From Candidatus Methanodesulfokora washburnensis (lineage in GTDB: Archaea > Korarchaeota > Korarchaeia > Korarchaeales > Korarchaeaceae), in contig NZ_RCOS01000160.1 in assembly GCF_003947435.1 (NCBI RefSeq), positions 1-35,330 on the forward strand: a stretch of DNA of 35,330 nucleotides. Direction: 5' to 3'. Below the pieces are notes generated by a model. That model was given only the letters and a program-made list of their open reading frames with translations. It was not told where the DNA came from and made no database searches. Every line of letters starts with the position of its first letter. Within the stretch, counting starts at the first letter, position 1. The translations under genes and the position numbers were made by a program. Of the stretch, positions 1-35,330 are shown one piece after another.

Positions 1-99
1 CCGGAGGTGATCATACTTCTGAGGGATTCATGTCCTATCTTACCCGGCTTTGATGAAGCACCGATAACAGCAACAGATCGTGGCTTGAAGAACCAGTGA
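1..99 (+). CDS. possible 3' end of a gene cut by the window edge
   Basis: Frame 1 is open from the first base for 32 codons and ends in TGA. The peptide ends in ITATDRGLKNQ and matches no family I recognise. It could be the C-terminus of a protein that begins outside the window, or chance. The stretch from 100 to 306 shows no gene; it is AT-rich and holds a short palindrome at 162-176 (AATGGA, 3-nt loop, TCCATT). Confidence 0.2.
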   Translation, partial: PEVIILLRDSCPILPGFDEAPITATDRGLKNQ

Positions 100-306
100 A
101 GTTGGCTGTCCATAATCTCGCGTGGCTAGGGAAGCTTAAAAATATCCAATGTATTCGTGTCAATGGAAATTCCATTTAATATATTTTATTAATTGATAGT
201 TAATGAAAAGCTACAAACAGCTCATTTCTGGAATTGTATCATGATTCTGACGCAAAAGCCAAGCTTGTCCTGTCTGATAGATTTTCGACATAAAAAGTTG
301 TGTTTA

Positions 307-729
307 TTAATAGTCCTTCCTCCTACTGATGATATCAACTGGCTCTACTCTCGGTATCTCCAAGTTGTTGAAGTCCCTGTCAAATGACACTATGGCCTCC
401 GCTCCAATGGAGAGAGCAACTGCATACTGTATAGCATCATCTATATCCAGTTTCTTCTCCTCGGTCAATTCCACTGCCCTAACCTCCTCTGCTATGGATG
501 TCTGATGTACAACTAAGCCTCTATATCCGGTCAAGCTCATGAGGAAGGCCTTCAGCTTCTCATGTCTTTTGAGGCTGTCCAAGAGCACCATTATGGAGTG
601 AATCGAGAAATCGGACACTGTTCCCGAGATTGCGCCATCTCTGAGCATTTCCAAGAAGCGCTTGCATTCATCCCTCCTCCTGCGGGAGAGCATGATCTCC
701 AGAAATATGTTCGTGTCAACCAGATACAT
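307..729 (-). CDS. vapC: VapC-like PIN-domain toxin (ribonuclease)
   Basis: A 140-aa PIN-domain protein, the usual VapC length. The family cleaves RNA (often tRNA or rRNA) using metal held by conserved acidic residues. Visible acidic positions are the N-terminal VDTN (Asp5), the central DIDDAIQYAVAL block and FDRDF near the C-terminus. It lies directly downstream of a small antitoxin-like gene and overlaps it by 14 nt, the normal VapBC arrangement, so translation is probably coupled. The reading frame is intact and the catalytic residues are present, so it should be active. RNA target unknown. Confidence 0.85.
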   Translation of the reverse strand: MYLVDTNIFLEIMLSRRRRDECKRFLEMLRDGAISGTVSDFSIHSIMVLLDSLKRHEKLKAFLMSLTGYRGLVVHQTSIAEEVRAVELTEEKKLDIDDAIQYAVALSIGAEAIVSFDRDFNNLEIPRVEPVDIISRRKDY

Positions 730-991
730 CTTCCAGCACCTTTGAGATCCAGATCTTCTTAAGCTTGTGCTGTAGCTCCACCGAATCTATTTCCAGATCC
801 GCAAGAATTCCGTCAATGGCCTCCACGGGATCCCCCTCGAACCTCAACTCCTCTCCCTCCACCCACGAGACCCATCTTGCAATTGCTTCCTCCACTGCTT
901 TTTGCAGAGAGCCCTTAGTATACCCAAATCTCCTCATCGCAAGCTCTCTAAATCTCCTCTCCAGCTCCTTACTTATGTTGGCTCTTATCAT
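716..991 (-). CDS. vapB: VapB-like antitoxin
   Basis: A 91-aa basic and acidic helical protein (starts MIRANISKELERRF) with an N-terminal segment resembling a ribbon-helix-helix DNA-binding fold and an acidic C-terminal half that would wrap the toxin. I chose the ATG at 991 rather than the in-frame start at 1012, because a TATA-like box (read on the minus strand as AGCTTTTATG, around 1017-1026) sits about 30 nt upstream of 991, which would give a leaderless mRNA. It overlaps the PIN toxin downstream. Family assignment rests on size, position and the N-terminal pattern. Confidence 0.75.
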   Translation of the reverse strand: MIRANISKELERRFRELAMRRFGYTKGSLQKAVEEAIARWVSWVEGEELRFEGDPVEAIDGILADLEIDSVELQHKLKKIWISKVLEDVSG

Positions 992-1018
992 GCTCTCAAG
1001 GACATAGAGCAATAAGGC

Positions 1019-1135
1019 ATAAAAGCTTTTTTACACAAAATTGAAACTTTTTATTAAGATCTTTCCTGTTAAAAATCTATTCGAAAGCTTTTTAAATTTC
1101 CAATTCCCCAATTTTGTGTAAAAAAAAGCTTTTAT
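1019..1135. repeat. long inverted repeat carrying divergent promoters
   Basis: The arm at 1019-1043 (25 nt) is the reverse complement of 1109-1135 except for two extra A in the right arm. Both arms contain TTTTGTGTAAAAAA followed by AGCTTTTAT. Read outward, each arm gives a TATA-like box: the left one about 30 nt before the vapB start (991), the right one about 27 nt before an ATG at 1158. The repeat is therefore a symmetric divergent promoter, and the shared TTTTGTGTAAAA part is a candidate operator for VapB. The sequence between the arms is AT-rich and non-coding. Confidence 0.7.
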
Positions 1136-1179
1136 CATCTCCTCTTCCTCTCCTCTTATGGAAGAGGAGATGATAAAAG
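1129..1179. repeat. perfect 20-bp inverted repeat (hairpin)
   Basis: Positions 1129-1148 are the exact reverse complement of 1160-1179, with an 11-nt loop at 1149-1159. The left arm overlaps the rightward TATA box, and an ATG at 1158-1160 starts at the loop edge, so a transcript starting near 1158 would lose the left arm. It may be an operator, a recombination scar or a transposable-element trace. Confidence 0.75.
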
Positions 1180-1182
1180 GAC

Positions 1183-1548
1183 TTGGGAAGGCTGAGGAAT
1201 GCCACTATTCTCGCCTTCCTTACAGTCCTATTGTTCCAGCTCCCTTATGTGTTCTTCTTTCCCTATCGTTCCTTGGAACGGCTTCCCACGAGCCCTTCCT
1301 TCATTGTCATCGTCATGATAACGATGGTTCTCATGATAATCGGCCTTATTTTGGGGATTGGATCATGGATATTCGAGATTCTCGGATGGTTTAGCATGTG
1401 CAGGGCGGGAGTGAGGAAGTTCTACTGTTTTACCAAGTACATGGTGCTACTTGGCCCGATAGTGGGATTCTTGCTTGCGATTGTTGGAGCAGGGGCGTTG
1501 GTCCTTGAAGCCATTGAAAAGGGGGTAATGCCAACGGAGGAGAGTTGA
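1183..1548 (+). CDS. small membrane protein, unknown function
   Basis: A 121-aa protein with three strongly hydrophobic segments (about residues 9-27, 39-70 and 87-111); the middle one is followed by IFEILGWFSMCRAG. The sequence is loosely like archaeal DUF996-type membrane proteins, but I cannot confirm this. The start used is TTG at 1183, since an in-frame stop lies at 1174-1176. The promoter in the inverted repeat points instead to the ATG at 1158, which is in another frame and reads MEEEMIKGLG. Skipping one G in GGG at 1185-1187 would join that N-terminus to this frame, so the gene may carry a one-base insertion. Its stop overlaps the next start (TGATG). Confidence 0.5.
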   Translation: MGRLRNATILAFLTVLLFQLPYVFFFPYRSLERLPTSPSFIVIVMITMVLMIIGLILGIGSWIFEILGWFSMCRAGVRKFYCFTKYMVLLGPIVGFLLAIVGAGALVLEAIEKGVMPTEES

Positions 1549-1832
1549 TGGCCCACAGGAACATAACAGATGAGGAGGTCTTCAGCGGAAGGCCATTCAC
1601 AGCAGAGGAGGCGCTTAAAGCAGGGCTAATAGATGAAATAGGGGCTCCAAGCGATGCAATAAACCTTGCCAGGAGGCTAGCAGGCCTTCCCGAGGATGCA
1701 CCAGTCCATGAGCTAAAACCCCCGAGGCCGAGCCTTCTTCAGCTGTTGCTTGAAGGTACCCTCATGAAGGAGCAGCCAGTGGTCCCATCGATCGAGATCC
1801 TCACGATGTGGCCACCTCCAGCCGGCCTTTGA
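1548..1832 (+). pseudogene. C-terminal fragment of an S49 (SppA-like) signal peptide peptidase
   Basis: A 94-aa ORF. Its first 50 residues (AHRNITDEEVFSGRPFTAEEA, then LKAGLIDEIGAPSDAINLAR) match the C-terminal part of S49 proteases, where G-R-x-[FY]-T-x-x-x-A-x-x-x-G-L-[IV]-D-x-x-G is diagnostic. Full-length family members are about 230-300 aa or more, and their catalytic Ser and Lys lie upstream of this block; both are missing here. The ATG at 1548 overlaps the stop of the membrane-protein gene and is preceded by GGAGGAG, so it could still be translated by coupling. It is either a decayed protease replaced at its 5' side by the membrane gene or a retained non-catalytic domain. Confidence 0.65.
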
Positions 1833-2261
1833 TTGCTGCTGTTAATGAAAGCCATAAACCACCTCCAAGAATGGATCTTCGAGCTCCTTCATGTGCTTAG
1901 TTAAATCCTTCCTCCATGGATGTTGCCTTTAATGTGGTAAAAGTGAAAAATGGTCGGAAAAGAAAAATTTATAAGCCAATGGTTACTTTATCATCTATGT
2001 TGGAAATGAAGAAAATATTATGTGGTAGAGATCTTCACTAATGCCCAACAAAATAAGGATTGAATTACCACTAGTAGCCGTTGTATGTGAATCTTGGTTT
2101 AAAGGATTATGTGGAACAGAAAGTAAGCAACTAGATAGCTTCGGTGCACTAAACTCGGAGATAAACAGATATAAAGATGGAGAAGAAGGCCAGGTGTCAT
2201 AGATGAGTAGGCGGATTCTGAGCATAGAATTTGTTCCAGTAATTTTAAGCTTTATTTTACT
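1833..2261. other. 429-nt stretch without a recognised gene
   Basis: A TATA-like sequence (AAATTTATAAG) lies at about 1967-1977. The only open frame of note on the plus strand is 2041-2202 (listed separately). A 76-codon minus-strand frame at 1995-2225 has no promoter or family signature and looks like chance. Confidence 0.5.
2041..2202 (+). CDS. possible small protein, unknown
   Basis: A 53-codon ATG frame starting MPNKIRIELPLVAVVCES, downstream of the TATA-like box near 1970 but about 65 nt from it. No Shine-Dalgarno sequence and no family resemblance. It may be a gene remnant. Confidence 0.2.
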   Translation: MPNKIRIELPLVAVVCESWFKGLCGTESKQLDSFGALNSEINRYKDGEEGQVS

Positions 2262-2273
2262 ATGGTGGTAAAA

Positions 2274-3446
2274 ATGAAAATAGTGGAGATGTCATCTAAA
2301 AGTATTATAAATAAAATGAAGAATGGCTTCTTCGCTATGCGATATCTACCATTTAGGCTAACAGCAAACGTTTATCGAGGTTGCACTCACGGTTGCATTT
2401 ATTGCTATGCAGCATGCAGCCACTACTACATGCGTTCAAGCCCAGCTCTGTTTTCAAAGGAGATCTATGTGAAGAAGAATGCAGCAGAATTGTTTGAGAA
2501 AGAGCTGACAAAGCATAAGGAGGCAAAAAGGAAAAGTGTAATTATAGTTGGTAACATTTCCGATAGCTATCAGCCAATAGAGATGAGATATAGATTGACC
2601 AGAAAGCTGCTTGAGATATGCTACAGGCAGGATTTTCCATGCTTCATAGAGACAAAATCGCCTTTAATCTTGGAGGATGTTGATATAATCGAGAAGCTGG
2701 CTGAAAAAGAGCTCATCGGAGTCGGCATGACGGTGACCTCCTATGACAATGAGCTCACAAAGCTTGTCGAGCCCTTTGTTCCGAGAAGTAAAATTGTGCG
2801 TTCCCAAATTCTCCAAAGGGAGAGAATTCTTACGCTGAAGAAGCTGTCAGAAATCGGAGTTGACACATACCTTCATATCACGCCATACTTTCCACATGTG
2901 ACCGATAACTATATAGATGAGATAATCGGGGATGCGGCAGAAGCAGGTGTGCACAGTGTTATAATGGCCCCTCTTGAAATTACCGGGTTTATCTGGAGTA
3001 AACTCAAAAGGGCGCTTGCGAAAAGCAGGAGATATTCATATCTAATACCTCTATATGAAAAAATTTATTTTGTCGATGGAAGGAAGCTCGGAGCCAGAAT
3101 TACCACATCTGAAATGCATCATTACATGCTGGAGAAAAAGGTATCAGAGCTATGCAAAAAATATGGAATAGGGTATTGGGCATTCACAAACCCTCAATTC
3201 AACACAGCAATGATATCAGGTGTCTATAAATGGCGTTATCCCATCCTTCTGGATTACTGGAAACTTGCACGGGAAAATGGAGAATTGACATTGAGAGAAG
3301 CTCTACAGTTTGCCTCCAGCTTTCCTGTGGATAGAGAGTATCTATCAGTGCTAAAAGAATACTTTCTGAACGGGAAGCTTTTCGAGGGTGTTTATGGCAT
3401 TAAAAAAGAAGCCAAGGATGGTGAGGTGGTATATGTTCCGGCATAA
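2274..3446 (+). CDS. SPL-family radical SAM protein
   Basis: A 390-aa protein of the SplB / COG1533-like radical SAM group. The [4Fe-4S]/SAM motif C-x3-C-x2-C is seen as RGCTHGCIYCYA at Cys37, Cys41 and Cys44, inside the NVYRGCTHGCIYCYA context typical of this group; VGNISDSYQPIE about 55 residues later is also typical. Spore photoproduct lyases repair UV-damaged DNA, but archaeal members mostly have unproven roles. I chose ATG 2274 over 2262 because GGTGGT lies just before it and a TATA-like box (CTTTATTTTAC, about 2250-2260) is at the right distance. It converges on the peptide array, ending about 220 nt from the last relic. A role in modifying the Cys-rich peptides is conceivable but unsupported; it is not co-transcribed with them. 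Confidence 0.85.
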   Translation: MKIVEMSSKSIINKMKNGFFAMRYLPFRLTANVYRGCTHGCIYCYAACSHYYMRSSPALFSKEIYVKKNAAELFEKELTKHKEAKRKSVIIVGNISDSYQPIEMRYRLTRKLLEICYRQDFPCFIETKSPLILEDVDIIEKLAEKELIGVGMTVTSYDNELTKLVEPFVPRSKIVRSQILQRERILTLKKLSEIGVDTYLHITPYFPHVTDNYIDEIIGDAAEAGVHSVIMAPLEITGFIWSKLKRALAKSRRYSYLIPLYEKIYFVDGRKLGARITTSEMHHYMLEKKVSELCKKYGIGYWAFTNPQFNTAMISGVYKWRYPILLDYWKLARENGELTLREALQFASSFPVDREYLSVLKEYFLNGKLFEGVYGIKKEAKDGEVVYVPA

Positions 3447-3669
3447 GCTTTCAGTTTCGATAAGTAACAATAGTATTGAGGCAGATACCGATCCTACTAG
3501 GGAGTGGATTGCCGATTTTATATCACTTTGTTGCTCCCATGATAAGGACTACTGTTGCTGCAGAAATCTCCAACTACTCTTTTAATGGTATCGACGAAAC
3601 CCCTGCTCATCTCCACCACACTCCTTTTAAATTTTGTCCCACGAGCTACAGACATGCCAGCAGTGAATA

Positions 3670-3768
3670 TTAGATACCGCATGGTAACGCAGGTACGCCA
3701 GCGCATGCGATCAAGACATCGTAAATTCATGATCACCAGCCACAAAGAGCAAAACAGATTGTTGAGTC
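3670..3768 (-). pseudogene. possible relic F of the Cys-rich peptide family
   Basis: Starting at the stop of the upstream membrane gene, the minus strand reads D-S-T-I-C-F-A-L-C-G-W, which matches the DDTACELVC start of peptide B with the same CxxxC spacing. After two stops (TGA, TGA) the frame continues as IYDVLIACAGVPALPCGI and ends in TAA. The position, right after a membrane gene, equals that of the better peptides. The similarity is short, so this is tentative. The remaining part of 3447-3669 shows nothing convincing. Confidence 0.3.
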
Positions 3769-4171
3769 ATGATGCAAACCTCGCTTCTTCATGAACTCTC
3801 TGATTCTTTGTTATAGCAAAATATAAAATTAAAATAATGATGACAGTTGCTGGGGCTATGGATAAGGAGATGAGGCTTATCCAATCTCCCGGAAGAAGAA
3901 GGGAGACGATAAGGACGGAAAAAGCAACCCAGATGATGAATCCAATGAGAACCTTCTTATCAACAATCCTCCTTAGGGATATAAGTGAGATGGAGGAGAC
4001 AAAGTTGGAAAAAAGGAAGGAGACATAAAGAGCGGAAGCAATGCTATGCTTGCGAATGTGAAGCAGAACGAAGAAGGAAAGGAAGATCAAGGTCGTAAAT
4101 CCCACAAGGAATCCAACTGCTGCCTTTCTATCCGTCTTAATTTTTGTCCACAATCCTGATAGCTCTGGCAT
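3767..4171 (-). CDS. M5: small four-TM membrane protein of the peptide array
   Basis: A 134-aa protein with four predicted membrane segments (about 17-37, 43-65, 73-93, 96-118) and a charged C-terminal tail. It resembles M3: both have a D-K-[RK]-V-L-x-G-x-I-I stretch before the third segment and similar length. It has its own upstream TATA-like box (AAGTATAAATAAAG, about 4197-4210), some 30 nt before the ATG. By position, one membrane gene per peptide, an immunity or export role is inferred. Its peptide partner appears to be only the relic at 3670-3768. Confidence 0.6.
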   Translation of the reverse strand: MPELSGLWTKIKTDRKAAVGFLVGFTTLIFLSFFVLLHIRKHSIASALYVSFLFSNFVSSISLISLRRIVDKKVLIGFIIWVAFSVLIVSLLLPGDWISLISLSIAPATVIIILILYFAITKNQRVHEEARFAS

Positions 4172-4218
4172 CGGCTCTCGCTCCCTATGCCCTCAAACAC
4201 TTTATTTATACTTTTCCC

Positions 4219-4347
4219 TTACTGTGACTCGCATACAAGATAGCAGAACACTGCGGCTACTATGGCGCAGATAGCTCCAGGTACGCCGCCAATAAAACCG
4301 GCCGGAATGCAGAATACTAGCCATGCAGAGCCACATCGCAAACCCAA
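4219..4347 (-). pseudogene. relic D of the Cys-rich peptide family
   Basis: The open frame reads RCGSAWLVFCIPAGFIGG, then VPGAICAIVAAVFCYLVCESQ and TAA. It aligns with the C-terminal core of peptides A and B (FCIP..., xxC-x3 blocks, VC-x-x-Q end). Just upstream in the same frame is MSNN followed by TGA, which lines up with the family's MSDD end of the leader, with the TGA where peptide A has Trp. The leader upstream of this is gone. A TTG at 4347 could start a 42-aa product, but without a leader it is most likely decayed. It follows M4 by 75 nt. Confidence 0.5.
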
Positions 4348-4422
4348 TCAGTTATTGCTCATTCTTTCATTTCACTGCTAATGAAATATAACAGTAATGA
4401 GTGTATCTTCTATAAGAGCTTC

Positions 4423-4911
4423 TCAGCGTAGCCATCTTTTGAGGATAACTTCAAAAAAGTTGAAGGTTCCATAGATGAGAAAAATAATAAACAATGAAAG
4501 AATGAGTGGTATGTATAATCGTATCTCAGGGAGAAGGTGTGCAAGAAGCATGATAAGACCTGCTCCAGCACATATAACAGCTATATATCCAGCTAATATC
4601 CCCTCGCTAAGGGCATCTGGGCCTACCTCCCTTTTTATATCGAGGGGAAGGAGAAAGAGAATGGGATAAGCGAGCAGAAGGAAGAATAGGAGCCCAGCAG
4701 CGGTCCCATAATGGGCGTGAAGGGCATAGCCAAACATGCCTAGAAGAGTTGCAAAAAATGAATCTCTGATGACGATCTCCCTCGCTGTGCATTCTCTCTT
4801 CGCCCCTTTTATTGATGTGCATTTAACAATCATTCTCCACATATGCTCTATCATTTTCATACTTTTCAAAAAAGGTGAAAGATATCTAACCATGTGCCTC
4901 CTTCTCTCCAT
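4423..4911 (-). CDS. M4: four-TM membrane protein of the peptide array
   Basis: A 162-aa protein: a basic N-terminal 45 residues, then four hydrophobic segments (about 51-66, 70-88, 103-125, 132-154) and a basic end (KRWLR). I recognise no family. A promoter box AAGTTTTTATT at 4935-4945 (minus strand) fits transcription starting close to the ATG at 4911; ATG 4893 is an alternative. It precedes the relic peptide D, repeating the membrane-then-peptide order seen in the other units, and an immunity-type role is inferred from that only. Confidence 0.6.
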   Translation of the reverse strand: MERRRHMVRYLSPFLKSMKMIEHMWRMIVKCTSIKGAKRECTAREIVIRDSFFATLLGMFGYALHAHYGTAAGLLFFLLLAYPILFLLPLDIKREVGPDALSEGILAGYIAVICAGAGLIMLLAHLLPEIRLYIPLILSLFIIFLIYGTFNFFEVILKRWLR

Positions 4912-4920
4912 CCCTACACC

Positions 4921-5250
4921 TCAAAGGCAGAGCGAATAAAAACTTAGTGTAGGTGATGAAAGCAATAAAAGCTTGCCAATGTAGTCGGATGGATAATCCT
5001 CAGAGACGCCTGGATACTCTTCAGCGTCACATTGAATCTTGCATATAATGGCAAAGATTATCTCACATACAATTTCTCCAATGCCCGAAGTTACCTCACC
5101 TACAATTATGCATAGTTCGACTGAAGGATAGAGTCAACAACGGAGCTCGCAAACCGTATCGTCGCTCATTATAGCCTTTGCATTCAGTATTGGTTTGTCA
5201 ATCCACTCAACCCCCTCGACTATCCCTGCTTCTCGATTCTCTTCTTCCAT
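4921..5250 (-). pseudogene. peptide E, family member interrupted by in-frame TGA
   Basis: From the ATG at 5250 (inside the end of M3) the frame reads a normal leader, EWIDKPILNAKAIMSDD, then TVCELRC and a TGA at 5134-5136. The same frame continues without another stop as LYPSVELCIIVGEVTSGIGE, then IVCEIIFAIICKIQCDAEEY, which is a good C-terminal core (VC-x7-C-x3-C) of this family. So the gene is complete apart from one stop codon in the middle of the core. The simplest reading is a recent nonsense mutation. The truncated 38-aa product would keep the leader and one CxxxC motif. The frame stays open to 4923, overlapping the promoter of M4, so the original end is not certain. Confidence 0.7.
4932..4948 (-). 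promoter_or_regulatory. promoter of M4
   Basis: Minus-strand CACTAAGTTTTTATTCGC, about 27 nt before the M4 ATG. The same AGTTTTTATT or TGTTTTTATT core lies before M1 and M2, so the units appear to share one promoter type. Confidence 0.55.
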
Positions 5251-5585
5251 AAGCGTGGGAATTTTATGAAGATCCAGCATGCAAAAATAAGAATGATAAA
5301 TTCAAGCAGAAAGGAGGCAAAATTTTTCATTATAAGCTCTTTGTGGAGGAATGTGAAGAAACATATTATTATAATAGCCAAAATAATCTGTCCTTTGAGC
5401 ACTCTTTTATCCCAGATGAAATCCGGATCTAAAGCAACAAGTATGGAGAGAAAGGAAAAACCCCAAAAAAGACCCAAAAAAAGAGAAGATAGAATAGTCT
5501 CCCTTGTTCGATAAAGGAAAAAGTTAAACACAAAGTAAGCCACTGCAAGAATGATATACAGCAGCGCTCTTGCCCTCTTTGACAT
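5220..5585 (-). CDS. M3: small four-TM membrane protein of the peptide array
   Basis: A 121-aa protein with four hydrophobic segments (about 7-28, 34-52, 64-85, 92-110) and a basic tail (WKKRIEKQG). The ATG at 5585 is preferred over GTG 5597 or ATG 5594, because a TATA-like box (ACTTTATTAAG, about 5607-5617) is then about 27 nt upstream. It resembles M5 (shared D-K-[RK]-V-L-x-G motif, same length). Its 3' end overlaps the start of peptide E by 31 nt, so the two were probably translationally coupled. The pairing suggests an immunity or transport role for the cognate peptide; no family match. Confidence 0.6.
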   Translation of the reverse strand: MSKRARALLYIILAVAYFVFNFFLYRTRETILSSLFLGLFWGFSFLSILVALDPDFIWDKRVLKGQIILAIIIICFFTFLHKELIMKNFASFLLEFIILIFACWIFIKFPRLWKKRIEKQG

Positions 5586-5650
5586 GCTGCACATCACTTT
5601 ATGCGTCTTAATAAAGTTTATGGATAGCTGCCTACATTTTTGAAGAGTTC

Positions 5651-5923
5651 TCAGTCGAATTGCATTGGGTCATACTCTTCCCATTCGGACGGTCCGTAGC
5701 ATACATCAGTGCAGATATTGTCGCAAACAACAGCTCCTATAACAGTCATGACAAGCCCGCAACCGATCACTCCCGGTCCAGTGGTTCCACATGCCAGTAG
5801 CGTGACGAAGAAGAAAGCTACGTTACAAACTACGGCACAAGCTGACGTGCAATTATCGTCGCTCATCAATGCAGAAGCATTCATTATAGGCTTATTTATC
5901 CACCTAATCTCCACATCTTTCAC
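5651..5923 (-). CDS. peptide C: leader plus eight-Cys core, halocin-C8-like
   Basis: A 90-aa peptide. Residues 8-23 are the shared leader (W-INKPIMNASALMSDD); the core from residue 24 has eight Cys (25, 29, 33, 45, 55, 67, 71, 75), with CTSACAVVC and CDNICTDVC at its ends, a Gly-rich hydrophobic middle, and an acidic tail (EWEEYDPMQFD) not found in A or B. Halocin C8 is likewise a small Cys-rich, Gly/Ala-rich peptide cut from a precursor; the resemblance is in pattern and not confirmed by alignment. The GTG start overlaps the stop of M2 by one base (TAGTG), so it is translated with M2. There is no Sec signal peptide. Expected role: an exported antimicrobial peptide; this is inference. Confidence 0.65.
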   Translation of the reverse strand: MKDVEIRWINKPIMNASALMSDDNCTSACAVVCNVAFFFVTLLACGTTGPGVIGCGLVMTVIGAVVCDNICTDVCYGPSEWEEYDPMQFD

Positions 5924-6735
5924 TATTCCCTTACAAAATGTGCAAGAAATGCCAGCATTGGGGCGGATATAAGAGCTCCAATTAGATAGCCTGTGAATGC
6001 CTCTCTGACAGCTCCATGTGTTAAAGCCACGATAAGGAGGAATGATAGGATAAATGGAGTTGTCGATGAGATGGAGAAGAATAGCCCCCTCCAGAACCTA
6101 GTTCTGCCCAGCTCAAACTGGATCATCCTTGATATCAGGGCCAGTAGGATAGCACAGAATATTATATATAATATCAATATATGGATATGCTTTGTATATA
6201 TTAAGGTTAGCTCCATATACCTTGGATTAAAAAGAGGAAAGAGCAACAAGTCTGAGAAAAGCACCAAGTTTGTGAAAAAGAAGAGCAAGATCCAAGTATA
6301 TTTCCATGATTTTGGTGCCCAATAACCGACCTTCCTCTGCATAGCCTCATCTGTCCCCCATTTCATGAGAAATCCAACAAGAATGCCTCCTGTAGTAAAA
6401 AAGAAAATAATAGTTGAAATGCAGAGAAGCTGAAGACTTTTATAATAGAAAGATATATAAGGGAGAAGGCCCAGGATCATTACAGAAAGGGGTATGATGA
6501 AAAGAAGAATACTTTTCCCGTCTCTCAAAGCAATGTAGCTAACATATGATATTGGAATTAATAATACAATACAAAGAATTATATATAATATTAGCTCATA
6601 TACATGTTCTGCATAAAACTCTATTATAGTTTTTCTACCCGGAAGCCAGTATGGGCAGAGTATTAAAATAACGATGAGAACAACATAGTAGATCCAGATC
6701 CTTCTCCACGAAGCAGATAATCCCATCAGTGTCAT
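5923..6735 (-). CDS. M2: eight-TM membrane protein with internal duplication
   Basis: A 270-aa protein with about eight membrane segments. The two halves repeat each other: S-W-R-R-I-W-I at 9-15 against S-W-K-Y-T-W-I at 143-149, and HVYELILYIILCIVLLIPIS at 44-63 against HIHILILYIIFCAILLALIS at 183-202. It is a paralogue of M1 (shared GYWAPKSWKY and REAFTGYLIGALISA). ATG 6735 is preceded by GGAGGT and by a promoter box. It is directly followed by peptide C. No known family recognised; immunity or export of peptide C is inferred from coupling. Confidence 0.7.
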   Translation of the reverse strand: MTLMGLSASWRRIWIYYVVLIVILILCPYWLPGRKTIIEFYAEHVYELILYIILCIVLLIPISYVSYIALRDGKSILLFIIPLSVMILGLLPYISFYYKSLQLLCISTIIFFFTTGGILVGFLMKWGTDEAMQRKVGYWAPKSWKYTWILLFFFTNLVLFSDLLLFPLFNPRYMELTLIYTKHIHILILYIIFCAILLALISRMIQFELGRTRFWRGLFFSISSTTPFILSFLLIVALTHGAVREAFTGYLIGALISAPMLAFLAHFVRE

Positions 6736-6762
6736 CAGCTTACCTCCTACTGCACTTCTCTT

Positions 6763-6777
6763 GAAAATAAAAACTTA
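6763..6777 (-). promoter_or_regulatory. promoter of M2-peptide C unit
   Basis: Minus-strand TAAGTTTTTATTTTC, 30-40 nt before ATG 6735, nearly the same as the boxes before M1 and M4. With it, GGAGGT lies 8 nt before the ATG. Confidence 0.5.
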
Positions 6778-6825
6778 TGTGCATTAAGTACCTAATGTAA
6801 AATAAAAATAGTAAGCGGTTGCTAG

Positions 6826-7068
6826 CTATTGACATTGCTGCTGGCAAACGACAACATGAAATATAATTTCGCAGATTAAATCACAAGCAAGGTGAGCAAG
6901 AGGTCCTCCTGCTAGTTCAGCAGGAACACAGATAGCAAAGCAAAATGAAAATCCTTCGAGAAGGCAGACAAGTTCACAAGCCGTATCGTCGCTCATCAAT
7001 GCAGAAGCATTCATTATAGGCTTATTTACCCACTTAATCCATCCCACATTCCCAACTATTCCTGACAA
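6826..7068 (-). CDS. peptide B: leader plus four CxxxC core, halocin-C8-like
   Basis: An 80-aa peptide. Residues 9-28 are the leader (GWIKWVNKPIMNASALMSDD). The core has eight Cys at 31, 35, 43, 47, 62, 66, 75 and 79, that is four CxxxC pairs with spacing C3C7C3C14C3C8C3C, exactly as in the end of the 351-aa precursor A. The start is a TTG at 7068, 5 nt after the M1 stop; the frame is open further upstream into M1 but without a better start. No signal peptide. CxxxC pairs spaced along amphipathic helices suggest a disulfide-stapled helical bundle. Antimicrobial activity is inferred from likeness to halocin C8 and the array context. Confidence 0.65.
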   Translation of the reverse strand: MSGIVGNVGWIKWVNKPIMNASALMSDDTACELVCLLEGFSFCFAICVPAELAGGPLAHLACDLICEIIFHVVVCQQQCQ

Positions 7069-7073
7069 GAGTA

Positions 7074-7916
7074 TTATGGCTGATTTTCCCTCCTTATCAG
7101 GAAAACATGATACAGGGGCACAGCCATTATAGCAGATATAAGAGCTCCAATTAGATAGCCTGTGAATGCTTCTCTGACCTCCCCATGAGTTAAAGCTGAA
7201 AGAAAAGAGAAAGGAGGGACAAAAGAGATGAAAAATAGGGAGAAGACGAGGAGCTCAGCCCAGAACTTGGTTCTGTTGATTATGGACTGAAGGATCTTCG
7301 ATACTGGAACTAGTACAATGGCACAAAATATTATATATGATATTAAAATATGAGGGAGCCTTGTGAATATCAGGATGACCTCCTGAAATACTGGGTTAAA
7401 ATAGGCGAGGAGAAATTGAGAGAACAGCACCGTGTTACTAAGAAGGAAGAAAATGGCCCACAGATATTTCCACGACTTCGGTGCCCAGAAGCCAACTCTC
7501 CTGCGCACAACCTCATCCGCAGCCCCCTTCATCATGAACATTAGAAAAGCTGATCCTAGGATGCCAAAGAAAAGGATAACTAGGACGGAAAGGATCCATT
7601 TCTCGGCATAGGAGAAGAGAATATAGGGAAAGAAGCCCAAGATTAGTGCAAAGAAGGGCATGAGGAACCCGAACAATTTAAGAGGAAATTTCCTGCTTTT
7701 AATAGCAATATACATAACATGTGATATTGGAATTAATAATACAATACAAAGAACTATATATAATATTAGCTCATGGAGATGCTTTGTATAGCTCATGATC
7801 AACAGGCGTGCCCTGTGGCTCGGAAGTAATGCTGGAGAAAACATTAAGAGAACGGTGAGTATGGAAAGGTAGATCCAGATCCTCCTCCATGAAGCAAATA
7901 ATTTCATCAATTTCAT
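7074..7916 (-). CDS. M1: eight-TM membrane protein with internal duplication
   Basis: A 280-aa polytopic protein, paralogue of M2 over its whole length (SWRRIWI start, GFWAPKSWKY middle, LTHGEVREAFTGYLIGALIS end), with the same two-fold internal repeat. ATG 7916 is chosen rather than the frame's first start at 7976: it aligns with the M2 N-terminus, and a promoter box (7942-7955) lies between A and this ATG. DNA identity with M2 is very high around the first repeat (compare 6540-6595 and 7728-7783), which points to recent duplication or gene conversion. It is followed 5 nt later by peptide B. Confidence 0.7.
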   Translation of the reverse strand: MKLMKLFASWRRIWIYLSILTVLLMFSPALLPSHRARLLIMSYTKHLHELILYIVLCIVLLIPISHVMYIAIKSRKFPLKLFGFLMPFFALILGFFPYILFSYAEKWILSVLVILFFGILGSAFLMFMMKGAADEVVRRRVGFWAPKSWKYLWAIFFLLSNTVLFSQFLLAYFNPVFQEVILIFTRLPHILISYIIFCAIVLVPVSKILQSIINRTKFWAELLVFSLFFISFVPPFSFLSALTHGEVREAFTGYLIGALISAIMAVPLYHVFLIRRENQP

Positions 7917-7941
7917 ATAAACGATCCCTGTACTCCTTTCA

Positions 7942-7955
7942 AGAATAAAAACATT
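7942..7955 (-). promoter_or_regulatory. promoter of M1-peptide B unit
   Basis: Minus-strand CAATGTTTTTATTC, centred about 30 nt before ATG 7916. It starts a second transcript just after the stop of precursor A. Confidence 0.5.
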
Positions 7956-7968
7956 GTGACAGGGATCT

Positions 7969-9024
7969 TTAGCCAAACCAGTGGCATTGCTGAGAACAAA
8001 CTATAAGTTCAAATAGAATCTCGCAGACTATATGACAGGCTATAGCCGCAGCTCCTCCTGATAACACATCAAAGGGAATGCAGAAAGCTGTGCAAACTGA
8101 GAATCCTTCGAGAAGGCATACAATCTCACAAATCCAATCGTCGCTTATTAAAGCCTTTGCATTCAATATTGGTTTGTCGATCCACTTAATCCATCCTATA
8201 TTCCCGATTATGTTTGCTAAATGTCTCAGCTCCCTCGCCATTACTGAATATGCATGAGGAAGCTGCTTTTTAACTGTCTCATTCCCTTTCTCATACATCT
8301 TTGAAAGGTTCTCAGCCAAATTCCCAAGAGTTCTGTACATCTGCGATAGAGTCACTCCACTAAGGTTTACTAGCTCCAGAGAGGTGACCTTCTTGTTCAC
8401 AGGCGTATACCTGACTGTCGTGAACGCAGATACATAGGCATCCTTGCTTGGAAGGAGGATTGTGGATACCGACAGGTTTCCCTCAGGGGATCTGAATGAG
8501 TAGTCGATCTGGTAGTACTTTGCGGAGAAGTTGCCGGAGAACCTCACAAGGCTTATATTAAGGCTTCTTGAGATTGGAGGCTTTTCTGGGACAGTAGCTT
8601 CTGAGGACATTATATCCTTTGGAATTGGACTTCTTGGAATAGATCTTGGAATAGGATAGCTTACAAGCAGTGTCCTCTCCACATCCACCCTGTACTCACT
8701 TCCATTCAGGTATATCCTCATCTCAGCTTTTCTTATCAGATCTCCTCTTATGTCGACAAGGGCCTCGTTTACCCTGCCCTCCCTCTCATATCTCACTGAA
8801 AGTATCTGATGATCCCTCTCCTTCTTTATCACTGTGACATTGTGATGGCACTTATCCAGAGAACAGGAGACAATGGGTTTTAGGGGCTTTATATCAAAGG
8901 AATCCCCTTTTACAGCAATGCTGTGCATTGTCTGAATTTCTGGCTGTGCCATGAGGACATTTGGAGCTAGGAGGAGAAGGATCATCATAGATGAGAGGGC
9001 GGCTGCAAGCAACCTACCCCTCAT
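7969..9024 (-). CDS. A: secreted precursor with C-terminal Cys-rich (halocin-C8-like) domain
   Basis: A 351-aa protein. Residues 1-26 form a Sec signal peptide (MRGRLLAAALSSMMILLLLAP then NVLMA-QP). Residues 27-270 are a soluble region with several N-glycosylation sequons (NVT, NGS, NIS, NFS, NLS, NET) and no family I recognise. Residues 277-296 repeat the leader (GWIKWIDKPILNAKALISDD), and 299-347 carry eight Cys in the same C3C7C3C14C3C8C3C spacing as peptide B. Halocin C8 is also made as the C-terminal part of a larger secreted precursor whose N-terminal part gives immunity, and the layout here matches. A TATA-like AATATTTAG at about 9052-9060 and GGAAGGG before the ATG support the start. 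It heads the array and may provide the exported, immunity-bearing member. Confidence 0.7.
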   Translation of the reverse strand: MRGRLLAAALSSMMILLLLAPNVLMAQPEIQTMHSIAVKGDSFDIKPLKPIVSCSLDKCHHNVTVIKKERDHQILSVRYEREGRVNEALVDIRGDLIRKAEMRIYLNGSEYRVDVERTLLVSYPIPRSIPRSPIPKDIMSSEATVPEKPPISRSLNISLVRFSGNFSAKYYQIDYSFRSPEGNLSVSTILLPSKDAYVSAFTTVRYTPVNKKVTSLELVNLSGVTLSQMYRTLGNLAENLSKMYEKGNETVKKQLPHAYSVMARELRHLANIIGNIGWIKWIDKPILNAKALISDDWICEIVCLLEGFSVCTAFCIPFDVLSGGAAAIACHIVCEILFELIVCSQQCHWFG

Positions 9025-9139
9025 GCGAACACCCTTCCTGTACTCAACTTGCTAAATATTTTTTTTTTCGATAGAAAAATTGAAAAATTAATAACTTTAA
9101 CAAGCATTCCAGCAGATAGTTTTCGATCGAGAAAAGCCG

Positions 9140-12100
9140 TCAATTAGCAGGAATTTTGGCTGGACTTGATTTCTCCATCTCCTTTATGAACAATCCCAGC
9201 TTATATATGGAGGAGACCCTGTCCTGCAGGTATTTTCTCACCTTCTCATCCAAGAAGTTTGTGAAGCTTCTCCATCTCCCGGATCCCCTCATCTTCAACA
9301 TCCTGTCGCTTGACCCGATCTCCGATATCACATCCTTCAGGTGGACCTTCTCATCCCCCAGCATTCTCAGTATGTCCTGAGGGGTTGGATCCCCAAAAAT
9401 CTCCTTCACCCTTTCCCTCAGCTCCTTCACCCTTCCGGATCCCTTCAGCCCCAGCATCATGTAGTAAAGGCTGGTGCTGACGGGCCTAATCTCCTCTATA
9501 ATTGAATCAAAATCATAGGCCAATATTGTGAAGCCCGAATCCAGCGATCTCTGTATCTCCCTTATCACTTCCTCATCCGACTCAACAAGCTCAACGAGCT
9601 CTCTTACAAACCTTCCAGATATCACTTTCTCCCCATCGAAAACGGACACGTAAAGGATCTTTACATCCTCGAATTCTATTAAAGAGGTGTCTATTGAGAG
9701 CAGTTTTAGTGCCTTAGAAGGGGCTGGAATGGAGATTTTTATCCCAGATATCTCGATTGGTATCCTTCTCTCAGCCATTATGTAGTCAACAGCCCTTACT
9801 GCATACCTCTTTGCCAGATCCCAGTTTGCTCCAGCAGATATGAACTCAAAATGTGCCTGATCATCTATCTGCATGAGCATTATCTCGCTTATCTCATCAG
9901 GTATAAAGCTCTGTATTGAATCCCTCACCTTCTGCCAGTCCATTTTCTCTAGGAGGCCTGCACATCTGGGCTCATGTATGCTCATCAGCTTTTTGTTGCC
10001 CGTGTTTGCAACACTGTACTCCAAGGAGCTGAGATCTATCCCAAACACCTGTCTTAGCACAATACAGAGGACAGCAAGGCCTATCCTGAGCCATGTCATG
10101 TTCTCCGCTGGGTCAAGCTCTATGGAATATCCGTAGGTGTAGTCTGAATACCTTCCTCCAGTTTCAGCAACTATCTCAAGGCTTCTTCTATCTCTTATGA
10201 AGTAAGTTCTGTCCCCCGCTACAATTGGCCTGAGAGGACCGTTCAAAACCCAGTATGCTCTGTTTGGAACCTTTCTGTAGAGACCGAATCCGGATACAGG
10301 TGGGTCAACCACGCATATAACCTCTGAGTGAAGTCTCCCCCTTCTGTAATCCTCTAGGACACTGGGGCTCTCCCCCCAGGAGAGCTTAACCTTCTCATAC
10401 TCCTCCAGAGTGTAGCTTAGCTCCTCCTCCACCCTTCTCAGATCTGTTATCGGCACAAGCTCGACCCCTGTCACATATCTTCCCCTTCTCCTCAGGCTCT
10501 TCACTATCCCATCGGAGCTGTGATCTATGCATCCTATCTGAAATCTCTCAACTAGATCGCAGTAGCCTATATCTGGAAGGAAGCTGATCCCATCCTCCGC
10601 TATTAGCAGCCTCTTTATTCCGTAAGGAGGTGCAAACTCGTAGAAATTGAGATTTCTCCAGACCCTCTTTCCCAGTTTTGTCAGATCAGTTCCCCTCACT
10701 AGTTCGAGATCCTTCAGCAGGCTGAGCTCCTCTTGGCTCATCTTCTCCCTGAAAAAGGGGGACATGAACTTGTACATTGCCTCAAACAGAGTTGAATATC
10801 TGTTCTCCTGATTAACAAGGGCTATCTCAAGCCTCATATTGCTCCACTTCTCGAGGACATCAACTCCCCTGAGGAGGAGCTCCCTATCCCATGATCCAAT
10901 GGGAAATATCACGGTCTCAGTGTACTCTATCCATTTTCTTCTCCCCTTTCTTCCCTCCCTCTGTTTGAACTCCCTGACTGAGGGAGGAAGGCCAAGATGG
11001 ACTATCCTTATCACATCCCCTATGTCTATTCCCTGAGCAAGAGTTCTGGGGCTTATCAGTATTCTGACGATTCCTTCCTTTGCAAGCCTTTCTATCTCAG
11101 CCCTCTTCTCCTTGTCCACTAGGTGATGATGTGTTGCAACTCTGTGCGATATCTCGGGGTGCTCCGTTAACATCCTTCTGTACAGCTCCTCAGCAGATCT
11201 TATGCTCCTTGTGAAAACTATTGTGACTCCATCATCCTCCGCATACCTGCTTATCACCTCAACAGGGTCCACATATGCCTCTGGCAGCTCTATTCCCAGA
11301 TATCTTGCTATCTCTTTTATAGAGTAATACTTTATTTTAAATTTCTCAAAATCATCTATGGATTCAGCTATATCCCTTCCAGCTGCCCTTAATATCTCCT
11401 CCTTATGCAGTTTTACCCTCTCCCACGCACTTCTTAGATCCTTCCCGATGACAACATAAACCCTGTTTTCGGGCCTGAAAGGCCTTCCCCTTATTATCTC
11501 AGTCTCTTTTCCGTTTATCTGAGTGAGAATTCCAGCCATCTCCTCGGGATTCCCGAGAGTTGCTGTTAGAATTGCTATTGAGAAGTTCTTGGGGGAAAGA
11601 AGCTTTAAAAGCCTGATCATTGAGACCAGAAGGGCGATGCACCTTGGATCGTAGAAGTCGAACTCATCCAGAACTAGGAGATCCATCCTCTCAGCGAATC
11701 CATAGAGAATTTTAGGCCCTCCTGAAACCCATCTTTTCATATCCGTCATCAGGAAAGCAGGATTTGTTATCAGGATATCCGAGGATGATACTCTCTTCAT
11801 CTCCCTTCTCCTCATGGAGTCCATTGCCTCAGCTTTCAGACCAATAGCCTCTGAGTAATCCTTTAACCTAGATATCTGGTCGTTTGCCAGGGCTAAAGTT
11901 GGGTAGACCACCATCGTCCTCTTTCCGTCCTTTGAGTAGAGGAACCATGCCTCCGTCTTTCCACTTCCGGATCCGCTTATCAATATCACATTCTTCCCAG
12001 ATTTGAGGGCTTTCACGGTGCGGAGCTGGTGACTGTAAAGCTTTTCATTGGCTAAATAGCCCCTTTTTGTCCTTGATATCTCAGGAAAAATGTCTGAAAA

Positions 12101-12190
12101 AGTTAAGTTCTCCTCCTCAGGCTTATCCGCTTTCTGTACATGTTTATAGAAGTCGTAGCTGAGATCCTTTAGAAGTCTCTCTGTGTCCAT
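9140..12190 (-). CDS. large DExH/D-box superfamily 2 helicase
   Basis: A 1016-aa SF2 helicase. Motifs in order: Q-like region SHQLRTVKAL, Walker A SGSGSGKT (about 72-79), DEFD in place of DEAD/DEAH (about 175-178), TATL (about 209), then the second RecA fold with IVFTRS, SPRTLAQGIDIG (motif V) and QREGRKGRRK (motif VI). The 500-residue C-terminal part has no domain I recognise and lacks an obvious zinc cluster. Its plan resembles Lhr/Hrq1/YprA-like archaeal DNA helicases. ATG 12190 is chosen over 12229 because AAGGAGT lies about 9 nt before it, with a TATA-like ATATAAAT near 12247-12256. It is 115 nt upstream of A on the same strand, but no functional link to the array is evident. Confidence 0.85.
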   Translation of the reverse strand: MDTERLLKDLSYDFYKHVQKADKPEEENLTFSDIFPEISRTKRGYLANEKLYSHQLRTVKALKSGKNVILISGSGSGKTEAWFLYSKDGKRTMVVYPTLALANDQISRLKDYSEAIGLKAEAMDSMRRREMKRVSSSDILITNPAFLMTDMKRWVSGGPKILYGFAERMDLLVLDEFDFYDPRCIALLVSMIRLLKLLSPKNFSIAILTATLGNPEEMAGILTQINGKETEIIRGRPFRPENRVYVVIGKDLRSAWERVKLHKEEILRAAGRDIAESIDDFEKFKIKYYSIKEIARYLGIELPEAYVDPVEVISRYAEDDGVTIVFTRSIRSAEELYRRMLTEHPEISHRVATHHHLVDKEKRAEIERLAKEGIVRILISPRTLAQGIDIGDVIRIVHLGLPPSVREFKQREGRKGRRKWIEYTETVIFPIGSWDRELLLRGVDVLEKWSNMRLEIALVNQENRYSTLFEAMYKFMSPFFREKMSQEELSLLKDLELVRGTDLTKLGKRVWRNLNFYEFAPPYGIKRLLIAEDGISFLPDIGYCDLVERFQIGCIDHSSDGIVKSLRRRGRYVTGVELVPITDLRRVEEELSYTLEEYEKVKLSWGESPSVLEDYRRGRLHSEVICVVDPPVSGFGLYRKVPNRAYWVLNGPLRPIVAGDRTYFIRDRRSLEIVAETGGRYSDYTYGYSIELDPAENMTWLRIGLAVLCIVLRQVFGIDLSSLEYSVANTGNKKLMSIHEPRCAGLLEKMDWQKVRDSIQSFIPDEISEIMLMQIDDQAHFEFISAGANWDLAKRYAVRAVDYIMAERRIPIEISGIKISIPAPSKALKLLSIDTSLIEFEDVKILYVSVFDGEKVISGRFVRELVELVESDEEVIREIQRSLDSGFTILAYDFDSIIEEIRPVSTSLYYMMLGLKGSGRVKELRERVKEIFGDPTPQDILRMLGDEKVHLKDVISEIGSSDRMLKMRGSGRWRSFTNFLDEKVRKYLQDRVSSIYKLGLFIKEMEKSSPAKIPAN

Positions 12191-12229
12191 TTTGCGATTA
12201 CTCCTTATGGGAGTTAAATAAGGTTTCAC

Positions 12230-12449
12230 ACAGAATTTATTGTTTCATTATTTATATCTTTGTGCATAGCCCCCATTCCATAGGTCTTATTAACCTGCGG
12301 GCTATGCTTATGGGCTCGGAACATCCGAACTATGAATTTCAGAAGAGGTTTGTACTTAAACTTTTTCCATTCACCACAGAGCTAAAGCTCTGGATTTCTG
12401 GGTGTCCATTTTTATAAAACGTGTTCTCTTATTAAAAATTTCTTCATTT
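12230..12449. other. structured non-coding interval
   Basis: No gene. It has a perfect 9-bp inverted repeat GCATAGCCC (12264-12272) / GGGCTATGC (12299-12307) with AGGT/ACCT pairing inside the loop, a 4-bp hairpin CGGA-ACA-TCCG near 12327-12337, and a tight hairpin CAGAGCT-AA-AGCTCTG at 12377-12392. On the minus strand a TATA-like GTTTTATAAAAATGG (12406-12420) sits about 25 nt before the last hairpin. An untranslated RNA on the minus strand, upstream of the helicase, is possible; a remnant of an IS200/IS605-type end is another option. Confidence 0.4.
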
Positions 12450-13097
12450 TCACTGTTTTCCCATGCTCTCTACTTTCAGAGGAGTCAGATCCCTGTCCCA
12501 CCTTAAAAGCCATATCCCATTGTCTTTAGCGGCCTCCACAGCTTCAGGAACAGCATAATCAGTATATATAACCTTTATAACTCTATCTCTGAGTAGATCC
12601 GGTCTTCTCTTCCTTAGAAGCTCAATTTTGTCGATCAACTCCTTAATTAGGTTCTTCCCGAGCCTGACAGTAGCTTCACCTATAACGCATAGATCTTTAT
12701 TTGCCCCGTATATGTTTATCTCCATTGAGTCGACGAAAACCCTGTCTAACTCCATATCAATGTTCAGATCCTGTTTTATCCTGTGCTTTATCACGCTCCT
12801 GGCCTCATCCTCAACCGATAATGTGAGCCTCTCCAAAGTGGAGGACATCCTGTTTATGCTGGCATGAATCCCCTTTACCTCCTCCCACAGCTTATTCTGG
12901 CCTTCTCTGAGAGATTTCACCTCCTCCCACAGCTTATTCTGGTTCTCCCAAAGCTTTGTCATGTTCTCCTCAAGGCTGTCAAGCCTCTTCAACATCTCAG
13001 AAATTCCCAGGTAGCCTGCAACTGCATATCTGAACTCGAGATCCCTCTCAAGAAGGTCGAGCATCTCCTTCCTCAGCCTGCTGGAAGCCCTAACCAT
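12450..13097 (-). CDS. coiled-coil, PD-(D/E)XK nuclease-like protein (DUF3782-type)
   Basis: A 215-aa protein. Residues 1-35 are helical (YAVAGYLGISEMLKRLD is typical of this archaeal family). Residues 40-85 are a coiled coil made of repeated N-K-L-W-E-E-V-K-x-[LI] units. The C-terminal half resembles a nuclease fold with DLCVIGEATVRLG, where active members usually have E-x-K; here it is E-A-T, so catalysis is doubtful. The ATG at 13097 lies about 25 nt after a TATA-like TTTTTATATG (near 13117-13127). Such proteins are common in thermophilic archaea; their job is unknown. Family call is from pattern only. Confidence 0.65.
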   Translation of the reverse strand: MVRASSRLRKEMLDLLERDLEFRYAVAGYLGISEMLKRLDSLEENMTKLWENQNKLWEEVKSLREGQNKLWEEVKGIHASINRMSSTLERLTLSVEDEARSVIKHRIKQDLNIDMELDRVFVDSMEINIYGANKDLCVIGEATVRLGKNLIKELIDKIELLRKRRPDLLRDRVIKVIYTDYAVPEAVEAAKDNGIWLLRWDRDLTPLKVESMGKQ

Positions 13098-13239
13098 CAC
13101 CTAATGGACACTTTATCATATAAAAACTTAAGGTATAGCTTTAGGTTCCAGCAGTTTTTCTTTTTTAATTCAGAATATCCTAAATATTAGTTAAAAACTC
13201 TTATTGAACAAAAACTTTTATTTAATCGAGTAAAGGTTC

Positions 13240-13875
13240 GTGGCTGTGATATTGAGAGTTGCTGGAGTTGTTGTGAGCGCAAGAAAGGAGGGAAACTGCC
13301 TGCACTGCATGAAGTACTGCCTTCAGAAACTGAGTGAGATGGGCTTCGATATCCTGTTAATCAATTTCTATGACTACAATATACTTCCCTGCAGCCACTG
13401 CAATTATGAGTGCTACGCATTTGAAATAAGGGGAAGGGAGGAGAGATGCCCCATAAACGACGATGTGCCGAGGATATATGGGATGCTCGAAGGAGCTGAT
13501 GCCATAATATTTGCAATCCCAAATTATGGAGGACATGTTCCCGCACTCTACAGGGCATGGGACATGAGAGTTGCTCACATTCCGGGAAAGACAGATTTCG
13601 CAAGGAGATATGAGGACTTCGAGAGGGACTATCTGAAAAAGATACTGGGCTTCATAGTGATTGGCAATCTTGCAAGCGGTGCGGATATGATGCTTCATGA
13701 GCTCCTCTATGATTTCTACAATCTTCCTCGTATTCCAGAAGTCTTACTACTGCAGTCAACGGAGTTCGGAAGATCCTCCCTAAAAGGTGATCTAATAGAA
13801 GAGGAAGCTGTGAGAAAAAGGCTGGATGTCTTTATCAACGCAATTCTGAGGATATTAAAGCAGAGAGGACAATAA
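13240..13875 (+). CDS. NAD(P)H-dependent FMN reductase / iron-sulfur flavoprotein
   Basis: A 211-aa flavodoxin-fold protein. The phosphate-binding loop is VVSARKEGNC (about 11-20), and the compact Cys motif PCSHCNYECYAFEIRGREER followed by CP gives C-x2-C-x3-C-x11-C, as in iron-sulfur flavoproteins that carry a [4Fe-4S] cluster next to FMN. IPNYGGHVPALYRAWDMR is the usual substrate/dimer segment (IPxYxGxxPAxxKxxxDR). It would pass electrons between reduced carriers and FMN in the cytoplasm. GTG start; a TATA-like ACTTTTATTTAA at 13214-13225 gives a leaderless mRNA. Single-gene unit between unrelated neighbours. The extra Cys19-x-x-Cys22 and Cys26 near the N-terminus are unusual. Confidence 0.8.
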   Translation: MAVILRVAGVVVSARKEGNCLHCMKYCLQKLSEMGFDILLINFYDYNILPCSHCNYECYAFEIRGREERCPINDDVPRIYGMLEGADAIIFAIPNYGGHVPALYRAWDMRVAHIPGKTDFARRYEDFERDYLKKILGFIVIGNLASGADMMLHELLYDFYNLPRIPEVLLLQSTEFGRSSLKGDLIEEEAVRKRLDVFINAILRILKQRGQ

Positions 13876-14071
13876 TCCACCTCAACTCCTTGTATTAAGG
13901 GAATGGATCTCATCCAGCTCCAACATTTTCACCTGTTTTTAATATATAAGCATTATATAGTAAATAACTTAAAATTTATTTATAAAGCCCATAAATGTGA
14001 AAACATAACTCCCGGGTATTTCCTGAATAAATTTTATTATATTCTGGATATACCTTTGTCCCTATGATCCT
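13876..14071. promoter_or_regulatory. AT-rich intergenic region before vapBC
   Basis: Contains TATA-like runs (TTAATATATAAG near 13938-13949, TTTATTTATAAAG near 13976-13988 and TTTTATTATATT near 14032-14043). The last is the likely vapBC promoter. No ORF of note. Confidence 0.4.
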
Positions 14072-14338
14072 ATGGGAACTATCCTTGTGAAGAATGTGCC
14101 TAAAGATCTCCTCAGGAGATTAAAGAGACTGAAAGCTGAGTTAAATTGTAGGACATGGGCGGATCTTCTTGCTAAACTTGTTGAGTTGAAAGAGTCAACA
14201 TTAGAAGAGGAAGAGCTAGAAAGGATGAGATCCGGTGTAAAAAGCTTTCTAGATCTAAGGGAGGCTGTCTCTAACAAATGGTCAGGTTCGCCATCAGTTA
14301 TAGACGAGATAAGAAGAGGAAGGAGACATGATAGATAG
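14072..14338 (+). CDS. vapB: VapB-like antitoxin
   Basis: An 88-aa protein: MGTILVKNVPKDLLRRLKRL is an N-terminal strand-helix DNA-binding segment, followed by a charged linker and the C-terminal SVIDEIRRGRRHDR, the toxin-binding end common in archaeal VapB. It overlaps the toxin gene by 11 nt. It would neutralise the PIN protein and repress the operon. The partner toxin is frameshifted in this sequence. Confidence 0.8.
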   Translation: MGTILVKNVPKDLLRRLKRLKAELNCRTWADLLAKLVELKESTLEEEELERMRSGVKSFLDLREAVSNKWSGSPSVIDEIRRGRRHDR

Positions 14339-14782
14339 AAAAACATTAACTTTGGATTCGAATATTTTCATAGCCGCTTTGAAGAGAGATGAGACTTACA
14401 GCAATAAATGTGTAGATCTGATCTCGATGATATCTGATTCATTTATCTTAGCAGAACCAAGCATAGTATACCAGGAGGTATGCGGAACATTGGCCAGAAA
14501 AGTGGATCTAAGCACAGCAAAAGCTGCAAAAATAGCTTGGATCTGATGATAAATCCAAGATTTTTGGTTAATCGTGATAAAGATTTCTGCGTCTCAGCAT
14601 ACGATCTTTGCTCAGAATATGGCATATATGCAATAGATGCTCTCTACCTCAAAGTGGCCCTGAACTACAATGCAATTCTAGTCTCGTTGGATAAGAAGGA
14701 TTTCATAGACAGGGTGAAGCTCAGAAATCCTCCTATAGAGGTGTATCACATTTCAGAGTTCCCCTATTTCCATCAGGATTAA
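14328..14782 (+). pseudogene. vapC: frameshifted VapC PIN-domain toxin
   Basis: Two frames together make one PIN protein of about 150 aa. The first (from ATG 14328) has LDSNIFIAAL (Asp) and YQEVCGTLARK; it goes out of frame near 14528-14532, an A5 run, and stops at 14546. The next frame continues as NSLDLMINPRFLVNRDKDFC and then IYAIDALYLKVAL and LVSLDKKDF, ending at 14782. Adding one A to the run restores the protein. All expected acidic residues are there, so either the toxin was lost recently while the antitoxin remains, or the base is a sequencing error. Confidence 0.75.
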
Positions 14783-14809
14783 TATCCCAATGAGGAAAAT
14801 AAGGGGGTT

Positions 14810-15652
14810 TCATAGGGTTCCTGGAACCTCCCCTGTCATCTCCTTTCTCTCAACCCTCTCAATGAACTTCTTGGAAATCAGCATCATGAAGATAGCTGAT
14901 ATCAGAGATAAAAATAGCTCTAAACGGATATCGAGCAGTGTTTGCTCTCCTGTGGCTGCATTTCTCATCAAATCAAAGGGATATGTTAGCGGGGATATTA
15001 AGGCTATGATCCTCAGCTGAGGGGGAAGAACCCATGCAGGAAGGATTATGCCCGAGGCTATCATCACCGGAAACTGGAGTATGTTTATCAGAGCAGCTAC
15101 ATTCCTTCTTCCATATGATAGGGATGAGAAGATCGATGAGAAGCCGAAGCAGGAGGCCAGCGCCATTGCAGCTGATATCAGAAATAGAACAGGGGATCTT
15201 ATCGATATATCAACCCCTAGAGCTAGATAAAAGAATAAAATCATGTAAATTCCATATATTATAGTGTCTGTAATTATCCTGCTCAGCCTTCCCAAAAGCG
15301 TGGAGAACAAGCTTCCTGTGGCTATCACATGCTCTATTATCCCCATCTCCTTCATCCTCCTCAAGGACATGCCAAGATTCCATATAGCCTCTGAGAACAT
15401 CTCCAGAAAAATGAAGGACCACATCAAGCTTCTCTGCACCAATCCTCTATAAGCTGGGGGCAGGAATAAATTGAAGTTTAGGACGAAGAAGAGGACCCAC
15501 ATTGGCGTTGTTATAAGGCCTATTATCATGGAAGCTCTGTACCTGAAGTATATCTTCACCTCAGACCAAGATGATACAAAAACAGAGTAAAGCGATTCTC
15601 TAAGCTTACGAGGAGTATATGCTTCCACTTCTCTCCCCCTCCCTCTCAACAA
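14810..15652 (-). CDS. ABC-2 type transporter permease (second)
   Basis: A 280-aa membrane protein with six predicted membrane segments in the ABC-2 order. Its family block reads LISPLTYPFDLMRN near residues 227-240 (the usual P-x-x-[YH]-x-x-[ED]-x-x-R). The first start is TTG at 15652, which overlaps the upstream permease by 47 nt; a later GTG (residue 9) is possible. Last gene of the operon. With the sister permease and the ATPase it would form an exporter of drugs, lipids or peptides. The substrate is not shown by sequence. Confidence 0.8.
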   Translation of the reverse strand: MLRGRGREVEAYTPRKLRESLYSVFVSSWSEVKIYFRYRASMIIGLITTPMWVLFFVLNFNLFLPPAYRGLVQRSLMWSFIFLEMFSEAIWNLGMSLRRMKEMGIIEHVIATGSLFSTLLGRLSRIITDTIIYGIYMILFFYLALGVDISIRSPVLFLISAAMALASCFGFSSIFSSLSYGRRNVAALINILQFPVMIASGIILPAWVLPPQLRIIALISPLTYPFDLMRNAATGEQTLLDIRLELFLSLISAIFMMLISKKFIERVERKEMTGEVPGTL

Positions 15653-16415
15653 GCTTGAAGCTGATAACGCCAGCTAGAATGTAGGCTATTGCCATCAGAG
15701 CTATGCTGTACAGATTGCCATATGAGATTGAATGAGCTTCTATGACCCTCCTCACAAGCTCAACTGCATGCGAGGTAGGAAGAATGTAGGATACAAGCCT
15801 CATCCATTCCGGAAGGACTGAGATTGGATAGGCAAAACCGGAGAACAGGGTGAGAAATGCTTGGAGGAAGTTTGCAGCAGACCAATATTCCTTCACCTTT
15901 ATGGTCAGGTTTGAGGCCATTATCCCCAATCCCAGAAGAGGAAGTAATCCAATGAACACCATCAAAATGGCGATTATGAAATCCGGAAGAGAAATGTTCA
16001 TCAGCATTAAGGGTGCATAGGATATTATAAGCCCGAGCATCGCCACCATAACGTATGGAAAAGAGCTGAACAAGAGGAAAAGCTCTCTTCTGGCTGGGGA
16101 TACAAAGACCTGCTCTAATGTGCCACTTGCTATCTCAGCCCCCGTGTTCTCAGATGCAACTGATACTACTAAGAAGCTCGGGAACATTATGCCATAACCT
16201 GTGAGAAAGTAAAGCAGGACATTTTCGGATCCCGTGTTCCTCTGGAACTCCGAGAATGCATCGGGGCTTATGTAAGATGATGCAATTCCCATGAGATAGG
16301 AAATTGCAGCCATTATATAGGGAAATATTGAGAAAACAATGAGCCAAGCAGGATCTCTCATGATGTACTTTATCTCCTTGTACATATGGGCTGAGATCTC
16401 CAGAAGAACTCCCAT
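15606..16415 (-). CDS. ABC-2 type transporter permease (first)
   Basis: A 269-aa protein with six predicted membrane segments. Typical ABC-2 features are the cytoplasmic ASENTGAEIASGTLEQVFVS turn after the second segment and LPTSHAVELVRRVIEA near the end. It starts 4 nt after the ATPase gene and overlaps the next permease, so the transporter is probably a heterodimer of permeases driven by one ATPase. Confidence 0.85.
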   Translation of the reverse strand: MGVLLEISAHMYKEIKYIMRDPAWLIVFSIFPYIMAAISYLMGIASSYISPDAFSEFQRNTGSENVLLYFLTGYGIMFPSFLVVSVASENTGAEIASGTLEQVFVSPARRELFLLFSSFPYVMVAMLGLIISYAPLMLMNISLPDFIIAILMVFIGLLPLLGLGIMASNLTIKVKEYWSAANFLQAFLTLFSGFAYPISVLPEWMRLVSYILPTSHAVELVRRVIEAHSISYGNLYSIALMAIAYILAGVISFKLVEREGERSGSIYSS

Positions 16416-16419
16416 TAAA

Positions 16420-17358
16420 TCACCTTTCTGTTTCCCTCATCACTTTGACGAAGACATCCTCTAGGGAGGGCTCCTCTATCTGTGCCTTTATGACTCTTGC
16501 ACCTCTATTTCTCAGATCTGTAAGAGCTTTGTACATCACATCCATCTCATCCCCATTGCACTCGATTCTCAGCTCAGATACCCCGTTGTCCTTCTTTACA
16601 GCTTCTTCCACCTCTACATCTGATAGAAAATCTATGACAACAACCTTTCCTCCGACGAACTTCTTAAGCTCATCCACGGTCCCCGATAACACTATCCTCC
16701 CTCTGTCTATCATGGATATCCTGTCACATAGCTCCTCTGCCTCTCTCATGTTGTGAGTTGTCAGTAAAATAGTCTTTCCCTCCTTCCTGAGCTCTGCTAG
16801 GAGCTTCCTCACATTTCTGGCAGCTATTGGATCAAGGCCTATCGTAGGCTCATCCAGTATTAGAACAGGGGGGTCATGCATCAAAGTTCTGGCTATCGCA
16901 AGCTTTGCCTTCATACCCAAACTGTACTCCTCAAATAGCCTGTTCTTGTCATCTGAGAGCCCAACTAGATCCAAAAGCTCATCAGCCCTCCTTCTTGCAT
17001 CGCTAAATGACATTCCCCTGAGAACTCCGAAGTAAACAAGGTTCTCCTTCCCAGTGAGCCTGTTGTAAAAGCCCTTCTCAACAGTAAACGTGACTCCTAT
17101 GACCTTTCTTACCTCCTCCTTCTCTCTTACAACACTTTTTCCATCTATAAAGGCCTCTCCTGAATCGGGCATCAATACTGTCGATAATATCTTCACAGTA
17201 GTTGTTTTTCCAGCTCCATTTGGACCTAAAAGGCCGAATATCTCCCCTTTATTTGCTGTAAAACTCAGTTTATCCAGAGCTCTTATCTCCTCCTTCTTTC
17301 TCCCCTTCTTCGTTCTATATATCTTGATTAGTTCCTCCGCCACTATCTCCTCTGACAA
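16420..17358 (-). CDS. ABC-2 transporter ATP-binding protein (DrrA-like)
   Basis: A 312-aa ATPase. Walker A GPNGAGKTT at about 45-53, Q-loop VTFTVEKGFYNRLTG (Gln replaced by Thr/Phe context), signature YSLGMKAKLAIARTL, Walker B VLILDEPTIGLD, and the H-loop LTTHN. The C-terminal 80 residues form the DrrA-type extension. It powers the two permeases encoded downstream. Its start overlaps the end of the bactofilin-like gene by 44 nt, so the operon is tightly coupled. Fusion to drug or antibiotic export is typical of DrrA relatives; the substrate is unknown. Confidence 0.9.
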   Translation of the reverse strand: MSEEIVAEELIKIYRTKKGRKKEEIRALDKLSFTANKGEIFGLLGPNGAGKTTTVKILSTVLMPDSGEAFIDGKSVVREKEEVRKVIGVTFTVEKGFYNRLTGKENLVYFGVLRGMSFSDARRRADELLDLVGLSDDKNRLFEEYSLGMKAKLAIARTLMHDPPVLILDEPTIGLDPIAARNVRKLLAELRKEGKTILLTTHNMREAEELCDRISMIDRGRIVLSGTVDELKKFVGGKVVVIDFLSDVEVEEAVKKDNGVSELRIECNGDEMDVMYKALTDLRNRGARVIKAQIEEPSLEDVFVKVMRETER

Positions 17359-17965
17359 TCTTCCTCACCTTTGCCTTGCTGCTTATCTCGACATTTCTGC
17401 ATCTGAGAACTCCTATCTCACATCCATCTCCTATAAAGGCATTTTCAGCATCGACTTCATCACATCTTACTTCAATTAAGCTGACGTCCTTTCCCCTTAT
17501 CTCCTTTGCAGTGAACTTCCTCCCCTTAAAAAAGGGGAAGAGCCTCCTCTCCGGATATATCTTGATTATATCAGCTCTTATTGATCCAAGGGTTCCGTCA
17601 GAGGAGAACTTTATGACAACTTTCTCGGCCTCTATGTTGCTTGCTGACACAGATCCGGCTGCATTCAACTCCCTGCACTTTATCCCCTCAGCCTTTAAAG
17701 ATCCAGCAACTTTCACGGAATTTCCTGTCAGATGCCCCTGAACCTTAGCAGATCCGGCAATTGAGATCTCATCTGCGTTTATCTCCTTCAAGCTAGCGGA
17801 TCCCGCTACTTTTAATACCTTGGCTTTCAAGATTCCGGTGGATTTAAGGGATCCGCTTACAATGACGAAATCCGTCTCTATGTCCCTTTCAAACGACGCA
17901 GATCCAGCTATCTTGAGCACGCTTTTGTCCTCTTTCATGTACTTCTCAAACTTCTCAGTGCTCAT
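17315..17965 (-). CDS. bactofilin-like polymer-forming beta-helix protein
   Basis: A 216-aa protein built from short repeats: KIAGSASFERDI, IVSGSLKSTGIL, KVAGSASLKEIN, SIAGSAKVQGHL, KVAGSLKAEGIK, with a Ser/Gly turn about every 20 residues. This is the right-handed beta-helix pattern of bactofilins (polymer-forming cytoskeletal, DUF583-like). A second repeat region follows after a basic insertion (FPFFKGRKF). Proteins of this kind can sit beside ABC exporters and HTH regulators and may act as a membrane-associated scaffold. It overlaps both neighbours. Confidence 0.75.
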   Translation of the reverse strand: MSTEKFEKYMKEDKSVLKIAGSASFERDIETDFVIVSGSLKSTGILKAKVLKVAGSASLKEINADEISIAGSAKVQGHLTGNSVKVAGSLKAEGIKCRELNAAGSVSASNIEAEKVVIKFSSDGTLGSIRADIIKIYPERRLFPFFKGRKFTAKEIRGKDVSLIEVRCDEVDAENAFIGDGCEIGVLRCRNVEISSKAKVRKIVRGDSGGGTNQDI

Positions 17966-18086
17966 CCTCTCCCCTCCTGAGAAGATCCATTATCTCCCTC
18001 AGTATTGCATTGATCTCCTCTATCCTCTTGACCAACAGAAGCTCCACTTCATCTATGCTGAGAGCTGAGTAGTCCTTCTCCCTCAT
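17955..18086 (-). CDS. 43-aa helical protein
   Basis: A small ORF (MREKDYSALSIDEVELLLVK, then RIEEINAILREIMDLLRRG and EDEH) preceded by GGTGGAGGG and ending by overlap with the bactofilin-like start (ATGAGCACTGA). The sequence is an amphipathic helix with heptad leucines. Its coupling at both ends and its good ribosome binding site argue that it is real. It may pair with the coiled-coil tail of the 107-aa membrane protein. Confidence 0.6.
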   Translation of the reverse strand: MREKDYSALSIDEVELLLVKRIEEINAILREIMDLLRRGEDEH

Positions 18087-18161
18087 CCCTCCACCTCTCT
18101 GATTGGGCAAGATACACAATCTGCATCGACAGGTAGTCCTTCTCCCTCATCCCTCCACCTC
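18069..18161. repeat. 29-nt direct repeat, offset 64 nt
   Basis: Positions 18069-18097 and 18133-18161 are identical over 29 nt. Each copy holds, on the minus strand, a GGTGGAGGG ribosome site and ATGAGGGAGAAGGACTAC. The upstream copy begins a 33-codon ORF (MREKDYLSMQIVYL...) that overlaps the stop of the 107-aa gene; the downstream copy starts the 43-aa gene. This is a small tandem duplication of a gene start. Confidence 0.8.
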
Positions 18162-18470
18162 CCTTTTCAGTGAATCCCTTATCTCCTTTAGCAACTTAAC
18201 TGTCTCATCCATCTGCTCCAGAATCACCTTCTGCCTAGCTATGTATGCTCTAGCTATCTCTTCCTCTGGCATCTTCCCTGCTATCTCCTCATGGATTCCC
18301 AATGAAATCGCAACGACTACTATTGCCAGCAGAGAGGCCCCTGCTATTGCTATAGCTGATACCACAGCGGATGCAAGATCTCCAGTCCTGTATATCAATA
18401 TGGGAACGCATGCTCCAATAATTACAGCAGCCATAATGCCCAAAAAACCCATAATGCTCTCAAATCTCAT
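18147..18470 (-). CDS. membrane protein with C-terminal coiled coil
   Basis: A 107-aa protein with two hydrophobic segments (about 7-27 and 35-57) and a helical, charged tail (EEEIARAYIARQKVILEQMD onward). It overlaps the HTH gene by 11 nt and ends in GGATGAGG, coupling to the next start. It may be the membrane-sensor part of this operon; no known family recognised. Confidence 0.65.
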   Translation of the reverse strand: MRFESIMGFLGIMAAVIIGACVPILIYRTGDLASAVVSAIAIAGASLLAIVVVAISLGIHEEIAGKMPEEEIARAYIARQKVILEQMDETVKLLKEIRDSLKREVEG

Positions 18471-18762
18471 GCAAAACCCTCCTCAGGAGATCAGGGGTCA
18501 GCTCTATCCTGAAGGGAACTGTTCTGTAGTACTTCCTTCTCTCATCTCCCAGATCCACTTCCTCTATCAGCCCAGCTCTTCTGAGGATGTTGATGTGCAT
18601 GTATGCCAGTGGGTATGATATCTCAAGCTTTCTCATGATTTCGTATATGTGCATCGGTTTTTCGGATAGCATGGCTATTATCCTTGCTCTGTGCCTGTTT
18701 CCTATTGCTGCCAGCAGTTTCTCTAGGTCTCTGAAATCGCTTAGAGCTTCATCCCCCTTCAT
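18460..18762 (-). CDS. winged-helix transcriptional regulator (ArsR-like)
   Basis: A 100-aa protein: LEKLLAAIGNRHRARIIAML, then MHIYEIMRKLEISYPLAYMH and INILRRAGLIEEVD, a typical winged-helix HTH of the ArsR/PadR type, followed by the wing (DERRKYYRTV). First gene of the operon with the membrane protein, bactofilin-like protein and ABC exporter, so it probably controls that operon. No metal-binding Cys/His cluster is visible, so a small-molecule or lipid signal is more likely. Confidence 0.8.
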   Translation of the reverse strand: MKGDEALSDFRDLEKLLAAIGNRHRARIIAMLSEKPMHIYEIMRKLEISYPLAYMHINILRRAGLIEEVDLGDERRKYYRTVPFRIELTPDLLRRVLHEI

Positions 18763-18770
18763 ATAATTCC

Positions 18771-18801
18771 CTTATGTATAAGTGATAGCTTATATATAAA
18801 C
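18771..18801 (-). promoter_or_regulatory. promoter and candidate operator of the exporter operon
   Basis: A TATA-like TTATATATAAGC lies at about 18788-18800 and ATG 18762 follows at about 30 nt. Between them is the near-perfect palindrome CTTATGTATAAG (18771-18782), well placed for autoregulation by the HTH protein. Confidence 0.5.
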
Positions 18802-18857
18802 TTTCCTTAAATAAATATTAATAAAATAAGTTATTATGGATCTACGCTGGGGAAAAC

Positions 18858-18866
18858 TATAAAAAG
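18858..18866 (+). promoter_or_regulatory. TATA box of the truncated gene at 18890
   Basis: CTATAAAAA, about 28 nt before ATG 18890, a strong archaeal-type box with a leaderless start. Confidence 0.45.
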
Positions 18867-18889
18867 ATGTAGCTCTGGAGTGAAAGAGC

Positions 18890-18985
18890 ATGGAATGGAT
18901 AGAGGAGCTATTCATCGACAAAAGAGAGCTTTACCTCAGAGCGCGCATACTTAGAAACATTAACCTCCATATAAACCGCTGTTAA
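18890..18985 (+). pseudogene. 5' remnant of a gene, possibly a SAM methyltransferase
   Basis: A 31-codon frame MEWIEELFIDKRELYLRARI then LRNINLHINRC. The beginning (W-I-E-E-L-F-[IV]-D) is like the N-terminus of archaeal class I methyltransferases; after about 18 residues the likeness ends. It keeps a promoter but has lost the rest of the gene. The last codons run into a hairpin. Confidence 0.35.
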
Positions 18986-18990
18986 GCGGT
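18975..18990 (+). terminator. hairpin ACCGCT-GTTA-AGCGGT
   Basis: Perfect 6-bp stem with a 4-nt loop, overlapping the stop of the remnant and followed at a short distance by TTGTTTTTAAGG. It could terminate the short transcript or mark a junction. The next 260 nt (18991-19253) are AT-rich with no supported gene, apart from the promoter of the following gene (TTTTTATAC at about 19221-19229). Confidence 0.35.
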
Positions 18991-19253
18991 CTAAATGTTG
19001 TTTTTAAGGCTAAATGAACCATTGGTTGCATTATTTCTGATAAAAAATAACTTTAAGCATTAAAACAGTGAGCTAAAAGCATTCTTTCAGCCATTAGCCT
19101 CCCCTCTAATTTGATCTCCCTTGAGTCCTCTCACTTCTTGGCCTTTTTGCTGGATACATTTGATCCCATCTAATATATTGTTAGTTATATTTAATAATTC
19201 ATGTATATAAAAAAAGATGAGTTTTTATACTTCCACCTCATTGTTATTGAGAG

Positions 19254-20242
19254 ATGAGAAACTTGATAAAATATATTCTTCTCTTTTTGCTCCTTGTCAC
19301 ACTATTGGGGCCCATATCCACACTCTCAGCTGCCGGGCAGAAGGCAGTGATAATATCAAACCAAGCTGATCTTCCAGCAGCCAATTACATAAAACAGCTG
19401 TTATCTTCGGCGGGAATTAGCGTGACGATACTGCATGCTAGCGACTTTGAAAGCGCCAAGGGCACAGCTGATGTGATAATAGTGCTAGGAGGTCCGGATG
19501 CATATGAAGGAGTTGGTCAGATAAGCAGAAAATATCTAAGCAGCGATGATCAGCAATATCTCAGGTCAACAAAAGGATCTTCTGTTGTGAGAAAGTTCTC
19601 TGATTCAGGGAAGGAGAAATTATAATAGCTGGAAATACTAGAAGTGAGACAAAGCTATCCTCAGAGGTGTATTCTCAGGCTGGATTTCCGGGATCAAGCC
19701 TAGCTGCCTCAGCAGCCAAAATAGTTGCTCTTACAGGCGATAAGCTCACATATAGAATGGTCACTACTGATAAAAAGGAGGGGAAGACTCAAACAACAAT
19801 GGTCACTGTCGAGAGATTTTCTGGAACCATGGATGGAACTGCGATAAATGGAATGAAGTGGATTTACACATATCAGGGGCAAAATACTCAAGCAGAGCTG
19901 ATAGCAGGCTACACTTCTGATGGGAGATCCTGCACTATGATGAGAGTGATTTCCTCTGGCACAAGCGTTGTTGTCTATCCATGGAATTGTGTTCAGAAAT
20001 CCCAGACAAACACTCCAGCTGGTGGTGGGGGCCCCTCGGAAATACTAAATCAGAGGGTAAGCGTGGAGACCAAGATAGTTCCTGCTGGAACTTTTCTATG
20101 CCTTAAATATGAGCTACATGACAGCAAAGGAGGTATTTCTAGGTTATGGAGCTCTTCTCAGGTGCCTTTAACAGGCTTGGTTGCCATGGAGTATGAGGGA
20201 TCCGATAGTAGTGTTGTGATCGAGCTAGTGAAAATAGGATAA
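19254..20242 (+). pseudogene. frameshifted secreted protein with a putative cell-surface domain
   Basis: ATG 19254 opens a frame with a signal peptide (KYILLFLLLVTLLGPISTLS-A) and then VIISNQADLPAANYIKQLLS and DVIIVLGGPDAYEGVG, similar to archaeal S-layer or cell-wall-binding-like modules. That frame stops at 19625. The -1 frame is open from 19604 and reads REGEIIIAGNTRSETKLSSE, the natural continuation, then on to 20242 with a beta-rich C-terminal domain with two Cys pairs and a GGGG linker. Together they give about 329 aa. One lost base near CAGGGAAGG (19606-19614) explains the break. A TATA-like TTTTTATAC lies about 30 nt before the ATG. The product, if restored, is extracellular. Confidence 0.65.
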
Positions 20243-20250
20243 CTAGCCAC

Positions 20251-20266
20251 CTTTTTTCTTTTTTTT
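20251..20266 (+). terminator. T-rich terminator
   Basis: CTTTTTTCTTTTTTTT starts 8 nt after the stop of the secreted protein. Pyrimidine runs of this type end archaeal transcription without a hairpin. The rest of 20267-20463 shows no gene. Confidence 0.55.
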
Positions 20267-20463
20267 AAATAAATTAAATATATCACTTCATCCGCTACTG
20301 CTTTTACCAGCAGGAAAATATCTCTACAAATCACTTTAGCTATTCGTGGATCTTTGCTGAGTAAAATGCTATTTGGAGCACTCTGGCTGTTGGACATAAC
20401 AGATTTCCTTTTGTGCGGAAATTTACTAAAAAAGATGGTTGGGGCCTTAAGTGCTATTCGAGG

Positions 20464-21123
20464 TCATATCGGCTTAGGTGATCCGATTACCTCGTCCAGC
20501 ACTAAGGCCAGGGATTTGCCCGCAAAGAGATACAGAAAGACGCCTACTATACCTCCTCCTACCCACGGTATAACAGATCCTATTGCCTCCAATATCACAG
20601 CTACTATGAAGATGACGATATACCATATAAGATAGTTGCCAAGACCTATCTTTTGTATAAGTCCCCAGTTCTCGCTGAAGGCGAATATCTTGGAGAAGTT
20701 CATCCCAGATCTTATCATGTTTCCTATTGCCATGACCCCAAGTATCATGAAGATGAAGAGGAGTACCAGGGCTACTGCGACAAGACCTCCCACTGCCAGT
20801 AGAGCAGATGAGGGTGCCATTCCAATGCCTCCAATACCGAATCCCGTCATTATAGCTCCTGCAATTATAACAATAAGCGGAACTATCGCGTATATAAGTC
20901 CTGCTATTAGCACAAGAAGCCCGTCTACAAAGAGCTTTCCATAATCACTCAGCTTAGGGGGCTCATCGGGGCTCTCCCTTATTATCTTTGCCGTGTATCC
21001 CAGCACAATCAAGTTTACTATTGGTATTATGTTCAGCACTATCAGCAATATCAAATTTCCTATATCGCTGAAAACTTTCCCTGTAAAAGATGCGGCCTTA
21101 TTCAGATTATCCGATAGATTCAA
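20464..21123 (-). CDS. DUF4013-like membrane protein
   Basis: A 219-aa protein with about five to six hydrophobic segments: NLILLIVLNIIPIVNLIVLGYT, LLVLIAGLIYAIVPLIVIIAG, LLAVGGLVAVALVLLFIFMILGVMAIGN, YLIWYIVIFIVAVILEAIG, GGIVGVFLYLFAGKSLALVL. The early GYTAKIIRES and the middle P-x-[LW]-S-D-Y-G-K-L-F-V-D-G block are characteristic of DUF4013 proteins in archaea. Function unknown. A single-gene unit; an AT-rich stretch before its start (TATAAACTTT, near 21155-21165) can serve as promoter. Confidence 0.7.
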   Translation of the reverse strand: MNLSDNLNKAASFTGKVFSDIGNLILLIVLNIIPIVNLIVLGYTAKIIRESPDEPPKLSDYGKLFVDGLLVLIAGLIYAIVPLIVIIAGAIMTGFGIGGIGMAPSSALLAVGGLVAVALVLLFIFMILGVMAIGNMIRSGMNFSKIFAFSENWGLIQKIGLGNYLIWYIVIFIVAVILEAIGSVIPWVGGGIVGVFLYLFAGKSLALVLDEVIGSPKPI

Positions 21124-21239
21124 ATTTTTTCACCAAGATGTTTGACGGAGCTTCTTTATAAACTTTTTTACTAACTCAATCAGCTCATTGAAAAACGTCT
21201 AATACAAGCTGATGATCTTCCCTAAACCACCGTTAGATG

Positions 21240-21650
21240 CTATGGAATCTCTCTTAGAACTATCATTGTGTTGGTCGACTTGACGCCTCTCACTCTTCTT
21301 ATCTCATCTATGCACCTGTTTGTCTCAGCCACACTTACGGCTGATATTGTCACTACTATGTCGTAAACACCAGTGACCTCATGTATGCTTCTCACATTCG
21401 GTATTCTTGCTATCTCCTCAGCCACCTCTCCTGTTGGAATTGATGGCTCCACGGAGACAAGGACGAAAGCACTTATGGCTCCATCTCCCACCTCTATTGT
21501 GAACCTCCTTATAACTCCGGCTTTCTGAAGGTTCTTCACCCTTCTTCTGACAGCTGATTCAGACATGTTTAGCTTCTTCCCAAGCTCAACAAAGGATATT
21601 CTGGAGTTCTTCTTCAGCTCCTCAAGTATGACTCTATCTATTTCATCCAT
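21240..21650 (-). CDS. Lrp/AsnC-family transcriptional regulator
   Basis: A 136-aa regulator. Residues 1-55 form the HTH (MDEIDRVILEELKKNSRISF, then ELGKKLNMSESAVRRRVKNL), and 60-136 the RAM effector domain (ending V-R-G-V-K-S-T-N-T-M-I-V-L). It is transcribed divergently from hemL with 63 nt between the starts, so it may regulate hemL and itself. Ligand, often an amino acid, unknown. Confidence 0.9.
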   Translation of the reverse strand: MDEIDRVILEELKKNSRISFVELGKKLNMSESAVRRRVKNLQKAGVIRRFTIEVGDGAISAFVLVSVEPSIPTGEVAEEIARIPNVRSIHEVTGVYDIVVTISAVSVAETNRCIDEIRRVRGVKSTNTMIVLREIP

Positions 21651-21670
21651 CCCTCTACAATGAGGCTGAT

Positions 21671-21690
21671 ACTTAAGAACTTAAAGTTAA
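21671..21690. promoter_or_regulatory. divergent promoter region with inverted repeat
   Basis: TTAAG (21673-21677) and CTTAA (21680-21684) form an inverted repeat with a 2-nt spacer between the Lrp gene and hemL. Outward TATA-like sequences (TTAAAGTTAATA for hemL) overlap it. It is a plausible Lrp operator. Confidence 0.4.
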
Positions 21691-21713
21691 TAGCTTCACT
21701 CTCTTATTTGCAC

Positions 21714-22973
21714 ATGCGATCCAAAACTCTATTTGAGGAGGCCAAGAGACACATACCAGGGGGAGTTAACAGCCCTGTTAGGGCATTTGAGCCAAATCCC
21801 TTCTTTGTAAAGGAAGCAAAAGGTGCCAGAATATACGATGTTGATGGAAAGGAGTACATAGATTATGTCATGGGATATGGCCCTCTTCTATTTGGCCATG
21901 CAAATGAGAGAATTATAAACAGAGTGAAGGAGGCGGTTGAGAGAGGAACCCTCTATGGAGCTCCAACAGAAGAGGAGGTTGAGCTTGCAAGGAGGATAAA
22001 GAAGTTCTATCCCTCCATAGAGATGGTGAGACTGGTGAACTCCGGGACAGAGGCGACAATGCATGCTATAAGGCTTGCAAGAGGTTTTACTGGAAGGAGG
22101 AAGATAATAAAGTTTGAGGGATGTTTTCACGGCTCACATGACTCAGTGTTGGTGAAGGCTGGATCAGGAGCCCTTACCTTCGGCATCCCATCCAGCTCAG
22201 GGGTTCTTGAGGACACAGCTAGGCACACCCTAGTTTCCAGATACAACGACATCTCCCTCACCGAGGAAATAGCGAGAAGGAACGGGGATGATCTTGCTGC
22301 CATAATAGTAGAGCCTGTGATGGCAAACTCGGGCCTGATACCTCCTGATATAGAATTCCTGAGGGGGCTTAGAAGCATAGCGGATGAGCTAGGATGCGTG
22401 CTGATATTCGACGAGGTTGTGACAGGTTTCAGGCTATCCCCTGGAGGAGCGCAGGAGTACTATGGGGTAAAAGCAGATCTCACAACGCTTGGAAAGGTGC
22501 TGGGAGGGGGATTTCCGATAGCTGCATTCGGAGGAAGGGAGGAGATAATGAGAAACATATCACCATCAGGAAGGATATACCAAGCAGGGACTTTCAGCGG
22601 CAATCCAGTTTCTGTTGCTGCAGCTCTGGCTGTGACGGAGATGATAAACGAGGGGATCTACTCTTATCTCAGGGATTATGGGAAGAAGCTTGTCTCGGCG
22701 ATAAGGGATATCATAGATGACAGAAACCTGAAGGCAACAGTAAATCATGTGGAATCGATGTTCCAGATATTCTTCACGGATAGAGTTAGAACCTATGAGG
22801 AAGCCCTTTCCTCAGATCTTAAGAAATTCAGGGCATACTTCATGAAAATGTTGGAGAAGGGGATTTTCATACCTCCCTCCCAGTTCGAGACCTGCTTCAT
22901 ATCCACAGCTCATTCCGACGAGGAGATGAAGATCACAATAGAGGCTCTTGATGAAGCTCTAAAGATTGTTTAA
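21714..22973 (+). CDS. hemL: glutamate-1-semialdehyde 2,1-aminomutase
   Basis: A 419-aa PLP enzyme that turns glutamate-1-semialdehyde into 5-aminolevulinate in C5 tetrapyrrole synthesis. Visible: HIPGGVNSPVRAF at the N-terminus, NSGTEATMHAIRLARG, the phosphate-binding SHDSVLVKAGSG, the FDEVVTGFRLS block and the PLP lysine in TLGKVLGGGFPIAAFGG, followed by AGTFSGNP. I chose ATG 21714 over the longer frame from 21660, because the extra residues are not part of the family and the promoter lies around 21680. No other heme or cobamide gene is in the window. Divergent from an Lrp regulator. Confidence 0.93.
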   Translation: MRSKTLFEEAKRHIPGGVNSPVRAFEPNPFFVKEAKGARIYDVDGKEYIDYVMGYGPLLFGHANERIINRVKEAVERGTLYGAPTEEEVELARRIKKFYPSIEMVRLVNSGTEATMHAIRLARGFTGRRKIIKFEGCFHGSHDSVLVKAGSGALTFGIPSSSGVLEDTARHTLVSRYNDISLTEEIARRNGDDLAAIIVEPVMANSGLIPPDIEFLRGLRSIADELGCVLIFDEVVTGFRLSPGGAQEYYGVKADLTTLGKVLGGGFPIAAFGGREEIMRNISPSGRIYQAGTFSGNPVSVAAALAVTEMINEGIYSYLRDYGKKLVSAIRDIIDDRNLKATVNHVESMFQIFFTDRVRTYEEALSSDLKKFRAYFMKMLEKGIFIPPSQFETCFISTAHSDEEMKITIEALDEALKIV

Positions 22974-23033
22974 CCACAACATATCATTCTTTCAGATTAT
23001 TGTTTATAAAGTTGTGATCTCTGCTCTTGCTAA

Positions 23034-23285
23034 ATGACCACTATATCGGTCACAGAGAATGTTAAAAGGGCACTTCTAAAGATAGCCTCTGAGCTTCAAT
23101 CGAAGCTTGGGATAAGGATTGATCTGAATGAGGCAATAAGATACCTTTTGAAGAGAGGAAAAAAGAATCCCAACCTACTAGAAGAGGCATGCAGACCTAT
23201 TCCTGAGTTTGAGCTTGCATATGAGGAGCTGATTGAGGAGAAGAAGAGGGATGAGGAGAGAGCTAGAAGGAAGTATGGTGTTTGA
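23034..23285 (+). CDS. VapB-type antitoxin, no toxin next to it
   Basis: An 83-aa protein: MTTISVTENVKRALLKIASE, then RIDLNEAIRYLLKRG, and a charged tail (EEKKRDEERARRKYGV). This is the pattern of an archaeal VapB-like antitoxin with an N-terminal DNA-binding strand. TATA-like TTTATAAAG at 23003-23011 is about 27 nt before the ATG. The next gene is on the other strand and is not a PIN protein, so it is an orphan, or acts on a toxin encoded elsewhere. Confidence 0.6.
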   Translation: MTTISVTENVKRALLKIASELQSKLGIRIDLNEAIRYLLKRGKKNPNLLEEACRPIPEFELAYEELIEEKKRDEERARRKYGV

Positions 23286-23323
23286 TACAATCATCCTCTT
23301 AATGCTGATGGTGAGGCAGCTCC

Positions 23324-24154
23324 TTACAGATTTGGGGGTTCATTGAACCACAGCATATCCTCAAGTCTCTTTCCCTTCCTCCTTCTCCTGCTCACTATGG
23401 GGTATCCTCCGATCGACTCATATGCCCTCTTAGCTAGCGCATCTGCTTCCCCTCTGGAGAACCTGTTCCACTCACTTGAGAACCTGAAATTTCCGGGAGA
23501 GGTCCAGCTTATGTCAAAATCCTCCAGATCCTCAGGCAGGATTGGGACTGTTACCACATCCAACTTTCTGTGAAAGCAGAGAGGAGCTGTGAAAACTCTT
23601 CTTGGTCTTATCTCATTTGCCAGAACTAATTTCTCCACATTATGCTTTCTTCTGATCTCCTCAACCTTTAGCTCAAGCTTAAGCCTGACGAATTCTGTCA
23701 CAGACCAAGCTATGTCAAGCGGATTTATATTCAGGGATATGGATAATGGGTGAATATGCACATGAGCTCCATTTCCGCTCCAAATTATGAAAACAGAGTT
23801 CTTCACTCCCTCTTCACTGAGAAAATTGATAATCTCCCTTATTACCTCAACTGTGGCCCTCCAGTTATTTATTTCACTGTCTATATCCCATGTCGGTGTT
23901 GCGGATATAACATTTCCTTCATCATAGACATCTTCCCTGCTCTCTATCCTTCTATATATCTCTATAGTTCCATAAAAAGTTCTAACAGGTCCAAGCAAGC
24001 GCAACAAAGCCTCAAGTTCAACTTCATCTCTTACCCTGAGCGGTCTCCCATTTAAGTACCTCCTGAATCCATTTTCAGTCTGAACAGAAACCCATCTCCC
24101 CCTCAGAAAATCAACTATAGCTCTTCTCACATCTGCTCTGGAGAAATGATCCAT
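23324..24154 (-). CDS. archaeo-eukaryotic primase (PriS-like) family protein
   Basis: A 276-aa protein with the core of the AEP superfamily: WDID at 89-92 (metal-binding D-x-D motif), and SGNGAHVHIH at 126-135 (the S-G-x-x-[AG]-x-H motif II). A basic block SRRRRKGKRLED follows near the C-terminus. Replicative PriS is usually about 330-360 aa with an added zinc site; this is shorter and has no zinc cluster, so it is probably a PriS paralogue and not the housekeeping primase. Its ATG overlaps the stop of the KaiC-like gene (TAATG), meaning both proteins are made together and perhaps act in one DNA repair or replication step. This pairing is worth testing. Confidence 0.7.
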   Translation of the reverse strand: MDHFSRADVRRAIVDFLRGRWVSVQTENGFRRYLNGRPLRVRDEVELEALLRLLGPVRTFYGTIEIYRRIESREDVYDEGNVISATPTWDIDSEINNWRATVEVIREIINFLSEEGVKNSVFIIWSGNGAHVHIHPLSISLNINPLDIAWSVTEFVRLKLELKVEEIRRKHNVEKLVLANEIRPRRVFTAPLCFHRKLDVVTVPILPEDLEDFDISWTSPGNFRFSSEWNRFSRGEADALAKRAYESIGGYPIVSRRRRKGKRLEDMLWFNEPPNL

Positions 24155-24936
24155 TACGGCACCTCTGACTCACTCCTCCTCTTAGCCTCAGCTATTTTCT
24201 CCATCACCTTCTTTGGAAGGGCATAATCCTCCTTGGAAATTTCAGCAGGTCCTACTATCTCCATGCCCTTTCCGGGGACTATTTCTATCTCGTACATCCT
24301 GAGGTCGTGGTTTGTCTGCCTCATCTTCTCTATCATCAGAAATCTCCTCAGTCTTCCTCCCTTAACAGATCTTCTGAACCTTATTATCCCATCCGCTATA
24401 TGCTCTATTCCAAAGCCAAAAGCTTCAGCTGTTGATATAGCATATTGAGATGTGGCCAGTATTGTGAAATCCCACTTGCTGAACACCTTCTTTATGTAAT
24501 AGCTGTACTTCCTCGCCATAGCCGGTTTATCAAGCCAGAAAGCGCTTAGGGAATCGATAACAAGCCTGGCTCTTCCGTATCCAAGCTTTTTCTTTGCATC
24601 TATAACCTTCTGGACCAGTGCCTCCGGATCAAGAGAGGTGAGACTCCACTCATCTGCCGCAAGCAGGGCATCTATTACTATTATCCTTCCTTCTTCAACC
24701 CCCTTTCTCATGTCCATTCCTAAAAGCTCAGCCTGCTCAAGTATAGAGCCCCTTGATTCCTCTGTGGTCACGTATATCACTTTGTCCCCCTCCTTATACC
24801 CCTGCCATGCGAAATGCTGACAGAGTATGGATTTTCCAGTTCCAGGCTCCCCAGTGACAGCAACAAGAAAACCTCTCGGTATTCCTCCTTCCAGCATGAG
24901 ATCAAGCTTTCCTATTCCAGTTGAGAGCCTGTCCAT
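24154..24936 (-). CDS. KaiC/RecA-superfamily ATPase
   Basis: A 260-aa single-domain ATPase: STGIGKLDLMLEGGIPRGFL, Walker A GEPGTGKS (29-36), TTEES (catalytic Glu pair), Walker B ARLVIDSLSAFW (Asp). Most archaeal KaiC-like proteins of this length have no proven role; some act in signalling or DNA handling. Translationally coupled to the primase-like gene. The gene begins close to the divergent glycerol operon, and their promoters share the intergenic region at 24937-25038. Confidence 0.85.
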   Translation of the reverse strand: MDRLSTGIGKLDLMLEGGIPRGFLVAVTGEPGTGKSILCQHFAWQGYKEGDKVIYVTTEESRGSILEQAELLGMDMRKGVEEGRIIVIDALLAADEWSLTSLDPEALVQKVIDAKKKLGYGRARLVIDSLSAFWLDKPAMARKYSYYIKKVFSKWDFTILATSQYAISTAEAFGFGIEHIADGIIRFRRSVKGGRLRRFLMIEKMRQTNHDLRMYEIEIVPGKGMEIVGPAEISKEDYALPKKVMEKIAEAKRRSESEVP

Positions 24937-25008
24937 TAAGAGTAATTAATGCTGGAATTATAATAGCTTTATTCCGCTGGGCCTCTGAAGTTCAATATGG
25001 GAAAATCT

Positions 25009-25017
25009 TTTTATACA
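25009..25017 (+). promoter_or_regulatory. promoter of the glycerol-oxidation operon
   Basis: CTTTTTATAC is centred about 26 nt before ATG 25039, a typical archaeal TATA box for a leaderless transcript. It rules out the longer frame start at 24997. Confidence 0.55.
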
Positions 25018-25038
25018 GATTTTGATCCATTTTTGTAT

Positions 25039-26427
25039 ATGAACCGATATGATGTAATTATCATAGGGGCTGGAATAACAGGCCTGATGACTGCTTACAA
25101 GCTTGCTCATCACGATCTGAAGATCATTGTTGTTGAGGCCAATCCTGAGCCTGGATGGGGTGTGTCAAAGGGACATGCAGCTGTTGTCCATGTTGTTCAG
25201 CTCCCATTCAGTTCTAAAAAGAGCAAGATGGCACGTGAGGGAAATAAGATGATGGAGGACATCTGCAGGGAGCTGGGGGTAAGGTTAGAGAGAACAAGCA
25301 CTCTCATTGTGGCGACGAAAATTCATCACCTCCTTGCTCTGCCCTTCATGGCTCTCTACCTCAGGCTAAACTTAGGCAGAGATTTTCCAGTTAAGCTCAG
25401 AGGAAGAAGGTATCTGAGGCATGAGGAGCCAAACCTAACAGAAAGAGCATTGGGAGCAATAGAAATATATGGTTATGGTGTAGTGGACAGCTTCGACCTT
25501 ATCTATGCCCTTTATGAGTTTTCAGCAGCAAATGGCGCGGAATTTCTTTTTGGAGAAAGGGTCATAGACGTGGAAATAGGGAATGATGAGATCAAGGTTA
25601 AGACAGATAAGGACAGATTGCTAACATCTAACTTTCTCGTGAACGCAGGAGGACTTTGGGCAGATGAAATAGCAGGGCTTACAGGCGATGAAATCACCTT
25701 TGAGCTTGGAAAGGGAGTGATCCTTGTGTTCGACAGGAGACAGACCAAACGGCTCATTTCACCAGCGTACTTAAAGCCTGATCCCAAGACAAAGGGAGGA
25801 GCTATAATGTTTACAGTGGAGGGAAGAGGCCTCTGGGGACCAAACCTAAGGACTGCAAAGAATAAAGAGGATGTGACAGTGGAAGAAGAGGACATCAAAG
25901 CCTTGACAGACAAGTTTGGACCATTGCTTAAGGAGGATCTTGGCATATCAATCAAGGCATATGCTGGAATAAGACCAATACCACCCGAGAACGACTTTCG
26001 AATCACATACTCATCCAGAAGTAGGAGAATTGTCCATATCCTAGGCACAGAATCCCCAGCATACACTGCTTCACCGGCAATAGCTGAGAAAGTCGTCTCA
26101 ATGCTGGCAAGCTCAGGCTTAAGACTGGTGCCCAAGAAGAAAGTTTTCCCTAGAGAGCCATTTCCTAGGATTCGGGATAATCCTGAGGGAGGGAAGGGAG
26201 AAATTGTTTGCTTATGCTCTATGGTTACAGAGGAGGAGATCAGGGAGGCTGTGCGTAGAGGATCCAAAACTTTGCAGGGAGTCATGTTTAGGACGGGCGC
26301 AGGAATGGGTATATGTCAAGGGGGCAGATGCATGGCTGAGATAGTGAGGATAATCGCTGAGGAGCTCGGCACAGATGTTGAGGAAGTCACCCTCAGGGGT
26401 GGCAATACATGGATCGTGAGAAAATAG
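25039..26427 (+). CDS. FAD-dependent glycerol-3-phosphate dehydrogenase-like (GlpA type)
   Basis: A 462-aa flavoprotein. Residues 4-30 are the FAD-binding fold (YDVIIIGAGITGLMTAYKLA), a DAO-type substrate domain follows (VNAGGLWADEIAGL, PAYTASPAIAEK), and the C-terminal 70 residues are a BFD-like [2Fe-2S] domain with CLCSMVT and GICQGGRC (C-x-C ... C-x4-C). This is the GlpA architecture of anaerobic glycerol-3-phosphate dehydrogenases. The gene starts a five-gene operon with a pyridine nucleotide reductase, an FGGY kinase, a GlcD/AGPS-like oxidase and a GlpC-like iron-sulfur protein, all overlapping or nearly so. Electrons would leave through the iron-sulfur protein. Confidence 0.8.
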   Translation: MNRYDVIIIGAGITGLMTAYKLAHHDLKIIVVEANPEPGWGVSKGHAAVVHVVQLPFSSKKSKMAREGNKMMEDICRELGVRLERTSTLIVATKIHHLLALPFMALYLRLNLGRDFPVKLRGRRYLRHEEPNLTERALGAIEIYGYGVVDSFDLIYALYEFSAANGAEFLFGERVIDVEIGNDEIKVKTDKDRLLTSNFLVNAGGLWADEIAGLTGDEITFELGKGVILVFDRRQTKRLISPAYLKPDPKTKGGAIMFTVEGRGLWGPNLRTAKNKEDVTVEEEDIKALTDKFGPLLKEDLGISIKAYAGIRPIPPENDFRITYSSRSRRIVHILGTESPAYTASPAIAEKVVSMLASSGLRLVPKKKVFPREPFPRIRDNPEGGKGEIVCLCSMVTEEEIREAVRRGSKTLQGVMFRTGAGMGICQGGRCMAEIVRIIAEELGTDVEEVTLRGGNTWIVRK

Positions 26428-27362
26428 TAATCATAGGCTCCGGGCTGGCTGGACTAGCCTTGGCGGAAATGTTCCCAGATTCGATATTAATTGAAGTTAA
26501 AAGGCAACCAGGCGGGTTATTCTCGAAGGATAATTGTCCTGTTTCAGGAAATATTGGATCTGAGATGATAAATAAGCTTCTTTACGGAAAGAAAGTGGAA
26601 ATTGAAACAGCAGCATATCGTTTGGACAGCGAAGGAGTCTGGGTTATAAATCGAAATGGCTCCAAGAAGATCAATGGAAAGGTTATTCTTGCGACTGGCT
26701 TTCGTGAGAGAACTTCTGTTGAACTTGGAATATACGGCTACAGGCCCGCAGGCATATTTCCATTTACAGCTGCTTGGGATCTCGTGAACATGGGCTACTT
26801 GCTTGGTGAAAAAGTTGTAATATATGGCTACAATCATTACAGCCTCTCACTTGCCTCAAAACTATCGAAATTATGTGATAAGATCTACATAGTATATAGC
26901 AGGGAATCTCTTGTCCACAGCTTAGACGAGGCTTTGAGCCTTGGTGTCGATCTTATTCAGGGCAGGATCAAGTGGGTGGAAGGAAGAGACAGAATTTCCC
27001 TTGTTAAGACAGATTCAGAAGAGATAAAAACAGATGCGCTCATCATAGCAGAGTTCGCTCCATGGAACCAGCTAGGAGCAGAGTTTTTGGCGGGAAATGC
27101 TGGGATGATACTGGAGTCTCCATTAAAAGTGGTTGAATCCTCAATGTTGCTTGCTGAACTGCTAAAAACAGGCGGAAACATGGAGAGGATAAGGGGAAAC
27201 GTTCCGGTTCTCCCCAAATTTGTATCTGAGAGGTTTAGGAAGGTTATGCTTGGCGTTGGCACTGGCATCAGAGTAACTGTCGGAGGCCATGTTATTATTA
27301 CTGAGGAGCCGTACCAAGTAGTGGAAATTCCTCCAGGTAAACCTATTGTGGAGGTGGCTTGA
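26409..27362 (+). CDS. FAD/NAD(P)-binding oxidoreductase (GlpB-like position)
   Basis: A 317-aa protein with one dinucleotide-binding N-terminus (IVIIGSGLAGLALAEMF), the ATGFRERTS motif, and a second nucleotide fold starting near VVIYGYNHYSLSLASKL. It overlaps the upstream dehydrogenase by 19 nt. It matches the role of GlpB or of the small subunits of amino-acid/glycerol oxidase complexes, where it accepts electrons and links to the iron-sulfur partner. It is shorter than bacterial GlpB. Its second GxGxxG is degraded (GYNHYS), so it may bind only FAD. Confidence 0.75.
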   Translation: MDREKIVIIGSGLAGLALAEMFPDSILIEVKRQPGGLFSKDNCPVSGNIGSEMINKLLYGKKVEIETAAYRLDSEGVWVINRNGSKKINGKVILATGFRERTSVELGIYGYRPAGIFPFTAAWDLVNMGYLLGEKVVIYGYNHYSLSLASKLSKLCDKIYIVYSRESLVHSLDEALSLGVDLIQGRIKWVEGRDRISLVKTDSEEIKTDALIIAEFAPWNQLGAEFLAGNAGMILESPLKVVESSMLLAELLKTGGNMERIRGNVPVLPKFVSERFRKVMLGVGTGIRVTVGGHVIITEEPYQVVEIPPGKPIVEVA

Positions 27363-28805
27363 ATGTACGGAGTAATAGATGTGGGCACAACAGGTGTCAA
27401 GCTGGCTGTTTTCGACAACAATATACGCTGTATTTACTACGAGAAAGTGGAACTTGGTTATGAGTCTGTCGGACAAGGTAGAGTGGAACAGAACAGCATA
27501 AAGCTAGCAGAAATAGTCAAGGGATTTGCTAAAAAGGCAAAATCCCTTGGTGCAAGAAAGATAGGTCTGTCAACTTACAGGGCATCTGTTCTTGCATGGT
27601 CAAGGACTGGGAAACCTCTTTCCAATGTTATCACATGGATTGATGGACGTGGAAGGGAGGTAGTTGAGAAGCTGCCCACATGGGTTGGTATGCTTAAAAC
27701 ACTCAGCAAATCCCTAGGGAAAGTGATTTCTCCGGATACTCCAGCTATTCTGATGAAATGGCTATATAATGCTGACCCAAGCCTACAAGAGAAGGTGTCG
27801 AAGGGAGATGCATATATGTGGACTCTTGATTCCTATCTGCTCTTCACTCTGACTGGAAGGTTTCTCTCGGATGTCACAAGTGCTGCTCTAACAGGATTGG
27901 TGAACCCAAAGGATCTATCAACAATAGACATAGTCTACAGCTTGTTGTCCATACCGAAGGCCTCTCCTGAGATTGTTGATTGTGTTTATGACTTCGGCGA
28001 ATTTGAGGGGATTGAAATATCTGTATCCATAGCTGATCAACAGGCAGCATCTGTTTATCATGGACTTCTAGAAGCAGGAAGAGTAAGTGGAGTTCATGGC
28101 ACGGGTAGCTTTATTGAGCAGTCCACAAGGAGTCTTATTACATCCGGTAAAGGTCTAGTTCCACTTTTAATTGCTAGCATAGATGGAAGAAGGTTCTATG
28201 GAGTAGAGGGCTTTCTTAGGTCATCAGGGCTCATAGTAGAATGGCTCAAGAACATGGGCTTCTTCAGATCTTATGAGGAGATGGAGGAACTGGCGTCCTC
28301 AGGGAGAATGAAGTCGATATTCATACCCTCTTTCAGGGGACTCAGGCTACCGGAGGCCTCAAATCTGAGAGGGATTATCACAGGCTTGGATCCTGGAGTT
28401 TCCAAGGAGGACTTGCTCAAAGGATTAGCGTGGGGTATTGCTCTTTATCTAGCTTTCATTCTCGACTCCATTTCAAGGGTGGCTGGAAAGCCCCAAGAGC
28501 CCCTCTGGTCCGGAGGAGGGTACAGTCGTTCGGATACATTTCTCCAAGTTCTGGCCGATGCAACTGGAATGAGAGTTGCAAGAACAGCTGATACAGAAGC
28601 CAGCATAAGGGGTGTTCTCAACCTTCTCCTGTACTCCGATGGTAGGATTTCGATGGAAGAATTGAGGAGACAGCCTACTGCTGAGAGAATCTTCGAGCCA
28701 AACATGAAAGAGAATGAGAGAAAGGCTCTTCTCGAGAGCTATGCATCTCTTTTAAGGGTGATATCCAGATGGGAAGGGAATGTGCTTCTAAGCGGGAAGC
28801 TCTAG
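27363..28805 (+). CDS. FGGY-family carbohydrate kinase (glycerol kinase-like)
   Basis: A 480-aa FGGY kinase: phosphate-1 motif VIDVGTTGVKLAVFD at 4-18, then ITWIDGRG (substrate loop), ISVSIADQQAASVYHG, phosphate-2 GVHGTGSFIEQ, and adenosine motif PLWSGGGYSRSDTFLQVLAD near residue 380-399. It directly abuts the upstream gene (TGAATG). Within this operon it is most likely to phosphorylate glycerol before the dehydrogenase, although xylulose-type sugars cannot be excluded from sequence. Confidence 0.85.
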   Translation: MYGVIDVGTTGVKLAVFDNNIRCIYYEKVELGYESVGQGRVEQNSIKLAEIVKGFAKKAKSLGARKIGLSTYRASVLAWSRTGKPLSNVITWIDGRGREVVEKLPTWVGMLKTLSKSLGKVISPDTPAILMKWLYNADPSLQEKVSKGDAYMWTLDSYLLFTLTGRFLSDVTSAALTGLVNPKDLSTIDIVYSLLSIPKASPEIVDCVYDFGEFEGIEISVSIADQQAASVYHGLLEAGRVSGVHGTGSFIEQSTRSLITSGKGLVPLLIASIDGRRFYGVEGFLRSSGLIVEWLKNMGFFRSYEEMEELASSGRMKSIFIPSFRGLRLPEASNLRGIITGLDPGVSKEDLLKGLAWGIALYLAFILDSISRVAGKPQEPLWSGGGYSRSDTFLQVLADATGMRVARTADTEASIRGVLNLLLYSDGRISMEELRRQPTAERIFEPNMKENERKALLESYASLLRVISRWEGNVLLSGKL

Positions 28806-30166
28806 AGGAGCTTTCAGACATACTCGGAGATAGAATCTCGACATCTAATGAGGTACTAAAGCTTTACAGTCGCGATTACTGGCCTCTGGCCCTTATGAAG
28901 GAGGCTCATGGGGAGGAGTTGCCAAGGCCCTTAGCTGTGGTCTGGCCCAACAGCACAGAGGAAGTTGCCAAGATTATAAAAGTGTTAAACAAATACAGAA
29001 TTCCATTTGTTCCATATGCAGGCGGTTCCGGAGTCACAGGAGGGACTATGTGCGGGGGATGCATTGTTATAGATATAAAGAAGATGAACAGGATAGTGAA
29101 CTTCTCGGAGGAGGATGCTATCATAGTGGTAGAGGCGGGAATCCTGCTGAGAAAGCTTGAGGAGTTTCTTAACAGCAGGGGATTCACGCTCAGACATATA
29201 CCCCAGTCATATCCGGAAGCTGTCATAGGAGGGCTTGTTGCAACGATGAGTACTGGTCAATTCAGCACAAAGTACGGTGGAATAGAGGATCTCGTGCTTG
29301 ATATCGAGGCTGTTGCTCCGGATGGTGGCATTATTCCCTTCAGGAGAAACACTGTGCCTAGAGCTGCGACAGGTCCTGATCTCAAGAGAATTCTTATTGG
29401 AAGCGAGGGTCAGCTTGGAGTGATAACGAAAGTCATCCTCAGGATATTCCCTTTACCTAAATACACATGGAAGATGGCATATGCTTTTCCCTCCTTTGCC
29501 AGCGGGCTTAAGGCGATGAGGGAAGTTATGCTGGCTGGAGCTACGCCAGCTGTTGCTAGGATATATGATAAAGATGACTCAGCAGCAAGATTTCACGATG
29601 CTAGGGATCTACTTATCCTCATAGTTGAGGAGATAGATGAGGGAATTCTGGAAGCAAAGATCTCAGCCATAGAGGCTATAGTTAAGAGACATGGAGGAGT
29701 TGATGCTGAGGAGGAATACGTTGATAAGTGGCTGAAGACAAGGTTTGACGTAATCTCAGAACTGAAGAAGCTTGTAATTCCTCTTAACCTCTGGTTTGAG
29801 ACAATAGAGACATCTGCTCTGTGGAGCAAGCTTCCCAACTTGTATGAAGAGTTCAAGAAAAAGGTCCGTGAGGTAGAGGGCGTTCACGCTGTGCTCGCTC
29901 ATGCATCCCACTTTTACACAACCGGAGCTTGTATCTACTTCACACTGACATATGAGGCTAGTGAGGAAGTATACTGGAGGATGTGGGAGAAGGCGGTAGA
30001 AGTAATACTGAAGAATGGGGCGACGATAAGCCATCATCATGGTATAGGATTGCTGAGGGCTAAATGGACCAAGGAGGAGCTTGGAGAAACTGTAAACTAT
30101 CTCCGCAGGGTTAAGAGATCTCTTGATCCAGAAAATCTGAGCAATTCGGATAAATGGCTCGGGTGA
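28769..30166 (+). CDS. FAD-linked oxidase (GlcD / alkyl-DHAP synthase-like)
   Basis: A 465-aa member of the VAO/FAD_binding_4 family: PYAGGSGVTGGT (FAD-binding) at about 83-94, GSEGQLGVITKVILRIFPLP, and a C-terminal ISHHHGIG motif near 425-432. The triple-His motif and SHFYTTGACIYFT are shared with alkyldihydroxyacetonephosphate synthase and its bacterial/archaeal relatives, whereas plain glycolate oxidases have less of it. It overlaps the kinase by 37 nt. It may oxidise a 2-hydroxy acid or act on DHAP; the glycerol operon context fits DHAP or glycerol-phosphate chemistry. Confidence 0.8.
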   Translation: MGRECASKREALEELSDILGDRISTSNEVLKLYSRDYWPLALMKEAHGEELPRPLAVVWPNSTEEVAKIIKVLNKYRIPFVPYAGGSGVTGGTMCGGCIVIDIKKMNRIVNFSEEDAIIVVEAGILLRKLEEFLNSRGFTLRHIPQSYPEAVIGGLVATMSTGQFSTKYGGIEDLVLDIEAVAPDGGIIPFRRNTVPRAATGPDLKRILIGSEGQLGVITKVILRIFPLPKYTWKMAYAFPSFASGLKAMREVMLAGATPAVARIYDKDDSAARFHDARDLLILIVEEIDEGILEAKISAIEAIVKRHGGVDAEEEYVDKWLKTRFDVISELKKLVIPLNLWFETIETSALWSKLPNLYEEFKKKVREVEGVHAVLAHASHFYTTGACIYFTLTYEASEEVYWRMWEKAVEVILKNGATISHHHGIGLLRAKWTKEELGETVNYLRRVKRSLDPENLSNSDKWLG

Positions 30167-30951
30167 TCCTGTTGGTAAGCCTAACTATGCTGAGAGCTGT
30201 GAAAATAACCCCAAAGCTTGTTGTCCGATTTGCATTTCTACCCTTTAGAAAGGTGAGGAACCCATGTCTGTATTGCCCTGGCATATGCATAGCCAGCTGT
30301 CCTACATACTTGTCCAGCGGAAACATTCTCCTCAGTCCAATTGGATATGCTCGCTTTCATGATATAGCTAGAGAAAAGTGTTTAAAGTGCTGGCGCTGCG
30401 TCCAAGAGTGCCCGTTAGGCTACAATCTGCCGGAAACGTACAGCAAGCCTGTAAAAATATCCCTGAGAATAGTCAGGCCGGGCAGATTGATTTTAGTAGC
30501 CGATGAGGAAATAGATCTCCAGCTAGCAGAACACCTGTCTGAAAGCCTTGGAACGGGGCTTGCTGTTGTAAAAGGTGTAGCTGAACGCTATAATAATGGC
30601 AGCCCGATCGAATATAAAACTCTCAAGAAAGCAAAAAGAGTTCTGAGTGGTGCAGAACTGGCAGTAGCATGTTCACCAGAGGTATCGCATGCGCTGGGAA
30701 TCGACTTCCTAGGTATTCATTTGAAGGATCTGGGGATAAAGCTCAACTACGAGGGACCTATTCATATACCCTGCCTTTTGAAATCCCAGCGTGAAAAGCT
30801 TCTAAAATCCCTTGAAGATGCAGGGGTAAGACCGACATTTGTGGACGAAGAGGAATGCATAAAGCTTTCTATCAAGGAAAATTATCTGTATCTATGTCCC
30901 ATTGCAAAAAAGCATGGAGTTCGCACGATATTCGACCTGATAAGTTATTAG
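30154..30951 (+). CDS. iron-sulfur protein, GlpC/GlcF-like
   Basis: A 265-aa protein with two [4Fe-4S]-type clusters near the N-terminus: CLYCPGICIASCP (C-x2-C-x3-C-x3-C-P, a slight variant) and CLKCWRCVQECP (canonical). A shortened Cys-rich (CCG-like) part follows, with IPCLLKSQ and LYLCPIAKKH. GlpC is about 400 aa, so this is a reduced version. It overlaps the upstream oxidase by 13 nt. It is the likely electron carrier from the FAD subunits to a membrane quinone or other acceptor; no membrane segment is obvious apart from the hydrophobic N-terminus (VILLVSLTM). Confidence 0.75.
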   Translation: MARVILLVSLTMLRAVKITPKLVVRFAFLPFRKVRNPCLYCPGICIASCPTYLSSGNILLSPIGYARFHDIAREKCLKCWRCVQECPLGYNLPETYSKPVKISLRIVRPGRLILVADEEIDLQLAEHLSESLGTGLAVVKGVAERYNNGSPIEYKTLKKAKRVLSGAELAVACSPEVSHALGIDFLGIHLKDLGIKLNYEGPIHIPCLLKSQREKLLKSLEDAGVRPTFVDEEECIKLSIKENYLYLCPIAKKHGVRTIFDLISY

Positions 30952-31136
30952 AACTCTCTTACGGGATCTTTGGTAAGTCATGTGGCAACACCGTATGCAA
31001 GCCGCTTTTTGAGAGAGAAATAGAAATTGTAGCAGTAATAACTCTTCTGAAGGTCTATAATACCTCATCTAGCATTCAGATTAAATGAATGCTTAAAGCC
31101 AGCTAATAAGGATAGCTCCTAATTCTCCTGGCTCCT

Positions 31137-32279
31137 CTATCCTATCACCATCGTTTCCTTTATTTCCTTTCCTTCCTTGAACCTCGTTGGTAAATAGGGT
31201 TTCATCAATGGATGAACCTTGTCCTCAGCCACATTTTCAGCTAAAACCTCTCCTGCAAATGGAGCCATCATGAAGCCGTGACCGCTGAACCCTGTTCCAA
31301 CATAAAGCCCTTCAGGCCAGTCAGGATCTCTTCCCAGTATGTGGCTGTGATCTGGTGTGACCTCATAGAAGCCAGACCACATTCTCATCATCCTCGCATA
31401 TCTCAGGGAGGGGATCATCTCCACCAGCACTCTTGAGAACCTAGCAGCCCATTTAAGTGTGTTTCTCAGCTCAACAACCCCTTTTACCATCGGATATTCA
31501 ATGCTTCCCATTACCTCCCCTCTTATCGACTGGCACACATAGAAGTTCATCTTTGTGTTTACTATGAAAGGCTCTATTCTCCTTTTGAACGGCTCTATAA
31601 CACAAAGCTCCTTTCTTTCAGGAACAAGTGGAAGCTGAACTCCTGCTGATGACAATATACTGTTGCTCCATGCTCCAGCACATACAACCACTTTTTTAGC
31701 CTCTATAGTCTTTCCATTCACTGATATCCCTGTCACCGAGTTTCCAGATACAACTATAGACTTGACATCAGCTCCCTCATATACCCCAAACCCATGCCTT
31801 ATTGCTGCCGAGCAATATCCATATGTCACGAAGTCATGATGAACTTGGCCATCCTGAGGACCGTAAAATGCACCTATAACTCCTTCCACATTCAAATAGG
31901 GGTATTTCTCCCTGATCTCATCTCTCTCCATTACCCTTCCCGCTATACCCAGTCTGGACCACATCCTATCATTGTTGGTTCTGTAAGCCTTCATCACATC
32001 TTCGTCATAAATTACCCAGAGATATCCTCCTAAAACTGGAAGAGGATTCCATTTGGTCATCTTTCCTAGGTTCAACAGTCTTTTTCTGCTTTCTATTGCG
32101 AATCTAGTGTTCTCCTCAGACCAGAAGTGGACTCTAAATCTTGATACATTTCTGGTACTGGATCCACAGCCAACGTACCCTTTCTCAAATACAGCACCTT
32201 TCACTCCTTTTTTTGCCAGATTATACGCAGTAGCGAGACCGACAACTCCTCCTCCAATCACAACAACATCGTACTTCAT
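31137..32279 (-). CDS. FAD-dependent amine/amino-acid dehydrogenase (SoxB-type, beta)
   Basis: A 380-aa flavoprotein of the sarcosine oxidase beta / D-amino-acid oxidase family: YDVVVIGGGVVGLATAYNLA at 3-22, GCGSSTRNVSRFR, VVVCAGAWS, and the C-terminal GTGFSGHGFMMAPFAGEVLA. The alpha partner starts just upstream and overlaps by 4 nt (ATGA), so the two form a complex. Archaeal dye-linked L-proline dehydrogenases have the same beta subunit and length, so L-proline or sarcosine are the best substrate guesses. The stretch 30952-31136, between this convergent gene and the glycerol operon, has no supported gene. Confidence 0.85.
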   Translation of the reverse strand: MKYDVVVIGGGVVGLATAYNLAKKGVKGAVFEKGYVGCGSSTRNVSRFRVHFWSEENTRFAIESRKRLLNLGKMTKWNPLPVLGGYLWVIYDEDVMKAYRTNNDRMWSRLGIAGRVMERDEIREKYPYLNVEGVIGAFYGPQDGQVHHDFVTYGYCSAAIRHGFGVYEGADVKSIVVSGNSVTGISVNGKTIEAKKVVVCAGAWSNSILSSAGVQLPLVPERKELCVIEPFKRRIEPFIVNTKMNFYVCQSIRGEVMGSIEYPMVKGVVELRNTLKWAARFSRVLVEMIPSLRYARMMRMWSGFYEVTPDHSHILGRDPDWPEGLYVGTGFSGHGFMMAPFAGEVLAENVAEDKVHPLMKPYLPTRFKEGKEIKETMVIG

Positions 32280-33940
32280 CTGTCCATCCCTCCCAGAACT
32301 CCCAGCTGTATAGGAGCTAGAGGAGGCCTCATTCTGAATGTCCCGACATCAACAGGCCTTACATTTCCTATTCTGGATATATAAACAACGGATGGAAGCA
32401 AGCAGTACTTCCCCTGACATCTTCCAGTTCCTAGGCCGCTGTATCTCTTTATCTTCTCCATCTTAGTCCATCCAAGCTCCTTCACTATCTTCTTCACGTC
32501 GTATGTGGTCACATCTAGACATGGACACAGAAAGCTCCTCTTATGCTCCGGGTTCTGCATAAGGCCCATGTCATCATCAAAAACACATAGTTCTCCCTTT
32601 TTATACCCATCCACCAATTCACCCATTTTTCTTGAGGCTTTTCTCCCCTCTGAGATCTCATCATCTATATCTGGGGCGTTAAATCCGGCATATTTTGCTG
32701 CTGATAGCCCAGCAGCTTTGCTAAAGTGGACAAGTGCTTCATCCTCATCCACTCCCCCTGCCTCCCCCGTTATGAAAACTCCCTCAACTGATGTCTCCCC
32801 TTCCCATCCATGAAGAGGGACAAAACCACCAAGCCCGCTGTGGAATCCAATTTTAACCCCGAATTGAGCTGCTATCTCCATGCTTGGTGCCCTTACATTG
32901 GCCAATGCTATGAAGTCAGCTTTTACAACAGATCCATCGTCCAGCTTAACTCCCTCAACTTTTCTCCTTCCAAGAGCCTCTATAACTCTCGCTTTCACAG
33001 CATTAACACCTTCCACCTCTACCTCCTTATCATGCACTAAGACAACATCCATGCCAGAGGAGGAAAGTGTCCTAGCTATTTCAACTGCCCACTTGCTGGA
33101 TCCTATTACAACACCTCTCCTTCCCGGCTTCACTCCATATAGCTTGAAAAGCCTCAGAGCTGATGTTCCGAGCATTACTCCAGGAAGATCGTTGTTTCCG
33201 AACACGGAAAGAACTTCTCTTGCGCCTGTAGCTATGACTATGCTCCTCGCCCTCACCAGAATTGGCACGGCATCGGGCTCTTTGAGCTGAACAGCAACAA
33301 GAGCATCCTCAAAGACAGCTGATAGAGCAGTTTCCCTCATTATCTTTACTCCTGCTTCCTCAGCCTCTTTTGCTAGTTTTTTCACCCTTTCATCGTGGAA
33401 AATATGGCCACCAACGTCCTCATTTCCCTCAAAAAGGACAACCCTAGCACCTGTTTTTCTCGCAGATATAGCTGCTAGCAGACCATATAATCCTCCTCCA
33501 ACGACCAAAACATCTGTTTCAACTTCGATAGGGCTGGGAAACTCCTTTCTTTCCACCTCACTCGGAATATCAGGGTGAGGAAGAGTTCTCTTCATGAAAC
33601 TCCATGTCACTCTCCATCCTATTTTATTTCTGAATATATACCCATGTTGAAATCCAACTTTGAGAAGTGGGGAGATGGCCTCGATGAAGGGCCTCTTTAT
33701 CCCTCCATCGCTTGTCTTAATCTTCAGGCCATCTGTGCATTTCATCATGTGGCTAACCGGTCCATAGCCCTCCACATAAATCCTTTCAGGACTCCACCAC
33801 TCGAAGCTCATCGGGCCTCTTGGCCTTCCCAGCTTGAAGCTTCCCTCGAAGCTGTATATTCCCGCTTCATAAAGAGAGGCACCCAGAGGAAGCCCTTCTT
33901 TAACATCCAAAGGTCTATCGTTGACCCTTATCGAGACCAA
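32276..33940 (-). CDS. alpha subunit of sarcosine oxidase / dye-linked dehydrogenase type
   Basis: A 554-aa protein. Residues 1-90 resemble a Fer2_4 domain (SIRVNDRPLDVKEGLPLGAS, then SFKLGRPRGP) but without the cluster cysteines, as in sarcosine oxidase alpha. Residues 145-470 are a pyridine nucleotide-disulfide fold (DVLVVGGGLYGLLAAISARK, GVVIGSSKWAVEIARTL). The C-terminal 80 residues hold a BFD-like cluster (LCPCLDVTTYDV and GRCQGKYC). It lacks the GcvT-like C-terminal half of tetrahydrofolate-dependent sarcosine oxidases, so it fits the shorter archaeal proline dehydrogenase alpha better. TTG start at 33940, preceded by AAGGTGAT. Confidence 0.8.
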   Translation of the reverse strand: MVSIRVNDRPLDVKEGLPLGASLYEAGIYSFEGSFKLGRPRGPMSFEWWSPERIYVEGYGPVSHMMKCTDGLKIKTSDGGIKRPFIEAISPLLKVGFQHGYIFRNKIGWRVTWSFMKRTLPHPDIPSEVERKEFPSPIEVETDVLVVGGGLYGLLAAISARKTGARVVLFEGNEDVGGHIFHDERVKKLAKEAEEAGVKIMRETALSAVFEDALVAVQLKEPDAVPILVRARSIVIATGAREVLSVFGNNDLPGVMLGTSALRLFKLYGVKPGRRGVVIGSSKWAVEIARTLSSSGMDVVLVHDKEVEVEGVNAVKARVIEALGRRKVEGVKLDDGSVVKADFIALANVRAPSMEIAAQFGVKIGFHSGLGGFVPLHGWEGETSVEGVFITGEAGGVDEDEALVHFSKAAGLSAAKYAGFNAPDIDDEISEGRKASRKMGELVDGYKKGELCVFDDDMGLMQNPEHKRSFLCPCLDVTTYDVKKIVKELGWTKMEKIKRYSGLGTGRCQGKYCLLPSVVYISRIGNVRPVDVGTFRMRPPLAPIQLGVLGGMDR

Positions 33941-34078
33941 GAGATCACCTTGAAACCCTAAGCAGTAATATTAAAAAGCTTTCTCAACAAGAGGGAAAAA
34001 TCCAGTTTCTGAATAAATTCAGCAAAATTGTTCTATGGAAAAATTCCTGTAGAGAATGTCTTTTTGGAAAAATGAAAT

Positions 34079-34786
34079 CTAAGATATCGTGAAATAGATT
34101 CTTTTCTTTCCCTTTCCCTTGTTCTCCACCTTGAGCAGTTTCACCTCACCTATCTCCTTTGTGTTCCTAACATGAGGTCCTCCATCAGCTTGAATATCCA
34201 CTCCAGGTATCTCCACAATCCTCAGCTTCTCCACATCTGGAGGCATTTTAGCAGCTAACTTAACAATTCCAGGTATTTTCATCGCCTCATCTCTTGGGAG
34301 AAAGTATATCTTCACCTCTATTCCTGTGGAGGCTATCTCATTCACCTTTTTTATAGCTTCCTCAAAAATCTCCCTTTCTCCCCTCTCCAAACTGAAATCA
34401 GATTTTGCATGCTCAGGATCTATGTGGCCTCCTGTAACAAGAGCTCCCTTCTCCTTGTAGAGAATGGCAGCTAGGATATGATCTGCTGTATGAAGCCTCA
34501 TGAGCCTGTACCTTCTATCCCAATCTAAATGCCCTCTAACAGCATCTCCTACCTTAAGATCAGGATTTGAATCGAGCAGATGGGCCACATCCCCTCCTTC
34601 CTCAACTACATTAATTACACTCCATCTGCCTGAGCTGGACTCTATGAACCCGGTGTCATTAGCTACTCCTCCGGAGATCGGGTGAAATGCCGTCCTATCA
34701 AGAAAAACCTTGTTACCCTCAACTCTCGTTACCTTTGCCTCGAAATCCTTGATATAACAATCAGTCTGGTATATCAACTCGGCCAT
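34079..34786 (-). CDS. alaX: alanyl-tRNA editing protein AlaX
   Basis: A 235-aa free-standing editing domain that hydrolyses Ser/Gly-tRNA(Ala). It has HTADHIL (first two zinc-binding His), and ADGGPHVRNTKEIG, the counterpart of CGGTHV in AlaRS: the His is kept, the Cys is replaced by Asp-Gly (DGG). Variants with DGG are seen in archaeal AlaX, but it means one zinc ligand differs. Size fits the medium AlaX type. A TATA-like box (ATCTTTTTATC, about 34806-34816) lies 24-30 nt before ATG 34786, so the gene is a separate leaderless unit. Confidence 0.88.
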   Translation of the reverse strand: MAELIYQTDCYIKDFEAKVTRVEGNKVFLDRTAFHPISGGVANDTGFIESSSGRWSVINVVEEGGDVAHLLDSNPDLKVGDAVRGHLDWDRRYRLMRLHTADHILAAILYKEKGALVTGGHIDPEHAKSDFSLERGEREIFEEAIKKVNEIASTGIEVKIYFLPRDEAMKIPGIVKLAAKMPPDVEKLRIVEIPGVDIQADGGPHVRNTKEIGEVKLLKVENKGKGKKRIYFTIS

Positions 34787-34922
34787 AAGGACACTTGAGG
34801 CACAAGATAAAAAAGATTGTTGGATTAAAATAAATAATAAACTGTTATGATATGATTCCTTCCATGTAATCTATCTTTTTATTTCACATAAACCACATAA
34901 CTCACATACGGCGAACATAACC

Positions 34923-35196
34923 TTGAGCATCCCTGACTGGCTCTACAAGTTGATAAAGAAATACGGAATACTGAACTGGTTTGAGATAGCAAGAAGTGCC
35001 ATAATAAGGGAAGTACTATCAATTAAGGCAGAGAAAGAGGGATTAAGGAGAGAGGAGCTTTTGCTTTTGATGGAAATGGAAGGCATTGATCTTCCTGAGA
35101 AGAAAAAAAGTGTCCATAAGTGAGGAGAAACTTCAGGCTAGGATGAAGGAGAGGGAGAGAAGGAGGCTGGAGAGGCTCAAAAAGGTGGGCCTTTGA
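34923..35196 (+). pseudogene. frameshifted VapB-like antitoxin
   Basis: TTG 34923 opens a 66-codon frame (WLYKLIKKYGILNWFEIARS onward) that stops at 35123. At the A7 run (35103-35109) removal of one A continues it as VSISEEKLQARMKERERRR and LERLKKVGL to a TGA at 35194-35196, which is the typical charged tail of this antitoxin group. The combined protein of about 90 aa is a normal antitoxin length. Either a true one-base insertion or a homopolymer read error. No toxin is seen in the remaining 134 nt. Confidence 0.5.
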
Positions 35197-35209
35197 TTTC
35201 GGATGCACG

Positions 35210-35329
35210 CTATGATTTTGCTATCTCGTATATTCTCTCTATTCCCAAGAGAAACTCCTTTGATAGAGAGCTCCACTCCCTCTTTCCTCTGAAGAACTCC
35301 TCCACTCCTGGATCAAAAGGAAGCTCTAT
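35210..35329 (-). CDS. C-terminal end of an unidentified protein, cut by the window edge
   Basis: The minus strand is open from the right edge and reads IELPFDPGVEEFFRGKREWS, then SLSKEFLLGIERIYEIAKS and TAG. The composition and helix pattern look coding. Too little is present for a family. It converges on the antitoxin gene. Confidence 0.5.
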   Translation of the reverse strand: MELPFDPGVEEFFRGKREWSSLSKEFLLGIERIYEIAKS

Positions 35330-35330
35330 T

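What the first reader, a model, noticed from the sequence alone, without database searches (positions are those of the whole stretch)
3670..9024. An array of Cys-rich peptide genes, each paired with a membrane protein (candidate archaeocin system)
On one strand, A and then five membrane genes (M1-M5) each followed by a peptide: B, C, E, D, F. A, B, C and E share a leader ending in SDD, followed by a Cys-rich core. A and B have eight Cys in identical spacing (C3C7C3C14C3C8C3C). A carries a signal peptide and a long N-terminal region, as the halocin C8 precursor does. Seen: the repeats, leader, Cys pattern and gene order. Known: halocin C8 is a Cys-rich peptide cut from a larger precursor that also gives immunity. 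Inferred: antimicrobial function, and immunity or export by the M proteins.
Basis: partly seen in the sequence, partly recalled or inferred. Interest (0 to 1): 0.93.

Follow-up and report, generated by a model that had tools for sequence, protein, structure and literature searches.

The report
Archaeal peptide-toxin cassette array
A heat-loving archaeon carries one secreted carrier gene for a probable peptide toxin, followed by a row of spare toxin cores, each with its own likely protective membrane protein, which suggests that archaea swap toxin heads much as some bacteria do.

Summary
The array is real but partly misread. The genome is a Candidatus Methanodesulfokora (Korarchaeota). Only A is a complete precursor: signal-like N terminus, about 250-residue carrier, SDD leader, Cys-rich core. 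Three full-length paralogues lie elsewhere; all four are followed by a membrane gene. B, C and E are leader+core pieces with no signal peptide and no detected Shine-Dalgarno of 5 nt or more. E has an in-frame TGA, D is a frameshifted remnant, F is unsupported; M1-M5 are all open. B and C leaders match at 47 of 48 bases and the match ends at SDD, yet B's core groups with A: the leader is a recombination border. A 27-nt element occurs three times in the genome, each before a full-length precursor. Five of seven intact cores have exactly mirror-symmetric Cys spacing (A and B miss by one); AlphaFold2 predicts a helical hairpin turning at the mirror centre. In an unnamed second genus, carriers ending like A's bear different cores; 29 of 31 units have a downstream membrane gene, and four loci hold truncated carrier+core+membrane cassettes. 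Best reading: a polymorphic-toxin-like archaeocin with displaced core/immunity cassettes, remotely linked to halocin C8-type precursors. Toxicity and immunity are inferred.

The parts
9061..9087 (-). 27-nt upstream element TTTTTCAATTTTTCTATCGAAAAAAAA (promoter/operator candidate)
   Evidence: 3 matches in the 2.94-Mb own genome at up to 3 mismatches (all three exact), each 33-36 nt before a full-length precursor start (A, C124, C149); 0 in G001 and G002; 0 for the pattern read backwards; C32 lacks it; one match only in the window, so none before B, C, E
7969..9024 (-). A: full-length precursor (hydrophobic signal-like N terminus, carrier domain, leader, 8-Cys core), 351 aa
   Evidence: 48-49% identical to three other full-length paralogues in the genome
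8137..8184 (-). leader W..SDD of A
7972..8136 (-). core of A, Cys 3-7-3-14-3-8-3
7074..7916 (-). M1: about 8-TM protein with internal duplication; putative immunity protein of A
   Evidence: 50% identical to M2; c32X (L011:292-756) aligns to both halves
6826..7068 (-). B: detached leader+core (TTG frame), no signal peptide, no SD of 5 nt or more
   Evidence: core groups with A, leader with C
6985..7032 (-). leader of B, 47 of 48 nt identical to C's leader
5923..6735 (-). M2: about 8-TM protein, SD GGAGGT 6 nt before ATG; putative immunity protein of B
5651..5923 (-). C: detached leader+core; GTG overlaps M2 stop (TAGTG)
   Evidence: Cys 3-3-11-9-11-3-3
5855..5902 (-). leader of C
5220..5585 (-). 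M3: 4-TM protein; putative immunity protein of C
5158..5205 (-). leader of E (A-like, 91% DNA identity over 45 nt)
4921..5280 (-). E: broken leader+core, in-frame TGA at 5134-5136
4423..4911 (-). M4: TM protein (162 aa), SD GAGGTG 5 nt before ATG; related to the partner of the C32 precursor
   Evidence: 42.5% over 80 aa, E 7.5e-14 to c32M
4219..4347 (-). D: core remnant without in-frame leader
   Evidence: 0 of 1000 shuffles reach its score with the E or G002 core; leader trace in another frame
3767..4171 (-). M5: 4-TM protein; putative immunity protein of the D cassette
115..9139 (.). stretch with no counterpart at the same place in G002, where the flanks are about 480 nt apart
   Evidence: window 1-114 and 9168-12228 match G002 C21 at 6945-7058 and 3405-6463

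Best explanation
A carrier-plus-cassette archaeocin locus. A is made from its own promoter, exported through its signal peptide and cut near the SDD at the leader's end, releasing a 55-residue anionic, very hydrophobic core. The core folds as two antiparallel helices held by nested disulphides and probably inserts into rival archaeal membranes. The membrane protein encoded just after each core protects the producer from that core. New core+immunity cassettes enter by recombination in the short leader. Displaced cassettes stay downstream as leader+core+membrane gene, lose carrier and signal peptide, and decay, while the membrane (immunity) genes stay open, giving retained protection and a stock of spare cores. 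Shown: gene anatomy, leader/core mosaicism, broken distal cores beside open membrane genes, precursor-only upstream element, and detached cassettes in a second archaeal genus. Inferred: export, cleavage, disulphide pairing, toxicity, immunity, order of displacement.
For: Four full-length paralogues in the genome, with conserved carrier and diverged core, each followed by a TM gene. B-C leader 47/48 nt identical with identity ending at SDD; B groups with C in the leader (13:0 sites) but with A in the core (14:52), Fisher p 7.6e-8; A-E leader 91% over 45 nt. No start in the B, C or E frames has an SD of 5 nt or more at 2-12 nt spacing, whereas M2, M3, M4, M5, c32M, c124M and c149M do (M1 does not). 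Decay grows with distance: A, B and C open, E nonsense, D frameshifted. The 27-nt element lies only before full-length precursors, 3 of 4 of them. Cys spacings are exactly mirror-symmetric in 5 of 7 intact cores and off by one in A and B; the AF2 hairpin (helices 28-54 and 56-79 of B; block pLDDT 80-89 from residue 31) turns at the mirror centre. In unnamed genus g15, 25 of 61 genomes carry the carrier. Among 29 units there with a TM partner, partners are similar in 42 of 84 pairs with similar cores but in 1 of 322 pairs with different cores, while carriers are similar in 406 of 406 (E 1e-4). Orphan carrier-stub+core+TM cassettes in four loci of three genomes, one with 235 nt identical to the full carrier just upstream.
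Against: No toxicity or immunity data. The leader is short (48 nt), so gene conversion without cassette exchange could give the mosaic. C's GTG overlaps M2's stop and could be translated by coupling. A's own SD is weak too (GGTG), as is that of M1, so lack of SD alone does not prove silence. In the Korarchaeal set, M and core co-vary visibly only for A/B with M1/M2: M4 is closest to c32M, yet the E and C32 cores are only 21% identical. In g15, 42 of 84 core-similar pairs have dissimilar partners, part of it because shared Cys inflate core similarity. In G135 and G440 the detached cassette has no full carrier beside it. The carrier link to g15 rests on about 100 columns at hhalign probability 52-79%. 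The AF2 core model used 3 sequences; the full-length model was poor (mean pLDDT 46.7). The E stop and D frameshift come from a metagenome assembly (5.47% contamination). The C32 precursor lacks the 27-nt element.
Confidence: 0.6

Rival explanations
1. Multi-peptide archaeocin: A, B, C (and others) are all expressed as separate peptides, B and C by translational coupling to the membrane gene before them, which exports or protects against them.
For: C's GTG overlaps the M2 stop (TAGTG); B's TTG is 5 nt after M1's stop; B and C frames are open with all Cys kept.
Against: No signal-like N terminus in B, C or E; no SD of 5 nt or more in their frames; E and D broken; 4 of 4 full-length precursors are followed by a TM gene.
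Confidence: 0.17
2. Secreted hairpins are not toxins but signals or surface structural peptides, and the membrane proteins are their receptors or anchors.
For: No toxicity data; cores are anionic, -3 to -10, not cationic; partner specificity fits receptor-ligand pairs as well as toxin-immunity pairs.
Against: Orphan core/partner arrays are described for CDI toxins (Poole et al. 2011, PMC3150448, passages read); some g15 carriers bear recognised halocin-C8 domains, e.g. P0001 41.9 bits.
Confidence: 0.15
3. Neutral debris: tandem duplication of a core+membrane unit behind A, now decaying, with no role for the downstream cassettes.
For: E and D are broken; part of the M1/M2 and B/C similarity is consistent with plain tandem duplication.
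Against: Five of five membrane genes remain open while two cores are lost; cores of different Cys architecture behind near-identical leaders need exchange or conversion, not duplication alone.
Confidence: 0.08

Closest known systems
Halocin C8 / halocin_C8_dom (TIGR04449) archaeocins
   Same: Signal peptide + long N-terminal region + Cys-rich C-terminal core. Review PMC11509114 (passages read) gives ProC8 as 283 aa, exported by Tat, yielding HalI and a 76-aa halocin. Carrier end related by profile to carriers of genus g15, some with TIGR04449 cores.
   Different: Cores score below the cut-off (8.5-19.8 vs 24 bits, or no hit); mirror-symmetric Cys spacing not seen in three of four TIGR04449 controls; several paralogues share one carrier type, with a membrane gene after each core and detached cassettes.
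Orphan cdiA-CT/cdiI modules of contact-dependent growth inhibition and Rhs systems (Poole et al. 2011, PMC3150448, passages read)
   Same: Full-length carrier followed by orphan toxin-end/immunity pairs; short conserved tag (VENN there, SDD leader here) after which identity falls off abruptly; the majority of orphan toxin ends lack initiation signals while immunity genes can be expressed; some orphans are broken.
   Different: Small Cys-rich peptide in an archaeon; no CdiA/Rhs-type domain found in the array proteins by family search; putative immunity proteins are in the membrane; no sequence relationship claimed.
Glycocins and plant alpha-hairpinins (recalled, no call)
   Same: Helical hairpins with nested disulphides and roughly palindromic Cys spacing.
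   Different: Here 3-5 possible nested pairs and very hydrophobic helices; no glycosyltransferase was looked for; no structural match found (Foldseek, 0 hits at E <= 0.001).
VARTIG modules of Thermococcales (PMC8416519, passages read)
   Same: Variable arrays headed by a long protein, with downstream membrane proteins, proposed as a polymorphic-toxin analogue.
   Different: Immunoglobulin domains there; none reported here by Pfam, where the variable part is a Cys-rich core.

Membership tests
Halocin C8-like domain (NCBIfam TIGR04449) | Score at or above the curated cut-off of 24 bits | tested here: not met
   A 9.3, B 13.7, C 8.5; C32 11.2, G002 core 19.8, C124 and C149 no hit
Halocin C8-like domain (NCBIfam TIGR04449) | Cys-rich C-terminal domain behind a long N-terminal region with a signal peptide | tested here: met
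   4 of 4 full-length precursors; signal peptide judged from hydropathy (A) and alignment, no dedicated predictor
Halocin C8-like domain (NCBIfam TIGR04449) | N-terminal region homologous to that of TIGR04449 proteins | tested here: inconclusive
   hhalign E 1.6e-5, prob. 79%; E 1.5e-4, prob. 52%, against best of 100 column shuffles E 0.017; covers about 100 C-terminal carrier columns; comparison chosen after seeing 'ARELRHL' in both
Halocin C8-like domain (NCBIfam TIGR04449) | N-terminal fragment (HalI) confers immunity | not testable with these tools
   needs expression
Polymorphic toxin / CDI-type orphan arrays | Full-length carrier with orphan toxin-end/immunity modules bounded by a conserved tag | tested here: met
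   for the arrangement; that the parts are toxin and immunity is inferred
Polymorphic toxin / CDI-type orphan arrays | Orphan toxin ends lack initiation signals, immunity genes keep them | tested here: inconclusive
   holds for B, C, E against M2-M5, but M1 and A have weak SDs too, and C may be coupled
Polymorphic toxin / CDI-type orphan arrays | Known toxin domain or CdiA/Rhs-type delivery protein | tested here: not met
   None of the ten array frames passes a Pfam or NCBIfam cut-off; eight of them (E and D not given) have no PADLOC hit at E <= 0.01; so it works like one and is not filed as a member
Nested-disulphide helical hairpin peptides | Two antiparallel helices with disulphides pairing i with n+1-i | tested here: inconclusive
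   Mirror-symmetric spacing, AF2 hairpin; no coordinates for Cys distances, no experiment

The most novel reading that the evidence does not exclude
Archaea run a true polymorphic-peptide-toxin system: one secreted carrier, interchangeable disulphide-zippered hairpin cores exchanged at a short leader that acts as the recombination tag, and an array of displaced core/immunity cassettes kept as a memory of immunity and a reserve of weapons, present in Korarchaeota and also visible in a second archaeal genus.
Probability: 0.4. Interest if true: 0.85.

Novelty: new variant of a known kind. Interest (0 to 1): 0.72.

Why it matters
Archaeal peptide antimicrobials are known from few examples (recalled; PMC10105419, passages, names halocins and sulfolobicins). 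A carrier with swappable cores and cassette-encoded membrane immunity would explain how they diversify, give a way to find core/immunity pairs whose core is too diverged for existing models (the window cores and the g15 cores in L180, L182 and L183 fail TIGR04449), and offer a compact, possibly heat-stable disulphide-zippered scaffold. The mirror-symmetric Cys pattern makes a testable structural prediction from sequence alone.

Tried and rejected
Halocin C8 membership by score: tried, not met. Relatives outside the genus: A1 profile in 61 genomes, matches in 2, both this genus; leader+core profile in 394 genomes, 8 places in G000 and G002 at E <= 2.8e-18 and 11 further genomes at E 0.0097-0.0992, of which I read by eye the frames with 5 or more Cys in six loci (L113, L114, L117, L118, L119, L122) and saw no leader or matching core; the other five loci were not read. 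Genome-contig scan with A1 gave nothing; viral contigs with A1, M1 and the g15 carrier gave nothing; plasmids and phages with the g15 carrier and plasmids with A gave nothing. Foldseek of the B hairpin: 4 hits at E <= 10, none at E <= 0.001. AF2 of full-length A: poor. TGA in E as a recoded codon: set aside without a test, because the TGA adds a residue to a spacing that is 7 in A, B, C124, C32 and G002. F as a sixth peptide: not supported. Radical SAM at 2262-3446 as a maturase: no evidence beyond proximity; it is convergent and scores below NCBIfam cut-offs. First pairing test was faulty because the conserved linker was left in the core; repeated with trimmed cores (at E 1e-3 the counts are 42 of 94 and 1 of 312). 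One hhalign run used a wrong option and was repeated. In one search, three of 30 g15 loci with short carrier frames proved frameshifted (L152, L153, L178) and three lie at contig ends (L155, L174, L177); they are not counted as orphans. L165 has a short carrier frame whose cause I did not settle, and L160 gave no carrier. Of 43 g15 matches, 30 came with loci; three more were fetched. Prior publication: the rows listed by searches (6-20 rows each of the held library) and the passages showed no report of this locus or of cassette arrays for halocin-C8-type peptides; the key survey (Makarova et al. 2019, mBio) is not held and may describe part of the second-genus loci.
Full report
WHAT IS THERE. 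On the minus strand from 9024 down to 3767 lie A, M1, B, M2, C, M3, E, M4, D, M5. A is 351 aa with a hydrophobic, signal-like N terminus. Its C-terminal 80 residues recur in B (58% identical over 79) and C (33% over 76). E carries the leader and the start of a core but has TGA at 5134-5136. D is a core remnant without an in-frame leader. F could not be supported. The 56-nt repeat family is real.

WHOSE GENOME. The HemL gene of the window is 88% identical to 'Candidatus Methanodesulfokora sp. isolate KUA_Bin04'; the next listed hits are 60% or less. The genome is 2.94 Mb in 179 contigs, 98.24% complete, 5.47% contaminated. In the same-genus genome G002 the genes flanking the array are about 480 nt apart, against about 9 kb here, so the array lies in a variable region.

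FOUR CARRIERS. A profile search of 61 related genomes found seven matches in the own genome, one in G002 and none in the other 59 (with B alone agrees). Four are full-length: A and proteins on C124, C149 and C32, 48-49% identical to A. Each is followed by a membrane gene. Those partners fall into a group linked at E 7.5e-14 to 0.011 (M4, c32M, c124M, c149M; M3 and M5 only weakly, E about 0.004-0.006) and an internally duplicated group (M1, M2, c32X). Under the downstream pairing the two closest cores (A, B) have the two closest partners (M1, M2). Other pairs do not co-vary visibly: M4 resembles c32M, but the E and C32 cores are only 21% identical.

LEADER AS RECOMBINATION BORDER. The 48-nt leader W..SDD of B is identical to C's at 47 sites, and identity breaks off one base after SDD. 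B's core and its upstream flank resemble A instead. At sites where B agrees with only one of C and A, the counts are 13:0 in the leader and 14:52 in the core (Fisher p 7.6e-8). A and E share the leader (91% over 45 nt), less so the core (41% aa). Identity that ends at a short tag is what Poole et al. (PMC3150448, passages read) describe for VENN-bounded orphan cdiA-CT modules, the majority of which lack initiation signals while their immunity genes can be expressed.

ORPHANS VERSUS MEMBRANE GENES. No start in the B, C or E frame has a Shine-Dalgarno match of 5 nt or more at 2-12 nt; M2, M3, M4, M5 and the three lone partners do, M1 does not. A itself has only GGTG at 5 nt. C's GTG overlaps M2's stop, so coupling cannot be excluded. 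A 27-nt element occurs three times in the genome, before A, C124 and C149, with no further match at 3 mismatches and none for the pattern read backwards; C32 lacks it, and G002's core lies at a contig end, so its upstream region is not seen. Decay increases with distance from A (B and C open, E nonsense, D frameshifted), while 5 of 5 membrane genes are open.

CORE SHAPE. Cys spacings are mirror-symmetric: C124 and C32 3-7-3-11-3-7-3; C149 3-3-7-3-10-3-7-3-3; C 3-3-11-9-11-3-3; G002 3-7-14-7-3; A and B are off by one (3-7-3-14-3-8-3). The broken cores: E 3-8-14-7-3 with the stop counted, D 7-13-7-3. Orderings at least as symmetric: C124 3/105, C32 3/105, C149 4/252, C 3/105, G002 2/30, A and B 6/210 each; these cores are homologous, so the values are not independent. 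Of four halocin_C8_dom controls, three are not symmetric and one is near-symmetric (fraction 0.0096). AlphaFold2 on B with A and C rows gives helices 28-54 and 56-79 (10-residue block pLDDT 80-89 from residue 31), turning at residue 55, the centre of B's Cys pattern; the leader is low-confidence. Intact cores carry net charge -3 to -10 and GRAVY 0.47-1.29. Nested pairing (i with n+1-i) is my inference.

SECOND GENUS. halocin_C8_dom was found in 6 of 394 genomes at E <= 0.001. In one genus (g15, unnamed; I suspect Thermococcus from recall, untested) the carriers end in ARELRHL/AYELRHL like A. Profile comparison with A1 gives E 1.6e-5 (2 sequences) and 1.5e-4 (21 carriers), against a best of E 0.017 in 100 column shuffles. 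25 of 61 genomes of g15 hold this carrier. Among 31 distinct carrier-core units, 29 have a TM frame (60 aa or more) starting within 350 nt downstream; TM frames are similar in 42 of 84 core-similar pairs and 1 of 322 core-different pairs, while all 406 carrier pairs are similar. Pairs are not independent. Detached cassettes occur in G273 (two loci), G135 and G440. L183 (G273) has a full carrier, a TM gene, then a 193-aa frame that begins, after 13 unrelated residues, with 235 nt identical to the carrier upstream, then a different core and a TM gene. L182 (G273) has a full carrier, a TM gene and a frame-broken stub with another core and a TM gene. In L180 (G135) and L181 (G440) the stub overlaps or follows the end of an upstream TM gene, as in the window, but no full carrier was matched on the stretch. 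One 20-Cys core (L182; also L174) begins 3-3-7-3-8-3-7-3-3, nearly the C149 pattern.

VERDICT. The best-supported mechanism is a polymorphic-toxin-like archaeocin locus with displaced core/immunity cassettes. It works like CDI orphan arrays and is remotely linked to halocin-C8-type precursors, but is not filed as a member of either. Function is inferred throughout.

Noticed in passing
L011:292-756: c32X, a stand-alone single-unit relative of M1/M2 with no core seen beside it on the stretch read; may be an orphan immunity gene.
   Followed up: partly
   Followed up: no
window 2262-3446: Radical SAM protein (PA0069/Rv2578c-like, below NCBIfam cut-offs) convergent with the array; an 86%-identical fragment with a stop lies on contig C95.
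   Followed up: partly
L144:1-1148 and L144:10288-11177: Contig C156 of the same assembly is 94% and 91% identical to window 11110-12262 and 12271-13160 with about 9 kb of other sequence between them: a second strain or a duplication in the assembly.
   Followed up: partly
L012:6054-6245 and L009:2752-3888: In G002 a core lies next to the ThiI-like gene (name by eye) that also neighbours the C124 precursor, but on its other side; possible hotspot.
   Followed up: partly
L152, L153, L178: Carriers of genus g15 that appear frameshifted within the N-terminal part.
   Followed up: partly
window 307-729: PIN-domain gene (Pfam E 1.6e-13) at the edge of the variable region; G002 has a different PIN-like frame (by eye) in the corresponding gap.
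   Followed up: no
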